Below, piece by piece: positions 1 to 64,000 of a stretch of DNA of 64,000 nucleotides. The translations under genes were made by a program, and so were the position numbers. The stretch lies in assembly GCA_013112585.1 (NCBI GenBank), contig JABFGH010000013.1, positions 1 through 64,000 of the forward strand. Direction: 5' to 3'. The notes under the pieces were generated by a model. It was not told the origin of the DNA. It did no database searches and worked only from the letters and a program-made list of their open reading frames with translations. The stretch is from Ignavibacteriota bacterium. Its GTDB lineage: Bacteria > Bacteroidota > Ignavibacteria > Ignavibacteriales > Melioribacteraceae. Position 1 is the stretch's first letter; the number at the start of each line of letters is the position of its first letter.

Positions 1-244
1 TCTATGATCATTTAATTGTCATTTTTGTAATTCTTTTAATTTCAGTACTGAATTCTGGATTCTGACTTCTTAATTCTGCTTTAATGTCATTTATTGAAAG
101 TCAGTTTTTATTCGGTTGTCATTCTATGATCATTTAATTGTCATTTTTGTAATTCTTTTAATTTCAGTACTGAATTCTGGATTCTGACTTCTTAATTCTG
201 CTTTAATGTCATTTATTGAAAGTCAGTTTTTATTCGGTTGTCAT
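1..244. repeat. 122-bp tandem repeat, two copies
   Basis: Positions 1-122 and 123-244 are near-identical direct copies, starting TCTATGATCATTTAATTGTC and ending in TTTTTATTCGGTTGTCAT. A partial third copy lies at about 2283-2376. The unit is AT-rich and has stops in the frames examined. The left end is cut by the window, so more copies may lie upstream. Confidence 0.85.
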
Positions 245-511
245 TCTATTGTTATTCGGTGGTAATTCTGTGGTAAATTTTGACATTCAATCATACCTTC
301 ATTCAATCATGCAGCTTTTTGTCATTTGTTGTTTTATATTCTGACTTCTGAATTCTGGCTACTGACTTCTGCATTTTTGCCATTTGCTGTTATTCTCCAA
401 AGGCGTCCTTCGGACAGTTGTAAATTTTTTCATGCATTCATGCAGCCATTCAATCATTCTTCACTTAATTATTTGGTATTAGAATTTCCCTTGCGGTTCA
501 AGGGCAGGCTT
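245..511. repeat. mosaic low-complexity repeat region
   Basis: This gene-free stretch mixes three degenerate motifs that recur in other intergenic regions of the window: TTCTGAATTCTGGCTACTG, CATTCAATCATGCAGCCATT and TGTCATTTGTTGTTATTC. A short block (TCCTTCGGACAGTTGTAAAT, about 408-427) returns in altered form near 2490. I see no gene in it. Confidence 0.7.
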
Positions 512-712
512 TCAACTTGCCAATGTTTTTAATTCGGGATTTTCAGCAGTCTTTTTTGAAAAAGATAAAATCTCTATACCAACAATTTTGTTGTTTTCAT
601 CATAATCAACCACCAGCCCGGTTTCTTCAATAAATTCACTTTCAATAATTTTTTCATCAGAAAATTTAATATCAAATATATCCGTCTGCTGATCGTAACT
701 AAATTTTATCAT
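512..712 (-). CDS. DUF2283 family small protein (putative antitoxin-like partner)
   Basis: This 66-residue protein starts MIKFSYDQQTDIFDIKF and continues with a GLVVDYDENNKIVGIEIL strand pattern, the compact beta-rich fold typical of DUF2283. Its ATG overlaps the stop of the upstream DUF4258 gene by four bases (ATGA), so the two are translationally coupled. Proteins of these two families are often adjacent and are regarded as a possible toxin-antitoxin pair; that role is inference and no activity can be read from the sequence. The pair is isolated between mosaic repeat blocks, which suggests accessory DNA. Confidence 0.8.
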   Translation of the reverse strand: MIKFSYDQQTDIFDIKFSDEKIIESEFIEETGLVVDYDENNKIVGIEILSFSKKTAENPELKTLAS

Positions 713-975
713 TTTATATCTCCTTCTTTAATTCTTCTATCAAAAAAAGTAGAAATAACAAATATCCTGTCATTTTCTATTCGTGCAAGAACTCTTAAAT
801 ACTTTTTCCCAAACTTTTTAATATAATGAATTATTTGATTATCAAAATTATCGGTTTTTGTAAAATCCGGTTTAGCAATTGTTTTCTCAACCATTGATAA
901 ACTAATCGATCTTTCTTTCATTTTAATTTTTGCATGATTAGTTAACACAATATTTTTATTAGGTTCTTTTGTCAT
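709..975 (-). CDS. DUF4258 family small protein (putative toxin-like partner)
   Basis: The 88-residue product has the DUF4258 pattern: an N-terminal helix with HAKIKMKERSIS, then VEKTIAKPDF, and a C-terminal beta section (KYLRVLARIENDRIFVISTFF). The family has a small RNase/barstar-like size and often sits directly before a DUF2283 gene, as here with an ATGA overlap. A toxin-antitoxin role is inferred only from size, pairing and the repeat-rich surroundings. The first residues (MTKEPNKNI) are encoded next to the repeat block, so the true start could lie slightly downstream, but no better start with a ribosome binding site is visible. Confidence 0.78.
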   Translation of the reverse strand: MTKEPNKNIVLTNHAKIKMKERSISLSMVEKTIAKPDFTKTDNFDNQIIHYIKKFGKKYLRVLARIENDRIFVISTFFDRRIKEGDIK

Positions 976-1539
976 TCAGTCATGCGATCATGCATCCATT
1001 CAGTCATGCGATTTTTCTGTCATTTATAGTCATTGGGTCATTGAAAAACATTTTGTCATTTATAGTCATTGGTCATTTACTGAAAGTCAGTTTTTATTCG
1101 GTTGTTATTCAATTGTTATTCGGTTCTGGATACTGGATACTGGATCCCGCCAATAATCCGTCAATCGACGGAGGCGGGCAAGTCTGGATATTGAATTTTG
1201 TGATTTGTTATTTGGCATTTGTTGTTATTCTGTGGTTATTCATTTGTAAATTTTGTAATTCAGTCATTGAATCATGCAGCCATTCATGCATGCGGTTTTT
1301 CTGTCATTTGTTGTTTTATATTCTGACTTCTGAATTCTGGCTACTGACTTCTGCATTTTTGTCATTTGTTGTTATTCAATGGAAATTCAGTTGTTATTCA
1401 ATAGTTATTCTGTGGTAATTCTGTTGAAATTTTTTCATTCAATCATGCAGCCATTCAATCATGCAGCCATTCAATCATGCGGTTTTTCTGTCATTTGTTT
1501 CTGGATTCTGGATTCTGGTTCCTAGCTACTAAATTCTAA
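976..1539. repeat. mosaic low-complexity repeats between two gene pairs
   Basis: There is no credible gene here. The stretch repeats the motif families seen at 1-511: CATTCAGTCATGCGATC, TTTATAGTCATTGG, TTCTGAATTCTGGCTACTGAC and TTATTCGGTTG. The block at about 1019-1100 recurs at about 2369-2450, and about 1309-1375 resembles 325-390. A GC-rich hairpin sits at 1146-1178. A long plus-strand open frame through this region translates only the repeat and was rejected. Confidence 0.75.
1146..1178. repeat. REP-like palindrome (CCCGCC...GGCGGG), 33 bp
   Basis: A GC-rich imperfect palindrome bounded by CCCGCC and GGCGGG. It is the exact reverse complement of 15472-15504, and its flank (TATCCAGACTTG when read on the minus strand) is also shared. 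It is one member of a dispersed palindrome family in this window. Confidence 0.8.
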
Positions 1540-2097
1540 CTACTTACTGCATAACTCCCATGCTTTGGTCAATCCAAATTGAAGTATGTAATTATTCAGT
1601 TTTTTAAAATCAATCATTTCTACCGATTGTTCAAGTATTGCTTTAATATCACTTATATGTTTTTGAGCACTGCCTTCATTGTAAAATTCTAATTTTTTAA
1701 TAATCACATATTCCGGAGGTGCTATTGGCAATTTATCTCCATAAAAATCTATTTCATTAACATTTTCTAAAGCCCACCGCTGAAATTCTTCATTACCGGC
1801 TATATATATATCAGCCTTAAACCCGGTATCATGATGAATTATATTAAAGTGTCCCCTGCTTTCTCTATAAATTTCATTTAATATAATCTCTTTGGGAGGT
1901 AAATAAAAATCTTCTATTGGAAATAATTTTAGAATTCGATCAATTAGAATTTTCGGTAAGGTAATTACAATATCAATATCATGCGTAACTCTTGGTTCGC
2001 CATAAATAATTGAAGCAACAGAACCGGTTATCATGTACTCAGCTTTTAACTCATTCAGTTTATCGGTAAATATTTTAAATAGATTAGGTTCGTGCAT
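1540..2097 (-). CDS. Nucleotidyltransferase-fold protein (putative MNT/AbiEii-like)
   Basis: The 185-residue protein has a nucleotidyltransferase signature: GSVASIIYGEPRVTHDIDIV at about residues 26-45, with the glycine-serine turn followed by the D-x-D metal-binding pair (DID). Such small nucleotidyltransferase proteins often form two-gene cassettes with a short helical partner and in some systems act as toxins or antitoxins that nucleotidylate a target. Here the partner gene lies directly upstream with a 14-bp overlap. The DxD pair is intact, so catalytic activity is plausible. The cassette is flanked on both sides by mosaic repeats. Its substrate and any toxin role are inference. Confidence 0.7.
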   Translation of the reverse strand: MHEPNLFKIFTDKLNELKAEYMITGSVASIIYGEPRVTHDIDIVITLPKILIDRILKLFPIEDFYLPPKEIILNEIYRESRGHFNIIHHDTGFKADIYIAGNEEFQRWALENVNEIDFYGDKLPIAPPEYVIIKKLEFYNEGSAQKHISDIKAILEQSVEMIDFKKLNNYILQFGLTKAWELCSK

Positions 2098-2257
2098 TTA
2101 GGAATATTCTTTTAACCTCTTCATTTAATTCCGCGTCACTCCAATCCGGATGAAGTTTTTTTAACCATGCTCGTTTTAATTCCCTTGCTGAAAAATAAAG
2201 CTGCATTGATAAATCCAATTTCTTTTGTGCAGAAAAGTTTTTGAATCTGTTTTTCAT
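2084..2257 (-). CDS. Small helical protein paired with the nucleotidyltransferase
   Basis: I chose the ATG at 2257, giving 57 residues (MKNRFKNFSAQKKLDLS...). An in-frame upstream ATG at 2293 lies inside a dispersed repeat and would add only repeat-encoded residues. The sequence is helical with the pattern F-S-x-x-x-L-x-x-A-W and LHPDWSDAELNEEVKRIFL, which resembles short proteins (Rv0078B-type) encoded before nucleotidyltransferase-fold toxin/antitoxin genes. It overlaps the next gene by 14 bp. No clear Shine-Dalgarno is present. The pairing suggests an antitoxin or adaptor; the function is inferred. Confidence 0.6.
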   Translation of the reverse strand: MKNRFKNFSAQKKLDLSMQLYFSARELKRAWLKKLHPDWSDAELNEEVKRIFLNART

Positions 2258-2613
2258 AGTACTATTGATATTCGGTTGAAATTCTATGGTCATTTAATTG
2301 TAATTTTTGTAATTCTTTTAATTTCAGTACTGAATTCTGGATTCTGACTTCTTAATTCTGCTTTAATGTCATTTATAGTCATTGGGTCATTGAAAAACAT
2401 TTTGTCATTTATAGTCATTGGTCATTTATCGAAATTCAGTTTTTATTCGGTTGTCATTCTATTGTTATTCGGTGGTAATTCTCCAAAGGAGTCCTTCAGA
2501 CAGTTGTAAATTTTTTCATGCAATCATGCATTCATTCAGCCATGCGGTTCGTTCGTCCTTTACTGTTTTTTATTCTAACTACTAACTTCTAACTACTGTC
2601 TTCTGCTTTTCCC
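2258..2613. repeat. mosaic repeat region upstream of gene pair
   Basis: A gene-free 356 bp. Positions 2283-2376 are a third partial copy of the 122-bp unit at 1-244. Positions 2369-2450 repeat 1019-1100. About 2490-2520 repeats about 401-440 with changes in a small GTCC-TTC-GGAC hairpin. The end has the GAATTCTGG-like and TCTAACTACTAACTTC low-complexity motif. Confidence 0.72.
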
Positions 2614-5022
2614 CTACTTCGCAATGTTCTCTATCGTCAAGACAAGCAGTGCTGCCGAAGCTATTATACTTGTAATATCTCTAATCACTTCCCAATGATT
2701 AAATGCTACGGAAACCTCTGTCGGTACAAATATTTTTGAGCCGGAGAGTATATCATCATCTGAACTGAACAATCCCCCGCTTTCCCATTTTTTACCATTG
2801 GGCAGCATGACAACAACTCTACCTTCCGAAGAATTTGAAGTGTATCCTCCGGCTTGGGTGATGTAGTAATCTAAGTCTTCGCCTTCTTTATAGGGTACAA
2901 TTGATTCAACACCAACTTCGCCGCTTATATAAATTACTCCGTCATCATCAGGTACAACAATTTCATCGCCCGGCTGCAGTCTCAAATTATATATTGAATT
3001 TTTATCATCTTCTATTTCTTCCCACTCTAAAGGTATTCTATTTGAAAACTGTGAGAGGAAAACTCTATCATAATAGCTTACTTCAATTGTGGCGCCGCCT
3101 GCAAGACTCATGCTATCGGCAAGCATTTTAAGCTGATTACCTACATTACCGGTTTTGTAATTGTTTGTTCTTTTAACATAAATTCCGGGCAAGTAAGCTG
3201 TGTTTAAGAATCCGCCTGCACGTTCAATAAAGTTTGTTATTCTTTCACCTTCTTCAAGTATTGCATAACTGCCGGGGTATGTAACTTCACCTGAAATTTT
3301 AATAACATCACTACTCTTCTTTTTGGGATCGGACTTTATCGATACTCTATCAAAATCTTGAAGCAGAAAATCCTCGCCGGTCTCTGATGTCCAGTAGTCT
3401 TCATCAAATTTAAGATTAAATGTGTTGTAATATTTTTCAATACTTGTTGTATCTAGTCTAGATAGTTCAACATTTGCTAATGAAGCCGTAAATGTAAATC
3501 CGCCGGCAATTGTAATCAGGTCTTTCAACGTCATACCTTCCATACGCGAAAAAGTACCCGGGTTATTAACCTGCCCGTAAATCTGTACACTTCTTGTAGG
3601 GAAAAATCTTTCGTGTACAAAAATCTGAACTTCATCTTCATTTTCTAATTTAAGATTATGTGCCGGATCATTGGCTAAAGCTTTCTGTAAATTAAATGTA
3701 AACATTTCTTTTTTTAATGTTGGAAGAGTTCTGTACAGCACAGCTTGTTCAACAAATACTTCTTCCTTAAGTGAATCAGCCTTAAGCACTAAATCCGAAA
3801 TCCGCATTCCGGTGGTTAGTTCGTAACTGCCGGGCTTTTTTACGGCACCGGTTATAGCAACTGCGTTTTCCATTAGTGAATTAACTGAAAAAAGTGAAAC
3901 CACATCGCCATCCTGAAATTCAAAATTGCTTTCCAGTAATTGTTCTTTAGTGGTAAAATTTAAGTCTATTTTAATAATATTTTTTTCATATAAGTCGCGC
4001 TGATCAAAAGGAATAACTCGTGTAACACTAACTCTATCGGTGTAAGTATTAAAATTAATTCCTCCGGCGTAATTAATTAAATCGTTAAATTTTTCATTGG
4101 TTTTTAATTCATAAATAGCGGGTTTAAAAACGCTGCCGCCGAGGGCAACTCTTTTTCCAACTCTTTCAACATAAACTACATCACCTTCCTGCAGAGAGAT
4201 ATCATTTGATTTAACACCTGACGATAAATATTCGTAAAGGTCGAGTACGGCAACTGCTGCACCGTCTCTAATAACTTTAACACTCCTAAGTGAACCGGAT
4301 ATTTTTGGTCCGCCGCTGTAATAAAGCGCCGTAAATGCTGTAGAAAGTGAAGGCAGGCTGTAACCGCCGGGACGAACGATTTCTCCCAAGCAGAAAACTT
4401 TAACTGTGCGCAATGCCCCGGTTGTAACTTCCATGAATGTTCTTTCGTTTGACTTTTTACTTTTCAATGAAGCATAAGTTTTGGAAAGAACTTTGAAAAG
4501 TTTTGATTTCAATTCTTCAAGAGTTAAACCAATTACATTTACCATTCCGGCTTCCTGCAGATAAATTGTTCCCTCTTTAGAAACAATAAAATTCTTAACC
4601 ATCTGTGTTTCGCCCCAAAGGGAAATTACAATTTCATCGCCCGGACCGATAACATAATTTTTAGGAACAGGTACATTAAGTCCCGGCTCAAAGGTTGAAG
4701 GACTGTAATTAAATATGCTGTAACCGAAAGCATTTAAATCACTTCTACCGCTAAATTCCGGCACCTTATAATTTGAAATTGATTTTTGCGGTGCTGTTAC
4801 CTCTTGTTTAACAGTGACGGGAACAACCGTTTTGGCAGCTTCGGCATCTGAAGCACCGGAAATATCGTAACCCATTTCACCGGCTTTTTTCCTTAATTCA
4901 TCTTCGCTTATGCCCAGCTCACTTGCTTTCTTTTTTATCATCTGGTCTTTAACTGATTGTGCAGAAATTAAAAAAGAAGAGAAAAGCGTAATTAACAAAA
5001 TTACTACTAGTATGTTTTTCAT
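2614..5022 (-). CDS. SLBB-domain polysaccharide export outer-membrane protein (large Wza-like)
   Basis: This 802-residue protein begins with a signal peptide (MKNILVVILLITLFSSFLISAQ), then a charged helical segment (about 25-60). A polysaccharide export domain at about 105-190 contains YVIGPGDEIVISLWGE. At least five SLBB-like repeats follow, each opening with a variant of 'V.I.G.V..PG.Y.L..G..L.DLI..AGG'. A C-terminal hydrophobic segment (SIIASAALLVLTIENIAK) ends the protein. Wza-family proteins form the outer-membrane channel for capsule or exopolysaccharide; the repeat number makes this one about twice the usual length. It lies downstream of the sulfate-activation and nucleotide-sugar genes on the same strand (86-bp gap), which suggests a shared surface polymer. 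Confidence 0.88.
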   Translation of the reverse strand: MKNILVVILLITLFSSFLISAQSVKDQMIKKKASELGISEDELRKKAGEMGYDISGASDAEAAKTVVPVTVKQEVTAPQKSISNYKVPEFSGRSDLNAFGYSIFNYSPSTFEPGLNVPVPKNYVIGPGDEIVISLWGETQMVKNFIVSKEGTIYLQEAGMVNVIGLTLEELKSKLFKVLSKTYASLKSKKSNERTFMEVTTGALRTVKVFCLGEIVRPGGYSLPSLSTAFTALYYSGGPKISGSLRSVKVIRDGAAVAVLDLYEYLSSGVKSNDISLQEGDVVYVERVGKRVALGGSVFKPAIYELKTNEKFNDLINYAGGINFNTYTDRVSVTRVIPFDQRDLYEKNIIKIDLNFTTKEQLLESNFEFQDGDVVSLFSVNSLMENAVAITGAVKKPGSYELTTGMRISDLVLKADSLKEEVFVEQAVLYRTLPTLKKEMFTFNLQKALANDPAHNLKLENEDEVQIFVHERFFPTRSVQIYGQVNNPGTFSRMEGMTLKDLITIAGGFTFTASLANVELSRLDTTSIEKYYNTFNLKFDEDYWTSETGEDFLLQDFDRVSIKSDPKKKSSDVIKISGEVTYPGSYAILEEGERITNFIERAGGFLNTAYLPGIYVKRTNNYKTGNVGNQLKMLADSMSLAGGATIEVSYYDRVFLSQFSNRIPLEWEEIEDDKNSIYNLRLQPGDEIVVPDDDGVIYISGEVGVESIVPYKEGEDLDYYITQAGGYTSNSSEGRVVVMLPNGKKWESGGLFSSDDDILSGSKIFVPTEVSVAFNHWEVIRDITSIIASAALLVLTIENIAK

Positions 5023-5108
5023 ATTAATATAATTTAATTGTTTTATATATGAGTTTATTAGATAAGACCAAGGAAAGGTTTTTTATAGTACTTGGGTTTT
5101 TTTAATAA

Positions 5109-5924
5109 TTAAATATTTTCGATCGAACTTACAAGAAAAGAATCATTCAGAATATTTTCTTTATTAAACTCAAGTCCCTTAATATTTGCTCCTGCATATT
5201 TTGCTATGGCGTAACCAGCTCCAACGTCCCATTCATTCGTTGGACCGTGTCGATAATAAATTTGAGCTTTACCTTCAGCAACCATACAAAACTTCAATGA
5301 ACTTCCCGTTGAAATTGAATCGACTACATTTAATTCTGTTAATATCTTTTCTTCTTCTTCCGAAGAATGAGATCGACTTTTAACAGCAATGTTACCATTA
5401 TCCGAATTCTTAGTAACACTAATCTTTAAAGGCTCAAATCCAGGAATCTGTTTGAAAGCTCCTGATTTCTTGTCAGCGAAATAAATAACACCGCTTTCAA
5501 AATCACCTAATTTGTTTTTACTTTTAGTTTTAATTTCATTTTCTGATTGTAAATTATCATGTTCTAATGCAGGGGCATATATTACTCCAAGTGAAGGTTT
5601 CCCAGATTCAATAAGAGCTATATTAACAGTAAATTCGCCATTTTTCTTAATAAACTCCTTGGTACCATCAAGCGGATCAACTAACCAAAATTTTTGCCAA
5701 TCTTTTCGAATATCATAACTAATATCTTTTCCTTCCTCAGATAAGATAGGTATTTCGGGAAAATATTTTTTTAATCCCTCTGTTATTACTTCGTGTGAAA
5801 CTCTATCGGCTAATGTTAAAGGTGAATTATCATCTTTCATTTCGATACCAAAATCTGCCGAATTATAAATATTTAATATTGCTTTCCCTGCACTAAGTGC
5901 AATTTCAATTATCTTATTAATCAT
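5109..5924 (-). CDS. cysQ: 3'(2'),5'-bisphosphate nucleotidase CysQ
   Basis: The 271-residue protein is of the inositol-monophosphatase superfamily. It shows the metal-binding motifs: ILSEEGKDI (Glu-Glu, about residues 60-68), WLVDPLDGTKEFI (about 80-92) and NEWDVGAGYAIAKYAG near the C terminus. CysQ hydrolyses 3'-phosphoadenosine 5'-phosphate (PAP), the by-product of PAPS-dependent sulfuryl transfer, to AMP. Its place 19 bp after cysN in a run of sulfate-activation genes supports this substrate over inositol phosphate. PAP removal is needed when PAPS is consumed, either by reduction or by sulfotransfer. Confidence 0.92.
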   Translation of the reverse strand: MINKIIEIALSAGKAILNIYNSADFGIEMKDDNSPLTLADRVSHEVITEGLKKYFPEIPILSEEGKDISYDIRKDWQKFWLVDPLDGTKEFIKKNGEFTVNIALIESGKPSLGVIYAPALEHDNLQSENEIKTKSKNKLGDFESGVIYFADKKSGAFKQIPGFEPLKISVTKNSDNGNIAVKSRSHSSEEEEKILTELNVVDSISTGSSLKFCMVAEGKAQIYYRHGPTNEWDVGAGYAIAKYAGANIKGLEFNKENILNDSFLVSSIENI

Positions 5925-5943
5925 AAAATTATATTATTAAAGT

Positions 5944-7212
5944 TTATCTTATCATTCCGGCTGCAACGGTTGTATTCTTATTTTCATCTATAAGAATTAT
6001 ACTTCCGCTTACCCGGTTCTTTTTATATCCATCATAAAACAATGGTTTAGTTGTTCTTAGCTTAACCCTGAAAATATCATTGGTTTTAATTTCTTTATCT
6101 TCACTATCTCTATTAAGATGATTTATGTCCATTTTATAAACAATATCTTTCACCATTGCTCGGGCTTCATTAGAAGTGTGTTGAAGAATATATTTACCAC
6201 CTAATGCAAGCGGTTTATCATCAAACCAACACATCATCGCATCAATGTCTTGCCCCATATTAGGTTGATTATTTGGCTTTACAATCATGTCCCCTCGACT
6301 AATGTCAATTTCATCTTCCAATTCAACAGAGATCGACATTGGCGGAAAAGCTTCCTTAACATCCATATTCAAATTTTTTATTGACTTAATTTTTGAACTA
6401 AATCCCGAAGGCAAGACAGTAACACTTTCCCCCGTTCGGAATATACCACTTGCAATTCTGCCTGCAAATCCACGGTAATCATGGTACCCTTCTATTTTTT
6501 GGGGCCGAATGACATATTGAACTGGTAGTCTAGGATCCTGATGATTATAATCACTTGAAATATGAATTGTTTCCAATAAGTGTAATAACGTTCCCCCCTT
6601 GTACCAATCCATATTTTGAGATCTTTCAACAATATTATCACCATCAAGGGCAGAAATTGGGACGAATCTCACATCCTTAATATCCATCTTAGCCGCAAAA
6701 CCTTTAAAGTCGTTTACAATCTCATCAAATCGTTCTTCCTCATAATCAACCAAATCCATTTTATTAACGCATAATACAAGATGTGGGATTTTAAGAAGGC
6801 TTGCAATATAAGAGTGTCTTTTTGTTTGCTCAACTACCCCGTGTCGTGCATCAACTAAAATCAAAGCTAAATTTGCAGTTGATGCGCCTGTTACCATATT
6901 TCGAGTATACTGCACATGACCGGGAGTATCTGCAATAATAAATTTTCTTTTGGGAGTTGCAAAATACCTATATGCAACATCAATTGTAATTCCTTGTTCA
7001 CGCTCAGCACGCAGTCCGTCAGTTAGAAGTGCAAGGTCTACATTCTCTAACCCTTTTTTTTCACTGGTCCTTTTAACAGCTTCAAGTTGATCTTCAAAAA
7101 TCCCTTTGCTATCATACAACAATCTCCCAATTAATGTTGATTTACCGTCATCAACAGATCCTGCAGTGGTGAATCGCAAAAGCTCCATATTTAAATAATT
7201 TTTTGTGTCCAT
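5944..7212 (-). CDS. cysN: Sulfate adenylyltransferase subunit 1 (CysN), GTPase
   Basis: The 422-residue GTPase subunit of ATP sulfurylase. It has the P-loop GSVDDGKS (18-25), the switch region EREQGITIDVAYRYF, DTPGHVQYTRNM and the guanine-binding NKMD. Beta-barrel domains II and III follow the G domain. It couples GTP hydrolysis to formation of adenosine 5'-phosphosulfate from sulfate and ATP with CysD. The length is that of a stand-alone CysN: there is no C-terminal APS kinase domain as in NodQ-type fusions. The kinase function is instead supplied by two separate genes upstream. It lies 44 bp downstream of cysD in the same operon. Confidence 0.95.
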   Translation of the reverse strand: MDTKNYLNMELLRFTTAGSVDDGKSTLIGRLLYDSKGIFEDQLEAVKRTSEKKGLENVDLALLTDGLRAEREQGITIDVAYRYFATPKRKFIIADTPGHVQYTRNMVTGASTANLALILVDARHGVVEQTKRHSYIASLLKIPHLVLCVNKMDLVDYEEERFDEIVNDFKGFAAKMDIKDVRFVPISALDGDNIVERSQNMDWYKGGTLLHLLETIHISSDYNHQDPRLPVQYVIRPQKIEGYHDYRGFAGRIASGIFRTGESVTVLPSGFSSKIKSIKNLNMDVKEAFPPMSISVELEDEIDISRGDMIVKPNNQPNMGQDIDAMMCWFDDKPLALGGKYILQHTSNEARAMVKDIVYKMDINHLNRDSEDKEIKTNDIFRVKLRTTKPLFYDGYKKNRVSGSIILIDENKNTTVAAGMIR

Positions 7213-7256
7213 AGTATATTTTCTTATTTTTTTTGTTTTTTGAAATGATATCGGTA

Positions 7257-8162
7257 CTAAAAATAGCCCTTAATCTTTCTATCTTCCATAGAGGTTTCAG
7301 ATCTTTTATCATCAAACCTTCCTCCACGCTCAGTGATCCTACTAGCAGCAACTTCTTTTATTATATCTTCAACTGTTGAAGCATCTGATTTCCAGACTCC
7401 AGTTGATGTTAAATCACCAACGGTTCTACATCTAACCACTAATTCTTCAACTTTATCCCCTTCATCAATTTGAACATAAGGTGAAACTGCGAGCATTATT
7501 CCATCTCTATGAACCACTTTTCGTTTATGGGCAAAGTAAATTGATGGTATTGGAATTTGTTCAAGTGCAATATATTGCCAAACATCCATTTCCGTCCAAT
7601 TACTAAGTGGAAAAACTCTAAAATGTTCTCCTAAGTTTTTCTTAGCATTAAACAGATTCCATAATTCAGGTCTTTGATTTTTGGGGTCCCATTGTCCAAA
7701 CTCATCCCTGTGAGAGAAGAACCTTTCTTTTGCCCTAGCCTTTTCTTCATCTCTCCTGGCTCCGCCAACAGCACAGTCAAATTTATGTGATTCAATAGCA
7801 TCTAATAGTGTTGTGGTTTGAGCAACATTTCTTGAAGCATATTTGCCGGTCTCGTCCTGAACTCTGCCATTATCTACAGATTCCTGAACAGATGCAACTA
7901 CTAATCTAGCACCAATTTTTTCAATAAACATATCTCGATATTCTATTGTTTCATCGAAATTATGACCAGTATCGACATGCATTAAAGGATAAGGAATTTT
8001 TGCGGGAGAAAATGCTTTCATTGAAAGCCACCCCAAGAGAATTGAATCCTTGCCCCCAGAAAATAAAACGACAGGATTTTCAAATTGTGCAGCAACCTCT
8101 CTAAGAATAAAGATCGCTTCAGACTCCAGTTCCTGTAAGTGGGTAATGTAATACTTATCCAT
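7257..8162 (-). CDS. cysD: Sulfate adenylyltransferase subunit 2 (CysD)
   Basis: The 301-residue catalytic subunit of ATP sulfurylase, of the PP-loop ATP pyrophosphatase family. The PP-loop SGGKDS is at 35-40. MHVDTGHNFDETIEYRD, GARRDEEKARAKERFFSHRDEFGQWDPKNQRPELWNL (in parts) and the C-terminal TSTGVWKSDA region are typical. It transfers AMP from ATP to sulfate with CysN. It lies 14 bp after the DUF2061-APS kinase gene and ahead of cysN. No sulfate permease and no APS/PAPS reductase occurs in the window, so the pathway's outlet is not visible. Confidence 0.95.
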   Translation of the reverse strand: MDKYYITHLQELESEAIFILREVAAQFENPVVLFSGGKDSILLGWLSMKAFSPAKIPYPLMHVDTGHNFDETIEYRDMFIEKIGARLVVASVQESVDNGRVQDETGKYASRNVAQTTTLLDAIESHKFDCAVGGARRDEEKARAKERFFSHRDEFGQWDPKNQRPELWNLFNAKKNLGEHFRVFPLSNWTEMDVWQYIALEQIPIPSIYFAHKRKVVHRDGIMLAVSPYVQIDEGDKVEELVVRCRTVGDLTSTGVWKSDASTVEDIIKEVAASRITERGGRFDDKRSETSMEDRKIKGYF

Positions 8163-8176
8163 ATTTTTCTCTTTTT

Positions 8177-8896
8177 TTATATATACTTTTTTAAATAATT
8201 AAAAATTTTATTAGCAGATTGCTCTATAGTCATCATACTCGTATCAACATTTATTTTAGGGTTTTTAGGTGCTTCATAATCTACATTAATTCCAGGAAAG
8301 TTTTGTATCTCGCCTTTCCTTGCCTTAGCATAAACTCCTTTCTTATCATTTTTTTCACAAAACTCAAGTGGAGTAGATACATAAACTTCAACAAAATTTT
8401 TGCAAATCTTTCTTACAAATTCTCTAGATTCTTCATAAGGCGAAAGAAAAGAAGCAATAACGAACACACCTTGTTTTTCTAATTTACTCGATAAAAATCC
8501 AACTCTTTCAATATGTTGATTTACTTCAAATCTTGAAAACCCGGTTTGTGGAAAAAGGTCTCTTACTGAATGACCATCAAAATGTTCAACTTTAAGTCCT
8601 TTTTCTTTCAGCATGACAGATAATTGTTTTCCAATCTCAGATTTACCTGATCGAGCATACCCAGTTAGCCAAACGACAAATGGTTGAATTTCATGTCTGC
8701 CAAAATTTAACTTGTCCCAAATTCTTTCGTGAAAGAAATAAACTAACATCTTCAGAAACACTTCTATACCACCAACTGTAAATGCTATAGTTGTATCTCC
8801 AATAAAAATATATACTAGTGATATTGTTGTAAGAGTCGCAAGAATTCTCCAAGATATTGTTTTAACTATGGAGCGAGATTTAGTTTCTTTATACAA
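8177..8896 (-). CDS. DUF2061-APS kinase fusion protein
   Basis: The 239-residue protein has two parts. Residues about 1-62 match DUF2061 (SRSIVKTISWRILATLTT, then two hydrophobic segments and FFHERIWDKLNFG), a small membrane domain. Residues about 70-239 are an adenylylsulfate kinase-like domain with Walker A GYARSGKS (79-86), a FDGHSVRD motif, ASFLSPYEESREFVR and KGVYAKARKGEIQNFPGI. It should phosphorylate APS to PAPS, possibly held at the inner membrane by the DUF2061 part. The P-loop differs from the classical GLSGSGKS of its neighbour, so another substrate cannot be excluded. It lies 14 bp from the gene on each side. Confidence 0.85.
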   Translation of the reverse strand: MYKETKSRSIVKTISWRILATLTTISLVYIFIGDTTIAFTVGGIEVFLKMLVYFFHERIWDKLNFGRHEIQPFVVWLTGYARSGKSEIGKQLSVMLKEKGLKVEHFDGHSVRDLFPQTGFSRFEVNQHIERVGFLSSKLEKQGVFVIASFLSPYEESREFVRKICKNFVEVYVSTPLEFCEKNDKKGVYAKARKGEIQNFPGINVDYEAPKNPKINVDTSMMTIEQSANKIFNYLKKYI

Positions 8897-8910
8897 TATA
8901 ATTCCGATTA

Positions 8911-9525
8911 TTAATAAAGAATTTTTTTTAACTTCATATAGTTTATTATCTTTTCTACATTATCATTAAAATCCGATTCATAAGAATTATCAATTATCAG
9001 CTCAGGATTAACAGGTTCCTCATAAGACGAAGAAATTCCGGAAAAATTTTTAATTTCACTTTCACGAGCTTTTTTATAGAGTCCTTTGGGATCCCGTTGC
9101 TCACAGATTTCTATTGGGCACTTAACAAATATCTCAATAAAATTTCTATCACTCAATAAATTTCTCACATTTTCTCTATCTGATCCGAATGGGGATATAA
9201 ATGCCGTAAGCACAATATTTGCAGAATCGACAAATAATTTTACAACCTCTCCAATTCTTCTGATATTTTCAACTCTATCACTATTAGAAAATCCCAAGTC
9301 TTTTGACAAACCATGTCGAATATTATCGCCATCAAGTAGATAGGTATGAATCTTTCTATTATATAGCTCCTTTTCAACTGAGGATGCCAATGTTGATTTT
9401 CCACTTCCAGATAAACCTGTAAACCAAAGGCATGCTCCCATATGTCCATTTAATTTAACTCTATCTTCATAGGTAATTAAATGTTCATGCCAAAGAATAT
9501 TTTTATTAGTTTTTTTATCTATCAC
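8911..9525 (-). CDS. cysC: Adenylylsulfate kinase CysC
   Basis: The 204-residue canonical APS kinase has P-loop GLSGSGKS (37-44), LLDGDNIRHGLSKDLGFS, the DRVENIRRIGEVVKLF helix, TAFISPFGSDRENVRNL and DPKGLYKKARESEIKNFSGI. It makes 3'-phosphoadenylylsulfate, the universal sulfuryl donor. Presence of two APS kinases in tandem, one canonical and one fused to DUF2061, is unusual. It is probably co-transcribed with the sugar aminotransferase 78 bp upstream. Confidence 0.94.
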   Translation of the reverse strand: MIDKKTNKNILWHEHLITYEDRVKLNGHMGACLWFTGLSGSGKSTLASSVEKELYNRKIHTYLLDGDNIRHGLSKDLGFSNSDRVENIRRIGEVVKLFVDSANIVLTAFISPFGSDRENVRNLLSDRNFIEIFVKCPIEICEQRDPKGLYKKARESEIKNFSGISSSYEEPVNPELIIDNSYESDFNDNVEKIINYMKLKKILY

Positions 9526-9603
9526 TTAGTTAGTTGTGTTTATTTTCAAAGTAAATTCAAATATAATAAAAATTATTTACCGAAAAAGACTTGGAGTCGG
9601 TTT

Positions 9604-10809
9604 TTATTTCGTAAAAAAGTCTTTAGTGATTTGTATCACCCATTCAATCTGCTCAGTAGATAAATCAGAATAAATCGGCAGTGCAAGTGAGTGGCTGCAT
9701 GCAAAATCAGCATTGGGGTAGGAGGAGTTGCGTGATTTTATTTTCGGGTCTTGAAAGCATTCTTGATTGTGAAATGCTACCGGATAATAAATGTCTGTCA
9801 TTACTTCGTTATCGGCGAGATACTGCTTCAACTCGTCACGCTTTTCAGTTCTAATAATGTATTGGTTATAAATATGATAGTTTACTAAGTCATTTGTTGA
9901 CATTTGCTTCGCGTCAATTGTAGTCACTGGTTTATGTAGAGCTTTTGGTATAAGCACTTTATTATTTGCATCAAATTCTATTCTGCCCGTTTCTTCAGCA
10001 AGCCCGGCTTCAATAAATAATTTGTTATAAAGCTCAGCATTTTTTCTCCGCTGTTCCGACCAGCCATCTAAATGAGGAAGTTTGACCCTAACAACTGCAG
10101 CCTGCAGTGCATCCAATCTAAAATTTCCGCCAATAATTTTGTGATAATATTTAGGCTCCATTCCATGCATGCGAAGCATTTTCATTTTATTAAATAGTTC
10201 TTCGTTATTTGTTGTTACTACTCCGCCATCTCCAAAACACCCTAAGTTTTTACTTGGGAAAAATGAAAAACATCCAACGTCGCCAATTGCACCAACATGC
10301 TTACCATCTTTATATTGTGTACCTATTGCCTGCGCAGCATCTTCAATTACCTTTACGTTATGCTTTTTTGCAATTTCCATAATTTCATCCATCTCGCAGC
10401 TTTGTCCATATAGATGAACAGGAATAATTGCTTTGGTTTTATCAGTAATTTTTTTCTCAATCTCCTGCGGATCAATATTAAATGTGACCGGATCAATATC
10501 AGCAAAAACAGGAATTGCATTTAGTCGGGCAACAACGCCGGCAGTTGCAAAAAACGAGTAGGTTGGAATTATCACTTCATCATCCGGCTGAATGTCAATA
10601 GCCATAAGCGCAATCAGCAATGCATCAGTACCTGATGAAACACCGAGAGCATATTTGGCTTTGACATAACCGGCAATCTCACATTCCATTTCCGCAACTT
10701 CAGGTCCCAAAATAAAATATTGCGATTCAATAACCTTGGCTACTGCTTCGTCTAATTCTTTTTTTAGTGATTGATACTGTGGTTTTAAGTCTAATAAGGG
10801 TACGCGCAT
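9604..10809 (-). CDS. DegT/DnrJ/EryC1/StrS sugar aminotransferase
   Basis: This 401-residue PLP-dependent aminotransferase opens VPLLDLKPQYQSLKKELD. It carries GVSSGTDALLIALMA, IIPTYSFFATAGVV, VIEDAAQAIGTQYKDGKHVG and the PLP-lysine segment SFFPSKNLGCFGDGG. It continues with RMHGMEPKYYHKIIGGNFRLDALQAAV. The family transaminates keto-sugars of nucleotide-activated sugars. Together with the UDP-sugar dehydrogenase upstream it resembles the WbpA/WbpE part of the diacetamido-uronic acid pathway, but the oxidase (WbpB) and acetyltransferase (WbpD) are not in the window. The exact sugar is therefore open. Confidence 0.9.
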   Translation of the reverse strand: MRVPLLDLKPQYQSLKKELDEAVAKVIESQYFILGPEVAEMECEIAGYVKAKYALGVSSGTDALLIALMAIDIQPDDEVIIPTYSFFATAGVVARLNAIPVFADIDPVTFNIDPQEIEKKITDKTKAIIPVHLYGQSCEMDEIMEIAKKHNVKVIEDAAQAIGTQYKDGKHVGAIGDVGCFSFFPSKNLGCFGDGGVVTTNNEELFNKMKMLRMHGMEPKYYHKIIGGNFRLDALQAAVVRVKLPHLDGWSEQRRKNAELYNKLFIEAGLAEETGRIEFDANNKVLIPKALHKPVTTIDAKQMSTNDLVNYHIYNQYIIRTEKRDELKQYLADNEVMTDIYYPVAFHNQECFQDPKIKSRNSSYPNADFACSHSLALPIYSDLSTEQIEWVIQITKDFFTK

Positions 10810-10889
10810 AGTAAATTTTATTGTTTAATTGCTAATTTGTTTATTTGATTGTGAAAGCCAAAAACTTAATAATGGAGTAAGAATTTAAC

Positions 10890-11040
10890 AGTAAGGAGGA
10901 GCTTTGAAAACTCGCATGACTGCATGGTTGAATGATTGCATGGTTACATGACAGATTTGCTTAATGACCATAAATGACAATTTAATGACTAGTGAATTTC
11001 CACCGAATAACCACTGCATAACCACTAATGATTAAATATG
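10890..11040. repeat. low-complexity repeat between sugar genes
   Basis: The 253-bp gap between the aminotransferase and the dehydrogenase contains CATGACTGCATGGTTGAATG (about 10915-10934) and AATGACCATAAATGACAATT, the same motif families as in 1-2613 but in the reverse orientation. No gene is visible. Confidence 0.6.
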
Positions 11041-11062
11041 AGCAAAAGTCAAAATTCAGCTA

Positions 11063-12391
11063 TTAAGCTTTAAAAATATTATCCTGCTTTATGCCTGCTT
11101 TTTCAAATGCGTTTCTTGTATCTATAATAATTTTTGCATTCTCCGCAATAAATTTGTAGTCATAATCGGAATGATCGGTACTTAAGACAACTGCATCAAA
11201 TTCAGATAAATTTTCTTTAGTTAATTCAATGGAAGTCTTTTCATAATTGTATTTTCTGGTTTTAGGAAGTTTAGGTACATACGGATCATTGTAAACTACT
11301 TCAGCACCGTTTTCTTTATAAAGTTCAATCAGTTTTAATGAAGGTGATTCTCTCATATCATCAATATCTTTTTTATAAGCAGCACCAAGCAGCAAAAGTT
11401 TTGAGCCGTTCAGAGCTTTTTGATATTTATTGAGAATGTACATTGTTCTTTCAACAACGTACTGGGGCTGAAATGTATTTATTTCACCGGCAAGCTCAAT
11501 AAACTTAGTACTGATTTCAAACTCTCTCGCCTTCCATGTTAGGTAAAACGGATCAATTGGTATGCAGTGACCGCCTAACCCCGGCCCGGGATAAAATGCA
11601 TTAAAGCCGAAAGGTTTTGTTTTAGCCGCTTCAATAACCTCCCAAACATCAATTCCCATTTTATTAAATACCATTTTAAGTTCATTGACTAATGCAATGT
11701 TAACTGAACGGTAAATATTTTCCAGAAGCTTTGTGGCTTCAGCTACGGCAGGTGATGAAACCGGGACAGTTTTTACAATTACAAAATCATAAAGAGCAAC
11801 TGATACATCGATACAATTTTTTGTAACTCCACCAACCACTTTGGGGATTGTTGCAGTCGAGAAATTAGGATTATTCGGGTCCTCTCTTTCGGGACTGAAA
11901 GCTAAGTAAAAATCTTCACCAACAATAAATTTTTCGCCATTGTTTTGTTCCGCATTCTCAAATAAAGGCTGCAGAATTTCGGTGGTGGTTCCGGGGTATG
12001 TTGTTGATTCTAAAGTTATTAACTGACCTTTACGCAAATATTTTTTAATTGTCTTGGCTGTATTAACAATGTATGTCATATCCGGATCTCTATGCTCGTT
12101 AAGCGGCGTTGGGACACATATTATAATTGCATCAACTTCCGGCAGTCTCGAAAAATCTGTTGTTGCATCAAAATTTCCCAAATCAACTGCATTTTTAATT
12201 TTTTCTGAGCTGATATGTTTTATATATGTTTTACCGGCTTTTAGTAAAGGTATTTTACTTTCATCAACATCAAAGCCAAGTACCTTGAATCCCTTAAGTG
12301 CAAATTCTAATCCCAGCGGTAATCCTACATAACCCAATCCTATAATGCCGACAACTGCTTCTTTATTTTTTATTTTTTCGAGGAGCTTCAT
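11063..12391 (-). CDS. UDP-N-acetyl-glucosamine/mannosamine-type 6-dehydrogenase
   Basis: The 442-residue nucleotide-sugar dehydrogenase has an N-terminal Rossmann motif GIIGLGYVGLPLGLEFA and CVPTPLNEHRDPD (residues about 90-105). It continues with the central LESTTYPGTT and the catalytic-cysteine region GFNAFYPGPGLGGHCIPIDP, and ends in the UDP-binding domain GAAYKKDIDDMRESPSL. The motif set is that of the WbpA/TviB group, which oxidise UDP-HexNAc to the uronic acid, rather than the UDP-glucose group. It is probably the first gene of the sugar part of the minus-strand block. Confidence 0.88.
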   Translation of the reverse strand: MKLLEKIKNKEAVVGIIGLGYVGLPLGLEFALKGFKVLGFDVDESKIPLLKAGKTYIKHISSEKIKNAVDLGNFDATTDFSRLPEVDAIIICVPTPLNEHRDPDMTYIVNTAKTIKKYLRKGQLITLESTTYPGTTTEILQPLFENAEQNNGEKFIVGEDFYLAFSPEREDPNNPNFSTATIPKVVGGVTKNCIDVSVALYDFVIVKTVPVSSPAVAEATKLLENIYRSVNIALVNELKMVFNKMGIDVWEVIEAAKTKPFGFNAFYPGPGLGGHCIPIDPFYLTWKAREFEISTKFIELAGEINTFQPQYVVERTMYILNKYQKALNGSKLLLLGAAYKKDIDDMRESPSLKLIELYKENGAEVVYNDPYVPKLPKTRKYNYEKTSIELTKENLSEFDAVVLSTDHSDYDYKFIAENAKIIIDTRNAFEKAGIKQDNIFKA

Positions 12392-12709
12392 TTTTTCTCT
12401 CTATTTTATTTGCGGATTTTTTTAAAGCGTACAATTTAAATAAAATTTTTGTTTAGGTTGTGATACAGCTTCGCCACGTAAGTCCCATTTACTTATTAAA
12501 AATATAATTGTAAATATAATTTATCATCTAATATTTACAGAATTTACAGAAAAATTAAGCCTAAATTTACAATTTTAATACGATTTTAAAAAGGCTTAAA
12601 AATAAATAATGCATTCAGAAGAAATTATTTTAAAAAATAATCTTTAGGATACTTTTTAATTGCGTTTAAATTAGATGCACTCTGCCCAATTCAATCATGC
12701 TTAAATTAG
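12392..12709. other. AT-rich intergenic region, nothing recognised
   Basis: A 318-bp gap with strong AT bias between two minus-strand genes. It should contain the promoter of the UDP-sugar dehydrogenase gene, but no convincing -35/-10 pair or operator stands out. A loose inverted repeat (AAGCC near 12557, GGCTT near 12592) flanks an AT-rich stretch. Confidence 0.5.
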
Positions 12710-12729
12710 AAGCGGGGCAAGCCCCGCTT
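12710..12729 (-). terminator. hairpin downstream of glgP
   Basis: AAGCGGGGC-AA-GCCCCGCTT is a perfect 9-bp stem with a 2-base loop. It lies 8 bp after the stop codon of the glucan phosphorylase on the minus strand. No clean T-run follows, so termination may be inefficient. Confidence 0.6.
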
Positions 12730-12737
12730 AAAAATAT

Positions 12738-15311
12738 TTATGTATTCGCCCACTTAATCAATCCAAGCTCAAAAGGATTAATTAAAAGTGAATGGTTTGG
12801 TAATATTCTAAGTGTATATCCAAAATCTCCGGTGCGTTCGCAAACAATTTTACCTTTGTACTTATATGTTTTTGAAGACGCAGACTTTTCTACCAATTCC
12901 ATATCGAAATATGAGTTGCTGTGTGCAATATGCTTTTCATCAATTTTGCCATAGTAAACTTGAACATGGACATCATTCGGCGTCAATTCGCCCAAGTCAA
13001 CTTCGGCATCAATAACATAGTTTGAACCAACTTCCAAATCATTATTATGAATTTCAGCATTGATTGTTTTGATATTTATTTTTTTCCAATTAGAAAATAT
13101 CTTCGATTTCCAATCGGTAAATTCCTTACCGTTTTTCCAATCATCAGCCATTAAAAGTTTTCTGTTCTCGTAAGCTTGATGGTAGTATTTATTAAAGTAT
13201 TCATATACCATTCTGTTTGTATTAAAACGCGGTGCCAATTTTTTTATTGATTCTTTCATCATTCTAATCCATCCGCGCGGCAGTTTATCATCTCCGCGTT
13301 TATAAAACAATGGAATTATTTCTTTTTCCAGGGCTTCGTATATCAATCTGAATTCAACTTCATCCTGGTAATCAACATCTTCATATTCTTCACCGTTACC
13401 AATTCTCCATCCAAGTGAAGGATCATAACCTTCATCCCACCATCCATCGAGTACACTTAAATTCAATCCGCCGTTAGCTATTATTTTCATTCCCGACGTA
13501 CCGCTTGCCTCTAATGGTCGGCGCGGATTGTTTAGCCAGATATCACAGCCCTGCACCATGTATCGGGCAATGTTCATATCATAGTTTTCAAGAAAAACTA
13601 TTTTCTTTCGTAAGTGTTCTTCCTTTGAAAGTGAAACGATATCCTGAATTAGTTTTTTCCCCTCCTCATCTTGCGGATGAGCTTTACCTGCAATAATTAT
13701 TTGTGCGGGTGCGGTGGGATTTGAAAGTATATTATAAAGTCTATCGATATCTCTAAAAATTAAAGTAGCTCTTTTATATGTTGCAAATCGGCGTGCAAAA
13801 CCAATTGTAAGGGCAGATGCATTTAAAACTTCTTTTGCAGTATCTACATCACTAAGTGAACCGCCGCGGGAAATAACTTGTTTCCTTAATCTATTTCTCG
13901 CAAATGCAACTAACCGCTCCCTCCTTCTTTCATGTGTCCGCCATAATTCTTCATCGGGTATTTCTTCAATCTTGTCCCATGTTTCCTTTGTAGAGGAATG
14001 AGTATTAAATCTTTCACCAAGATATCTATATAGCAATTCATACATATCGTTGGAAATATGCGACTTGATATGAATACCGTTAGTCACTGAATCTATTGGT
14101 ATTTCATCAAAGGGAATATCTTTAAAGCCTGCAACCCACATTTTTTTTGAAACTTCGCCGTGAAGTTTACTAACACCATTTACAAATCCGGCTGTGTTCA
14201 TTGCAAAGTGAGCCATGTTAAAATCGTTATTAGTTTTTTTATCTAAAATAGTACCCAGTTTATAAAATTCACGATCCGTAATTTTTAATTCGTTACGATA
14301 ATAATCGCCGAAATATTTTTCAACAAGCTCGTTTGAAAAAACATCAATTCCGGCGGGAACGGGAGTATGAGTTGTAAATACATTGGAATAGAACCCAATT
14401 GACTTAGCCTGCTCAAATGTTAATCCGTAATACTTAATCAAGAAACGCATTCTTTCGAGTGCAAGAAATGCCGAATGCCCTTCATTCATATGACATACTA
14501 AAGGCTTTGTGCCGATCGCATGCAAAGCTCTAATTCCGCCGATACCAAGAACAATTTCCTGCTGAATTCTTGTCTCTTTATTTCCGCCGTAAAGTGAACG
14601 GGTAATATTTTTATCTTCGTCATTATTTTCGGGTACGTTAGTGTCTAATAAATAGAGGGGTATTCTACCAACTTGAATTTTCCAAATCTGGAAATAAACG
14701 CTTCTGCCGGGGAATGCCAATTCAATTTTTATGGGGTCGCCGTTATCATCAAGCACTTGCTTCATTGCCTGATCTACAAAATCGGTTAGCTCGTACCGCT
14801 CCTGCTGCCACCCGTCGTTATTCAGGTACTGCTGAAAATAACCTTCCTTATAGCATAAACCTATGGCAACTAAAGGCAGACCCAAATCACTTGCGGATTT
14901 TAAGTGATCACCGGATAAAACTCCCAATCCGCCCGAATAAATTTGCAGTGATTCTGTTAACCCGAACTCTGCAGAAAAATATGCAATATGGTTTGCATCT
15001 TCATCTTTAAATTTTCTGCTGTACCAGGTTGATTCTTCCATATAAACATTTAACTGCACAAATACTCTGTTCATGTGCGATAAAAATCCGTCATCGTTTT
15101 CAACTTCTTTTAATCTTTCCTGACTTATTTTACCAAGCAGCATAACAGGATTATGATTTGTCTGTTCCCATAATGTACTGTCTAATCTTCTAAATAGTTG
15201 AAGTGCATCCGGATTCCATGCCCAGTATATATTGTAAGCTATTTCTCTTAATGGTTCTAACTTTTCTGGTAGTGATGGAACGACATTAAATGTTCCAATA
15301 AAATCAAACAT
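12738..15311 (-). CDS. glgP: Alpha-glucan (glycogen/maltodextrin) phosphorylase
   Basis: This 857-residue phosphorylase is of the long type with an N-terminal DUF3417 region (residues about 10-120, EIAYNIYWAWNPDALQLF). The catalytic glycosyltransferase-35 domain includes YFSAEFGLTESLQIYSGGLG, CHMNEGHSAFLALER, TNGIHIKSH and GFARRFATYKRATL. The PLP-binding segment SGTSGMKIIANGG is near residue 605. It releases glucose-1-phosphate from alpha-1,4-glucans in the cytoplasm. A C-terminal beta domain of about 130 residues follows the catalytic core, as is usual for Thermotoga-type enzymes. It is monocistronic between a hairpin and a repeat-rich intergenic region. Confidence 0.94.
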   Translation of the reverse strand: MFDFIGTFNVVPSLPEKLEPLREIAYNIYWAWNPDALQLFRRLDSTLWEQTNHNPVMLLGKISQERLKEVENDDGFLSHMNRVFVQLNVYMEESTWYSRKFKDEDANHIAYFSAEFGLTESLQIYSGGLGVLSGDHLKSASDLGLPLVAIGLCYKEGYFQQYLNNDGWQQERYELTDFVDQAMKQVLDDNGDPIKIELAFPGRSVYFQIWKIQVGRIPLYLLDTNVPENNDEDKNITRSLYGGNKETRIQQEIVLGIGGIRALHAIGTKPLVCHMNEGHSAFLALERMRFLIKYYGLTFEQAKSIGFYSNVFTTHTPVPAGIDVFSNELVEKYFGDYYRNELKITDREFYKLGTILDKKTNNDFNMAHFAMNTAGFVNGVSKLHGEVSKKMWVAGFKDIPFDEIPIDSVTNGIHIKSHISNDMYELLYRYLGERFNTHSSTKETWDKIEEIPDEELWRTHERRRERLVAFARNRLRKQVISRGGSLSDVDTAKEVLNASALTIGFARRFATYKRATLIFRDIDRLYNILSNPTAPAQIIIAGKAHPQDEEGKKLIQDIVSLSKEEHLRKKIVFLENYDMNIARYMVQGCDIWLNNPRRPLEASGTSGMKIIANGGLNLSVLDGWWDEGYDPSLGWRIGNGEEYEDVDYQDEVEFRLIYEALEKEIIPLFYKRGDDKLPRGWIRMMKESIKKLAPRFNTNRMVYEYFNKYYHQAYENRKLLMADDWKNGKEFTDWKSKIFSNWKKINIKTINAEIHNNDLEVGSNYVIDAEVDLGELTPNDVHVQVYYGKIDEKHIAHSNSYFDMELVEKSASSKTYKYKGKIVCERTGDFGYTLRILPNHSLLINPFELGLIKWANT

Positions 15312-15471
15312 ATTTTCACCTACTTTTGATAATTTTTTACTTTGTAAATATTAGATAATTTAATCACACTAATTAGGGTATAATTATTATAAAAGCAACT
15401 ATTAAATCGGGTAGGTAGTTTACAAAGGCAGAATTCAGAATCCAGAATTCAGAATCCAGTATCCAGACTTG

Positions 15472-15504
15472 CCCGCCTCCGTCGATTGACGGATTATTGG
15501 CGGG
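15472..15504. repeat. REP-like palindrome, 33 bp
   Basis: CCCGCC...GGCGGG palindrome, the exact reverse complement of 1146-1178 including part of the flanks. Two CAGAATCCAG-type motifs border it. Confidence 0.8.
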
Positions 15505-15706
15505 ATTCAGAATCCAGAAACAAATGACTGAAGACAGGAATGACTGCATGATTGCATGGTTGCTTGAAAAATTTACACAGAATTACTATTGATTAAAAAC
15601 AAATCACAAAAAGTAAATGACAAAAGACAAATGACAAATGACAAAAAACAAATTACAAATTACAAACTCAAAGTTCCTAACAACCAGCAGCTAGTATCAA
15701 GACTTG

Positions 15707-15726
15707 CCCGCAGTCCTTTTGGCGGG
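15707..15726. repeat. short REP-like palindrome
   Basis: CCCGC-AGTCCTTTT-GGCGGG, a shortened form of the family. It is followed by ATCAAG as the mirror of the preceding CAAGACTTG. Confidence 0.65.
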
Positions 15727-15894
15727 ATCAAGAATTATTCTTTGCGGCTTTGCGGCTTTGCGTGAAAGGCTTTTTCTCATCAAAAAACAAATTCCAGAAA
15801 ACAAATGACAAAAGACAAATGACAAGAGACAAATGACAAATCACAAACTCAAACTTCCTAACGACCAGCCGTCAGAATTCAGTATCCAGCCCTG

Positions 15895-15914
15895 CCCGCC
15901 GTCCTTTTGGCGGG
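15895..15914. repeat. short REP-like palindrome
   Basis: CCCGCC-GTCCTTTT-GGCGGG forms a clean 6-bp stem. It is bordered on both sides by AGTATCCAG motifs, so it looks like an insertion into that low-complexity repeat. Confidence 0.7.
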
Positions 15915-16009
15915 ATCCAGTATCCAGAAAACAGAATTCATTTTTCCAACTATCATTTATTGCTTAAATTTGTATTGTACTATTTTATAACATTCACAAT
16001 TAAAATTTT

Positions 16010-16645
16010 ATGATACTCGAATTTATTCTCAGTTCTGTAATTGGATTTATTCTCGGTTCAATTCCGACCGCTTACATTTTAGTTAAAAAGAAAAAAGGAA
16101 TCGATTTACGCGAAACCGGTTCAAATAATATTGGTGCATTGAATTCTTATGAAGTTTCAAATTCAAAATTAATTGGGATATTAGTATTACTAATTGATTT
16201 TGGGAAAGGATTACTGGCAGTTTATCTTACAAAATTATTTTTTGAACCAATATTCCTAAACCCAATGCTGGCATTACTATTTGCCGTGCTGGCACATTGT
16301 TACTCACCATGGATAAAGTTTAAGGGCGGAAGAGGTTTAGCAACAGCGGCGGGCGGTTCACTTTTATTTTTACCGGCAATATTAGTGCTGTGGATGCTAT
16401 TTTGGGTGATCGCATTTATTTTTCGTAAGCATATTCATTTTGCAAATATTGCAGCAACTTTTTTAACCGGCGCAATTGCGGCTACTTCTGCTAATGTACT
16501 TAATAAATATTCCTTTCCTCCGGCAGATAGCGAATTGATTTACGGAATTTTTACGGTATTGATGCTTTTAATAATTTTGATTAAACATAAAGACCCATTC
16601 AAAGAATGGCTGAACGCTAGAAAACAAATAATTAAGGAAAGATAG
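16010..16645 (+). CDS. plsY: Acyl-phosphate:glycerol-3-phosphate acyltransferase PlsY
   Basis: This 211-residue polytopic membrane protein has the PlsY signatures: GSIPTAYILVKKKKGIDLRETGSNNIGALN, a second motif HCYSPWIKFKGGRGLATAAGG, and five hydrophobic segments. It transfers the acyl group of acyl-phosphate to glycerol-3-phosphate in the first step of phospholipid synthesis at the inner membrane. It is 2 bp from the following protease gene and so is probably co-transcribed with it and purB. Confidence 0.94.
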   Translation: MILEFILSSVIGFILGSIPTAYILVKKKKGIDLRETGSNNIGALNSYEVSNSKLIGILVLLIDFGKGLLAVYLTKLFFEPIFLNPMLALLFAVLAHCYSPWIKFKGGRGLATAAGGSLLFLPAILVLWMLFWVIAFIFRKHIHFANIAATFLTGAIAATSANVLNKYSFPPADSELIYGIFTVLMLLIILIKHKDPFKEWLNARKQIIKER

Positions 16646-16647
16646 TC

Positions 16648-17856
16648 ATGAGTCAGTTTAAAATTGCTTTCATATCATCGCTGATCACTGTTTTATGTGT
16701 ATCAATTGCATTCGCATATTTCTATACACGGAATGAAAATTTAAATATCTCTACTGAAAATATTACTGATACACGACCAATAAATTTTCAACCGGAAAAA
16801 GAAACTGAAAATAATGATGCTGAGAAACGTGAAAAGATTAGTGAAGATTTATTTGAAAGCCGCAGTAATATTATAACAAGAACTGTAAAAAATATTAGTG
16901 AAGCAGTTGTTGGCATAAATGTTAAAGAAATCCGGCAGTACCGCGATCCGATGAGTACAAACCCTTTTTGGCGGCAGTTTTTCGGCGATAGAGTTTATAA
17001 CCGCGAAGTGAGCGGATTGGGTTCGGGAGTAATTATTTCTTCAGATGGATATATAATTACCAACGACCACGTTGCCGGCAGAGCCGATAAGATTATTATA
17101 ACGATGACAAACGGCGAACACTACGATGCTAAAATTGTAGGTACCGATCTGGTCTCCGATGTTTGCCTGCTTAAAATTGAAGCTAAAAATTTACCTCATG
17201 TAAAGCTCGGAGATTCAGACGAAATTCTTATCGGAGAATGGGCAATTGCTCTCGGCAACCCTTTTGGTCTTTTTGATATTAATGATAAACCAACGGTAAC
17301 AGTTGGAGTAATTAGCAGTGTTGGAATGAACTTAGGTGAAAACAGCGGCAGGTATTATTTGGATATGATTCAAACAGATGCAGCAATTAATAGCGGCAAC
17401 AGCGGCGGTCCACTTGTAAACAGCTTTGGTGAACTAATTGGAATGAACACATTAATTTTTACAGCTCAAGGCTCAAGCGGCAGTGTGGGCGTGGGGTTTG
17501 CAATTCCCATCAATAAAGTGAAAAGGATTATTGAGGAATTAAAATCAAACGGAAAAGTAGATAGATCATTTGTTACGGGTTTGCGCGGACAAACAATTGA
17601 TGAAGGGATTGCAAATTATTATCAACTGCCGAGTGCAAGCGGGGTAATCATTACTTATGTTCAAAAAGAATCGCCATCTGAAGATGCGGGACTTGAAGAG
17701 GGTGATATAATTTTAAGTGTAGATAAATACAGGATCACAAATTTTGAAACTTTAGTTGCGGTCATAAATGAGTTTAGACCCGGTGATAAAGTTAAACTAA
17801 AAATTCAGCGCGGTGATTCCATAATTGATAAAACTTTGAAACTGGAAAAAAGATGA
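16648..17856 (+). CDS. htrA: HtrA/Deg-family periplasmic serine protease with one PDZ domain
   Basis: The 402-residue protein has an N-terminal membrane anchor (about 5-25, FISSLITVLCVSIAFAYFY) and a trypsin-like domain. The catalytic triad is His141 (ITNDHVAG), Asp171 (LVSDVCLLKI) and Ser252 (INSGNSGGPLV). One PDZ domain follows at about 305-395 (PSEDAGLEEGDIILSVD). One PDZ and a membrane anchor suggest a DegS/HtrA-like quality-control protease acting in the periplasm. Its stop overlaps the purB start by four bases (ATGA), so it is translationally coupled to an unrelated purine gene. Confidence 0.93.
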   Translation: MSQFKIAFISSLITVLCVSIAFAYFYTRNENLNISTENITDTRPINFQPEKETENNDAEKREKISEDLFESRSNIITRTVKNISEAVVGINVKEIRQYRDPMSTNPFWRQFFGDRVYNREVSGLGSGVIISSDGYIITNDHVAGRADKIIITMTNGEHYDAKIVGTDLVSDVCLLKIEAKNLPHVKLGDSDEILIGEWAIALGNPFGLFDINDKPTVTVGVISSVGMNLGENSGRYYLDMIQTDAAINSGNSGGPLVNSFGELIGMNTLIFTAQGSSGSVGVGFAIPINKVKRIIEELKSNGKVDRSFVTGLRGQTIDEGIANYYQLPSASGVIITYVQKESPSEDAGLEEGDIILSVDKYRITNFETLVAVINEFRPGDKVKLKIQRGDSIIDKTLKLEKR

Positions 17857-19151
17857 TAGAAAGATATACCCGCCCGGAAATGGGCAAAATTTGGGAAGAT
17901 GAATTCAAATATTCAACGTGGCTGCAGATTGAAATACTTGCATGCGAAGCCCGCGCTAAACTTGGTGAAATACCTGAAGGCGATGTGCAGGTAATTAGAG
18001 ACAAAGCAAAGTTTGATGTAAAAAGAATTCTAGAAATTGAAGAAACAACCAAGCACGATGTGATCGCCTTCCTTACAAACGTTGCTGAATATGTCGGTCC
18101 TGAATCAAGACATATACATTATGGAATGACTTCTTCTGATATTCTTGATACATGTCTTTCATATCAAATGAAAACGGCGGGCGAGTTATTGTTGAAAGAC
18201 ATTTACAAATTTTCTGATGTACTGAAAAAACGAGCGCTTGAACATAAGAACACGATCTGTGTTGGACGAAGTCACGGTATACACGCTGAACCCACAACAA
18301 TGGGATTAAAATTTGCTCTATGGTTTGAAGAAAACAAGCGGAATATTACACGATTAGAAAACGCGGTTAAGTCAATTAGTGTTGGACAAATATCCGGTGC
18401 GGTTGGAACGTTTGAACACTTGACCCCAAAAGTTGAAGAATATGTTTGCGAAAAAATGGGACTTTCCCCCGCCCCGGTTTCAACACAAGTAATTCAGCGG
18501 GATAGGCATGCAGAGTTTCTTTCAGCGCTTGCAATTATTGGTGCAAGTCTTGAAAAAATTGCCGTCGAAATTCGCCATCTTCAGCGGACTGAAGTTTTGG
18601 AAGCGGAAGAATATTTTTCGAAAGGACAAAAAGGTTCATCTGCAATGCCTCATAAACGCAACCCAATCGTTAGTGAGCGAATTACCGGCATTGCCCGCCT
18701 GCTCCGCTCAAACGCAATGGCTGCTTTGGAAAATGTTGCTCTATGGCATGAACGAGATATCTCACATTCATCAGTTGAAAGAGTGATAGTACCCGATAGC
18801 TGCATTATTCTTAACTATGCTTTCGGTCTAATTATTCCTTTGATCGATAATCTTTTGATCTACCCTGAAAACATGATCAAGAATTTAAACCTTACACGCG
18901 GACTAGTATTTTCTCAAACAGTATTGCTGGAACTTGTGAACAAAGGCGCAACAAGAGAAGAGGCATACAAACTAGTGCAGACTCCGGCAATGGATGTTTG
19001 GGCTGATAAAAATAAAAATTTGAAAGATGAATTATTGAATTCTGATGAAGTGAAAAAATATTTGAATGCTGAGGAAATAGAGAAAATATTTAATACTCAA
19101 AAAACACTAATTAATATTGATTATATATTTAAGAGATCGGTTGAGGGATAG
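17853..19151 (+). CDS. purB: Adenylosuccinate lyase PurB
   Basis: The 432-residue fumarase-superfamily lyase opens IERYTRPEMGKIWEDEFKYSTWLQIE. It has HYGMTSSDILDT, GRSHGIHAEPTTMGLKFALW and the flexible signature loop GSSAMPHKRNPIVSERI. It catalyses two fumarate-releasing steps of purine synthesis (SAICAR to AICAR, adenylosuccinate to AMP). The length is that of the short bacterial/Bacillus type. Its last 68 bp are duplicated with about 90% identity at 19452-19519, beyond an intergenic stretch. Confidence 0.95.
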   Translation: MIERYTRPEMGKIWEDEFKYSTWLQIEILACEARAKLGEIPEGDVQVIRDKAKFDVKRILEIEETTKHDVIAFLTNVAEYVGPESRHIHYGMTSSDILDTCLSYQMKTAGELLLKDIYKFSDVLKKRALEHKNTICVGRSHGIHAEPTTMGLKFALWFEENKRNITRLENAVKSISVGQISGAVGTFEHLTPKVEEYVCEKMGLSPAPVSTQVIQRDRHAEFLSALAIIGASLEKIAVEIRHLQRTEVLEAEEYFSKGQKGSSAMPHKRNPIVSERITGIARLLRSNAMAALENVALWHERDISHSSVERVIVPDSCIILNYAFGLIIPLIDNLLIYPENMIKNLNLTRGLVFSQTVLLELVNKGATREEAYKLVQTPAMDVWADKNKNLKDELLNSDEVKKYLNAEEIEKIFNTQKTLINIDYIFKRSVEG

Positions 19152-19240
19152 TAAAAAAGTATTGTGCTAATTTTATGCATAGATGTTAGAAGAATTTTTA
19201 TTTATGATTATTATCAAGCGAAATTATTAGAAAATTTTTA

Positions 19241-19304
19241 AACCGTTGAAACGGTTATTACATGGAGTTTTATTATCGCTAACCCACGACTTAAGTCGTG
19301 GGTT
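19241..19304. repeat. 64-bp double-palindrome element, copy 1
   Basis: The element joins AACCGTT-GA-AACGGTT (19241-19256) to a perfect 24-bp palindrome centred on ACTTAAGT (19281-19304, half-site AACCCACGACTT), with GAGTTTTATTATCGCT between them. Copy 2 lies at 20864-20927 in the same orientation and with the same internal spacing. Confidence 0.85.
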
Positions 19305-19451
19305 AATAAGAAGAATAAGAAGCATCAACCGTTTTAATTTATGCACCGTGGTGTACGGTTTACAAAAGCAAACATACAACCTATATAAAATTAAACTAAA
19401 AGGATTTTCTTGAGTGCCAAGAACCATTTCTTTATATGCTTTGATTGTTGC

Positions 19452-19519
19452 AAATATTCAACACACAAAAAACACTAACTAATATTGATTATTTATTTAA
19501 GAGATCGGTGGAGGCATAG
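19452..19519 (+). pseudogene. duplicated 3' end of purB
   Basis: These 68 bp match the last 68 bp of purB (19084-19151) with seven differences, including the stop codon. No start or further purB sequence precedes it. The 300 bp between the two copies hold the 64-bp double palindrome and no gene. This looks like the scar of a tandem duplication or of an insertion at the purB 3' end. Confidence 0.8.
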
Positions 19520-19593
19520 ATATTAGTGTTTAATATTACTAATTTTGATTTAGCTTAAATATAAACCTTTTTGAATTTTCATTAGGAGGTAGT

Positions 19594-20229
19594 GTGGGTA
19601 ACTATTTTATTAGGGCTTTTACAGTAGCTTTATTTGTCTTATTGTTTAATAACATGCAAGCACAATTTAGATATGGCATTATCGGCGGGCTTAATATTGC
19701 AAACTTATCAAATTCATATGCAGATGAAACATTTTATAAAAATGGATTAGTCCTGGGTGCAGTTTTGGATTATAATATTAATGAAAAAACATCCGTACGT
19801 TTTGAACCGAGATATACGCAAAAGGGACAAGTAAATAGAAGAATTTTTATCGATGCTGAGGCTGAAAATAAAATAAAGTTAAACTATTTTGAACTGCCAA
19901 TTTATTTGACGTACAATTTTACAAACACAAAAATTTCTCCATATATCCTGGGCGGTTTAAATTTTAGTTATTTACTCTCCGCAGAAATGGAATCAAAATA
20001 TTTATCATTTTTTTCTGAGCAAGAGATAAATACAGTTTCAAATATAAGCAATAAATCTTGGGATTATTCTCTAGAAGCAGGCATTGGTTTCGAGTATAAA
20101 ATAACAAGCAAAATTTCTACGTTAGTTGATATACGATATTCTTACGGATTGGTTAACAATCAACCCGGAATGAAAAATAATAGAACAAGAGGCATTCAAT
20201 TTTTAATGGGTTATCTTTTTGCATTTTAG
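19594..20229 (+). CDS. Outer-membrane beta-barrel protein (PorT-like / OMP_b-brl family)
   Basis: The 211-residue protein starts at GTG 19594 with a strong AGGAGGT Shine-Dalgarno 5 bp upstream. A signal peptide (about 1-23, ending MQAQ) is followed by alternating beta strands: FRYGIIGGLNIANL, SVRFEPRYTQKG, IKLNYFELPIYLTYNF, ISPYILGGLNFSYLL, WDYSLEAGIGFEYKI. It ends in an aromatic residue (LMGYLFAF), as usual for assembled barrels. The pattern fits the small outer-membrane beta-barrel family common in Bacteroidota, which includes PorT-like proteins. The specific function is unknown. It sits between two copies of the 64-bp element. Confidence 0.8.
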   Translation: MGNYFIRAFTVALFVLLFNNMQAQFRYGIIGGLNIANLSNSYADETFYKNGLVLGAVLDYNINEKTSVRFEPRYTQKGQVNRRIFIDAEAENKIKLNYFELPIYLTYNFTNTKISPYILGGLNFSYLLSAEMESKYLSFFSEQEINTVSNISNKSWDYSLEAGIGFEYKITSKISTLVDIRYSYGLVNNQPGMKNNRTRGIQFLMGYLFAF

Positions 20230-20344
20230 TTCTTTCTTGAGCTAACCGCTTGCCATGGACTTTCCCAATTGGATGGCTCTGCCAAAGTCGTTAGTTAATA
20301 TGAAAAATAAAAGTAACAACTGTTTTAAAAAGTAGGCAGGCAAC

Positions 20345-20785
20345 ATGAATAAAATTAACACTAATATGTATAATTTGAACAGATTTTACAATTTTATCAT
20401 TGCATGGATTACTGTCGTATTTATAAGTCTTCTAATTTCGATATATTTACTTCCAAATGATCCTTTCAAACATCAATTTTTATTTTGGGGTTTTATCTGA
20501 GTGACTTCTAATATTATTTCCATTTATATTCGTTTGCAATTTAGGGAGCATTTAAAGAAATATTTACAAAAACACTATCCAGACATGTATCAAAAATATT
20601 TTGCTAGAAATTTTTGGGATGGAAAAATTTGGGAATATAATTTCTTTTCAACTTTTGATCTGGTTGATAAATCATCAGATGAAAAACTTAATAAACTTAC
20701 GCTTGAATATTCACAAATCAAAATCTTTTATATTTTTCAAACAGTAGCTTTATTTTTACCAATGTATTTTTTTTCTTTCAATTAA
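20345..20785 (+). pseudogene. small membrane protein gene interrupted by an in-frame TGA
   Basis: ATG 20345 opens 51 codons (MNKINTNMYNLNRFYNFI...) that end at TGA 20498-20500. The same frame then continues without a break from 20501 for 94 more codons (TSNIISIYIRLQFREHL...) to 20785. If the TGA is read through, the product is about 146 residues with four predicted hydrophobic segments: FIIAWITVVFISLLISIYLL, one across the stop, and a C-terminal FYIFQTVALFLPMYFF. The stop falls inside a hydrophobic segment, so the two halves look like one disrupted gene rather than two genes. GTG 20501 could also start a separate 94-residue protein. The function is not recognised. Confidence 0.6.
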
Positions 20786-20863
20786 TCTATGTGATACCTT
20801 TTTAAGTTTTTAATAAATTCTAAGTTAATAGTGGAAATATCCGATCTGCAAAAATGTGGTTGA

Positions 20864-20927
20864 AACCGTTGAAACGGTTATTAAATTGAGTTTTATTATC
20901 GCTAACCAACTACTTAAGTCGTTGGTT
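20864..20927. repeat. 64-bp double-palindrome element, copy 2
   Basis: The second copy has AACCGTTGAAACGGTT at 20864-20879 and an imperfect 24-bp palindrome at 20904-20927, 40 bp start-to-start as in copy 1. Relative to copy 1, one C-G pair has become A-T on both arms, a compensatory change, and another pair is mismatched. Confidence 0.85.
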
Positions 20928-20939
20928 AATAAAAAAAAA

Positions 20940-20957
20940 GGGCGATTCACATCGCCC
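20940..20957 (-). terminator. terminator of the RND efflux operon
   Basis: GGGCGAT-TCAC-ATCGCCC, a 7-bp stem, is followed on the minus strand by nine T residues. It lies 28 bp beyond the stop of the RND permease gene. Confidence 0.85.
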
Positions 20958-20984
20958 CCCACTCTACTTACCACTAAGTAGCAC

Positions 20985-23900
20985 CTACTCATTTTGGAGA
21001 TAGGCTGGTTCTAATTCTATACGAGTTTTCTTTTTTCTGTTCGCTAATCTTTTGACGTCAGAGATTGCCAAAAGTGCTGAGGGCAATGTTAATAATGTTA
21101 TAAAAGTTCCAAAAATTAATCCGAAGGCAACTGATACTGCCATCGGAACTAAAAATTGTCCCTGTTCCGAGGTTAATAGAATTATCGGCGCTAACCCTAC
21201 TGAGGTTGTAATTGTTGTTAAAACTATCGGTCTGAACCTTGCCATGCCTGCTTGATACAAAGCGGGACCTACATCAATACCCTTTTTGATCATCTTGTTG
21301 TATTTATCGATCAGTACAACGGAATCATTTATAATAATCCCGGCAAGTGCAACAATACCAAGGAAGGATAAAATTGAAATCGGGATGCCGACAATATAAT
21401 GACCAATAACCGCACCAATAACGCCTAATGGAATTAAGCTCATTATTAGGAATGTCTGCCAGTAAGATTTTAGCAAAAACATTAATATTGTAAACATTAC
21501 CAGCAGGGCAACCAGCATTGAATATGTCATGCTGTCAACCATTTTACCTACTTCTTCACTTTGCCCGCCGAATGATCTTGCAACACCTTCAACTTGTGAT
21601 AGAACCCGCGGTACAACCACATTATTCAAATCGCCCATAACAACAGCGAGATCATTTTGGGAGTAATCTAAATTAGCAAAAACATTTAATGAGCGTTCAC
21701 CGTTTTCGTGTCGGATCCGCTTAATGCTTCTGGTAATTTTATAATCAGCTACTTCTTTGAACGGCACGTAATCACCCGATGGAGTTCTCATTTTTAAGTT
21801 TTCAATTTGGCTTATCGAAACTCTATCTTCTTTATTGAATCGAACCCAAATCTTCATTTCATCACGACCGCGCTGGAATCTCATAACTTCCTGCCCGTAA
21901 AATCCTCGTCTCAATTGACTTGTAAGATCTCTAAGTGTAAATCCTAAAGCCTGTCCTTTTGGTTTTATATCAACAATAAATTCGTTGTTGCCTAAAGGAG
22001 TATCGTCTCTAATATCTTTCACTCCGGCAATTTCTCTCAGTTCATCCTTAAGTAAATCTTTAGCTTTCATTAGCTGCGCGTAATCAGAGCTTTTGAAACG
22101 GACGGAAATTGGTGTCCCCCCAAAATTCCATCCGCCTACAATTATGTTTTCAGCTTCGGGTACAACCCCAATAAACTCACTTAACTGATCCGAAAATTCA
22201 CCTATTGTATAATCTCTTTTGTCACTCGTCGGCAGCACAAAGAAAATATTGATGGTATTCGCATTCATCCAAGAAGTAAAGTTCTGAATAGGATTTAGAA
22301 TCCCCTTCGTGGTATCTTCAAATTCTTTTCCAAAATCTAAAGCCTTATCAATCAAGCCTGCTCTAATTTTATCGGCAGTTTCGGCAGATGTTCCTGCCGG
22401 GACTTCAACTTGAATTCTTGCGTAAGGAGGTTCAATCTCCGGAAAAAATTGTGCGCGTACATGCGAGCCTTGGAACAGTCCCGCAATAATTAAAATTACC
22501 GCAAACATTGTTGCAGATACTGCCCAGCGGTTTCTTAGGCAAAGTTTAAGAACCGGAGCGTAAATTTTTTGAGTTAAATATTTAACAATTTTATCTAATG
22601 AAGTTCTTAGCCTTTCACTAAAGCTATTGCTTTTTGCCTGCACACCCAAAGCTTTTGAATGAGCAAGGTGAGCGGGTAATATTATTAGCGCTTCAACTAA
22701 ACTAAAGAGGAGTGAAATAATTACAACTGCGGCTATCTGCCAAACGTATTTGCCGAGCATTCCATAAAAATAAAAGTAAGGCACAAAAGCTACAATTGTT
22801 GTAATGATTGAAATTGTAACCGGCTTTATAACATCAAGCGTTCCATCTATTGCAGCCTGCATTGGCTTCTTACCATACTTTTCATATTGTGAGTATATGC
22901 TTTCGCCAATGATTATGCCGTCATCCACAAGAATACCAATAACCATTATCATTCCGAATAAGCTGAATTGATTTATGCTGATATTGAGCACCCACAACAC
23001 AAAGAACATTCCCAACAGCGAAATTGGAATTCCGAGAGCAACCCAAAATGATAATCTTGTATTAAGAAAAACTCCCAACAATAGTAGAACCAGAACTAAG
23101 CCTATTATTCCGTTTTGAGTAAGCAGATTTATTCTCTCTTCAAGTTCGTCGGTTTCTTTAATGAATGTATTGAAGGTTACCAAACCGGCATACTTTTCTT
23201 CGTACTTACGGGCTAAGTCTAATGTAATATCCGATATCTCAACAACATCTTCATTGTTGTTATACATTACGTTAAAACCAACCGAGCGCTGCCCATTATA
23301 CTCTGAGAAAAATCTGTTTTCGGGCCACTGTTCTTTGATTGAGCAGATATCGGAAAGCAAAATTTCTCTCCCGTCGATAGATGAAACTATTTCAATATTT
23401 TCAAATTCTGCAGCATTATATTTTTTATTGTAGGAACGGATTAAAATTTCTTCTTGATCAGTTAGTACTGAACCGGAGGATATATTAAGATTTGAATTTC
23501 TGATTGCCTGAGCAATATCGCTGATAGTTAGTTTATATCTTATCAAATCTTCGGGACTAACTTCAATAGAGAACTCACGAGTAGGTAATCCCCACATTCT
23601 TATGTTGGAAATTTTTCCGGTTCGAAGCAGGTCATCTCTAAATTCCTCGACAACTTTTTTGAGAGTAAATAAATCAGCCGGACCATAAATGCTAAGCATT
23701 AATGCACGGTTCCACTGTGTCTGCTGATAAACAATCGGTTTCTCGGCTCCTGTTGGATATGAATTTATTGAGTTAACAGAATTTTTGATATTCTGCAATG
23801 CCTTATTCATATCGTAGTCCTGCTCAACTTCAACACTTATCGAGCCCCAATTATCGGAACTGGTTGAGGTGATTTTTTCAATACCTTCCAAGCCGCGGAG

Positions 23901-24116
23901 GTTCTCTTCAATTTTTATTACAATCCCCTCTTCAACTTCAATTGCCGAAGCACCGGGATATGGGACATCAATTTCAATCTGCTCAATTTCAAATTTGGGG
24001 TCTAATCGTTTATTTAGATTTGCAAGTGCAAAAATGCCTGCGGCGCAAATTACAATCATAATCCAATTTGTTACTGCAGAGTGTTTAATAAAATATCTTA
24101 CAAATTTTTCTGCCAT
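20985..24116 (-). CDS. RND-family efflux permease (AcrB/MdtC-like)
   Basis: The 1043-residue inner-membrane transporter has two homologous halves, each with one transmembrane helix, a large periplasmic loop and five or six further helices. Signatures include VDVPYPGASAIEVEEGI, the proton-relay pair in GILVDDGIIIGESIYSQYE (near residue 397) and GIVALAGIIINDSVVLIDKYN in the second half. It should exchange protons for hydrophobic or amphiphilic substrates with the adaptor encoded 55 bp upstream. No TolC-type outer-membrane factor is in the operon, so it must use one encoded elsewhere. The substrate is not predictable. Confidence 0.92.
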   Translation of the reverse strand: MAEKFVRYFIKHSAVTNWIMIVICAAGIFALANLNKRLDPKFEIEQIEIDVPYPGASAIEVEEGIVIKIEENLRGLEGIEKITSTSSDNWGSISVEVEQDYDMNKALQNIKNSVNSINSYPTGAEKPIVYQQTQWNRALMLSIYGPADLFTLKKVVEEFRDDLLRTGKISNIRMWGLPTREFSIEVSPEDLIRYKLTISDIAQAIRNSNLNISSGSVLTDQEEILIRSYNKKYNAAEFENIEIVSSIDGREILLSDICSIKEQWPENRFFSEYNGQRSVGFNVMYNNNEDVVEISDITLDLARKYEEKYAGLVTFNTFIKETDELEERINLLTQNGIIGLVLVLLLLGVFLNTRLSFWVALGIPISLLGMFFVLWVLNISINQFSLFGMIMVIGILVDDGIIIGESIYSQYEKYGKKPMQAAIDGTLDVIKPVTISIITTIVAFVPYFYFYGMLGKYVWQIAAVVIISLLFSLVEALIILPAHLAHSKALGVQAKSNSFSERLRTSLDKIVKYLTQKIYAPVLKLCLRNRWAVSATMFAVILIIAGLFQGSHVRAQFFPEIEPPYARIQVEVPAGTSAETADKIRAGLIDKALDFGKEFEDTTKGILNPIQNFTSWMNANTINIFFVLPTSDKRDYTIGEFSDQLSEFIGVVPEAENIIVGGWNFGGTPISVRFKSSDYAQLMKAKDLLKDELREIAGVKDIRDDTPLGNNEFIVDIKPKGQALGFTLRDLTSQLRRGFYGQEVMRFQRGRDEMKIWVRFNKEDRVSISQIENLKMRTPSGDYVPFKEVADYKITRSIKRIRHENGERSLNVFANLDYSQNDLAVVMGDLNNVVVPRVLSQVEGVARSFGGQSEEVGKMVDSMTYSMLVALLVMFTILMFLLKSYWQTFLIMSLIPLGVIGAVIGHYIVGIPISILSFLGIVALAGIIINDSVVLIDKYNKMIKKGIDVGPALYQAGMARFRPIVLTTITTSVGLAPIILLTSEQGQFLVPMAVSVAFGLIFGTFITLLTLPSALLAISDVKRLANRKKKTRIELEPAYLQNE

Positions 24117-24141
24117 TAGTTTTCCTAAAATTAAAAATTAA

Positions 24142-24166
24142 GCCAGTCATCCCCCCGGTGACTGGC
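24142..24166. other. intercistronic hairpin in the efflux operon
   Basis: GCCAGTCA-TCCCCCCGG-TGACTGGC is a perfect 8-bp stem with a 9-base loop between the adaptor and permease genes. A weak AT-rich run follows on the minus strand. It may attenuate transcription or stabilise the upstream message. Confidence 0.55.
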
Positions 24167-24171
24167 ACGTA

Positions 24172-25371
24172 TTATTTTTTCGCAACGGATATTGTTTCTT
24201 CTACTGCCTTAATTTCCTCGGTCTTGTATGGTTCATCCAATGTTTGAATGTTCATACCGATTAAGGGCTTCTGCAAAATTGTAGTTACCAATTTTGTGTT
24301 TTCCGGAAGCGTGTTTTTTATAATTGCCATATCGTTCTGCATAGCAACTACATCAACAAGTTTTTTAGCCAGTTTGAAATCTTCCATTGTGAAAATATAG
24401 CTTTCATTATCAATTGTGTATCGTGGAATTTCTGCAACATCATTTAATTTTTTCCCGCTCACCTCAACTCGAACATAATTGCCGGGTAAAAACAGCGGGT
24501 TTAAGCCGTTATTACTGAACGAAACAAAAGCATCAAGAGTTTGCGAGTTTCGGTCAATGCCGGAATCGTAGCGTAAAATTCTGCCGGTTAAATGCTGATT
24601 ACTATTTTTTTCAGGATAAATTTTTACAATTGGCGATTTTGTAAAATTTATCATCTCAAATTCTTCAACAAGCAGAGGAACAGCGATCTCTAAATTTTTA
24701 GAATCGATAAATGTGCAAATCTGCTGACCGGCGGCAATAAAACTATTTTCAATAATATCATTCGATTCAATAAATCCTTCGAACGGAGCTTTTACAATAT
24801 GCTTTGACAACAGGATTTCTTTGTTCTTGATATTAAAATACTTGGAATAAATATTTCGAGTGCTGAGCTTAATTTTCACTTTTGAATTTGCAGCTTCAGG
24901 CAGTTGAGGTATTTCACTGTTAATATCCAATCCTGAAAAATAGTTGTACCATTTATCATAAATTTCTTTTTTCTCAATCTTCATTTCAGGCAGTACAGAT
25001 GCAACAGCATTCATAAATTCAGAGCGTAAAGAAAATAATTGATTCGTGATCTCGCGTTTATCAATTTCCAAAATTACTTCACCCTTTTTTGCAAAGGTAC
25101 CGTCTTTCAAATCATTTTTAGCAAATACAACCTTTCCGCTGGCTTCGGCAACCATCTTAAGCGTCCGCTTCGATTCTACTACACCATTACCTTCAATGCT
25201 CAATTCATAGTCACTAAAATTAATCGGCATTGTTTCAACGGTTCGGTATTCTGTATTAATTTTCCTTTTGTTGCTGTGCTTTTCAGTTGCCCCTAAAAAG
25301 CTCATTCCTAAAAATCCAACAGTAACAATTAGAATTACAACACCAACTTTAATAAAACCTTGTTTTTTCAT
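24172..25371 (-). CDS. RND efflux periplasmic adaptor (membrane fusion protein)
   Basis: I prefer ATG 25371 (399 residues, MKKQGFIKVGVVILIVTVGF...) because GGAAG lies just upstream; an in-frame start at 25410 would put a charged segment before the signal. The signal/anchor (about 6-27) is followed by the lipoyl/barrel-sandwich half motif GNGVVESKRTLKMVAEASGKV, a helical hairpin, the second half HIVKAPFEGFIESNDIIENSFIAAGQQI, and a beta-barrel domain. It links the RND pump to an outer-membrane channel. The hairpin region is short, compatible with tip-to-tip contact to an outer-membrane factor. Confidence 0.88.
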   Translation of the reverse strand: MKKQGFIKVGVVILIVTVGFLGMSFLGATEKHSNKRKINTEYRTVETMPINFSDYELSIEGNGVVESKRTLKMVAEASGKVVFAKNDLKDGTFAKKGEVILEIDKREITNQLFSLRSEFMNAVASVLPEMKIEKKEIYDKWYNYFSGLDINSEIPQLPEAANSKVKIKLSTRNIYSKYFNIKNKEILLSKHIVKAPFEGFIESNDIIENSFIAAGQQICTFIDSKNLEIAVPLLVEEFEMINFTKSPIVKIYPEKNSNQHLTGRILRYDSGIDRNSQTLDAFVSFSNNGLNPLFLPGNYVRVEVSGKKLNDVAEIPRYTIDNESYIFTMEDFKLAKKLVDVVAMQNDMAIIKNTLPENTKLVTTILQKPLIGMNIQTLDEPYKTEEIKAVEETISVAKK

Positions 25372-25439
25372 TTGAACTTCCTTGCACAAAATTTTTAATA
25401 TTACTAACAATTATGACGAGGAGTGTATGTAAAAAGTTA

Positions 25440-25850
25440 CATAAAAAATTTGCTTGGCAGGTTTTTGGGTTGGAAGATTATCAAGATTATCAAGATTGAA
25501 AGATTGAAAGATTGAAAAATTGAAAGATTGAAAGATTGAAAGATTGAAAGATTAAAAGCCTGCCCACCTCTGGTAGGATTCAAAGATTAAGGTAAATTGC
25601 AATATTATTTTTATCATTTATATCTAAAATCAAAAATCGTTATTCTTAAATCGTTTTTTATTCTGTTGCAGGTTTCAAGTTACAGGTTGCTGGTTAAAGG
25701 ATTTTCTAGATTGAAAGCCTGCTTACCTCTGGTAGGATTGAAAGATTATTTTCGTGATTTAATAGTATCGGGATTTTAATTACCGATTTTCGATTATCGA
25801 TTCCTCGATTATCGATTCCCGATTATCGACTATCGATTCCTGATGATTAC
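25440..25850. repeat. simple-sequence and hairpin repeats upstream of groESL
   Basis: Positions about 25494-25550 are seven or eight GATTGAAA units. A block with the hairpin GCCTGCCCACCTCTGGTAGG (about 25558-25577) recurs as GCCTGCTTACCTCTGGTAGG (about 25717-25736), each followed by ATT(C/G)AAAGATTA. Positions about 25783-25842 are direct repeats of CGATTATCGATTCC. No gene is visible; an open frame at 25597-25779 only translates this material. Confidence 0.7.
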
Positions 25851-25970
25851 AATTAAATTGATAAATTGTCTCATTTCTACTTTTTTATATTGGCTTTTAC
25901 ATTTCACTACTCATTCAATCCCCTTTTTATTCTAAATTCTTCATTAAATTGAAATAATTACAGAAAATTC

Positions 25971-25999
25971 TTGACAATATTTGAATAGTAATTTATATT
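25971..25999 (+). promoter_or_regulatory. sigma-70-type promoter of groESL
   Basis: TTGACA (25971-25976), a 17-bp spacer and TATATT (25994-25999) form a near-consensus vegetative promoter. Its -10 box touches the CIRCE operator, so bound HrcA would block initiation. Confidence 0.85.
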
Positions 26000-26024
26000 A
26001 GCACTCACAAAAAACGAGTGCTAA
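25998..26024 (+). promoter_or_regulatory. CIRCE operator (HrcA binding site)
   Basis: TTAGCACTC-N9-GAGTGCTAA is a perfect match to the CIRCE consensus. It lies 41 bp before the groES start and overlaps the end of the -10 box. It predicts heat-shock control by HrcA, which is not encoded in this window. Confidence 0.97.
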
Positions 26025-26064
26025 CAACAAAATCATTATATTATATAAATAAGGAGATAAAGTA

Positions 26065-26361
26065 ATGGCAGATTTCAAAATCAATCCATTAGCCGACCGT
26101 GTAATTGTTCAGCCCAAAGAAGCAGAAGAAACTACAAAAGGCGGCATTATTTTACCCGATACAGCAAAAGAAAAACCTATTGAAGGTAAAATTGTTGCTG
26201 TGGGTCCGGGTAGAGTAACTGATGAAGGTAAAGAAGTTAAGATGAGTGTTAATGTAGGCGATACTGTACTTTACGGTAAATATTCCGGTACCGAAATTTC
26301 AATTGAAGGCTCGGAGTATTTAATTATGAGAGAAAGTGATATTTACGGAATCGTTAACTAA
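26065..26361 (+). CDS. groES: Co-chaperonin GroES
   Basis: The 98-residue co-chaperonin has [33 protein letters not shown], with the mobile loop at about 18-35, and ends [13 protein letters not shown]. It caps the GroEL ring. AAGGAGAT lies 6 bp before the ATG. It is the first gene of the CIRCE-controlled operon, 39 bp before groEL. Confidence 0.97.
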
Positions 26362-26400
26362 AGTTTGATAAAAATTAATTAAAAATGAATCGGAGGAAAA

Positions 26401-28050
26401 ATGTCAGCTAAAATAGTTGAATATAGCAGCAAAGCTAGAGCCGGACTAATTGGCGGTGTTGATAAATTAGCAAATGCTGTTAAAGTAACATTAGGTCCCA
26501 AAGGGCGTAATGTAATTATAGACAAAAAATTTGGTGCACCAACTGTTACTAAAGATGGTGTTACTGTAGCAAAAGAAATTGAATTAGAAAATGAAGTAGA
26601 AAACATGGGCGCACAAATGGTTCGCGAAGTTGCTTCAAAAACCAGTGATGTTGCCGGCGACGGAACTACTACCGCTACTGTATTAGCACAAGCTATTTAC
26701 AGAGAAGGTTTAAAAAACGTTACCGCAGGCGCTAACCCAATGGACTTAAAACGCGGTGTTGATTTTGCCGTTCAAAAAGTTGTTGAATATTTGCAGTCAA
26801 TTTCAAAAGAAGTTGGCGGACGTGAAGAGATTGCACAGGTTGGTTCTATTTCCGCTAATAACGATCCGACAATCGGCGACCTTATTGCTGATGCGATGGA
26901 AAAAGTTGGTAAAGACGGCGTTATTACCGTTGAAGAGGCTAAAGGTACAGAAACCGGTTTGGAAGTAGTTGAAGGTATGCAGTTCGACCGCGGTTATCTT
27001 TCACCTTACTTTGTTACTGATTCTGAATCAATGGAAACAATTCTTGAAGATCCATATATTTTAATTCACGACAAAAAAATCTCATCAATGAAAGACCTAC
27101 TTCCGGTACTTGAAAAAGTTTCTCAAGCAGGAAGATCAATGCTTATCATCTCAGAAGATCTTGAAGGTGAAGCTTTAGCTACTTTGGTAGTAAATAAATT
27201 ACGCGGTACTTTAAAAATCGCTGCGGTTAAAGCTCCCGGTTTTGGCGATAGAAGAAAAGCTATGCTTGAAGATATTGCAATCCTAACCGGCGGTACAGTA
27301 ATCTCTGAAGAAAGAGGATACAAATTAGAAAACGCAACAATTCAATATCTTGGTACGGCTAAAAAAATTGTACTTGATAAAGACAATACAACAATAGTTG
27401 AAGGCGCAGGTAAAACTGAAGATATCAAGAAAAGAGTTAATGAAATTAAAGCTCAGATTGAAAAAACTACATCAGATTACGATAGAGAAAAACTTCAGGA
27501 AAGATTAGCCAAATTATCAGGCGGTGTTGCCGTGTTGAAAATTGGTGCTTCCACAGAAGTTGAAATGAAAGAAAAGAAAGCAAGAGTTGAAGATGCGCTT
27601 CATGCAACAAGAGCAGCAGTTGAAGAAGGTATTGTTACCGGCGGCGGCGTTGCACTTGTTAGAGCTATTAACAGCTTAGACGGTTTAGAAGGTGAGAACT
27701 TAGATCAAACTACAGGTATTAAAATAATTCAGAAAGCATTAGAAGAACCTTTAAAACAAATAGTTAACAATGCCGGTCTTGAAGGCGCTGTTGTACTTAA
27801 CAAAGTTATGGAAGGTAAAGATGATTATGGATTTAACGCGGCGACAGAAGTTTATGAAAACTTGATCAAAGCAGGTGTAATTGATCCTACTAAAGTAACT
27901 AGAACAGCTTTAGAAAATGCTGCGTCAGTTGCCTCATTATTGATTACAACCGAAGCTGTTGTTTATGAAAAGAAAGAAGATGAAAAAATGCCTGCAATGC
28001 CTGATATGGGTGGAATGGGCGGTATGGGTGGAATGCCGGGAATGATGTAA
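26401..28050 (+). CDS. groEL: Chaperonin GroEL
   Basis: The 549-residue 60-kDa chaperonin has [26 protein letters not shown] (in parts), the ATPase motif [15 protein letters not shown] and GGGVALVRA. The usual methionine/glycine-rich tail [14 protein letters not shown] closes the protein. It folds cytosolic proteins with GroES. AATCGGAGG precedes the ATG, and a strong terminator follows at 28085-28101. Confidence 0.98.
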
Positions 28051-28084
28051 TCCTAAATTCACTGATTTAGTTTATAAAAAAAAA

Positions 28085-28101
28085 GGGAGCTTTAAGCTCC
28101 C
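28085..28101 (+). terminator. groEL terminator
   Basis: GGGAGC-TTTAA-GCTCCC is preceded by an A-run and followed by seven T residues. The same stem occurs after both M6 protease genes (31456 and 34953), so this may be a common terminator form in the genome; the A- and T-runs would let it act in both directions. Confidence 0.92.
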
Positions 28102-28359
28102 TTTTTTTATTCAGTAAAACATATATAGTATTTATTTAAACCCATCCTCAATTGGAAATTATTTATTTGGAATAATTTTTTAGTTGATTTTAATTGAGTT
28201 TATTTTAGTTTAAAAAACAGCAATATCCAATTTTATGAGCAAAGGCAAAAAATGAGATGGCTGTTTCTAACTCTTAATTGGTTCACCGTAGGCTTCATAT
28301 AACCTACCTTCTGCTGCAAACTTCTAATCAAAAACTAATTCAATGATTGGTCTATAATT
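28102..28359. other. intergenic region, nothing recognised
   Basis: The 258 bp between the groEL terminator and the next gene are AT-rich. The promoter of the T9SS module should lie here but is not evident by eye. No repeat of the window's families was found in it. Confidence 0.5.
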
Positions 28360-29232
28360 ATGAATAGAATAATTTTACTGTTGCTGTTTTCTTCATCCCT
28401 AATATTATCACAAGATGATCCGCTGGATTATTTCCCACATCATGTTGGCGACTTATGGCAATATCGTTCACAATTTACTGGTGAATTAGTGGGTACAAGA
28501 TACATTGATTCAATTCTTACAGACCCAATTTCAAAAGATGTTTTTATTTATTACGGACATTTTGATAATGGTGGAACAAATGATCGATATAGGATTGATT
28601 CCGTTGGAAATTTATATAATATGAATTTTAATCCCGATGGAATTCGTTATAAACTGTATGCAGAAATTGGAGATTCTTGGATACTTCGTGATGCCGATAG
28701 TGTCAATTTAGATACAGTTATCGTAAGCGTTGTGGATGTATACGATGCAACTGTTTTTGGAGTTAATACCACGGTAAAAGCTTTTCAATTTGAGCTTCAT
28801 TTCCCGGATCAACCTATTTTTTGGCTGGGAATTGATTATCTGGCAAAGGGTTTTGGTCTAATTAGATCTGAAATAGAGCCCTCGGATATTTATGTTTTAA
28901 CTGGGGCAATCATAGATAGTGTTGAGTATGGAATAATTACTTCTGTTAAGGATAGAATTGGACAGCCACAAAACTTTGAAGTAATTAAAAACTACCCAAA
29001 TCCATTTAATAATAATACGATAATTTCGTTTTCGGTTTCTAATTATAGTAATGTTAATATTACTGTGTATGATGTATTAGGCAGCGTGGTTAAAGAACTT
29101 ATAAATGAATCTAAACCAATGGGAAATTATAATTTACACTTTAATGCTGATGATTTATCCAGCGGACCATACTTTGTTGTTTTAACAACAGATTCAAAAT
29201 TATATACACATAAGATGTTATTAATTAAATAA
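28360..29232 (+). CDS. Secreted T9SS-sorted protein, partner of M6 protease (copy 1)
   Basis: The 290-residue protein has a signal peptide (MNRIILLLLFSSSLILSQ) and a mature region starting DDPLDYFPHHVGDLWQYRS. A C-terminal sorting domain follows from about residue 205 (NYPNPFNNNTIISF ... YTHKMLLIK), which directs export by type IX secretion. The central domain (about 20-195) matches no family I know, but it is clearly homologous to the product at 31838: DPLDYFPHHVGDLWQY versus DPLDFFPSSVGNVWIY. Each is followed directly by an M6-type metalloprotease. A role as inhibitor, propeptide-like partner or adhesin is speculation. Confidence 0.8.
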   Translation: MNRIILLLLFSSSLILSQDDPLDYFPHHVGDLWQYRSQFTGELVGTRYIDSILTDPISKDVFIYYGHFDNGGTNDRYRIDSVGNLYNMNFNPDGIRYKLYAEIGDSWILRDADSVNLDTVIVSVVDVYDATVFGVNTTVKAFQFELHFPDQPIFWLGIDYLAKGFGLIRSEIEPSDIYVLTGAIIDSVEYGIITSVKDRIGQPQNFEVIKNYPNPFNNNTIISFSVSNYSNVNITVYDVLGSVVKELINESKPMGNYNLHFNADDLSSGPYFVVLTTDSKLYTHKMLLIK

Positions 29233-29253
29233 TTTTAAATTGTGGAGGGCTTT

Positions 29254-31410
29254 ATGAAAATAAGAATACTACTATTTGCTGCATCTTTTATTTTTATTTG
29301 CTTAAATATTTTTGCTTCCGATTCAACCTTCTGCGGTGTGGAAGGTTATCAGCCACTAGTTCAAAAAGGGGGACTTAATGCAACTCCTTTCGGCACGCTA
29401 AAAGTTTTGTTTATTTTTATCGATTTTTCAGACGATAATATAGACAGAGATAATCCAACTTGGCCTGTCGGTAGGTATGATTCCGAGGGAAATTTTACTG
29501 GCGGTCCAAACTATCTAGATGATATTGTTGATTTAACAGAAACGCAGAATTCTGGTAAATATGCTAATGTCACAACGTTTTTTAATGATATGAGTGATGA
29601 ACAATTTAAAATGATTGGAAAGGCTTATTATGTACAAGCTCCTCAGCCATTAAGCTGGTACCAGGCGAAACATGCAGGCGCGGAGGCTGCTTACTCTGCC
29701 AAGCATGCAATTGAAGCTTTAGATGATACAGTTGATTTCGCTGATTTTGATAGATGGATAGATGGTGGACCATATACTCATCTACCTGGCACCGACACAA
29801 AATTAGATATGGTTTTTATTTGTTTTAGGCAATGGTATATATGTACACCTCCATACCAAAACTATTGCAGCAGTTTCAAAGCAGCAGGATGGTATAATGC
29901 TTCATTACCTGGTGGCAGTGTGACTGTTGATAATGGAAATAGGTTTATAGTTGGTTCTCAAGCAGTCAATGTTCTTCAAATGGTTCAATATCCACGGATG
30001 GAACATTTACTTCATGAGTTTGGACATGTTTGGGGATTAAATCATCAATACGCACCTGGATTTTGGTCATTAATGGGTCATCGATATCCAACAAATACAA
30101 GTTTTATGAATTCATTTGAAAGAGAACAATTAGGTTGGATTGCTTTTCATGACATCTCAACTTCACAAACAGCTCAATTACGCGATTTTGGAACACATTA
30201 TGAAGCATATAGAATGCATTTAGGAGGAAATGAATATTTTATCCTCGAAAATCATCAAAGAGAAAGTATTTATGATAATCCGGATGCAACAGGTGCAAAA
30301 GGTTTATATATTTTACGACAATTTCCTAATGGAAGTTATAACTATGAAGGAAATTTAAAAGTTGAGACTGCCGATGGTCGATATAATTGGGCAAATCCTA
30401 GTTGGGTACCTTTTCCAAGCAATAATATTCCGGTACCAGTTTTTGAACGCGGAGAAATTAACAGATATTTTGGGTTAACTGATAGAGATTTACAACTTGC
30501 ACAGGACCCTACTACGGGTAATTTTGATTGGCATTACCTCATTACTAAAATTGATGAATCAACTGGAGAAATTGTTTATGGTTCTTTTTATAGAGGAGAT
30601 GGAGAAGATGCATTTGGCTTAAACAATAATGAGGTTTTCACACCTTGGAGTAATCCGGCAGCATGCTTAAATTCTGGCGTACCTTCAAATGTAGGTATTG
30701 AGATACTCCCAAATTCAACAGAAATACTTCAAATAAATTATTTTATAGGTAATCCAATAAATGCTTCACCCTCCAAACCTCACCTCGGATGGGAACCAAG
30801 GGATTTGGGTTATCCATTTGAGGAAGGCTGGGTTTATCTTGCCTGGGGCGCAGATTTGTGGGATGGTTATCCGATTGAACCAGATGTAAACTGGTCAGAG
30901 CTGCACAGGAAAATTGGCAATGGTTCCTGGACTACTGTTTATTCTGGTCCAAATCGCCAATGGTATAGCGGTGATAGTAATTATGATCCCGATGGTGATA
31001 CACCCGTTTACTTTAGAGTAAGGGTTCGTGATACTCAAAATAAATGGTCACTCTGGTCAAATATTTTCGACACAAGAATGAGTGTTACACAGTCGGGTGT
31101 TGGTTTAGATAAATCCGCATCGAAAAATAATTCAAAAAAGATACCTGCGGACTATGCTATTTCACCAAACTACCCAAATCCTTTTAATCCAGAGACAATA
31201 ATAAAATACCAAATTCCTGAAAGTGGCTTGGTTCAACTTAAAATTTACGATTTGTTAGGAAGGGATGTGGCAACGCTGGTGAATGAGGTGAAATCAGCAG
31301 GATCATATTCTATTAACTTTGACGCGAGCGATTTACCAAGTGGAGTTTATATATATTCCTTGAAGGTTAATGATTTTGTTCAAAACCAGAAAATGACTTT
31401 GCTGAAATAG
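29254..31410 (+). CDS. Secreted M6-type metalloprotease with T9SS sorting domain (copy 1)
   Basis: I chose ATG 29254 (718 residues) because GGAGGG lies 4 bp upstream; an in-frame GTG at 29242 overlaps that Shine-Dalgarno. A signal peptide (KIRILLFAASFIFICLNIFA) is followed by an M6-like domain. Its zinc motif is HEFGHVWGLNH, a full HExxHxxGxxH, with the first His at residue 254. Next come the Met-turn-like segment SLMGHRYP and FEREQLGWI. A fibronectin-like region (about 500-615) and a type IX sorting domain (about 630-718, NYPNPFNPETII...) complete it. M6 enzymes such as immune inhibitor A are extracellular endopeptidases. The last 216 bp are 98-99% identical to those of the 32738 paralogue. 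Confidence 0.88.
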   Translation: MKIRILLFAASFIFICLNIFASDSTFCGVEGYQPLVQKGGLNATPFGTLKVLFIFIDFSDDNIDRDNPTWPVGRYDSEGNFTGGPNYLDDIVDLTETQNSGKYANVTTFFNDMSDEQFKMIGKAYYVQAPQPLSWYQAKHAGAEAAYSAKHAIEALDDTVDFADFDRWIDGGPYTHLPGTDTKLDMVFICFRQWYICTPPYQNYCSSFKAAGWYNASLPGGSVTVDNGNRFIVGSQAVNVLQMVQYPRMEHLLHEFGHVWGLNHQYAPGFWSLMGHRYPTNTSFMNSFEREQLGWIAFHDISTSQTAQLRDFGTHYEAYRMHLGGNEYFILENHQRESIYDNPDATGAKGLYILRQFPNGSYNYEGNLKVETADGRYNWANPSWVPFPSNNIPVPVFERGEINRYFGLTDRDLQLAQDPTTGNFDWHYLITKIDESTGEIVYGSFYRGDGEDAFGLNNNEVFTPWSNPAACLNSGVPSNVGIEILPNSTEILQINYFIGNPINASPSKPHLGWEPRDLGYPFEEGWVYLAWGADLWDGYPIEPDVNWSELHRKIGNGSWTTVYSGPNRQWYSGDSNYDPDGDTPVYFRVRVRDTQNKWSLWSNIFDTRMSVTQSGVGLDKSASKNNSKKIPADYAISPNYPNPFNPETIIKYQIPESGLVQLKIYDLLGRDVATLVNEVKSAGSYSINFDASDLPSGVYIYSLKVNDFVQNQKMTLLK

Positions 31411-31455
31411 AACCAAATGCGGTGAAGAACTCACTCATTTATTTTTTGTAAAAAA

Positions 31456-31472
31456 GGGAGCTTTAAGCTCCC
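31456..31472 (+). terminator. terminator after M6 protease copy 1
   Basis: GGGAGC-TTTAA-GCTCCC is followed by seven T residues, the same stem-loop as after groEL. It lies 46 bp after the stop. Confidence 0.9.
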
Positions 31473-31837
31473 TTTTTTTATATCAGATTTGATAGTTATC
31501 ATTAAAATTTACTCGTTTTCTTTAGAAATTAGCCTAAAAAGTTAAGATTTAGATTATAAAAATTATTTAATAAAAAATTCAAAAATCCGTAATCATACTG
31601 ATTTTTGTTTAAATATTTTTTTGTATGATAAAGAAGTTAAATAAAGGGAATAAAGGATTACAACAATTTTAGACATAACGGTTCTATTATTTATTAACTT
31701 TTTATTTATAAGTATTTCCCCTATCCTCTGTGGTAAATACTTAAATAATAGTCTATTAAATTTAGATGAATTTTATTCGGGTTTTATATGATTTGACAAA
31801 AACAGACAATAATAATTTAAATTTTGGAGATTTAGAA
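31473..31837. other. AT-rich intergenic region before the second T9SS module
   Basis: There is no gene or repeat of the window's families here. An in-frame ATG at 31766 would extend the next protein by 24 residues, but they do not look like a signal peptide. The region is most likely the promoter and leader of the second module. Confidence 0.5.
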
Positions 31838-32710
31838 ATGAAAGCAATAAATGTTTTTGCCGCAATAATATATTTATTTATTACCAATTATTCTTATTCG
31901 CAAGAGTTCGATCCACTCGACTTTTTCCCTTCATCTGTTGGTAATGTTTGGATATATGAAACCCCGTCTGACATAGTCAGATATGAAATTATCAAAGACT
32001 CTGTTGACCAATATGGTAACAAATTCATCTTCTATTATCTTGAACAGCCAACATATCAAATGGACACAATGAATAATGTATATTTTGTCCCTTATAGTTT
32101 AAATTGGTTAAAGTATAAGTTAGATGCAGATTCAGGCGATACTTGGCAAGTTCGACCGGAAGGCACCAGTGTTAGAAGAAGAGAAGCACTAGTTACAAAT
32201 AAATACCATACAACTGCTTTTGGCATCCCATCAGAAATATTGGAAATAGAATATTGGAATTTGGACTATGGTGATACTGTAATTAATGAATTTGCTATTT
32301 ATGAAAATACAGAAATACTTGCCGCAGGATTCGGACTATTATATGATTATACCGCACACGGACCGGTATATACAATAAGAGGCTGCATAATTGAACAGGA
32401 TACATTTGGTATTGTTACTACGGTAGAAGAAGACCTCCAGTTACCCGATGACTTTGCACTTTATCAAAATTACCCCAATCCATTCAATCCAACTACAACA
32501 ATAAAATTTCAATTGTCAAATTATGCTTTTGTTGAACTAAGAGTATTTGATTTATTGGGGAGAGAAGTTTCTGTTCTTATTAAAGTAGAAAAACCCGCTG
32601 GAATATATGAATTAAAATTCCATGGGAATGATCTTACAAGCGGCACTTATATTTATACGCTAAAAACTGGTAACAGTATTTTATCAAAAAAAATGCTTTT
32701 AATCAAATAA
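31838..32710 (+). CDS. Secreted T9SS-sorted protein, partner of M6 protease (copy 2)
   Basis: ATG 31838 (290 residues) has GGAG 8 bp upstream and gives a proper signal peptide (MKAINVFAAIIYLFITNYSYSQ). The mature start EFDPLDFFPSSVGNVWIYE and the segment AAGFGLLYDYTAHGPVYTIRGCII match the 28360 protein (KGFGLIRSEIEPSDIYVLTGAII). A sorting domain starts near residue 212 (NYPNPFNPTTTIKFQL ... LSKKMLLIK). This gene and the next one duplicate the preceding two-gene module. The two small proteins have diverged strongly while keeping the same length, 290 residues each. The function is unknown. Confidence 0.8.
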   Translation: MKAINVFAAIIYLFITNYSYSQEFDPLDFFPSSVGNVWIYETPSDIVRYEIIKDSVDQYGNKFIFYYLEQPTYQMDTMNNVYFVPYSLNWLKYKLDADSGDTWQVRPEGTSVRRREALVTNKYHTTAFGIPSEILEIEYWNLDYGDTVINEFAIYENTEILAAGFGLLYDYTAHGPVYTIRGCIIEQDTFGIVTTVEEDLQLPDDFALYQNYPNPFNPTTTIKFQLSNYAFVELRVFDLLGREVSVLIKVEKPAGIYELKFHGNDLTSGTYIYTLKTGNSILSKKMLLIK

Positions 32711-32737
32711 CTATGAAAAACAAAAAAAGAGGGAAAA

Positions 32738-34909
32738 GTGAAAATTCTAAATTCAAAAATATTAATTATTTATTTTTTATTTTTACATATCGTTTCGGCA
32801 CAAATAGAACTAATTGAAGAACCAAATTGTGTAGAAGGATATAACCCAGAGGTTTATACTAACCAGATTGGTGGCTATGCACTTCCTTCTGAAGGAACAA
32901 TTAATGCACTAATAGTTTTTGTCCAATTTCCCGATGATAATTATGATCAAAAGAATCCTTACTGGAAAAAAGGGTATGCACCTGCAAACATGAATTATTG
33001 GGTTAATGAAACCTGGAGCAGTAATCCAATTCAAGGCTCACTGACTCATTATTTCAATGAGATGTCTTTCAACAAACTAAAATTTATAGGAAAAACTGTT
33101 TCTGTCATCACACCTAATAGCAGACAATGGTATTTAACAAATTCAAAGGATCGAGGTTATATTCACAAAGAGGTAATCCAACAACTGGATAATACATGGG
33201 ATTTTGCTGAGTTTGACAAATGGGATCTTATTTCAGCCTATAACCATACAGATGATCGAACTGATGGAGTTATAGAGATGATTATTATGGTCTGGAGAAA
33301 TGTCGCTAAGGAATTTCCCGAACCACAACAAAACAATATATACACGGCACTGGATTTTCACCCGGTTTACAGCTATGGTAGTCTTGGTGGAAGTGAGTTT
33401 CAAGTTGATGGTGGTGCTAGAACCGTTAAAACAGGTTTCAGTCCAAGTGGAAGCACACCTGGCGGTTCTGGTGTAACAATAAATGATCACTTAATAAATC
33501 AAGGTTTAACAATTACAATTCACGAATTTGCTCACTACTTAATGGGGGGTAATTCTTACCATACGGGCCATGGCTTTTGGGGCATGCTGGATGCCTGGGG
33601 TAAAAAAAGCAAGGTCGCTAATTCTTTCGAACGATACCGCCTGGGTTGGATAAATGTGAACGATATTGAAAATACACCGAATCAAGTAATATCTAACGCC
33701 ACCATTTCGGATTATGTAACAACCGGAATAGTATATCGGTTTAAAGTTGATCCGACATCAAATGAATACTTTTATATCGAGAATCATCAAAAACTTTCCT
33801 ATTGGGAAACTCATCTAACACCTGGAAATATTGAAAATGGGATATATGTTTTAAGACAGAAAGGAACTCTGGGGAAAGATGTTCAGATCATTCCAGCAGA
33901 TGGAAGATTTGATTGGGTTGTAAATCAAATTACACCTAATCCATGGGGTAGTGGGAATTTACCGGTATATAAAAATAACGGTGCTGATAGGGTGAATGGA
34001 TATCATGATTTGCAAACTATCCCGTGGGTTTGGAACGGTATTAATCAAGCAGCTCAAGTAATTCATTTTACAGAAAATGAAAGCGGGCAGCCGGTTCTCG
34101 ATGTTAGATATCCTGGTGATGGACGTGATGCATTTAGAGAAGGATTTAATGAAATATTTACTCCTTATAGTAATCCAAACTCACACAGGTTCAATAGGAC
34201 AGCAACACCCTTTGGATTCAAAATCAATAGTCTAGTAGGTGGAGTGTACTCACTTGATATTTATGTTAATACGTCACTTAATGCTCAGCCATCAAAACCA
34301 CAAAATCTAAAAGTGACTATTGAAAATAACACGCCAAGATTAAACTGGGCAGCAAATATTGAACCCGATGTTGTCAGCGGAGGCAAATACAAAGTTTACA
34401 GAACAACTACATCCGGTGGTGAACCTACTAGCTATAGCCACGTGGCTACCGTGAATCACCCAGCAACAACTTGGCTTGATTATAACTATTATGTTTATGG
34501 CGGTGGAGACAGTAAATTGTTTTATACGGTTTCTGCTGTAGACAGTGATAACATGGAGTCTGTAAAATCTGATTACGATTGGCTATGGTGGGATAATGAA
34601 CTTCAGAAGAATGGGGACCAATCAACTTTCGATAATAACATCATCACAGATTATAGACTTTTCTCAAACTACCCAAACCCGTTTAATCCGGAAACAATAA
34701 TAAAATACCAAATTCCTGAAAGTGGCTTGGTTCAACTTAAAATTTACGATTTGTTAGGAAGGGATGTGGCAACGCTGGTGAATGAGGTGAAATCAGCAGG
34801 ATCATATTCTATTAACTTTGACGCGAGCGATTTACCAAGTGGAGTTTATATATACTCCTTGAGGGTTAATGATTATGTTCAAAACCAGAAAATGACTTTG
34901 CTGAAATAG
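32738..34909 (+). CDS. Secreted M6-type metalloprotease with T9SS sorting domain (copy 2)
   Basis: The gene starts at GTG 32738, with AGAGGG upstream, and encodes 723 residues. The signal peptide is MKILNSKILIIYFLFLHIVSAQ. The zinc motif at residues 262-266 is HEFAH, but the third histidine of the usual HExxHxxGxxH is displaced (HEFAHYLMGGNSYHTGH). This suggests an inserted loop or a different third ligand. FERYRLGWI and VFTPYSNP-like segments match the first copy. A fibronectin-like section (about 520-620) precedes the type IX sorting domain (about 645-723). Terminator 34953 follows. It is predicted to be an extracellular protease. Confidence 0.87.
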   Translation: MKILNSKILIIYFLFLHIVSAQIELIEEPNCVEGYNPEVYTNQIGGYALPSEGTINALIVFVQFPDDNYDQKNPYWKKGYAPANMNYWVNETWSSNPIQGSLTHYFNEMSFNKLKFIGKTVSVITPNSRQWYLTNSKDRGYIHKEVIQQLDNTWDFAEFDKWDLISAYNHTDDRTDGVIEMIIMVWRNVAKEFPEPQQNNIYTALDFHPVYSYGSLGGSEFQVDGGARTVKTGFSPSGSTPGGSGVTINDHLINQGLTITIHEFAHYLMGGNSYHTGHGFWGMLDAWGKKSKVANSFERYRLGWINVNDIENTPNQVISNATISDYVTTGIVYRFKVDPTSNEYFYIENHQKLSYWETHLTPGNIENGIYVLRQKGTLGKDVQIIPADGRFDWVVNQITPNPWGSGNLPVYKNNGADRVNGYHDLQTIPWVWNGINQAAQVIHFTENESGQPVLDVRYPGDGRDAFREGFNEIFTPYSNPNSHRFNRTATPFGFKINSLVGGVYSLDIYVNTSLNAQPSKPQNLKVTIENNTPRLNWAANIEPDVVSGGKYKVYRTTTSGGEPTSYSHVATVNHPATTWLDYNYYVYGGGDSKLFYTVSAVDSDNMESVKSDYDWLWWDNELQKNGDQSTFDNNIITDYRLFSNYPNPFNPETIIKYQIPESGLVQLKIYDLLGRDVATLVNEVKSAGSYSINFDASDLPSGVYIYSLRVNDYVQNQKMTLLK

Positions 34910-34952
34910 TGCCAAATGCTGTAATGAATTCACTTATTTTGTTATAAAAAAA

Positions 34953-34969
34953 GGGAGCTTTCGGCTCCC
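34953..34969 (+). terminator. terminator after M6 protease copy 2
   Basis: GGGAGC-TTTCG-GCTCCC with flanking A- and T-runs, 43 bp after the stop. The loop differs from the other two copies of this stem. Confidence 0.9.
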
Positions 34970-35048
34970 TTTTTTTTGTTCAATCATTCATTCAATAATA
35001 CCGGTTTAACTTACCCGGCTTCCGCAGGAATGATTAGAACTGCTTATT

Positions 35049-35059
35049 GGGGGGGGGGG
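35049..35059. repeat. homopolymer G tract (11 G)
   Basis: Eleven consecutive G between convergent genes, 30 bp beyond the stop of the crotonase-like gene. In a low-GC genome this is exceptional. It could be hypermutable, or its length could be an assembly uncertainty. Confidence 0.8.
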
Positions 35060-35088
35060 AAATAAGTTTTTATTGTTCACTTAAAAAT

Positions 35089-35865
35089 TTAAATCGCCGC
35101 ATATTCGCACTCTTCCATATTGGTATATTCAACTAAATCCTGAAAATTATAAGCCAGCATTTTGATAGTACTTTTTATTGCGGTATCTCCCCTTGAAATT
35201 ATTTTATTTACAACTTCCAGGCATTGTTCTTCATAATTCTCCGCGGGCAGAACCTCATACACCAGCCCTAAATCCAATGCCTCTTTTGCAGTTATTTTGT
35301 CAGAGACTAACAATATTTGAGATGCTTTTGCATGACCTAAATATTTTGGCAGAAAATATGGAACGGCGCCTGTTGGGTGAATATTCATCTGGGAATGAGA
35401 TAAAATAAACTTTGTTTCTTCTGAAGCTAATCTTAAGTCAGCAGCAAGCGCAGCACCAAAAAAAGGAGTAACTATTTCACCATCAGCGGCATTAACAATA
35501 ATTTTTTTTGACCGAATAATGTGTGAAATAATGTTATTTATAATTATGTGTTTTCTATTTCTAGTTTCATTATTCAAAATACGTAATTTATTAAATGCGT
35601 CATCATTAGCTTCATCAGTGGTAATATTTTTTAAGTAATTCTTAAATTCTTCATTTCCAAGTGCTCTCTTTTCATTAAAAAATACAATTGCTGAAATTGA
35701 TTTATCACTCTCTAAAACATTCATGTAACCTATAAATTTTTCGTATTCGTTTAGGGATGTTATAATTTTGAACACATTATTCTTAATTTTCATAATGCCG
35801 ATTTTCCCAATCTTCAGGCACTTAAAATTTTGGTCTTCATAAATTATATCGCTTATTTTTTCCAT
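35089..35865 (-). CDS. Crotonase-fold protein lacking both catalytic glutamates
   Basis: The 258-residue protein has a C-terminal half with the enoyl-CoA hydratase/isomerase fold: ADGEIVTPFFGAALAADLRLA, FILSHSQMNIHPTGAVPYFLPKYLG, then ITAKEALDLGLVYEVLP. Aligned by eye with mitochondrial-type hydratase, the glutamate of GGGCELA is replaced by Gly/Ala and the glutamate of GQPEI by His. Hydratase chemistry is therefore unlikely. The N-terminal 110 residues are diverged. GGAG lies 6 bp before the ATG. It is the last gene of a minus-strand series beginning with a ferredoxin under a predicted sigma-54 promoter. Its true reaction is unknown; a thioesterase, lyase or binding role is possible. Confidence 0.75.
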   Translation of the reverse strand: MEKISDIIYEDQNFKCLKIGKIGIMKIKNNVFKIITSLNEYEKFIGYMNVLESDKSISAIVFFNEKRALGNEEFKNYLKNITTDEANDDAFNKLRILNNETRNRKHIIINNIISHIIRSKKIIVNAADGEIVTPFFGAALAADLRLASEETKFILSHSQMNIHPTGAVPYFLPKYLGHAKASQILLVSDKITAKEALDLGLVYEVLPAENYEEQCLEVVNKIISRGDTAIKSTIKMLAYNFQDLVEYTNMEECEYAAI

Positions 35866-35890
35866 AAAGTCTCCGTATTAAGTTTTGATT

Positions 35891-35980
35891 TTATCGTACG
35901 CACGGTATTGGATATTTGTTATATACCGCTAAAGTAAACTCTATTGTTACTGCTATATAAATTAAAAATAGAATGATCAT
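35891..35980 (-). CDS. 29-residue single-pass membrane peptide
   Basis: This short frame starts at ATG 35980 with GAGGTG 6 bp upstream and encodes a hydrophobic helix (MIILFLIYIAVTIEFTLAVY) followed by a short polar tail (NKYPIPCVR). It lies in the 169-bp gap between the 36035 and 35089 genes of the same operon. The good ribosome binding site and clean hydrophobic profile support a real small protein. The function is unknown. Confidence 0.5.
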   Translation of the reverse strand: MIILFLIYIAVTIEFTLAVYNKYPIPCVR

Positions 35981-36034
35981 TTTGACACCTCAGTTATAAT
36001 TTTTTGAAATAAACCTTAACACCTTGCTTCAATA

Positions 36035-36292
36035 TCACATAACATATTCTTTTGGAACTCTAACAACATCCGGTTGACTGAGAACAGTTTCATAGTTTCT
36101 GTCAGTTTCATACAATAAATTTTTTTCATGTTCACCGATAATTATTTTAAGAGAGTCCAAGTATTCTGAAACATCAATTGTATGCTCTTTCACAACTTCA
36201 TCCCTCACTCTGCTCTGCAGAAATTCAACGCTGCTGCTAAAATCGTTTAGTTCCCTTATCATATCTTTCCAATCAACAAAATAATTTTTCAC
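36035..36292 (-). CDS. Small hypothetical helical protein in sigma-54 operon
   Basis: I prefer GTG 36292 (85 residues) because GGGAGG lies 5-6 bp upstream; a TTG at 36316 is in frame but precedes that site. The product is acidic and helical (KNYFVDWKDMIRELNDFSS, EYLDSLKIIIGEHEKNLLYE) and ends VVRVPKEYVM. No signal peptide, cysteine or known motif is seen. It is co-directional with the ferredoxin upstream and the crotonase-like gene downstream. Confidence 0.65.
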   Translation of the reverse strand: MKNYFVDWKDMIRELNDFSSSVEFLQSRVRDEVVKEHTIDVSEYLDSLKIIIGEHEKNLLYETDRNYETVLSQPDVVRVPKEYVM

Positions 36293-36353
36293 TTTTTCCT
36301 CCCGCTTATTATTCAAATCTAAATTTCAAATCACATTCATGCACTTAACTTGG

Positions 36354-36545
36354 CTAGTATGTCTGCACTACTCTATTGACAAATAAATCTTGTCTTTTTA
36401 CTTTTTTACTATCTTCACACTGCGCCCAGGGAACAATAAACTTTACTTCCTCTGAATGGGCGTGCTTCATCACAGGTACATGCTTTTTATCATTTATTCG
36501 TCTGGATATAAATGATTTTTGTTTTCTGTTTAATGATTTCTTCAC
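36354..36545 (-). CDS. Small basic hypothetical protein in sigma-54 operon
   Basis: GTG 36545 with GAGAGG 8 bp upstream gives 63 residues. The N-terminal third is strongly basic (KKSLNRKQKSFISRRINDKKH), followed by a mixed section with HAHSEEVKFIVPWAQCEDSKK. It may bind nucleic acid or be a folded small domain; nothing is recognised. The good ribosome binding site and the place in the operon are the main support. Confidence 0.55.
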   Translation of the reverse strand: MKKSLNRKQKSFISRRINDKKHVPVMKHAHSEEVKFIVPWAQCEDSKKVKRQDLFVNRVVQTY

Positions 36546-36682
36546 TTTAACCACCTCTCAATTTTAATTGAACCTCTTTTTATTCATCGTGTCTTTAGAT
36601 ACTTAGGCTGAAAATTATTTTGCAATTTTTGTTCTACTGTTTTGTAAGAGGGAAAAAGATAGCAGGGAATAGTATTAACTAA

Positions 36683-36892
36683 CTAATTGAGTACTATTTC
36701 AGTTTTTAGTAAAGCTCCCTCAACCGGGCAAACACTTATACATTGAGGCTCCTCAAAAATACCTTCACATTCTGTACACTTGTTTGGGTCAATTTCATAA
36801 TGCAATTCGTCGTTTTCAAAAATTGCTTCATTTGGGCATTCGTGAATGCATGCTGCACATGAGATACATTCTTCGGTAATTAAGTAAGCCAT
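36683..36892 (-). CDS. YfhL-type 2[4Fe-4S] ferredoxin
   Basis: The 69-residue ferredoxin has two cysteine clusters. The first is C9-x2-C12-x2-C15-x3-CP (C19). The second is C39-x2-C42-x8-C51-x3-CP (C55), with the eight-residue insertion typical of YfhL/Allochromatium-type low-potential ferredoxins. It carries electrons for an unidentified partner. GAGGA precedes the ATG. It is the first gene after a GG-N10-GC sigma-54 promoter (36939-36956), so it probably heads the operon that ends with the crotonase-like gene. No partner oxidoreductase is encoded in that operon. Confidence 0.92.
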   Translation of the reverse strand: MAYLITEECISCAACIHECPNEAIFENDELHYEIDPNKCTECEGIFEEPQCISVCPVEGALLKTEIVLN

Positions 36893-36938
36893 TTTATCCT
36901 CATAATTTGTTCTTATTAATAACTTACTATAGCATACG

Positions 36939-36956
36939 ATGCAAATTGTGAGCCAA
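36939..36956 (-). promoter_or_regulatory. sigma-54 promoter of the ferredoxin operon
   Basis: On the minus strand TTGGCTCACAATTTGCAT has the invariant GG and GC exactly 10 bp apart and matches TGGCAC-N5-TTGC at all but one core position. The expected start is near 36930, about 40 nt before the ferredoxin ATG. Two operators lie 96-141 bp upstream of that start. Confidence 0.8.
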
Positions 36957-37025
36957 TCTTAAATGGCTGAATATAGGTGATTTAACCCCTTTTTGACCGG
37001 AATATTCAGAATAAATATTTTATTG

Positions 37026-37041
37026 ATTGCATATCTGCAAT
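37026..37041. promoter_or_regulatory. 16-bp inverted repeat, putative activator site 1
   Basis: ATTGCATATCTGCAAT, that is ATTGCA-N4-TGCAAT with perfect arms. It lies between divergent genes 36892 and 37272, 30 bp from a second copy. The same motif pair precedes the 43373 operon and the activator gene. Confidence 0.8.
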
Positions 37042-37055
37042 GGGGTGATATTACA

Positions 37056-37071
37056 TTTGCATAACTGCAAT
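37056..37071. promoter_or_regulatory. 16-bp inverted repeat, putative activator site 2
   Basis: TTTGCATAACTGCAAT matches site 1 with one mismatch in the left arm. Start-to-start spacing is 30 bp, about three helical turns, which places both sites on the same DNA face. Confidence 0.78.
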
Positions 37072-37208
37072 GTTTAATAATCTATAAACGGCGGTTAGCA
37101 GAATAATTAACTAAATAATAGACCTAATTTATTAGCTATTCTCTTAAAATTTTTATTCTTTTAGTATATAATCTCTTTTCTAACTTGAAAATTATTTTTC
37201 TAAAGAGA

Positions 37209-37226
37209 TTGGCAGCATAATTGACT
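37209..37226 (+). promoter_or_regulatory. degenerate sigma-54-like promoter of the Rnk-like gene
   Basis: TTGGCAGCATAATTGACT has a full -24 element (TTGGCA) but GA instead of GC at the -12 element. The spacing is correct. It lies 45 bp before the ATG and about 140-180 bp from the paired operators. Confidence 0.5.
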
Positions 37227-37271
37227 TATATATCTAATGAGAAAACTTTAAATTTGATAAGGTGATAATAG

Positions 37272-37685
37272 ATGAAAAAATCTATCTATATAACAGATTT
37301 TGATATGAGAAGATTTAAATGGCTGGCGAACAACGCAGCAAAATTTGATGAATTGTACAAAAAAAATATTTATCGTTTAGAAAAAGAATTGGAAAAAGCT
37401 TTAATAGTTGAACCGAAGGAAATTCCGCCAAGTGTAATAACTATGTACACTACTTATAAAATTAAAGACCTGGCAACTGATAAAGAAAATACCTACACAT
37501 TAGTTTTTCCCTTCGATGCAGATACCGGACAAAATAAAATCTCTATCTTAACTCAAATTGGAGTTTCGTCTATAGGTTTAAGTTCGGGCGATGTTATTGA
37601 ATTTGAAGATGCTTCCGGTAAAAGAAAAATTGAAATAGTCGAAATAATTTATCAGCCGGAAAGGGAAGGATTATTTTATTCATAA
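37272..37685 (+). CDS. Rnk/GreA-GreB C-terminal-like protein (copy 1)
   Basis: The 137-residue protein has an N-terminal helical part (about 1-50) and a C-terminal FKBP-like GreA/GreB domain: YTLVFPFDADTGQNKISILTQIGVSSIGLSSGDVIEFEDASGKRKIEIVEI. The length and layout resemble Rnk, the nucleoside-diphosphate-kinase regulator that binds RNA polymerase through the same site as Gre factors. The short helical part lacks the long acidic-tipped coiled coil of GreA, so transcript cleavage is not expected. AAGGTGA precedes the ATG. A paralogue lies at 42308. Confidence 0.8.
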   Translation: MKKSIYITDFDMRRFKWLANNAAKFDELYKKNIYRLEKELEKALIVEPKEIPPSVITMYTTYKIKDLATDKENTYTLVFPFDADTGQNKISILTQIGVSSIGLSSGDVIEFEDASGKRKIEIVEIIYQPEREGLFYS

Positions 37686-37866
37686 CCAATTTGATTTCTA
37701 TTATTAATTAAATTTTTGTTTCAATCACCTACGGAAAAATTTTTAAGACGTTAAATGTGCTTAGCAAGCAAACTGATTTGATACATGAAAGTATTTCGAT
37801 AAACGTATGAATAATTAAAAGTATATGCCCCGCATTTGACCGCCGTGATAAAATAAGGATTACAAA

Positions 37867-39126
37867 ATGAACTTGATTAAACCAATTGAATGGATGGAGA
37901 ATAAAAATGTTAATAAATCTGAAAACACAGAAATTATAAACAAATTTTTCCCTCCGGGCATCGCAAATTCTGCAAGAAGTTTCCACCGCCAAATTAAGGA
38001 TTATAAAATTACACCCTTAAAAAATCTTGCTCATCTTTCCGCAATGATCAATGTGGGAGGCATTTGGGTAAAGGATGAATCGCAAAGATTAAACTTGAAT
38101 TCATTTAAAGTACTTGGCGGTTCCTTTGCTGTTTATAATTTTTTAAAAACAAAATTAGAACTTAATGACAAAGAAATAAGTCTCGCTGAATTAAAATCAA
38201 AAAAAATTAAAAAAAAATTAGGCGATATTAAATTTGCTGCCGCAACAGATGGAAATCATGGAATGGGAATGGCTTGGGCAGCCAAGCAGGCAGGGTTCGA
38301 TTCTATAATTTATGTTCATAAAAATACAACGCAGCCCCGAATAAATGCTATTAAAAATAATGGAGCCGAAGTTGTAATTGTTGACGGCACCTATGATGAT
38401 GCCGTAAGAAAAGCGACCGCCGATTCTAAAAAAAATGGATGGCAGGTTATTTCCGATACATCGTGGGAAAATTATGAAGATATACCCAAATGGGTAATGC
38501 AGGGCTACACTACAATGTTTTCAGAAACCCAGGAACAGTTAGCAGCGCAGGGCATTATTAAACCTACGCACATCTTCGTTCAAGCCGGCGTTGGTGCATT
38601 AGCCGCAGCAACTATTGGTTATTACCGCCAATTATTCGATGCAGATTCTCCCAAATTTGTTGTTGTAGAACCTGATAAAGCTCAGTGCCTTTTCCAATCT
38701 GCAAGAATTTCTGACGGCAAACCATACAGCTTTTTAGGCGACTTAAATACTATTATGGCAGGCTTAGCATGCGGCGACCCAAGCCCGATTGCTTGGGATA
38801 TTCTGCGGGATTATACTGATGCATTTGTTGTTTCACCCGATTACGTTGCAGCAAAGGCTATGCGTGTTTATGGCGTTCCATTAGCCGGGGATCCTTTTAT
38901 AGTTTCCGGTGAATCCGGTGCGGTTACACTCGGTGCGCTAATGTTTACAATGTGTCTCCCCGAATACAAACCTTTGCGAAAACATCTGGGCATAAACCGT
39001 GATTCTCAAATTTTATTAATAAATACCGAAGGGAATACTGATCCGGATGATTTTAGGCAGGTAGTTTGGGAAGGAAGCAATCCGGTACCGAAAAGATATA
39101 GTATGATAAATAAATTTGATAAATGA
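37867..39126 (+). CDS. dpaL: Diaminopropionate ammonia-lyase
   Basis: The 419-residue fold-type II PLP enzyme has the PLP-lysine segment LNSFKVLGGSFAVYNF, ATDGNHGMGMAWAAKQAG and FVQAGVGALAAATIGYY. It also has a glycine-rich phosphate site near VSGESGAVTLGALMF. These match YgeX/DpaL, which converts 2,3-diaminopropionate to pyruvate and ammonia. The length agrees with the family (about 400). AAGGATT precedes the ATG. It is followed 66 bp later by formate-tetrahydrofolate ligase. Confidence 0.9.
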   Translation: MNLIKPIEWMENKNVNKSENTEIINKFFPPGIANSARSFHRQIKDYKITPLKNLAHLSAMINVGGIWVKDESQRLNLNSFKVLGGSFAVYNFLKTKLELNDKEISLAELKSKKIKKKLGDIKFAAATDGNHGMGMAWAAKQAGFDSIIYVHKNTTQPRINAIKNNGAEVVIVDGTYDDAVRKATADSKKNGWQVISDTSWENYEDIPKWVMQGYTTMFSETQEQLAAQGIIKPTHIFVQAGVGALAAATIGYYRQLFDADSPKFVVVEPDKAQCLFQSARISDGKPYSFLGDLNTIMAGLACGDPSPIAWDILRDYTDAFVVSPDYVAAKAMRVYGVPLAGDPFIVSGESGAVTLGALMFTMCLPEYKPLRKHLGINRDSQILLINTEGNTDPDDFRQVVWEGSNPVPKRYSMINKFDK

Positions 39127-39192
39127 TTTTTCTAGTGTTTTTAAATAATATATATTGAATAGAAAACAACAATACTTTAATGGAGTAAACAA

Positions 39193-40875
39193 ATGAATTC
39201 AGACCTTGAAATAGCCCGTAATGTAAAATTAAATGATATAAAAGTTTTATTGGAACAGTTAGAGATATCTGAAGATGATTTTGAATTTTACGGCAAATAC
39301 ACAGGCAAAATTAAATTATCGGTTTTAGAAAAACTGAAATCGAAACCGGATGGCAAATTAATTTTAGTTACTGCAATAACCCCGACAAGTTTTGGCGAAG
39401 GTAAAACACTTACTTCTATTGGGCTTGGGCAGGCATTAAATAAAATAGGCAAGAACGGAATTATCGCAATTCGTGAGCCTTCGGTTGGACCTGTATTTGG
39501 AATTAAAGGCGGTGCAGCGGGCGGCGGATATTCCCAGGTACTGCCGATGGAAATGATAAACCTCCATTTTAACGGGGACCTAAATGCAATTGCGGCAGCA
39601 CATAATTTACTGGCTGCCATGCTCGATAACCATATTCTTAAAGGAAATGATCTTGGCATTGATGTAACAAATATTTTATGGAACCGTACGATGGATATGA
39701 ATGACCGCTCATTAAGGCAAATTGTAATTGGTTTGGGCGGAAGAGTAAATGGAATTCCGCGTGAATCGGCTTTTGTTATTACCGCCGCTTCCGAAATTAT
39801 GGCAATACTCGCATTGGCTACTTCGCGAAAAAATTTAAAAGAACGGTTAGGGGAAATTGTTGTTGGCTATACTTATGATAAAAAAATCGTTAAAGCTAAA
39901 GATTTAGATGCACACAAAGCAATGGCGGTTTTATTGAATGATGCAATTATGCCAAACCTTGTTCAAACAAGCGAACACACTCCCGCTCTTGTACATGCAG
40001 GTCCATTTGCAAATATTGCCCACGGAACCAACAGTATTATTGCCGATAAAATTGCACTGAAGTTAGCAGATTATGTTGTTACCGAATGCGGATTCGGAGC
40101 CGACCTTGGCGCTGAAAAGTTTTTCGATATAGTATGCCGTAATTCAGATATCTATCCTTCAACTGTGGTTATTGTTGCTACATGCAGAGCCATAAAATTA
40201 CACGGCGGCGTAAGTGAAAAGCCTGAAGAAAATCTTTACAAAGAAAACAAAGAAGCTTTTGCAAAAGGATTAGCAAATTTAGAAGCACACATTTTAAATA
40301 TGCAGAAATTCGGTGTTCCAATAATTGTAGCAATTAATAAATTCCCAAAAGATACAGATTCAGAAATAGATATGATTTATGAATTGTGTAAAAATATGAA
40401 TGTTGAATGCGCCGCGCATGAGGCATTTGTTAAAGGCGGAGATGGAGCGATAGAGTTAGCTGAAAAGACCGCAGCCCTTGCCGATAATTTTGAAATAACC
40501 GATCGAAAATTTTTATATGAACTTGATAAAACAGTTGAAAATAAAATTGAGACTATTGCCGTAGAAATTTATGGTGCAAAAGATGTTTATTTTGAAAAAA
40601 GAGCAAAGGCAAAAATAAAACGGTTTACAGATTTAGGTTACGGAAATCTGCCGATCTGCATAGCAAAAACACAATCCTCACTATCGGATAACAAAAGAGC
40701 AATTGGTGCACCTAAAAATTGGACATTGACTGTAACAGATGCAAAGCTTTCTGCAGGTGCCGGTTTTCTGGTTATTGTTTGCGGCGATATGATGCTAATG
40801 CCGGGTCTGCCTAAAATTCCCGCCGCAGTTAATATGGATGTGGATGAGGATGGCAATATTACTGGATTGTTTTAA
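39193..40875 (+). CDS. fhs: Formate-tetrahydrofolate ligase
   Basis: The 560-residue ligase has the ATP site TPTSFGEGKTLTSIGLGQALN, then REPSVGPVFGIKGGAAGGGYSQV (in parts), EMINLHFNGDLNAI and LVHAGPFANIAHGTNSI. It ends with the usual VCGDMMLMPGLPKIPAAVNMDVDE. It makes 10-formyl-tetrahydrofolate from formate, feeding purine synthesis and one-carbon metabolism. GGAG precedes the ATG. A long imperfect hairpin follows at 40899-40953. Confidence 0.97.
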   Translation: MNSDLEIARNVKLNDIKVLLEQLEISEDDFEFYGKYTGKIKLSVLEKLKSKPDGKLILVTAITPTSFGEGKTLTSIGLGQALNKIGKNGIIAIREPSVGPVFGIKGGAAGGGYSQVLPMEMINLHFNGDLNAIAAAHNLLAAMLDNHILKGNDLGIDVTNILWNRTMDMNDRSLRQIVIGLGGRVNGIPRESAFVITAASEIMAILALATSRKNLKERLGEIVVGYTYDKKIVKAKDLDAHKAMAVLLNDAIMPNLVQTSEHTPALVHAGPFANIAHGTNSIIADKIALKLADYVVTECGFGADLGAEKFFDIVCRNSDIYPSTVVIVATCRAIKLHGGVSEKPEENLYKENKEAFAKGLANLEAHILNMQKFGVPIIVAINKFPKDTDSEIDMIYELCKNMNVECAAHEAFVKGGDGAIELAEKTAALADNFEITDRKFLYELDKTVENKIETIAVEIYGAKDVYFEKRAKAKIKRFTDLGYGNLPICIAKTQSSLSDNKRAIGAPKNWTLTVTDAKLSAGAGFLVIVCGDMMLMPGLPKIPAAVNMDVDEDGNITGLF

Positions 40876-40898
40876 TTTTCGGATTCTAATAAAAAAAA

Positions 40899-40953
40899 CT
40901 TCCTCTCACTTTAGCTTTTTATTAAAAATACTGCAAAGCTAAGTGCGAGGAAG
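40899..40953. terminator. long imperfect hairpin after fhs
   Basis: CTTCCTCTCACTTTAGCTTT (40899-40918) pairs with 40935-40953 with one bulge and one mismatch, giving a stem of about 18 pairs. It is preceded by eight A but has no T-run after it, so it may protect the transcript end or terminate poorly. It is not one of the window's dispersed palindromes. Confidence 0.6.
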
Positions 40954-41061
40954 CGTAGGGAGAGAATTTCTAATCTGAGATTTTGCAAAACCTCTTTGCA
41001 TCACCGCTTCCAAAGGAATCCCTTTGGGAAAATCCCGTAGTGTCCCCCGATTAAGACGTTT
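40954..41061. other. intergenic stretch with a small hairpin
   Basis: It contains CCAAAGG-AATC-CCTTTGG (41010-41027) and no gene. Together with 41313-41499 it forms the remainder of the 624-bp gap around a MITE-like element; 41313-41499 shows nothing recognisable. Confidence 0.5.
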
Positions 41062-41312
41062 AACCCGAATTATGCAATAGAGAAAATTGCACGGTGCTTC
41101 AGCGCCGTGAATCCTGCCCGTCCGGCAGGCGGGATTGAACAAACATAAATATTGGGTTTTAACCCAAATGGTTGTGGGCCTGCCCACCGGCAAAGGCGGG
41201 CTAAAGCCCCTTACATAATTTTAAGATCAATCACCGTCATAAATGACGGTGCAATTACAAATACAATTTTTTTTTAGATCTTACAAACTATTTCTAATGC
41301 ATAATTCGGGTT
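41062..41312. mobile_element. MITE-like element with terminal inverted repeats, copy 1
   Basis: The element is bounded by perfect 15-bp inverted ends (AACCCGAATTATGCA ... TGCATAATTCGGGTT), with similarity extending to about 20 bp. Inside are several hairpins: CACGGTGC-TTCA-GCGCCGTG, the 21-bp CCTGCC...GGCGGG palindrome (41113-41133), TTGGGTTTTAACCCAA, and CACCGTCA-TAAA-TGACGGTG near the right end. It has no coding capacity. A copy at 49361-49630 is about 95% identical outside one insertion. No clear target duplication is visible. Confidence 0.8.
41113..41133. repeat. 21-bp REP-like palindrome in MITE copy 1
   Basis: CCTGCCCGTC followed by CGGCAGGCGGG, the core 21-bp unit of the window's GC-rich palindrome family. 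It is identical at 49412-49432 and in reverse complement at 49541-49561. Confidence 0.85.
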
Positions 41313-41499
41313 CGAGAACCTCTTGTCGGGATGAAACATTCTCATCATAATTACAGAGTGCATACCCGCGAAATGAAGCTGCGGAACAGGCGGCAAAAAC
41401 AAGCCCAACAAGATGGCATGCAAGCTCCTTGAAATGATGATTTATTGTTACAAACAAATTTTATGCAAAGACTTCTAATTCGTACTGATAATTTTTCAA

Positions 41500-42264
41500 C
41501 TAGATAAAGATCATATCTTTTTCAGTTTCATAATTGGGGTTAATTGGCTGCAGAGCCGATGTAACCTGAACTGAATATGCATGTGTTATTTTTCGGTTCA
41601 CTATTTTAGCTGAACATTTTACAATGTTATATTTTTCAAATAATTCATTTTTAATGCTGTCGATCAGTTGTAATTTTATCGTGTCATCATTTTTATTATC
41701 GGTATTAATAAATGAGCTGTCAAGAATGTTTTTTTCAACGAGCTGAATAATATCTTCGGCAAATAATGTTTCAAAGCCTTCGGTTTCAACAACTACTTTT
41801 AATGGAATTTCCACAAAGCCTTTCTGAATTCCCGGAACTAAAATCTGCTCTAGTACAATTGGTATTTCAATTTTGTATTGTTTTATATATTCATTATCAA
41901 CATTCTTTTTAACGGAAAACTGACAATTATATTTCATCATTTGCTTATCGCCATTAACCGGTGATACTTTTTCATAAAAAAACGGATAATTAAAATCAAT
42001 TTTTAACTTGTTAACATAAATTGATTTCAAGTATTCAATCAATCTATTACTCAACTGAATTGGTCCGATATAACGCGTCTTATCATTTACAATTTTAAGA
42101 ATATTTTCTTCAATCCGGTCTTCATATTTCTTTTCAACTTCAGCTTTAATCGTTAAATCACTAATGGTATTTTCACCTTCTACTTTTGATTTTACTCCAA
42201 TTGTAATTGGAGAACTTAAATCACTTATTTCAAATGTTACATAATACTTTTCAATATCTGTCAT
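41500..42264 (-). CDS. FolE2-like (GTP cyclohydrolase IB family) protein without catalytic motif
   Basis: I chose ATG 42264 (254 residues) because GGAG lies 8 bp upstream; ATG 42291 is in frame but less well placed. The region KIDFNYPFFYEKVSPVNGDKQMMKY resembles the FolE2 pattern 'FPYFI.K.APVSG..SLMDY', and FETLFAEDIIQLVEKNI resembles 'FVWIEDLIELVE'. The hallmark segment with the catalytic cysteine and histidine (PCSKxIS...GAHNQRG) is absent: at that place the protein reads IVLEQILVPGIQKGFVEIP. It probably has the tunnelling fold but not cyclohydrolase activity. It is the third gene of the operon behind the 43673 sigma-54 promoter. The family assignment was made by eye. Confidence 0.55.
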   Translation of the reverse strand: MTDIEKYYVTFEISDLSSPITIGVKSKVEGENTISDLTIKAEVEKKYEDRIEENILKIVNDKTRYIGPIQLSNRLIEYLKSIYVNKLKIDFNYPFFYEKVSPVNGDKQMMKYNCQFSVKKNVDNEYIKQYKIEIPIVLEQILVPGIQKGFVEIPLKVVVETEGFETLFAEDIIQLVEKNILDSSFINTDNKNDDTIKLQLIDSIKNELFEKYNIVKCSAKIVNRKITHAYSVQVTSALQPINPNYETEKDMIFI

Positions 42265-42307
42265 CGTGAATACTCCATAATTTTTTACCAAAAATATTAG
42301 CTAATAA

Positions 42308-42709
42308 TTAATCTTGCATTTGAGAATGACGTACATCTTCGATTTTTAATTTTCTTAATCCTGCCGGTACGCTCCACTCAATAATATCACCAACTTTGTA
42401 ACCCAATAGTGCGGTGCCGATTGGTGCAAGTATCGATATTTTATTTTCGCTTAAATCTGCTTCGTTAGGATAAACTAATTGATACTCGAACTTTGCATTT
42501 GTTTTCATATCCATTACAAAAACAGTTGAATGCATTCTTATTACATTATCATCCATCTTTTCTTCCGCCATAACCTCTGCGCGTTCAAGCTCTACCTTTA
42601 AGTCCTGCAGAGTTTTTTGATCCTGTACTCTAAATGCGCTTGCTGAAGAAAGAATTTTTTGCAGCTTCGCCTTATCTTTTTCAGTTATATAAATTCTTCG
42701 TTCGTTCAT
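42308..42709 (-). CDS. Rnk/GreA-GreB C-terminal-like protein (copy 2)
   Basis: The 133-residue protein begins MNERRIYITEKDKAKLQKIL, has a short helical section and then the GreA/GreB C-terminal fold: FEYQLVYPNEADLSENKISILAPIGTALLGYKVGDIIEWSVPAGLRKLKIEDV. It matches Rnk in layout and is a paralogue of the product at 37272 (SISILxxIGxxxxGxxxGDxIE-type segment in both). It may bind RNA polymerase. It lies 37 bp after the AhpD-like gene and 43 bp before the FolE2-like gene. Confidence 0.85.
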   Translation of the reverse strand: MNERRIYITEKDKAKLQKILSSASAFRVQDQKTLQDLKVELERAEVMAEEKMDDNVIRMHSTVFVMDMKTNAKFEYQLVYPNEADLSENKISILAPIGTALLGYKVGDIIEWSVPAGLRKLKIEDVRHSQMQD

Positions 42710-42746
42710 TTTATTACCTTTTTACTGTTTTTAGCTTTAAAATTAT

Positions 42747-43373
42747 TTAATTCTTCTTATTCCTAATATCGTTCAAACCTCTCAGTGCTGCATGAATAAC
42801 CGCAAACGGCAAACAAACTATGCCTGCTGTCAGCATTCCTAATTCGTAAAACAATGAGCTGTCTGTGTACGGTACTCCTTTTAGTCTGGACTGCAATGCA
42901 CTCAAAGGAATTCCGTACATGTTGCCTGCGATCATAATTTGTACAGCAGAAAGAATAACAGCGGCTTTTTTTTCACCATATTCCTTTACTAAAGAATCAT
43001 AAGCATATTTTTCCGGGTATCCTCTGGAATCGGCAAAATGCTGTGCAAATATTATTGCTTTTGCTTCCTCCGGTTTAATAAAGTTATCTTCGCCGCTTAA
43101 AAAGCTGCTAATCTCTTCGCTACTCATTCCCTGCTGCAAGGCTATTTTAGTATGCTGGTATGAGCATGCTGCACAACCGTTTACCTCCGTTACCGCCAAT
43201 TGTAAACGTTCCACAAAATCTATATCAATAATATTGTTTTTTTTATTTTTCTTTAAATTCAAAATTGCACTTGGAATGAAGACAAATGCACGATACATTT
43301 CATAAAAACTGAACTTACGTTTAAAATCAACTCTTGAACTTATTGCTTCAGGTATTTGAATGTCATTTATCAT
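42747..43373 (-). CDS. Carboxymuconolactone decarboxylase/AhpD-like protein
   Basis: The 208-residue protein has an AhpD-like core with the redox motif C67-x2-C70-SYQ-H74 (NGCAACSYQH) followed by IALQQGMSSEEI, as in alkylhydroperoxidase D and related disulfide reductases. A C-terminal hydrophobic stretch (LGMLTAGIVCLPFAVIHAAL) could attach it to the membrane. It probably reduces peroxides or disulfides. It is the first gene of the operon behind a predicted sigma-54 promoter (43673-43690), with a leader of about 290 nt. Confidence 0.82.
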   Translation of the reverse strand: MINDIQIPEAISSRVDFKRKFSFYEMYRAFVFIPSAILNLKKNKKNNIIDIDFVERLQLAVTEVNGCAACSYQHTKIALQQGMSSEEISSFLSGEDNFIKPEEAKAIIFAQHFADSRGYPEKYAYDSLVKEYGEKKAAVILSAVQIMIAGNMYGIPLSALQSRLKGVPYTDSSLFYELGMLTAGIVCLPFAVIHAALRGLNDIRNKKN

Positions 43374-43672
43374 TTTAGTGTTTGTAATCTTTAAAGGCTC
43401 TTTTCATTGCACAAACTCCAACATCAAATACTTGCATTTTTACAATAAACCCGGTGCGCATTAGTTTAATACATAAAAGTTTTTATTGATCAGTATTTCA
43501 AGTTCAGCGTTTATCGGCGCTTTTATTTTGACTGCTGCAATTCTTTCTTTAAACGTTGTTCTTTTATCATTATTTAAGGCTTTTCTTGCTGTCTGATTTG
43601 CCTTTGTCCTAAGCCGTGCAAAGCCTCATAAATTGTTAAGATTTGGTTAGTTATATAACTCATTAAATATAT
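43374..43672 (-). other. long untranslated leader of the AhpD-like operon
   Basis: If transcription starts near 43664, the message has about 290 nt before the ATG. The minus strand here holds only tiny frames. The best is a possible 28-codon frame ending just before the ATG (MRTGFIVKMQVFDVG...), with no strong ribosome binding site. No known riboswitch pattern was recognised. Confidence 0.45.
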
Positions 43673-43690
43673 AGGCAAAAAGGAAGCCAA
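43673..43690 (-). promoter_or_regulatory. sigma-54 promoter of the AhpD-like operon
   Basis: On the minus strand TTGGCTTCCTTTTTGCCT has GG-N10-GC in the correct spacing and shares TTGGCT and TTTGC with the ferredoxin promoter. Paired operators lie about 85-130 bp upstream of the expected start, as at the ferredoxin operon. Confidence 0.75.
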
Positions 43691-43748
43691 TTATTTAAAT
43701 AACTTTTCTAATTAAAATTAAAAGATTTTGGATTTCACAGAATTGAGC

Positions 43749-43764
43749 ATTGCATAATTGCAAT
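43749..43764. promoter_or_regulatory. 16-bp inverted repeat, putative activator site 3
   Basis: ATTGCATAATTGCAAT, with perfect ATTGCA-N4-TGCAAT arms. It lies between the AhpD-like operon and the divergent activator gene, 31 bp from a second copy. Confidence 0.8.
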
Positions 43765-43779
43765 GTAGTTTAGTTACAA

Positions 43780-43795
43780 GTTTCATAATTGCAAT
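43780..43795. promoter_or_regulatory. 16-bp inverted repeat, putative activator site 4
   Basis: GTTTCATAATTGCAAT has an intact right arm and a degenerate left arm. It lies 31 bp from site 3, the same arrangement as sites 1 and 2, and 97 bp before the activator start. Confidence 0.7.
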
Positions 43796-43891
43796 TAAAA
43801 CTTGATTTAATATCAGTCAATTTCATTTTTTTAACATCCGCCAAATTGATTATATTTATTTTATCCTTTTTAATAATTAACTTTTTATACA

Positions 43892-45613
43892 ATGGCAGAG
43901 AAAGAATTAGATCGAAAAATATTAGCCCCCGATGGAATGATTGTGATCAATAAAGATCATAAAATTATTGTATTTAATGAAGCAGCATGCAGAATAACCG
44001 GATTAAGTGAAAACGAAGTAATCTCAAAAAATAGCAGCTTTTTATTTGATGATTCAACTGATAAAAATTCCATTATCAGTCAAGCACTCGCTTCAGCCGA
44101 AATTATTTCGAATATTTCGTTATTGATAAATTGCCAAAGCGGTAAAAAACTTACCGTAACTGCCTCAATTACACCGGTTGAACAGCCATCTCAGGGAACC
44201 ATAGGGATTATTTTGGTTTTTAGAGACACACAAGAAACATTATTTTTATACAATGCTTTAGATGAAAAAAACAAAGAAATATTAGAAGAAAAAAATAAAC
44301 TTGAAACGATTTTTAATAGTCTGCTTGAAGGCACATTTACAATAAATACCGAGTGGGAGATAACTTCTTTCAATCAATCTGCCGAAAGCATAACCGGCTA
44401 TTCCGTTGCCGAGGCAATAGGCAAAAAGTATTGGAAAGTTTTCCCTTCTGAAGAGGGAAATGAAGACCCGCAGCTTAAGGCATTTATTGCAGAACATCAG
44501 AAGGAACTTTTACGAGAGACAAACATTATACGTAAGGATGGGAGCAGAACTTTAGTTAGAATTAACTCTGCCCCGCTTATGAATACTGCCGGTGAAAAAA
44601 TTGGTCGTGTTGTAACTTTTGAAGATATCAGTCTTATGAAAAATCTTTCCGATCATATTGAGGAGAGGTTTCATTTCAAAAATATAATCGGCAGAAGCAA
44701 AGCCATGCTTAAAGTTTTTGATATGATGGAAAATGTAATTACCACTGACAGCACGGTGTTAGTAACCGGTCAAAGCGGAACCGGAAAAGAAATTATTGCA
44801 CGTGCTATTCATTTAAATAGTGAAAGAAAAACCGAACCGTTTATTGCGGTGAACTGTACTTCGTTTGCCGAAACACTTTTGGAAAGCGAACTTTTTGGAC
44901 ATGAGAAAGGTGCTTTTACCGGAGCAATAAAATCGAAACCGGGGAGGTTTGAACTTGCCGGTAACGGTACATTATTTTTAGATGAAGTAGGAGATATCCC
45001 TTTGCCTATTCAAGTAAAGCTGCTTAGGGTTATTGAAAACAGACAGTTTGAAAGAGTTGGAGGAACTAAAAGTTTAAATCTTAATGCACGCATTATTTGT
45101 GCTACCCATAGAAATTTAGAAACTGAAATTGAACAAGGAAATTTTAGAGAAGATTTATATTACAGAATAAATGTAATTAATATTCATCTGCCCCCTTTGT
45201 ACGAACGGAAGGATGATATTCCAACTTTAGTAAATTATTTCATACAAAAGTTCAATACAAAATTTAATAAGGAAATTAACCATATTTCATCAGATGCTCT
45301 TAAAGTTATAACTCATTACAAATGGCCCGGCAACATACGCGAATTAGAAAATGTAATTGAACACGCTTTTGTAGTCTGCAGAGATGAAACTATTGAAACC
45401 GAACATTTACCGGAAAAATTGCAGAATTTATTCGAAAGATTAGTCAACAATAATGTAAGCAGTAATACTAAGTCCTTGCTCGAGCTTGCAGAGAAACAAA
45501 TTGTTGAAGAAACACTTGAAAGATTTAATGGGAACAGGACTGAAACAGCGGATGCTCTCGGTATTGAAAAGACAACTCTTTGGCGTAAGATGAAAAAGTT
45601 TAAGCTGCTTTAA
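43892..45613 (+). CDS. PAS-PAS sigma-54-dependent transcriptional activator
   Basis: The 573-residue protein has two PAS domains (about 15-115 and 145-255), a sigma-54 AAA+ domain and a Fis-type helix-turn-helix at the C terminus (NRTETADALGIEKTTLWRKMKKF). The AAA+ domain has Walker A GQSGTGKE at 293-300, the sigma-54 contact loop GAFTGA at 340-345 and LFLDEVGDIPL as Walker B. It has no receiver domain, so it should sense a ligand or redox state through the PAS domains rather than phosphorylation. It lies next to operators 3 and 4 and is the obvious candidate to bind the ATTGCA-N4-TGCAAT pairs here and at 37026-37071; autoregulation is likely. It does not look like NtrC or NifA. Confidence 0.93.
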   Translation: MAEKELDRKILAPDGMIVINKDHKIIVFNEAACRITGLSENEVISKNSSFLFDDSTDKNSIISQALASAEIISNISLLINCQSGKKLTVTASITPVEQPSQGTIGIILVFRDTQETLFLYNALDEKNKEILEEKNKLETIFNSLLEGTFTINTEWEITSFNQSAESITGYSVAEAIGKKYWKVFPSEEGNEDPQLKAFIAEHQKELLRETNIIRKDGSRTLVRINSAPLMNTAGEKIGRVVTFEDISLMKNLSDHIEERFHFKNIIGRSKAMLKVFDMMENVITTDSTVLVTGQSGTGKEIIARAIHLNSERKTEPFIAVNCTSFAETLLESELFGHEKGAFTGAIKSKPGRFELAGNGTLFLDEVGDIPLPIQVKLLRVIENRQFERVGGTKSLNLNARIICATHRNLETEIEQGNFREDLYYRINVINIHLPPLYERKDDIPTLVNYFIQKFNTKFNKEINHISSDALKVITHYKWPGNIRELENVIEHAFVVCRDETIETEHLPEKLQNLFERLVNNNVSSNTKSLLELAEKQIVEETLERFNGNRTETADALGIEKTTLWRKMKKFKLL

Positions 45614-45751
45614 TTGATAGTATAATTTGAATAACTACATAATGAGATTTTTCAGATCTACGTAATAATCTCAAATATTGAAAAATTTAAAGTGGGTAAC
45701 AGAAATATTTCTTATTGAAAAATCACAAAATTTATTTAGATTGGAATATCT

Positions 45752-46435
45752 ATGAATAAAACTACCGGCGATACTAACACCTTTACATGGGTCAAAGCTA
45801 TTATTCTAATAATAATGTTTGTTGGTTTGTTGATTTCAATTTATGAAAGAATTTGGTTTAATGTTTTTCTCGTATCTCTATTACTGCTCTTAACTCTAAC
45901 GCCAACAATTCTTTACAAAAGGTACAAATTTGTTATTCCGCCGGAAATTGAAATAATCGCCATTATATTCATTTTTGCATCAGGTTATTTGGGCGATATT
46001 AGAGAATATTATGATAAATATTGGTGGTGGGATAAAGTACTTCATTTCAGCTCGGGAATTCTATTAGGAATAGTAGGTTTTTTAATTGTTTATATACTTA
46101 ATAAAATTAAACGATTTATGATTTATATGAAGCCCGCCTTTGTTGCATTGTTTTCATTTACATTTGCCGTTTCAATTGGAGCCATTTGGGAAATTTATGA
46201 ATTTGCAATGGATAAATTTTTTGACCTGGGAATGCAATCTCACAAGCTTTATTCGGATTTGGAAGATACAATGTGGGATATTATTCTTGATACTTTAGGG
46301 GCAGCAATTATTTCAATTTTAGGTTACTTTTATATGTCTAGAAACAAGGAATTTTTTATTAACGATTTACTAACAAACTTTATTGAGCATAATCCGAAAC
46401 TATTCAAGAAAAGAAAATCTAAACCTTCAACTTAA
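45752..46435 (+). CDS. DUF2238-type polytopic membrane protein
   Basis: The 227-residue protein has about six transmembrane segments. Conserved polar motifs lie near membrane boundaries: YWWWDKVLHFSSGILLGIVGF, GAIWEIYEFAMDKFFDLGMQ and DTMWDIILDTLGAAIISILGY. They resemble the DUF2238 membrane family, whose function is not established. A long basic tail ends the protein. It lies 138 bp after the activator gene; no operator or sigma-54 site was found in front of it. Confidence 0.75.
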   Translation: MNKTTGDTNTFTWVKAIILIIMFVGLLISIYERIWFNVFLVSLLLLLTLTPTILYKRYKFVIPPEIEIIAIIFIFASGYLGDIREYYDKYWWWDKVLHFSSGILLGIVGFLIVYILNKIKRFMIYMKPAFVALFSFTFAVSIGAIWEIYEFAMDKFFDLGMQSHKLYSDLEDTMWDIILDTLGAAIISILGYFYMSRNKEFFINDLLTNFIEHNPKLFKKRKSKPST

Positions 46436-46579
46436 TCTTAATTCCGCATTAAACTCTTTTTTTAATTAAGTCACTATTATTCTTTTACTTTTCAAAATCT
46501 CTAATGTTGTAAGTAAGGGCTGCGCGGCAAATATTTTTCCTTTTCCTTCAAATAAATTTCGTCACTTTATTTTATTTCT

Positions 46580-46597
46580 TTGGCACTCAATTTGTGT
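46580..46597 (+). promoter_or_regulatory. degenerate sigma-54-like promoter of NifX-like gene
   Basis: TTGGCACTCAATTTGTGT has a full -24 element (TTGGCAC) and TTTGT instead of TTTGC at -12, correctly spaced. The expected start near 46606 is 16 nt before ATG 46622. No ATTGCA-N4-TGCAAT pair was found upstream. Confidence 0.45.
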
Positions 46598-46621
46598 AAG
46601 GAGTTAGAAAAAGAGAAAAAA

Positions 46622-46957
46622 ATGAAAATTGCAATATGTATATCGGAAAGAGATAATGTGAAAGAAATTTCAAATTCTCTAAGCAGTGCCGATTATTATG
46701 TAATTATAGATTCTTCTGCCGGAGTACCGCCGGACAAAATTTATAATTCACACTCAAATGAAAATTTGGGTGCCGAAATATTTTGCTCGCAATTATTAAT
46801 TAGTAGTGGAATTAACAAAGTTGTTTGCCGTGATTGCGAACCGGATGCAGAAAGACTTTTTAAAGATGCAAAGATAGAAGTAGAGAAAAACTATAAACCC
46901 TATTTAAATATACTATCGTCTAAAATAACTGATAAAACTAAATCATTAATTCAATAA
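46622..46957 (+). CDS. NifX/dinitrogenase FeMo-cofactor-domain protein
   Basis: ATG 46622 gives 111 residues beginning MKIAICISERDNVKEISNSLSSADYYVIID, followed by GAEIFCSQLLISSGINKVVCRDCEPDAERLFKDAKIEV. This is the fold of the NifX/NifB-C-terminal/NafY family that binds iron-sulfur or FeMo-cofactor precursors. The usual glycine-rich G-x-G segment is changed to CRDCEPDA, with a CxxC-like pair that could hold a metal. No nitrogenase gene is in the window, so its role is more likely general metal or redox handling. Upstream in-frame codons to 46580 overlap the putative promoter. Confidence 0.72.
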   Translation: MKIAICISERDNVKEISNSLSSADYYVIIDSSAGVPPDKIYNSHSNENLGAEIFCSQLLISSGINKVVCRDCEPDAERLFKDAKIEVEKNYKPYLNILSSKITDKTKSLIQ

Positions 46958-46962
46958 GCAGA

Positions 46963-47298
46963 ATGTTTCTAACTTACCACCTCTTTAATATGGAAAAAAA
47001 GGTGGAGAGGAAGGTGGTGATTGACATCTTAAATCAGGCGTATTTATTATTACAAAACTATCTAAATCCGTTTAACCCCAGCACTATAATTAATTATCAA
47101 ATAAAAGAAAAGGGATTTGTTACTTTAAAAGTTTATGATATGCTTGGAAAAGAAGTTGCTACATTAGTAAATAATACGCAAGAATCTGGCAGATATTCTG
47201 TTGAATTGAACGCTAATGAATTACCCAGTGGAGTTTATATATATTCACTGACAGTTAATGATTTTGTTCAAAACACCAAGATGACCTTGTTGAAATAA
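46963..47298 (+). pseudogene. orphan T9SS C-terminal sorting domain fragment
   Basis: The frame encodes 111 residues, of which about 80 (from LQNYLNPFNPSTIINYQ to NTKMTLLK) are a type IX sorting domain, while the first 30 are neither a signal peptide nor a known domain. The sorting motif reads YLNPFNP instead of YPNPFNP. Without a signal sequence and passenger it cannot be a normal secreted protein. It is probably the 3' remnant of a lost secreted-protein gene. Its last third resembles the 31410 and 34909 genes at DNA level. Confidence 0.7.
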
Positions 47299-47310
47299 AA
47301 ATATTAATTA

Positions 47311-47339
47311 TCCGGAACGGGCAAGCGCTTGTTCCGGAT
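47311..47339 (+). terminator. hairpin between the CTD remnant and LamG lipoprotein gene
   Basis: TCCGGAAC and GTTCCGGA enclose a 13-base loop, followed by TTCTTT. This is compatible with termination of the upstream unit. Confidence 0.65.
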
Positions 47340-47364
47340 TCTTTAAAAATACAAAGGGAATAAT

Positions 47365-48174
47365 ATGAAATTAACTTTTTTATTTGCACCAAAGAGATAC
47401 ATAAAAACCATAATTTGTGGTTTACTTTTTGTCCTTATTTTTGGCTGCGATAATGGAGTCGAAATTGACAAAGTAGAAGAACCAAAAAATTATATAGAAT
47501 ATGGTAAAGTTATTACTGATGATCTTATAGCATACTATCCTTTTGATGGAAGTGCTATGGATTATAGCGAAAATGAATTACATGGTATTGAAAACGGAGT
47601 TGAAGCGACAGCAGGCAGGTTTAACCAAGCTAATGGCGCTTTAAGTTTTGACGGAGTAGATGATTTTATTGAAATACCGCAATTTTCGGAGATAAACAAT
47701 TCTAGTGGAACAATTTGTTTTTGGGCGCGAATTCCATCAGGCATTCAACGGGACAATGATGCAGCAGTTATTTCCAGAATAGATACGGTTGGAGAGGGTT
47801 TTACAATCAGTATACATGGAACATCATATTATTGGTTTGAATATAGGACAGTTTTTGGTTCTGAGAGTGGTGCGAATATGCATACATATTATTGGGAAGA
47901 TAATGAATATCTGTTTATTGCTGTAACCTTTAGTAAAGGCATTGATACAACAAGCACTACTTTTACATATTATTTTCAGGGTCATCCTACAATTGAGGTC
48001 AAAAATACGGCTATGGATCAGAATTTTACTTTTAACGATAGCAGTATGCCTTTGTTTATAGGTAAAAGTTTAATACCAAGATATTCTTATTTAAAAGGTG
48101 AATTAGACGATTTGTTAGTTTACGATCGCGCATTAAGTGATGGTGAAATATTAGAATTATTTAGTTGGGAATAA
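47365..48174 (+). CDS. LamG/concanavalin-like lipoprotein
   Basis: The 269-residue protein has a lipoprotein signal (TIICGLLFVLIFGC, cysteine near residue 28). A single LamG/concanavalin A-like domain of the Laminin_G_3 type spans about 50-265: LIAYYPFDGSAMDYSENELHG, ALSFDGVDDFIEIPQF, ICFWARIPSG and the C-terminal GELDDLLVYDRALSDGEILELF. Such domains bind carbohydrates or proteins at the cell surface. AAGGGA precedes the ATG. There is no T9SS domain, so it should stay anchored in a membrane. Confidence 0.87.
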   Translation: MKLTFLFAPKRYIKTIICGLLFVLIFGCDNGVEIDKVEEPKNYIEYGKVITDDLIAYYPFDGSAMDYSENELHGIENGVEATAGRFNQANGALSFDGVDDFIEIPQFSEINNSSGTICFWARIPSGIQRDNDAAVISRIDTVGEGFTISIHGTSYYWFEYRTVFGSESGANMHTYYWEDNEYLFIAVTFSKGIDTTSTTFTYYFQGHPTIEVKNTAMDQNFTFNDSSMPLFIGKSLIPRYSYLKGELDDLLVYDRALSDGEILELFSWE

Positions 48175-48363
48175 TTTTCAAATAAAACAAGAAACACATA
48201 ATAAGCCAATCAACCGGATACCGTTTTCAAAGCGGCATTTGTGTAGTTCTTTAGTTTTATGAAATAAATATACATCGCTGTTCGGCAGTAGTAATAAAAA
48301 CTAAATTGCAGCAAATAATACTTGCAATAAAAGTTAAGCATTGTTTGCATAAACTTTGGTTTA

Positions 48364-49209
48364 TTATAACCCGATAAGTACTGGTCTTTTTGCTGCTTTT
48401 ATCAAATGCTTTGTTAAGCTGCCAACAAAGAAATTTGTTAAACTTTTTTTCGAATGCGCTCCGACAACAACAATATCAGCCCAGTCTAAATATTTTGCTT
48501 CAACTTCATCAATAATATCTTTAGTTGTCCATTCTTTTTTAATTTCAGATATTGAATGAGCATTTAGATATTCAGCTGCCCGATCCAAATGAAACTCGGC
48601 AGTATCTTTATTTTTATCTGACATTAAAATTTTAACTTCGGCTTTAACGATTGAAAGGTGAGCGAAATGATGTAGTGCTCTCGCTGCCGGTAGAGAACCA
48701 TTATAAGGAATTAAAACTTTTAATTTTTTTTCTAACCTCTTTGAAAAAGAATATTCTTTGGGCACGGCAAAAATTGGCGTGATAGAATAATCCAATATCT
48801 TATCTAATGTATCGCCCGATTCATCTGAAGTAGCAAATTGAAAATACGTCCGCATACCCATAATCATTGTATCATAATAGATTGACTCAGAAATAATCTG
48901 CTCACTTGGCGTGCCCTCATGTTTTGATTTAGAGTATTTAACACCTTCCAATTCACATTTTTCTCTAAACATTGAAAGTAGTAAATCCTTCCTCTCTTTA
49001 GCTTCTTTCTCCTTAAAATTCCGCTCCTTTTCGGCATAACGGTATGCGCCTATTGGAACAGGTCCTGTTGATTTTCTGATACCGGGTACATCTAACACAA
49101 CTATACCTGTAAGTTCTGCATCGTTAATTCTTGCAATAACGCAAGCCATATCGAGAGCGGCTGTTGTATAAGGTGATGGGTCAAGAGGAATTAAGATTCG
49201 TTTAATCAT
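48364..49209 (-). CDS. Universal stress protein, tandem UspA domains
   Basis: The 281-residue protein has two UspA folds. The first (about 1-150) starts IKRILIPLDPSPYTTAALDMA but has a modified nucleotide site (MIMGMRTYFQFATSDESGDTL). The second (about 160-281) starts KVLIPYNGSLPAARALHHFA and keeps the ATP-binding motif VVGAHSKKSLTNFFVGSLTKHLI with the G-x2-H and VGS pattern. Two-domain Usps are stress or energy-state proteins. No sigma-54 site or operator is visible before it. A MITE-like element lies 150 bp upstream. Confidence 0.9.
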   Translation of the reverse strand: MIKRILIPLDPSPYTTAALDMACVIARINDAELTGIVVLDVPGIRKSTGPVPIGAYRYAEKERNFKEKEAKERKDLLLSMFREKCELEGVKYSKSKHEGTPSEQIISESIYYDTMIMGMRTYFQFATSDESGDTLDKILDYSITPIFAVPKEYSFSKRLEKKLKVLIPYNGSLPAARALHHFAHLSIVKAEVKILMSDKNKDTAEFHLDRAAEYLNAHSISEIKKEWTTKDIIDEVEAKYLDWADIVVVGAHSKKSLTNFFVGSLTKHLIKAAKRPVLIGL

Positions 49210-49360
49210 TTTATTTCACCAATTAGTTAATATATATTCTGCACTTATTTTATGAATGATAAATTATATAGAAAGCTAAAAATTATTAAAACTTTAACTT
49301 ACGGATAGCAATATAACAAATTGCAAAATTATATTTTACGGGATTAGGAAACATAAATTA
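49210..49360. other. intergenic region between Usp gene and MITE
   Basis: An AT-rich 151 bp that probably holds the Usp promoter on the minus strand. Nothing else is recognised. Confidence 0.4.
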
Positions 49361-49411
49361 AACCCGAATTATGCAATAGAGATAATAGCACGGTGCTTCA
49401 GCGCCGTGAAT

Positions 49412-49432
49412 CCTGCCCGTCCGGCAGGCGGG
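49412..49432. repeat. 21-bp REP-like palindrome in MITE copy 2
   Basis: Identical to 41113-41133, at the homologous place of the element. Confidence 0.85.
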
Positions 49433-49540
49433 ATTGAACAAACATAAATATTGGGTTTTAACCCAAATGGTTTTGGGCCTGCCTGCCGGCAAAGGCGGGC
49501 TAAAGCCCCTTACATAATTTTAATATCAATCACCGTCATA

Positions 49541-49561
49541 CCCGCCTGCCGGACGGGCAGG
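49541..49561. repeat. 21-bp REP-like palindrome inserted in a hairpin loop
   Basis: This is the exact reverse complement of the unit at 49412-49432. It is missing from the otherwise matching copy 1, where the loop is uninterrupted, so it marks a recent gain or loss of a single palindrome. Confidence 0.88.
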
Positions 49562-49746
49562 AATGACGGTGCAATTAAAAAGACAATCTTTATTTAGACT
49601 TTATAAATTATTTCTAATGCATAATTCAGGATGAAGTAATTCGAAATAATAAAATGTTCAGGGCTAAATTGAATTACATCCACAATTATCATGAGATAAT
49701 TAGGGTTGATACTTCATAGGGTGGAGAGGAAATAGTTTAATTTAAT

Positions 49747-49770
49747 CTGTCGAGGAATGGTCCTCGACAG
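49747..49770 (-). terminator. hairpin downstream of the UDP-xylose synthase gene
   Basis: CTGTCGAGGA-ATGG-TCCTCGACAG has a perfect 10-bp stem, 7 bp after the stop on the minus strand. The following DNA is AT-rich without a clear T-run. The 116 bp between it and the MITE hold nothing recognised. Confidence 0.65.
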
Positions 49771-49777
49771 CTAAGAA

Positions 49778-50725
49778 CTACTTTTTTTCAAGCACGGTTT
49801 TAAAATAATCTATCGTAATCTGTAAACCTTCTGCCCTATCCACCTTCGGTTCCCAGCCTAATATTTCTTTAGCTCGTGTAATATCGGGCTGTCTTACCTT
49901 TGGGTCGTCAACCGGCAGATCCCGGTAGGATAATTTACTTTTTGAGTTCGTAATTCTAATTACTTCTTCGGCAAATTGTTTTATTGTAATTTCTGAAGGG
50001 TTACCAATATTAACAGGATCATTTTCCTCTGATAATAGTAATCTGTAAATACCTTCAACTAAATCGGCTACGTAACAAAAACTTCGCGTTTGACTACCGT
50101 CACCAAAAATTGTTATGTCTTCCCCGCGTAATGCCTGCGAAACAAAAGCCGGCAATGCACGTCCGTCATCTAATCTCATGCGCGGACCGTAGGTGTTAAA
50201 TATTCTAACAATTTTTGTATCCAAACCATGATAGCGATGGTAAGCCATAGTGATAGCTTCGGCGAATCGTTTTGCTTCATCGTAAACCCCGCGCGGACCA
50301 ATTGGATTTACATTTCCCCAATAGTCCTCTTTCTGCGGATGAATTTCAGGATCACCGTAAACTTCGGATGTGGAGGCAATTAAAAATCGTGCACCTTTTT
50401 CTTTAGCCAAGCCCAGTGCTTTATGCGTACCGAGTGAACCGACTTTCAATGTTTGTATCGGCAGCTTCAAATAATCAATTGGGCTGGCAGGTGATGCAAA
50501 GTGAAGTACAAAATCAACCTTGCCGGGTACGTGAATAAAATTTGTTACATCATGTTTTATAAAATGAAAATCTTCATTGCCGAAAAGGTGTGAGATGTTA
50601 TCCATATTTCCGGTAAGTAAGTTATCAATACAAATAACTTTATGTCCGTTTTCAATTAATTTATCGCAAAGGTGCGAACCCAAAAATCCTGCACCGCCGG
50701 TTACAACTGCTGTTTTCTTTTCCAT
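49778..50725 (-). CDS. uxs: UDP-glucuronate decarboxylase (UDP-xylose synthase)
   Basis: The 315-residue short-chain dehydrogenase has [15 protein letters not shown] at about 10-24, [59 protein letters not shown] and [18 protein letters not shown]. The Ser/Thr, Tyr (YDEAK) and Lys are in place. These motifs are specific for UXS-type enzymes, which convert UDP-glucuronate to UDP-xylose. It is the last gene of a minus-strand polysaccharide operon and starts directly after the Wzz-like gene. Confidence 0.92.
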
Positions 50726-50726
50726 A

Positions 50727-51875
50727 TTACTTAACTTTGTTTTGTAATTCTTTTAGTTTGTTTTCCTGCACGATGATTAAGGCACAAATAAAAATAAATG
50801 CAAACAACCCGCCGGCAAATGTATGGAATACTAATCTAGGACTTTTAGCTCTAAGCGATGGTATTGCACTATCCAACACCTGAACTGTTGGAATATTTTT
50901 ATTCTCCTGAAGCTTCTCTCGATAGTATTGCGTTTGAAGCAATAAGTAAACTTCATTTAGAACTTTTACGTTTCTTGTTAATCTTGCCAGCTTAATACTT
51001 ATTTCAGGAACATCTTCAAAATTGGGTAGAAAATCTTTATTAAGTTTATCCCCGGCTTCAATTTTTGAATATTGTTCGCGCAGCACATCCAATTTTTTTC
51101 TTAATGAAATTATCGTATGATTATCTTCATCCATATTCAGTTTAAGTGTTTTAAGTTTAATCTCATTAAAATAAATTTGACTCTTAATTTCCGCAGCGTG
51201 TTCAATTGCAGCTTCTAATTGTGCCGGCAGTGAAATCGTTTTGTATTCTTCTTGAAATAACTTCAACTCCACCTCGGCAGAATCTAACTGTACTTTAGTT
51301 GCTGCTATTTGGGTTCCCACATATTCGCGTGTCTGCTTTGCCTTTGTATTTAGTTTTTCTCGATTGATTTTATCGAGTGCTTCAGCAAATGTGTTTGATA
51401 CTTTTGCAGCTAAATTGTTAACGGAATCTTTAACATCGGAAAAACGGCTGAACATGGGTGTGGATAAATCAACGGCTAAAAGTATAATACCTTCCTTAGT
51501 TACCTGCACATCAAGGTTTTTACTTAAAGCACCAACAACTCTATAAATATTATCTTCATCATAAAATTCAATTAGATTACATTTTTCAATTACATATTCT
51601 GCTGCACTGCGGCTCTTTAAGATTTCGGCATAAAGCTGCGAATTACCGCCCATACCGCCTAAGCCTAATAAACTTGAAGCATCTGCACCGCCAAGTAAAC
51701 CGGATAAGCCGACATCCGACTTTTCTTCCGGAGGTAAGATTTTTATTTCGGAAGAGAAGGTTAAGGGGTAAACAAAAAGTAAAATTAGAAAAAGGAATAT
51801 CATTACGCTTAAGGTAAAAAATATAATTTTACCTCTGTAATAAATAAGAGTATTAATAATTTCATGATAAGTCAA
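50727..51875 (-). CDS. Wzz/GNVR-type polysaccharide chain-length protein
   Basis: I prefer TTG 51875 (382 residues) because GAGGA, lying within the last codons of the upstream gene, is 6 bp before it. The protein has an N-terminal transmembrane helix ([22 protein letters not shown]), a periplasmic region with glycine-rich [27 protein letters not shown], a long coiled coil (about 180-330), the GNVR-like segment and a second helix ([24 protein letters not shown]). It lacks a tyrosine-kinase domain. Wzz-family proteins control polymer length and assemble with SLBB exporters, which is encoded next door. Confidence 0.87.
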
Positions 51876-51876
51876 T

Positions 51877-53499
51877 TTAGTTCCTCGAGGCAATTACTAC
51901 TGCAACAACTGCAGCTACAACTGTAGCTACTTGACCGACTATTGTTAGTGCATCTATAAAAACATCCCAAAATTTAGGAGCCGGCAATTCTTCCGGAACC
52001 CAAATTATATCACCGGGATTTAATTCTTCTATATCATCCGCTTCAATCCATTCACCGGTATTGGCTTTAATAATTCTAACATCATTTTCGATAGCCCGCC
52101 ATGAAAAACCGCCTGCTGTCTGAATATAATCTTCCACTGTAAGGGTTTCTTTAAAAATTATATTACCCGGACTAACAACTTGACCTACTATTGTTATGTA
52201 ATTTTTAGCTTCGGGCACATATATTTTATCACCCTTTTTCAAAATTATATCTTCCGAATCATCGTTTTGAATAAACAGTTTTTCAAAATCAACAATCATT
52301 CTACCTTTTTTTTCGCGGGACTTTGCCTTAAAGTAATCATACTCATCCTCGGTCATATCCGGTACGGGAATTAGTTTTAATCTTTCAAATTCCGGGTCCT
52401 CGGTATCGGCATCACCATCAATTCTAATAATATATGCATCAGCCAAAGATGCATCTTCTGTGAAACCGCCTGCTTCAAAAAGTAAAATTTGTTTAAGTGT
52501 GGTTTCATCTTTTTTAATTTTATATACACCCGGTGATTTTACATAACCGCTTACACTTACTAATCTATCAATTAAATATTCAGTTTTCTCTCTAACTACA
52601 ACTTTATCACTTTTCTTTAATTTTATGTTTGAATTTTTTATTTCATTCAAAGAAAAATATTTACTGCTGAGTGTTTTGTTGTCATCTTCAAAACTAATCA
52701 CTTCAATTGAATCAATCCGCGCATTATCATTTAATCCGCCGGCAAGTTTAATAAGTTCTAAAACTGTTTCCCCTTTCTTAAATTCGTACGTGCCGAAATT
52801 TGGTACGGCTCCAAAAATGGAAACAAGTTTATCTGCCTTATTAATTTTAATTGTAGAACCATTCCTAAGGTAAGGGTTATTTTCGTTATCACCGTTTCTA
52901 AAAAACATTAGTAAATCAACAGTATGCGTGCTGCCGGACTCATTCAATATTTCAATATTTCTGAGGTCGGCTGAAATATTTAGTCCGGAAGATGCTGCAA
53001 TTAAATCATTAAGTCGTGCAACGGCTGGTAGGTTATAGGAAGCCGGTTTTGTAACATCGCCAATTAAATTTACTTTAATTAGTTTCACATCTATTATCGA
53101 AACATCAACATTAACATTTTTAAAATTGTTGGAAATCTCATTTTTTAATTTCTCTTTCCCGGCACTTAAACTTAAACCTCTCAGTTCTACTATTCCCACA
53201 CCCGGCAGGTATGCCGCACCTTCGGGATTAATAATTATATCAAAATTCTCATCTTCAACACCGCGGATAGAAACAAATAATCTATCGCCCGAATCGAGAA
53301 TATAATCATCAGGTTCAGTTATAGTTTTTGAAATAAGGATAGGCTCGGATGGGATGAGATTTTTTTCTACACTTGATGATACGGGAATCAGCAAAGCCCT
53401 TTCACGGTAATCCGGCAGCTTTTGAGATAAAATTTGGTTAGATAAAAATGCAGTCAGCAGCGCAAAACAAACAACTGCGTATTTTCCGTATTTCTTCAA
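51877..53499 (-). CDS. SLBB-domain polysaccharide export protein
   Basis: The 540-residue protein has a signal peptide (MKKYGKYAVVCFALLTAFLS) and a polysaccharide export domain at about 60-140 (DYILDSGDRLFVSIRGVED). About four SLBB repeats follow (V.L.G.V..PG.Y.....L.DLI....), and a C-terminal hydrophobic end reads IVGQVATVVAAVVAVVIASRN. It is a shorter relative of the 2614 protein and forms the outer-membrane part of an exporter with the Wzz-like protein downstream. Confidence 0.9.
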   Translation of the reverse strand: MKKYGKYAVVCFALLTAFLSNQILSQKLPDYRERALLIPVSSSVEKNLIPSEPILISKTITEPDDYILDSGDRLFVSIRGVEDENFDIIINPEGAAYLPGVGIVELRGLSLSAGKEKLKNEISNNFKNVNVDVSIIDVKLIKVNLIGDVTKPASYNLPAVARLNDLIAASSGLNISADLRNIEILNESGSTHTVDLLMFFRNGDNENNPYLRNGSTIKINKADKLVSIFGAVPNFGTYEFKKGETVLELIKLAGGLNDNARIDSIEVISFEDDNKTLSSKYFSLNEIKNSNIKLKKSDKVVVREKTEYLIDRLVSVSGYVKSPGVYKIKKDETTLKQILLFEAGGFTEDASLADAYIIRIDGDADTEDPEFERLKLIPVPDMTEDEYDYFKAKSREKKGRMIVDFEKLFIQNDDSEDIILKKGDKIYVPEAKNYITIVGQVVSPGNIIFKETLTVEDYIQTAGGFSWRAIENDVRIIKANTGEWIEADDIEELNPGDIIWVPEELPAPKFWDVFIDALTIVGQVATVVAAVVAVVIASRN

Positions 53500-53545
53500 A
53501 TTGTTACTGTAATATTTGTTAGTGATAGTTTTAATAGTAAAGTAA

Positions 53546-54415
53546 TTAAACTTTTTCGATCCTCAGGTTTATTTTTCTGGTTGCGAAATATCCGCCTATT
53601 AACCCGAAAACAACCCCTAAAATCAAGACAATAATATTAACAAAATAATGAATTGTATCAAAGTTGATTTGATTATAAGCCTTTTGGAATGAGTAGATAA
53701 GAATATAAAAAACCAATATCGAAAGTCCGCTAGCAGCCACGCCCAATATTAAACTTTTAATTAATATCGGAAGCTTAAGCACTTTTAATTTTGCGCCTAC
53801 CAATTTCATCGTTTCATATTCATCGGCTTTTAATTTAAAGTCAATTCTGCCGCTTATGTAAATCAGAAAAATTGATATGATAATAAAAATTGCCTGCGCC
53901 GAGTAAATTATAATTTTACCGGACTCTAAATATTTAATAATTTTCATTATTAAATCGTAGTCATAAACTACTTCGGTTACGTTTGGAATGTTCCGCAGAT
54001 CATCAACCGAATTTATAAGAATTGCCTCATCTTTAATTTCAGCATCAAACTTTACTCTAAAACTTATCGGCAATGGATTTAGGTCAAGTACCGAAAGAAA
54101 ATCTTCACCTGTTTCCTTTATGAATTCCTCTCTTGCCTTTTCTCTATCAATCATTGTTACAGAAGCAACCAATTTGGTCTGCTTAATTTTTCTTTCAATC
54201 CTTAAAAGTTCATCATTATTTAATGAATCACTAACAAAGACATTCACTTCAATTCTGCCGATAAGTTTGTTTTCAATTTCCTGCGATAAAAAAATTACTC
54301 CAATTGATAGAACACTGAAACCTATTGCAATACAAATTGAAGTAATTGAAATGATTGAAGAAAATTTTGATCGGAAAATTGATTTTAGTGCTTCGGAAAA
54401 ATAAAATTTTATCAT
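53546..54415 (-). CDS. ftsX: FtsX-type cell-division permease
   Basis: The 289-residue protein has an N-terminal transmembrane helix (about 20-42), an extracellular domain (about 45-160, ending NVTEVVYDYDLIMKI), and three C-terminal helices with ISIFLIYISGRIDFKLKADEYETMKLVGAKL, the FtsX permease signature. With FtsE it controls cell-wall hydrolases during division. No ftsE lies in the window. It is probably co-transcribed with two lipoprotein genes just upstream. Confidence 0.88.
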   Translation of the reverse strand: MIKFYFSEALKSIFRSKFSSIISITSICIAIGFSVLSIGVIFLSQEIENKLIGRIEVNVFVSDSLNNDELLRIERKIKQTKLVASVTMIDREKAREEFIKETGEDFLSVLDLNPLPISFRVKFDAEIKDEAILINSVDDLRNIPNVTEVVYDYDLIMKIIKYLESGKIIIYSAQAIFIIISIFLIYISGRIDFKLKADEYETMKLVGAKLKVLKLPILIKSLILGVAASGLSILVFYILIYSFQKAYNQINFDTIHYFVNIIVLILGVVFGLIGGYFATRKINLRIEKV

Positions 54416-54424
54416 ATTGTTAAA

Positions 54425-54922
54425 TTAAAAATTAGATTCATCAACCCAGCGGGTTATTTGCCATTTTTCATTTTCATTTTTTCGTAATGATAGATTAACT
54501 TTACCATCAATAAAAGCAATTGAGGTCGGGTTAAATGTTATAGTAAGATTGAAACTTCTAATAATATTTGTTGAATCACTATTAACCGCCACAATATTAT
54601 TCCATACCAGATCGAGCCGTTGAGTATTTTCAAACAAACCATAAGTTGTTTTCATTTCCTCTTCTCTTTCCCAGGAAACATCCACGCCGCCTAAATCATA
54701 ATTCTTAAAACTGAAAACAAAATCAGGTGCGAGCAATCCGCCGTAAATTGTTGTATCTGCAAATGTATATGAGTTTTGAAAATTCTGAAATACACCTTCA
54801 ATAGATTTTTGATCACTAATTATTGAACCATCGGGATTCAAGTTCTTATCTAATGTTGGTGCAAATGGATTGACGCATCCACCCAAGATTAATACAAAAA
54901 TATATGGCTTAATTTTTTTAAT
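54425..54922 (-). CDS. Lipoprotein, paralogue of 54918 product, probable ATT start
   Basis: The recognised frame from TTG 54886 would begin inside a lipobox (LGGC). Upstream in the same frame there is no ATG, GTG or TTG before a stop. ATT at 54922 would give KKIKPYIFVLILGGC, a complete lipoprotein signal, and AAAGGA lies 7 bp before it. ATT overlaps the stop of the preceding gene (ATTAA). I therefore propose ATT initiation, 165 residues. The mature part has a C-terminal NEKWQITRWVDESNF, similar to NNEWVITRWEDIEV of the 54918 product. The function is unknown. Confidence 0.62.
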   Translation of the reverse strand: MKKIKPYIFVLILGGCVNPFAPTLDKNLNPDGSIISDQKSIEGVFQNFQNSYTFADTTIYGGLLAPDFVFSFKNYDLGGVDVSWEREEEMKTTYGLFENTQRLDLVWNNIVAVNSDSTNIIRSFNLTITFNPTSIAFIDGKVNLSLRKNENEKWQITRWVDESNF

Positions 54923-55496
54923 TGAATAATCCTTTCAATTCGCTCCAGCTCGAAAAATTTTCAACCTCAATATCTTCCCATCTTGTAATTACCCATTCAT
55001 TATTGGTGTTCAGCTTAATAGTATATTCCGCTCTGCCTCTAAATGTATTCTCAAGTTCACTTTCAGAAAATGGGACGATAAGTGTGTAATCAAATTGAAA
55101 TACAGCGCTGTCAACTGTGGTGATATTGTTTATTTCGGATTGAGTTAAAATCATTGATCCGCCTTCGGGAGTAGCAACTTTTACATTGTTAAAATATAGC
55201 CTCTCAGAATTTAAGTCCCACTGCAAGAGCGAGGGATATTTTGAAGCGGCACCCGATGAAGGGACAAAACTAAACTCTGCATTCATCGAAAATTCATCTA
55301 CGAAGAGTCTCATATAATTATCAACTGCTTTATCTTTCAATGCTAACTTTAGATTTTCGAAAAGCTGACTTGGAGTTGTTGCAGGCAGGGTTGCAGAGCG
55401 TCCCGATTCAGGTTCCTCCGGTTCTCTTGTTTCAAAAATATCGCAGGATGTAAGCAGGAGCAGAAAAATTAAAATATTTACATTTAGTAATTTCAT
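54918..55496 (-). CDS. Lipoprotein of unknown function
   Basis: The 192-residue protein has a lipoprotein signal (MKLLNVNILIFLLLLTSC) and a mature alpha/beta domain with repeats of aromatic/hydrophobic strands, ending in NNEWVITRWEDIEV. The fold size and the tail resemble NTF2-like domains and match the following lipoprotein. Its ATG overlaps the stop of the methyltransferase gene upstream by four bases, and its stop overlaps the next gene. The function is unknown. Confidence 0.8.
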   Translation of the reverse strand: MKLLNVNILIFLLLLTSCDIFETREPEEPESGRSATLPATTPSQLFENLKLALKDKAVDNYMRLFVDEFSMNAEFSFVPSSGAASKYPSLLQWDLNSERLYFNNVKVATPEGGSMILTQSEINNITTVDSAVFQFDYTLIVPFSESELENTFRGRAEYTIKLNTNNEWVITRWEDIEVENFSSWSELKGLFN

Positions 55497-56227
55497 TTTT
55501 TAAAAATGATTATTAATCGCTCAGATAATTCTTCATCAAATTCGTTTCCCTTATAATCGCCAAAAATTTTATTAATTGTAAGTCCGGCATTTTGGGCTGC
55601 TTCGGCAATTTGGTTAAAACTATATAATTTAACCGACTCGTTATAAGTTTCAACTTTACTGCCGTTATGAATAATTATTTCTTTTTCAATTCTTCCCTTA
55701 TTAAACCTTCTATTCTCAATTACTTTTTTGTTTTCCATTGCTTTAACTGATTGAGGCACATGGTTTTCGATTATGTAATTCATATTTAAATAATCTAGAA
55801 TAAAATAGCCTTTTGGCAGCAGCCATTTTTTTGAGTCGGTTAAAAAGCGAAAATTTTCTTCATCATTTTCAAAGTAACCAAAGCTGGTAAACAAATTCAA
55901 TATCAAACTGAATCGTTCTTTAAAATCTACCGTGCGTAAATCTGCATTAAAAAAATTAATATTTAAGTTCAATTCATTGGAAAGAGTTTTAGCCTTATTA
56001 ACTAAAGGTTCACTCAAATCGAATGCAGTAACCTTATAACCTTTTTGCGCCAATGCAATTGCATGTCTTCCTGCACCGCATGCTGCATCTAAAATTTTAG
56101 CTTTATTCGGAATAGAAACATTCTTAAGAATTAAACTAATTATACTTTTTGCATCACCTGTATCTCTATGCTTGTAAACATTAAGATATTCTTCGGAGGC
56201 AAACCATTCTTTAAACCATTCAGTCAT
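55493..56227 (-). CDS. Class I SAM-dependent methyltransferase
   Basis: The 244-residue protein has the SAM-binding motif AKILDAACGAGRHAIALAQKGYKVTAFDLS (about 40-70), NADLRTVDF and LILNLFTSFGYFENDEENF. It is a small-molecule type methyltransferase. The substrate is unknown. It overlaps recR upstream by four bases and the lipoprotein gene downstream by four bases, so the unit recR-methyltransferase-lipoproteins-ftsX is tightly packed. Confidence 0.87.
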   Translation of the reverse strand: MTEWFKEWFASEEYLNVYKHRDTGDAKSIISLILKNVSIPNKAKILDAACGAGRHAIALAQKGYKVTAFDLSEPLVNKAKTLSNELNLNINFFNADLRTVDFKERFSLILNLFTSFGYFENDEENFRFLTDSKKWLLPKGYFILDYLNMNYIIENHVPQSVKAMENKKVIENRRFNKGRIEKEIIIHNGSKVETYNESVKLYSFNQIAEAAQNAGLTINKIFGDYKGNEFDEELSERLIIIFKK

Positions 56228-56823
56228 AATAATTCAATTCTTCCTAAAACTGCTCTGCCGATTGTTGCATCATCCGCAAATTCTAAATCGCCGCCAATCG
56301 GAAGTCCCCTTGCTAAACGGGTAACTTTTAAATTAAACGGCTTTAATAATTTAAATATATACAATGATGTAGTTTCACCTTCGGTATCGGGATTAGTAGC
56401 AATAATAATTTCTTTTATACTGCCCTTTTCAACTCGTTTAACCAATTCATTAATGTTCAGGTTGTCGGCACTTTTTCCACTAAGCGGTGAAAGCACTCCG
56501 CCCAGTACATGATAGAGCCCTCTATATTCATTAGTTTTTTCGATAGAGATAATGTCACTTGCTTCCTCAACAACACAAATCATACTACGGTCTCGTTTTG
56601 GATTTTCACAGACTGAGCATAAATCATCGACTGAAATATTAAAACAATTCTTACAAAATTGAATTTTAGTTTTCAGATCTGAAATTGCGTTGACGAGATT
56701 ATCAACATTTTCCTTATCACTTTTAAGCAAATGAAGTGCTAATCGAAGAGCTGATTTTTTACCGATCGAAGGTAATTTACTTAATTCATCAATTGCTAAT
56801 TGTAACGGTTCTGCAATTTGCAA
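56224..56823 (-). CDS. recR: Recombination protein RecR
   Basis: The 199-residue protein has an N-terminal helix-hairpin-helix region (LSKLPSIGKKSALRLALHLL), a four-cysteine zinc finger (CKNCFNISVDDLCSVC) and a Toprim domain (CVVEEASDIISIEKTNEYRGLYHVLGG in parts, then IIIATNPDTEGETTSLYI). It acts with RecF/RecO in recombinational repair. It follows ybaB by 1 bp, a classic arrangement. Confidence 0.96.
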   Translation of the reverse strand: MQIAEPLQLAIDELSKLPSIGKKSALRLALHLLKSDKENVDNLVNAISDLKTKIQFCKNCFNISVDDLCSVCENPKRDRSMICVVEEASDIISIEKTNEYRGLYHVLGGVLSPLSGKSADNLNINELVKRVEKGSIKEIIIATNPDTEGETTSLYIFKLLKPFNLKVTRLARGLPIGGDLEFADDATIGRAVLGRIELL

Positions 56824-56824
56824 T

Positions 56825-57151
56825 TTACATCCCCGGTATATTCAGTCCCGGAGGCATCATTCCTTTAGTAACACTTGCCATTTCTTCCTCAGCCATTTTA
56901 TTTGCTGATTCCAGAGCTTTATTAACGGCAGCAACTACTAAATCTTCAATCATTTCTTTATCGCCGGAACTAACTACTTCATTATCAATTTCAATAGAAA
57001 TTATTTCCTTTTTACCATTTGCGGTAGCTTTCACCATTCCACCGCCGCTTTCGGCAGAAACTGTTTTATTGCCCAATTCGTTTTGAACCTTCTCCATCTC
57101 AGCCTGCATTTTCTGAACCTGCTTCAGCATTCCCTGCATTCCGCCTTTCAT
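56825..57151 (-). CDS. ybaB: YbaB/EbfC family nucleoid-associated protein
   Basis: The 108-residue protein begins with a long helix (GMLKQVQKMQAEMEKVQNELGNKTV), has the ESGGGMVKATANGKKEIISIEID strands and a closing helix. It forms dimeric DNA-binding tweezers. The usual recR neighbour is directly downstream. AGGAGG precedes the ATG. Confidence 0.95.
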   Translation of the reverse strand: MKGGMQGMLKQVQKMQAEMEKVQNELGNKTVSAESGGGMVKATANGKKEIISIEIDNEVVSSGDKEMIEDLVVAAVNKALESANKMAEEEMASVTKGMMPPGLNIPGM

Positions 57152-57336
57152 GTATCCTCCTAATCAAAAAATTTATATTCTATTCTTATTATTTCAATTA
57201 TTTATTGATAAAAATTGATTAATCAATTTAACAAAAAAATTATTTACAAGAAATTCATTCAATAAAATAGTAATTTATCTGTTCGATTTAATAACTTATA
57301 TAATTAGATAAATTTTACTTAATTGATAGAGACAAA

Positions 57337-57981
57337 ATGATAACTAAATTCGGCTTAGGTACTTTCGGGATTGTAGTAATTGTAATAATCGCAGCAATAT
57401 TTATTGCGTTTCAGATAAACAACAATGTAGTTAGAATTACAATAATTACAGCTTCGATGATACTTTTTGGATTCACACTTAATTTTTTTCGCGATCCGAA
57501 CAGAACACCGCCTGCAATGGATAATGTGGTAATTTCTCCCGCAGACGGCAAGGTAATTATTGTTAAAGAAGTTGAAGCCGATAACTTTGTTGAAGGCGAC
57601 GCTTGGCAAATTTCAATTTTTATGTCGCCGATTGACGTACATGTAAATAGAATTCCAATTGACGGAGTTGTTGATTACGTAAAATATTTTAAGGGAGAAT
57701 ACTTGGTAGCATTTCATGATAAAGCCGATAAGCGAAACGAGAGAACAGAAGTTGGAATTACCAGCAAGTACGGCAAGGTTTTCTTTACTCAAGTTGCAGG
57801 ATTGGTTGCCAGAAGAATTGTTAATGAATTAAGTGAAGGCGACAGTGTAAAAATGGGTAAAAGATTCGGAATGATAAAGTTCGGCAGCCGGGCTGATGTT
57901 GTTGTTAGTAAAGATTGGGCGGTAAAAGTTAAAGTTGGCGATAGAGTAACTGCCGGAGAAACTATACTTTATGAACAATAA
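57337..57981 (+). CDS. psd: Phosphatidylserine decarboxylase
   Basis: The 214-residue proenzyme of the short type has two N-terminal hydrophobic segments, NFFRDPNRTPP, SPADGKVI and FMSPIDVHVNRIPIDG. The autocleavage site is in MIKFGSRADVVV, where Ser184 becomes the pyruvoyl group of the small subunit. It makes phosphatidylethanolamine. Its 3' end overlaps pssA by 11 bp, so the two successive enzymes are coupled. Confidence 0.94.
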   Translation: MITKFGLGTFGIVVIVIIAAIFIAFQINNNVVRITIITASMILFGFTLNFFRDPNRTPPAMDNVVISPADGKVIIVKEVEADNFVEGDAWQISIFMSPIDVHVNRIPIDGVVDYVKYFKGEYLVAFHDKADKRNERTEVGITSKYGKVFFTQVAGLVARRIVNELSEGDSVKMGKRFGMIKFGSRADVVVSKDWAVKVKVGDRVTAGETILYEQ

Positions 57982-58711
57982 ATTCAAAAGATTTAATTTA
58001 TCTAAAGCTATTATCCCAAACAGTTTTACTGCATTTAATGCATTAAGCGGTTTCTTTTCAATTGTGTTTGCAAGTAACGGAGATATCAAAACAGCCGCTA
58101 TTTTAATTTTTATAGCCGGTATTTTTGATGCCATTGACGGACTGATGGCAAGACTGGTCGGCACTTCCAGCAGATTCGGAGTTGAACTTGATTCGCTTTC
58201 GGACATTGTAAGTTTTGGTGCTGCACCCGCTTTTCTCATTTATAAAAGTTATTTCTATCAGTTTGATTGGGGCGGAATAATATTAAGTTCGGCTGTTTTA
58301 ATTTTTGGTGCATTCAGATTAGCCCGCTTTAATGTTCAAGTAGAAGATTTAACGCAAAAGCAGGATTTCCGCGGACTGCCAATTCCAATGTCGGCAATTA
58401 CCGTAGCTTTATTTACATATAGCTTCTATTCGCCGGAAACAAAAACTATTACTGATCCCCATTCTTATTTTGCAATTCCCCTTGTTATACTCGTTTCTAT
58501 TTTAATGATAAGCAATGTAAAGTATAGTAAACTGCCTTCCCTTTACACAAAATCAATTAAGGAAAGAATATTAGTTTTAGCTTCGGTAATTTTAGGACTC
58601 CTAATTGTTTTTCTAACCGGCGGTGTGGCTTTATTCTATATTTTTCTTTCAGTAGTTTTGTTTGGTATTTTTAAACATACAGTTTTAATGTTCAGCGGCT
58701 CGGATGAGTAG
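57971..58711 (+). CDS. pssA: CDP-diacylglycerol-serine O-phosphatidyltransferase
   Basis: The 246-residue membrane enzyme has the exact CDP-alcohol phosphotransferase motif D56-G-x2-A-R-x8-G-x3-D-x3-D78 (FDAIDGLMARLVGTS ... GVELDSLSD). About seven hydrophobic segments are present. It forms phosphatidylserine, the substrate of the psd gene product that it overlaps. Confidence 0.95.
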   Translation: MNNKFKRFNLSKAIIPNSFTAFNALSGFFSIVFASNGDIKTAAILIFIAGIFDAIDGLMARLVGTSSRFGVELDSLSDIVSFGAAPAFLIYKSYFYQFDWGGIILSSAVLIFGAFRLARFNVQVEDLTQKQDFRGLPIPMSAITVALFTYSFYSPETKTITDPHSYFAIPLVILVSILMISNVKYSKLPSLYTKSIKERILVLASVILGLLIVFLTGGVALFYIFLSVVLFGIFKHTVLMFSGSDE

Positions 58712-58747
58712 TTATAAATTTTAATAAAAAAAACAGAGAGTTAAAAA

Positions 58748-58996
58748 TTGTTTAAAGCAACAGTAATTGTTAAAAGACGAAAGTCAATATTAGACCCACA
58801 GGGTAAGGCTGTTGAGCAAGGTGCAAAAATGCTCGGCTTTAATAATGTTAGTGAAACACGAATTGGTAAATACATCGAATTTTTTGTTAATACAGATGAT
58901 AAAAGTGAAGCAGAAAATGAAGTTAAAGAGTATAGCGAAAAACTTCTTTCGAACCCAATAATGGAAGATTTTGAATTTACAATTGAAAAGGTATGA
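58748..58996 (+). CDS. purS: Phosphoribosylformylglycinamidine synthase subunit PurS
   Basis: The 82-residue subunit starts at TTG with GAGAG upstream. FKATVIVKRRKSILDPQGKAV and GKYIEFFVNTDD are typical. It links PurQ to PurL. Its stop overlaps the purQ start (ATGATG). No purL follows in the window. Confidence 0.95.
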   Translation: MFKATVIVKRRKSILDPQGKAVEQGAKMLGFNNVSETRIGKYIEFFVNTDDKSEAENEVKEYSEKLLSNPIMEDFEFTIEKV

Positions 58997-59694
58997 TGAA
59001 AACTAAATTTGGTATAGTCGTTTTCCCCGGCTCTAACTGCGATCATGATGCCTATTATTCAGTAAAAAAAGTTTTAGGGTACGATGCTGAATTTTTATGG
59101 CATAAAGAGCGTGATCTTAAAAATTCTAAAGTAATAATACTGCCGGGCGGTTTTTCCTACGGCGATTATTTGCGCACCGGTTCAATTGCCCGCTTTTCAC
59201 CAATTATGGATGAAGTTATTAGGTTTGCAAAAAATGGCGGAATTGTTATAGGCATCTGTAACGGTTTTCAAATTCTGCTCGAAGCCGGATTGCTGCCCGG
59301 TGTGATGATACAAAATAAGTCCTTAAAATTTGTTTGCAAAGATGTTACATTAAAAATTGAAAATAGAAATTCAATTTTTACGAACACAATTGAAAAAGAT
59401 TTATTAAATGTACCCGTTGCTCATGGTGACGGCAATTATTTTGCAGATGAAGAAACTTTAAGCAGTTTAAGAGAGAATGAACAGATTGTTTTTCGCTACT
59501 CATCGCAGGATGGAGTTATATCCGACGAATTTAATCCGAATGGCTCTGCATTGAATATAGCGGGAATTATGAATAAAGAAAACACTATATTGGGAATGAT
59601 GCCTCATCCGGAAAGATGCTGCGATCCTATTCTTGGAAAAACAGACGGCTCATTAATTTTTAAATCAGTAGTTAATAATATACTTAATCAATAG
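58993..59694 (+). CDS. purQ: Phosphoribosylformylglycinamidine synthase subunit PurQ
   Basis: The 233-residue class I glutamine amidotransferase has [28 protein letters not shown], the nucleophile Cys89 in GICNGFQIL, and the histidine/glutamate pair in MMPHPERCC. It supplies ammonia for FGAM formation. It follows purS with a four-base overlap and precedes tatA by 8 bp. Confidence 0.96.
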
Positions 59695-59702
59695 AGGTTA
59701 AA

Positions 59703-59903
59703 ATGTTTGGTAACTTAGGCTTTTGGGAAATTTTTGCAATTGTACTTGCAATATTACTTTTATTCGGTGCTAAAAAAATTCCCGAACTTGCACAAGGTAT
59801 TGGTAAAGGAATGAAGGAATTTAAAAAAGCTGTTAAAGATGTTCAGGAAGATATTGAAATAACTGATTCCGATGATAAAAAGGATTCGGACAAAAAAGCA
59901 TAG
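59703..59903 (+). CDS. tatA: Twin-arginine translocase subunit TatA
   Basis: The 66-residue protein has one N-terminal transmembrane helix ([17 protein letters not shown]) followed by [21 protein letters not shown] and a charged tail, the TatA/B pattern. It forms the Tat pore at the inner membrane. No tatC is in the window. Confidence 0.93.
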
Positions 59904-59952
59904 AACAGTTTTTTTTGATGATTCAAATTTTCACTTTAAATAAATATTAGAC

Positions 59953-61374
59953 GTGTATAAAAATCATTCCGAAAAATTAGACCAAATAAAAACCGGTAAG
60001 TTATCTTTGGTTGATAATGTTACCGGTTTTTTAAAATTAATTGAATCTGAAAAAGAAATAAATGCATTCAATTTTGTTTTTGAAAAAGATGCTCTTGAAT
60101 CTGCAAAAGTAATTGAAGAGAAAATCAAAAATGGAACCGCCGGAAAATTAGCCGGAATGGTTATATCAGTAAAAGATGTGCTTGCGATTAAAAACAAACC
60201 CCTCACCTGCTCCTCCAATATTTTAAAAAATTTTGAATCGATTTATACTGCTGCTTCAATACAAAAATTAATTGATGAAGATGCAATAATAATAGGCAAA
60301 ACAAATTGCGATGAATTTGCAATGGGTTCCTCAAATGAAAATTCAGCATTCGGGAATGTTCTTAATCCTGTAGATAAAACAAAAGTACCCGGCGGCTCCA
60401 GCGGCGGCTCTGCTGCTGCTGTTGCAGGTAATTTATGCGATGCATCAATCGGTACCGATACAGGCGGTTCAATCAGGCAGCCTGCAGCATTTTGCGGTGT
60501 AGTTGGATTAAAACCAACTTACGGTCGCGTTTCCCGTTTCGGCTTAACAGCATTCGCCTCCTCTTTTGATTCCGTTGGTCCCTTTACAAATAATGTTGAA
60601 GATGCTGCAAAAATTCTTGAAGTAATTTCGGGTCATGACAAATTTGATTCTACCTCAGCTGATATTTCAGTTCCGGAATACAGCGGAAATTTGAAACTTA
60701 AAGAAAAACTTAGAGTCGGGGTTCCAAAAGAATTTTTTGGTATGGGCTTGAACGAAGAAATTAGAGAATCGATCGAAAGTGAGATTGTAAAACTTAAATC
60801 AGCCGGGCATGAAATAATTGAAATTGATTTACCTCATACCGAATACACAATTGCAGCTTATTATATTTTAGCCACGGCTGAAGCCTCATCAAATTTAGCA
60901 AGATATGACGGTGCAAGATATGGACAGAGGACAGAAGTAAAAGGCGACTTAGCAAATATGTACACAAGATCACGAAGCGAGGGATTCGGCGACGAAGTGA
61001 AAAGAAGAATAATGCTTGGCACTTACGTTCTTTCCTCGGGTTATTATGATGCTTATTATTCAAAAGCACAAAAGGTACGCAGACTAATTAAAAATGATTT
61101 CGACAAGGTGTTTGAAAAAGTTGATTTAATTCTATCACCGACAACCCCGACAACTGCGTTCGGCATTGGTGAAAAATCTAATGATCCGTTAGAAATGTAC
61201 TTGGGTGATATTTATACTGCATCGGCAAATCTTGCAGGCATTCCGGCGATTAGCATTCCAATTGCTGAAGACTCAAACAACTTGCCGATAGGAATGCAAT
61301 TAATGGCGAAACAGTTTAATGAAATTAAACTACTTCAGCTGGGTCAATTTATTATTAATTCATCTCATGAATAG
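59953..61374 (+). CDS. gatA: Glutamyl-tRNA(Gln)/aspartyl-tRNA(Asn) amidotransferase subunit A
   Basis: The 473-residue amidase starts at GTG. The catalytic triad is in the usual places: Lys74 (SVKDVL), the cis-serine in VPGGSSGGSAAAVAG and the nucleophile in GTDTGGSIRQPAAFCGVVG. It frees ammonia from glutamine for tRNA-dependent amidation with GatB and GatC, which are not in the window. Confidence 0.95.
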   Translation: MYKNHSEKLDQIKTGKLSLVDNVTGFLKLIESEKEINAFNFVFEKDALESAKVIEEKIKNGTAGKLAGMVISVKDVLAIKNKPLTCSSNILKNFESIYTAASIQKLIDEDAIIIGKTNCDEFAMGSSNENSAFGNVLNPVDKTKVPGGSSGGSAAAVAGNLCDASIGTDTGGSIRQPAAFCGVVGLKPTYGRVSRFGLTAFASSFDSVGPFTNNVEDAAKILEVISGHDKFDSTSADISVPEYSGNLKLKEKLRVGVPKEFFGMGLNEEIRESIESEIVKLKSAGHEIIEIDLPHTEYTIAAYYILATAEASSNLARYDGARYGQRTEVKGDLANMYTRSRSEGFGDEVKRRIMLGTYVLSSGYYDAYYSKAQKVRRLIKNDFDKVFEKVDLILSPTTPTTAFGIGEKSNDPLEMYLGDIYTASANLAGIPAISIPIAEDSNNLPIGMQLMAKQFNEIKLLQLGQFIINSSHE

Positions 61375-61381
61375 TTCAAAA

Positions 61382-61530
61382 TTGGGCTAAAGCCAGATAA
61401 ATATTGTGATAAATCCTCCGCTTTAAAAGGCGGAGTTAATAGAAAATGAATAATATTAATAGCTCCGTCCTTCAGGGCGGAGATAGTAGCTCAACTAGAA
61501 CGAGTGGGTTTTAACCCTAAATTATAATTG
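61382..61530. repeat. intergenic hairpin cluster after gatA
   Basis: Two GC-rich hairpins, CTCCGC...GCGGAG (61416-61435) and CTCCGTCC-TTC-AGGGCGGAG (61463-61482), are flanked by TTGGGCTAAAGCC and GTGGGTTTTAACCC. The last two motifs also occur inside the MITE-like elements, so this looks like a related composite. No gene. Confidence 0.65.
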
Positions 61531-61600
61531 TGAAAAAATATTCCTCTGAGTTAACAATTTTTAAAACTTTGTAAAATAATTTTAATTGGAGAAGTTAGTG

Positions 61601-63664
61601 ATGAAAAAAATAACTATAACAATTAGTTCTATACTATTATTTTTTATCAGCTCACTTGCTGGAGATTTAGATAGAACTCATGACATAACAATTGTAGATT
61701 ACTTCACTCAAAGCTACATCTCCAAATGCGAGGCATCGCCGAATGGAAAATTTGCAGCATTCAATAAACTTGATTGGGACAAAGAAATTGATGGAAGAAA
61801 CAGCGACATTTTCTTAATCAATTTAGATACCAAGGATATTAAACAATTAACAACCTCAAAACAAAATGAGACCGACCCGCAGTGGAATAACGATGGTGAA
61901 CTTTTATATTTTATCGGCAGGTATAAAGAGAAAGATAATAATTCACCGGGCGGCGATGGTTCTAAACAAGTTTGGAGTATTAAAGTTGATGAGGATGATC
62001 TTAATCAAATAACAGATGTGAAGGGCGGTATTGAAGATTATAAAATTTCCGCCGACGGCAAATTTTTATTCTATACCATCCACAAAGATCACATGATTAA
62101 TGAATGGAAAGAATTACGGAAAGAATTTGAAGCCGACTTAAAATTTGGACATGGTATTCATAAAATTACTGAGCTTTGGAAACTCGATTTATCAAACGGT
62201 AAAAAAACGAAAGTCTATAATAAAATCAGATACATTCGTTATTTTGAAATCTCACCGGATGGGAAATATGCCGCACTTATAACTGATCCCGATGAAAAGC
62301 TTATAACACATGAAGGTCAATCAAATGTTGAAATTTTAAATATTGAAACAGGAAAAGTCCAAACTCTTGAAGACAAACTATGGCGGGCAGATGCGCCTTC
62401 GCCATACGGCTGGTTATCAAGCCCGGCTTGGTCAAGCAGCAGTAAGAAGTTAGCATTTCAAATTTCATTTGATGGATACCCTTCTGAAATTTTTTCTGCT
62501 GATGTATCTGAAAAGTCAATTCAAATTAAAAAATTAAAACGACCTAATTTGGCATATGTAAACGGCGATCTCAACTGGAAACCAAATTCAAATGAGCTTT
62601 GTTTTTTAGGCGATTATAAAGCACGTAAATATGTTTTTTCAGTTAATGCAATAGAAGAATCGGATGATGTTTTAACAATAGGTGATATTGCAATTGATGA
62701 TTTTGATTTTATCGGGTCATCAGCAAATATACTTGCAGTGCAGAGCGGAACCGATTATGCAGGAGATTTATTTCTTCACAATTCTAAAAAAGAATCTGAA
62801 AGATTAACAAAACTAAATCCGCAAGTGGATACATGGAAACTTCCGCAGATGTCAATATTCAAATGGGCAGGAGCTAACGGCGATACAGTTGAAGGAATAC
62901 TTGAACTGCCCCCCGATTATAATGGCGACGAGAAGCTTCCTTTGATCGTTCAGATCCACGGAGGACCAACCTCAGCAGAAAAATTTGCTTTTAGATTTTG
63001 GATTTACGGAAGAACTGCATTTGCTACAAAAGGTTATGCAGTGCTATCTCCAAACTACCGCGGCTCAACAGGATTCGGTGATAAATTTTTGACCGAGCTT
63101 GTAGGAAGAGAAAATGACATTGAAGTAACAGATATTTTGACCGGCGTTGATGCACTTATTGAGAAAGGTATTGTTGATAAAAATAGATTAGGCGTTATGG
63201 GCTGGAGTAACGGCGGTTACTTAACTAATTGTTTGATTGCAACAAATAGATTCAAAGCGGCTAGCAGCGGCGCCGGTGTTATCGATCAGACAATGCAGTG
63301 GGGAGAAGAAGATACACCGGGACATGTAATTAATTTTATGGAAGCACTTCCCTGGGAGAATCCGCAGGAGTTTATTAGAGCCTCGCCGCTTTACTCCTTC
63401 AGCAAGGATATAAAAACTGCAACAATCATTCACGTTGGTGAAGATGATGCGAGAGTGCCCGCCACACATAGTAAAACTCTGCACCGTGCATTAAAGCATT
63501 ATATAAAAGCGCCAACGGAATTAATTATTTATCCCGGCGCCGCGCATAGTGTAACTACTTACAAACATCGTTTAGCAAAAATGATGTGGGACCATGCATG
63601 GTTTGATAAATACTTACCGGCGGATGAATTAAAAATTAAATCTAATTTAGAAGAGAAAAAGTAG
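61601..63664 (+). CDS. Secreted S9-family prolyl oligopeptidase-like peptidase
   Basis: ATG 61601 with TTGGAG about 8-9 bp upstream gives 687 residues. The signal peptide is MKKITITISSILLFFISSLAG. An N-terminal beta-propeller (about 30-420) contains DPQWNNDGELLYF and SPDGKYAALITDPDE repeats. The alpha/beta-hydrolase domain has QIHGGPTSAEKF and the nucleophile Ser536 in GVMGWSNGGYLTN. The Asp lies in VGEDDARVPATHS and the His in PGAAHSV. It resembles acylaminoacyl-peptidase/dipeptidyl-peptidase enzymes of the S9C type, acting in the periplasm. Confidence 0.92.
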   Translation: MKKITITISSILLFFISSLAGDLDRTHDITIVDYFTQSYISKCEASPNGKFAAFNKLDWDKEIDGRNSDIFLINLDTKDIKQLTTSKQNETDPQWNNDGELLYFIGRYKEKDNNSPGGDGSKQVWSIKVDEDDLNQITDVKGGIEDYKISADGKFLFYTIHKDHMINEWKELRKEFEADLKFGHGIHKITELWKLDLSNGKKTKVYNKIRYIRYFEISPDGKYAALITDPDEKLITHEGQSNVEILNIETGKVQTLEDKLWRADAPSPYGWLSSPAWSSSSKKLAFQISFDGYPSEIFSADVSEKSIQIKKLKRPNLAYVNGDLNWKPNSNELCFLGDYKARKYVFSVNAIEESDDVLTIGDIAIDDFDFIGSSANILAVQSGTDYAGDLFLHNSKKESERLTKLNPQVDTWKLPQMSIFKWAGANGDTVEGILELPPDYNGDEKLPLIVQIHGGPTSAEKFAFRFWIYGRTAFATKGYAVLSPNYRGSTGFGDKFLTELVGRENDIEVTDILTGVDALIEKGIVDKNRLGVMGWSNGGYLTNCLIATNRFKAASSGAGVIDQTMQWGEEDTPGHVINFMEALPWENPQEFIRASPLYSFSKDIKTATIIHVGEDDARVPATHSKTLHRALKHYIKAPTELIIYPGAAHSVTTYKHRLAKMMWDHAWFDKYLPADELKIKSNLEEKK

Positions 63665-63733
63665 CAACATCTTAAAATGGATTTACCGTTATTCTTAAAC
63701 GAACCATTCGTAAATTTTTCGGTAATCGAAAAT

Positions 63734-63758
63734 CCTGCCTGTCCGGCAGGCAGGCGGG
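63734..63758. repeat. REP-like palindrome, 25-bp variant
   Basis: The family unit with a 4-bp expansion: CCTGCCTGTC, CGGCAGGCAGG, CGGG in series. It lies downstream of the S9 peptidase gene, followed at 63784-63799 by the small hairpin CCGAAAT-GA-ATTTCGG. Confidence 0.8.
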
Positions 63759-63814
63759 AATCGAAAATAAAAATATGATACTCCCGAAATGAATTTCGGA
63801 TTACAAAACATCTT

Positions 63815-63912
63815 CCATGCAGCAATGCAACCATTCAGCCATGCAGCCATGCAGTCATGCAATCATGCAATCATTCATCCATGCATCCATGCAATCATGC
63901 AGCCTTGCAGCC
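63815..63912. repeat. CCATGCAG/CCATGCAA short-unit array
   Basis: About ten degenerate 8-10 bp units (CCATGCAG, TCATGCAA, TCATTCAT) in tandem. They are the same units seen at 430-460, 1435-1485, 2515-2550, 10910-10950 and 15540-15565. Units are too short and variable for a CRISPR array. Confidence 0.75.
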
Positions 63913-64000
63913 ATGCATCCTTCTCCTCTTTATTCAAGTTTACTGTTGATATTATTTATTTATTATACAATATTTGCACAACCGTATCAAAGAATCACAT
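63913..64000 (+). CDS. Start of a secreted-protein gene (partial)
   Basis: The frame from ATG 63913 runs open to the window end (29 codons) and encodes MHPSPLYSSLLLILFIYYTI followed by FAQPYQRIT. It is a good signal peptide with a cleavage site after FA. The ATG itself lies in the CCATGCA repeat array, so the array would form the leader. The protein cannot be identified from this fragment. Confidence 0.5.
   Translation, partial: MHPSPLYSSLLLILFIYYTIFAQPYQRIT

Follow-up and report, generated by a model that had tools for sequence, protein, structure and literature searches.

Near-identical sorting-domain ends of two neighbouring putative metalloprotease genes suggest gene conversion in an Ignavibacteriota bacterium, with candidate DUF1670 elements at sorting-domain stops

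KLIKK proteases belong to different catalytic classes. In Tannerella forsythia they are encoded by six genes in two clusters, and the authors of that report suggest a fusion of protease genes to shared terminal sequences (PMC4404884). Gingipains and adhesins of Porphyromonas gingivalis were described as undergoing rearrangement of domains and exchange of alleles, with gene conversion named as a route of variation (PMC5266723). Mobile elements with fixed targets were also described: IS1202-family elements target dif and pdif sites (PMC10132070), and REP palindromes are targeted by insertion sequences (PMC1525189).

We analysed a stretch of 64,000 nucleotides from an Ignavibacteriota bacterium (contig JABFGH010000013.1), called the window below, in which two neighbouring genes, W1 and W2, end in almost the same sequence. 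As in P. gingivalis, genes of T9SS cargo would have recombined; in that species it is the adhesin modules and catalytic domains that differ from strain to strain (PMC5266723), whereas here the sorting domain of neighbours was homogenised within one genome. Compared with the KLIKK genes, to which the locus is likened by description and not by DNA, the window holds two related proteases with a sharp silent-site tract.

The features of the locus are listed in Table 1. Both W1 and W2 exceeded the curated cut-offs for the type A T9SS sorting domain, TIGR04183 (cut-off 23 bits) and PF18962 (36.8 and 36.0, cut-off 27), and their overall amino-acid identity was 36%. They are called putative metalloproteases because the HExxH motifs were read by eye and the M6 peptidase domain TIGR03296 scored 38 bits for W1 in the profile search, below its cut-off of 110.8 bits; W2 was not among the rows of that search. 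For W1, the ATG at 29254 is more likely to be the start than the GTG at 29242. Since the partner genes preceding W1 and W2 are 34% alike in amino acids, a unit of two genes seems to have been duplicated in tandem here long ago.

Table 1. Features of the W1/W2 locus and related features in the window
Feature	Positions	Strand	Basis or remark
Partner gene preceding W1 (290 aa, with a T9SS sorting domain)	28360-29232	+	Profile search
W1 (gene 1), secreted putative metalloprotease (HEFGHVWGLNH), type A T9SS sorting domain	29242-31410	+	TIGR04183 42.4 bits
Sorting-domain start of W1 (NYPNPFNPE), outside the tract	31168-31194	+	Homologous to 34667-34693; four third-position differences
Near-identical tract, copy 1	31195-31410	+	72 sorting-domain codons including stop TAG; 213/216 identical to copy 2; dS 0.022
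W1 3' flank, terminator-like inverted repeat	31411-31480	+	About 79% alike to W2 flank
Possible DUF1670-element end relic AACCAAATG after W1 stop	31411-31419	+	CAAATG in the element register (stop +3)
Partner gene preceding W2 (314 aa, with a T9SS sorting domain)	31766-32710	+	Profile search
W2 (gene 2), related putative metalloprotease (HEFAH), same sorting domain as W1	32738-34909	+	TIGR04183 41.1 bits
Near-identical tract, copy 2	34694-34909	+	Pairwise comparison with copy 1
W2 3' flank, terminator-like inverted repeat	34910-34975	+	Alignment with W1 flank; sequence reading
Possible DUF1670-element end relic TGCCAAATG after W2 stop	34910-34918	+	Nine bases, matching those that directly follow the stop in element type C
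Orphan sorting-domain reading frame, 111 aa, without protease body	46963-47298	+	VNDFVQNxKMTLLK type; 72% DNA identity to tract

Sequence comparison of the two tract copies found 3 differing bases out of 216 (copy 1/copy 2: T/C at 31356, A/G at 31364 and T/A at 31376), and the longest exact run was 161 bp, at 31195-31355. The upstream edge is truly sharp, because the preceding 27 bases are homologous yet differ between the genes at offsets 11, 14, 23 and 26. At the other end the tract reaches no further than the stop codon, even though homology continues into the flank, with 79.3% identity over 92 aligned bases and a terminator-like GGGAGC..GCTCCC repeat in each flank by sequence reading. Synonymous change within the tract was 1.0 over 45.8 synonymous sites (dS 0.022), whereas outside it dS was about 2.05, which is saturated, and the two proteins without their last 85 residues were 28.6% identical. 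The first-pass annotation had reported exactly three differences, strong divergence of the remaining gene parts and related downstream flanks and terminators, and had proposed comparing synonymous divergence inside and outside the segment; each of its observations was reproduced, and the comparison supports the recent gene conversion or copying that it suggested. A near-identical segment flanked by diverged homologous sequence, with silent sites nearly unchanged inside and saturated outside, is what an ectopic conversion tract between paralogs should show, and it is what the two genes show. The near-identical ends were very probably made by gene conversion between the adjacent paralogs W1 and W2, to judge from these comparisons.

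In its own genome the tract gave 11 matches, of which two were at 99-100% and the next best at 75% (DNA), with no third copy above that value; related domains lie on contigs C7 and C15. The genome carries at least 150 T9SS sorting domains. Near-identity of all of them had been named as the outcome that would point to selection on sequence, and it does not hold, because the next best match is at 75%. When 152 sorting-domain genes were compared pairwise (11,476 pairs), identity of at least 89% was reached by five pairs, every one of them same-strand neighbours 1.7-6.5 kb apart; same-strand pairs within 7 kb make up only 64 of the total. Recent whole-gene duplication and chance were both rejected as origins of the identical ends by the silent-site contrast together with this genome-wide comparison. 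Apparently dispersed near-identical domains at contig ends were also rejected, their shared part starting at the stop codon.

Four more pairs of neighbouring genes in this genome show patchy tracts like that of W1 and W2. A pair on contig C6 has a second domain-confined tract (98.1% over 270 bp, body dS 2.6), in further pairs a similar tract extends upstream of the domain by about 300-360 bp, and in a pair on contig C24 identity covers much of the body and leaves out the sorting domain. Conversion is thus not specific to the domain, since other tracts extend beyond it and one leaves it out, and a dedicated system for copying sorting domains was rejected on the same ground. The suggestion that the T9SS domain is copied as a module is only partly right: the tracts of W1 and W2 and of the C6 pair are confined to the domain, and those of other pairs overrun or exclude it. 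The process is patchy conversion between neighbours, which follows gene neighbourhood and not the domain.

The proposed course begins with W1 and W2 as old tandem paralogs, each with a related partner gene in front of it. Not long ago, homologous recombination of a non-reciprocal kind, presumably RecA-type, would have homogenised the final 216 bp of the two genes, which form direct repeats 3.5 kb apart; the 3.3 kb of DNA between the two tract copies is still present. Two rounds of conversion may have occurred; the earlier one probably took the domain and the 3' flank together, since the two flanks have kept 79% identity.

For the direction, proteins of other genera were compared. Six homologs of W2 in five other genera have bodies 40-48% identical to W2 in amino acids, above the 28.6% of W1, and their sorting domains differ (48-60%), in keeping with a recent copying event. 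The closest W1 homolog (G046, 37%), which has a stop inside its match, ends in a domain that belongs to the window type (67.5%). These two observations hint weakly at conversion from W1 to W2. The direction is weakened by a protease of G010: it stands about equally far from W1 (28%) and W2 (30%), but of all outside domains its own is the closest (77.5%). In a tree of 45 domain rows, the W1 and W2 domains were sisters (100/97); the alignment has few columns and the forks are mostly open.

Mobile elements were found at the same kind of place where the tract ends. All 14 mobile-element sites found in this genome sit at stops of sorting-domain genes, as do 18 of the 23 readable sites in other genomes. 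Of ten relatives with DUF1670 matches, flanks were read in G001, G014, G017, G035 and G040. Both ends could be read in 14 complete copies of 15 tried. These copies end in GT and are flanked by AA on either side, giving defined ends and a target-site duplication, and in all 14 the lysine and the stop are regenerated, leaving the host protein unaltered. The left AAATAR helped to locate most junctions and the right AA played no part in locating; the left junction of L270 reads CG instead. The elements have palindromic ends. As a transposable element should, the elements occur, outside the window, in several near-identical copies at separate places in one genome; in this genome the left ends at different genes fell into type A (4), type B (6) and type C (3), with the last 60 bases common within a type. 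No DUF1670 was found when the assembly of this genome was searched. Since the interiors of the elements are apparently missing from it, DUF1670 is assigned here from the initial 127 bases and the opening codons of the reading frames. Outside this genome the junction pattern was unspecific, with matches in 23 of 58 relatives and some matches of the reversed control as well. Of 18 such loci of relatives inspected by eye, 12 were sorting-domain ends, L220 was ambiguous and five (L222, L223, L226, L227 and L228) were not. L268/L269 was considered as an occupied and empty site for a type B element and was rejected because the right flanks do not match.

From these junctions we are highly confident that there is a class of DUF1670 elements that targets sorting-domain stops and regenerates the last lysine and the stop. 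The class is apparently undescribed; the literature searched on comparable insertion sequences, in its available portions, describes none with a sorting-domain stop as target. Like the IS1202 family, with which the elements (and not the conversion) are compared, they are short mobile elements with a fixed chromosomal target (PMC10132070). The Acinetobacter IS1202-family elements have one large transposase with a modelled RNaseH/DDE fold and make 5-bp duplications (PMC10132070), whereas DUF1670 elements have two proteins, palindromic ends, a sorting-domain stop as target and AA flanks. They resemble the REP-targeting insertion sequences in using a dispersed repeated genomic motif, but they insert where the coding sequences of a protein family end and not, as reported for the REP-targeting sequences, at an extragenic palindrome (PMC1525189).

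The elements carry paired DUF1670 genes, and the best profile match of their proteins is PF07900 (DUF1670). In the profile search neither protein matched any NCBIfam transposase above its cut-off; weak matches to transposase models covered the helix-turn-helix part (IS630, E 0.022; an IS256 variant, E 0.035; phrog_1157, E 0.033 and 0.055). The plasmid and phage collections searched gave no relatives of the second protein, which has invariant acidic residues. Fold models of both proteins had mean pLDDT of 75.9 and 77.5, and Foldseek returned no match at E 0.001 or better for either; weak rows for the second protein's model were an IstA transposase (E 0.6) and the gamma-delta resolvase (E 1.0). 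A further fold comparison, with the second model only, reached Z of at most 6.2, mainly over helix-turn-helix regions, including the Tn3 resolvase at Z 4.9 over residues 213-260; a match over a catalytic core was not established in this comparison of predicted models. DUF1670 was named nowhere in the literature searched.

In the window, which is without an element body, short motifs resembling the element end follow both stops in register. The match to the type C end is nine bases after W2 and fewer after W1, and no full palindrome or right element end was identified at either stop. CAAATG at this offset occurs in 3 of 142 element-free sorting-domain genes against 0.07 expected, a post hoc count in which the two window genes are not independent. 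Whether the motifs are relics of element ends is, in our judgement, about evenly balanced.

Three other origins of the identical ends were weighed against conversion between neighbours. Both genes might have received a sorting-domain cassette from a source outside the pair, by horizontal transfer or from a lost donor. Domains of the VNDFVQNxKMTLLK type do occur in other genera (77.5% in G010 and 67.5% in G046, amino acids), and kindred domains lie on C7 and C15 and in the orphan frame of the window; however, the genome holds no third copy above 75% DNA identity, and two independent imports do not predict that the five most similar domain pairs are all neighbours, which makes this origin improbable. 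Purifying selection could be expected to keep copies alike, because the domain is a secretion signal whose protein motif is conserved family-wide. The silent sites are nearly identical as well, however, and no other sorting domain in this genome exceeds 75% DNA identity to the tract, which in effect refutes selection and leaves it a negligible probability. An assembler could also have copied one end wrongly into the other gene, as the assembly is a draft of 77 contigs and the exact 161-bp run exceeds the 127-base overlaps at contig ends. By reasoning, however, direct copies within one contig with unique sequence on four sides give one linear path; the three base differences, the distinct 3' flanks and the differently placed tracts in four other pairs also speak against it, and we consider such an error very improbable.

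A separate proposal concerns what could have started the conversion: a DUF1670 element, by insertion or loss, would have broken the DNA at the stop, and repair with the adjacent paralog as template would have produced a tract extending upstream from that stop. The tract does end at the stop despite the homology beyond it, stops of sorting-domain genes are the element target, and the element-like motif lies in register after both window stops. Yet the window holds no element body, the motif was tested only after being noticed, and the C6 pair has a similar domain-confined tract with no element-like motif after its stops. Excision of DUF1670 elements is an assumption of the proposal, and none of the evidence for conversion requires the link. 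We therefore regard an element trigger as unlikely, and equally the wider idea that comings and goings of elements make breaks whose repair from neighbouring paralogs homogenises sorting domains, with the window pair as one product.

Gene conversion is in itself commonplace and has close precedents, and W1 and W2 illustrate cleanly how some of the many T9SS sorting domains of a bacterium are kept alike. The elements at sorting-domain stops weigh more. If they behave as proposed, the coding end of a protein family would serve as the address of an element that supplies its own stop and leaves the host protein intact, a new answer to how transposons spare their host. DUF1670, a Pfam family of unassigned function, would then gain a candidate role in transposition without a recognised catalytic domain. 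The elements also fragment draft assemblies at T9SS genes; left element junctions alone account for 13 contig ends at such genes in this draft assembly.

The neighbouring genes W1 and W2 both carry type A T9SS sorting domains that scored above the curated cut-off in a profile search, and by motif their bodies look like zinc metalloproteases; an M6 profile matched W1 only, with a score under the cut-off. The two proteins are 36% identical overall and 28.6% identical without the last 85 residues. Since the genes preceding W1 and W2 are also related to each other (34%), the arrangement suggests that a two-gene unit was duplicated in tandem long ago.

Direct comparison of the two 216-bp gene ends confirmed the near-identity claimed in the first-pass annotation, with three differences, stop codon included, and a longest exact run of 161 bp. 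The upstream edge is sharp, because the first nine codons of the domain (31168-31194) conserve the protein and carry four third-position differences. Past the stop, the flanks were related as described (79.3% over 92 aligned bases), with a terminator-like repeat in each. By Nei-Gojobori counting, dS was 0.022 in the tract (1.0 of 45.8 sites, 71 codons) and about 2.05 in the strongly diverged body (pS 0.70, saturated; 598 codons). This silent-site contrast ruled out a recent whole-gene duplication, and also protein-level selection on the domain. Near-identity of all sorting domains, which had been named as the sign of selection on sequence, was not found: the tract as a DNA query against its own genome (4.94 Mb, 77 contigs) gave 11 matches, only two of them at 99-100%; the next were at 75%, 72% and 69%, and the remainder, mostly shorter, at 68-73%. 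We concluded that the identity of the two tails is real and that ordinary gene conversion between the neighbouring genes accounts for it.

This genome holds at least 150 sorting domains (profile search; 150 scored out of 241 candidates), and 152 gene ends were recovered by motif from stretches around profile hits. DNA identity reached 89% or more in five of 11,476 pairs. All five are same-strand neighbours 1.7-6.5 kb apart, although no more than 64 pairs in total share a strand at a distance of up to 7 kb. In the C24 pair, seven 40-codon windows had no silent change, and the domain differed by up to 0.47 per silent site; this locus thus mirrors the case of W1 and W2. The similar tracts are patchy conversion between neighbours. 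Of the copying proposed at first, conversion stood, but transfer of the domain as a module stood only in part, because the C3 and C2 tracts overrun the domain and the C24 tract excludes it.

Sorting-domain pairs, element sites and types, and repeats of the window
Feature	Location	Description
W1 tract	31195-31410 (+)	end of gene 29242..31410
W2 tract	34694-34909 (+)	end of gene 32738..34909
C6 pair	contig C6	98.1% DNA identity; similar tract, domain only
W1/W2 pair	window	97.1% over 243 bp; similar tract, domain only
C3 pair	contig C3	92.6%; domain + ~300-360 bp upstream
C24 pair	C24:46289-52967 (L098)	91.7%; long body stretches identical at silent sites, domain diverged
C2 pair	contig C2	89.0%; domain + ~300-360 bp upstream
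Element sites, own genome	ends of C2, C3, C6, C9, C12, C15, C17 (both), C21, C33, C36, C37, C38; internal C3:43794	
Element type A		CGACAAATGTCG; stop always TAA
Element type B		TATCAAATGATA; stop always TAG
Element type C		TGCCAAATGACC; stop always TAG
Orphan sorting-domain frame	window 46963-47298	no protease body
183-bp repeat	window 41059-41241, 49358-49540	96% identical, 8.3 kb apart
68-bp repeat	window 19084-19151, 19452-19519	end of frame 17853-19151; 90%, 368 bp downstream
Short repeats	window 1-2630, 63831-63903	CATTCAATCATGCAG-like
Tandem copies	left end of contig	122 bp each

Six homologs of W2 from five other genera had both body (40-48%) and domain (48-60%) readable (genomes G007 with two, G034, G056, G001 and G043); a close homolog in G030 was left out, its apparent domain lying in an adjacent frame. 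More distant homologs had bodies at 26-30%. The closest homolog of W1, in G046 (37%, the match interrupted by one stop), carries a window-type domain (67.5%), which hints that W1 was the donor of the tract. Against this counts the closest outside domain (77.5%), found in a G010 protease about equally distant from W1 (28%) and W2 (30%). The domain tree joined W1 and W2 at 100/97, and its remainder was poorly resolved.

More surprising than conversion were mobile DUF1670 elements targeting the stop codons of sorting-domain genes, which lie outside the window save for possible relics. Several contigs of this genome break off 127 bases into a sequence they have in common, whose start coincides with the end of a sorting-domain gene. 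A junction pattern, which included AAATAR and was biased toward that junction, not toward sorting domains, gave 15 rows for 14 distinct sites, 13 at contig ends, and none in the reversed control. All 14 were sorting-domain genes, nine among the TIGR04183 hits and five at 26.6-36.9 bits (cut-off 23). A search of the assembly gave no DUF1670 match, presumably because the element interiors are absent from it. On contig C34, just past the sorting domain at 44913-45140 (minus strand; L080), the type B palindrome TATCAAATGATA adjoins the stop and gives way to other sequence; it is probably a short element remnant.

DUF1670 matches were found in 10 of 58 relatives, the fuller copies having two adjacent Pfam DUF1670 genes (E 1e-45 and 1.5e-44 for the pair in G014). 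There the junction pattern was less specific: it hit 23 of the 58, in part by chance, and 12 of 18 loci inspected were judged by eye to be sorting-domain ends. A named-genome scan gave 30 loci, in Ignavibacteria, Bacteroidetes, Cloacimonadota, Neomarinimicrobiota, Zixiibacteriota, KSB1, Delongbacteria, Chloroflexi and others. Of these, 25 showed the left junction and five (L261, L267 and L278-L280) did not; L257 and L272 came without context, which left 23 of the 25 assessable. The end of a sorting-domain gene stood at 18 of these 23, counts that are not fully independent because some loci coincide with records of the relatives (L251 with G017, for example) and the similarity between L268 and L269 is 94%. 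Eleven had the motif in the same frame, four were assigned by profile above the cut-off (L252, L260, L266, L269), and three less securely: L253 from a 44-residue piece that scored 20.5 bits and so missed the cut-off, and L254 (26 residues) and L255 (frame-shifted) by eye. The other five were L258, L265, L271 and the two Chloroflexi loci L275 and L276. Because the insertions at L258 and L265 sit at DNA look-alikes of the sorting-domain end motif, recognition of the target as DNA is suggested. No paper in the searched library names DUF1670; the elements at the sorting-domain stops of this genome and of loci L251-L277 are apparently undescribed so far.

The right end had the expected form at 14 of 15 loci tried; that of L274, outside the pattern, was read by eye as TAACAGT/AAATAA. 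The 14 complete elements are 1,721-1,857 bp long, start with ATAR and are flanked by AA on both sides. Their removal in silico left lysine and stop codons side by side at 12 of the 14 sites; it did not at L258 and L265, the only two of the 14 that lie outside sorting-domain genes. The background frequency of such a hexamer in these loci was 0.4% of positions. The element thus completes the lysine codon, brings its own stop and shifts the original stop to the far side. The target consensus was AARAARATGNTNYTNNTNAA/ATAR over 34 sites (14 in this genome, 20 elsewhere), and only L270, seen at its left end, had CG instead of AA at the left junction. At L256 and L268, a type B end directly follows the far side. 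Two Marinimicrobia genomes share, at 94%, the same element together with some 68 bp from the end of the sorting domain before it (L269:2989-3056 and L268:631-699). In L269 a further complete sorting domain precedes this stretch; the element may have travelled with the domain tail attached.

AlphaFold2 models of the DUF1670 pair (mean pLDDT 75.9 and 77.5; pTM 0.52 and 0.44) predicted helices before and after a beta hairpin, and profile and fold comparison found helix-turn-helix domains. No NCBIfam transposase model matched these proteins above the cut-off; weak similarity to IS630, IS21 and IS256-type transposases fell in the helix-turn-helix part.

At +3 past the stop, CAAATG occurred in W1, W2 and a gene on C34, three of the 142 element-free sorting-domain genes, vs 0.07 expected from other offsets, in a test devised after the motif was noticed; W1 and W2 are not separate cases, and counting two independent cases gives a chance probability of 0.002. 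Nine bases after the W2 stop equal those of element type C. This excess and this match suggest, short of proof, that an element formerly sat at the stops of W1 and W2. Repair of a stop-codon break from the neighbouring paralog would explain why the tract ends there despite the homologous flank beyond; the C6 tract, however, is of this kind and lacks CAAATG.
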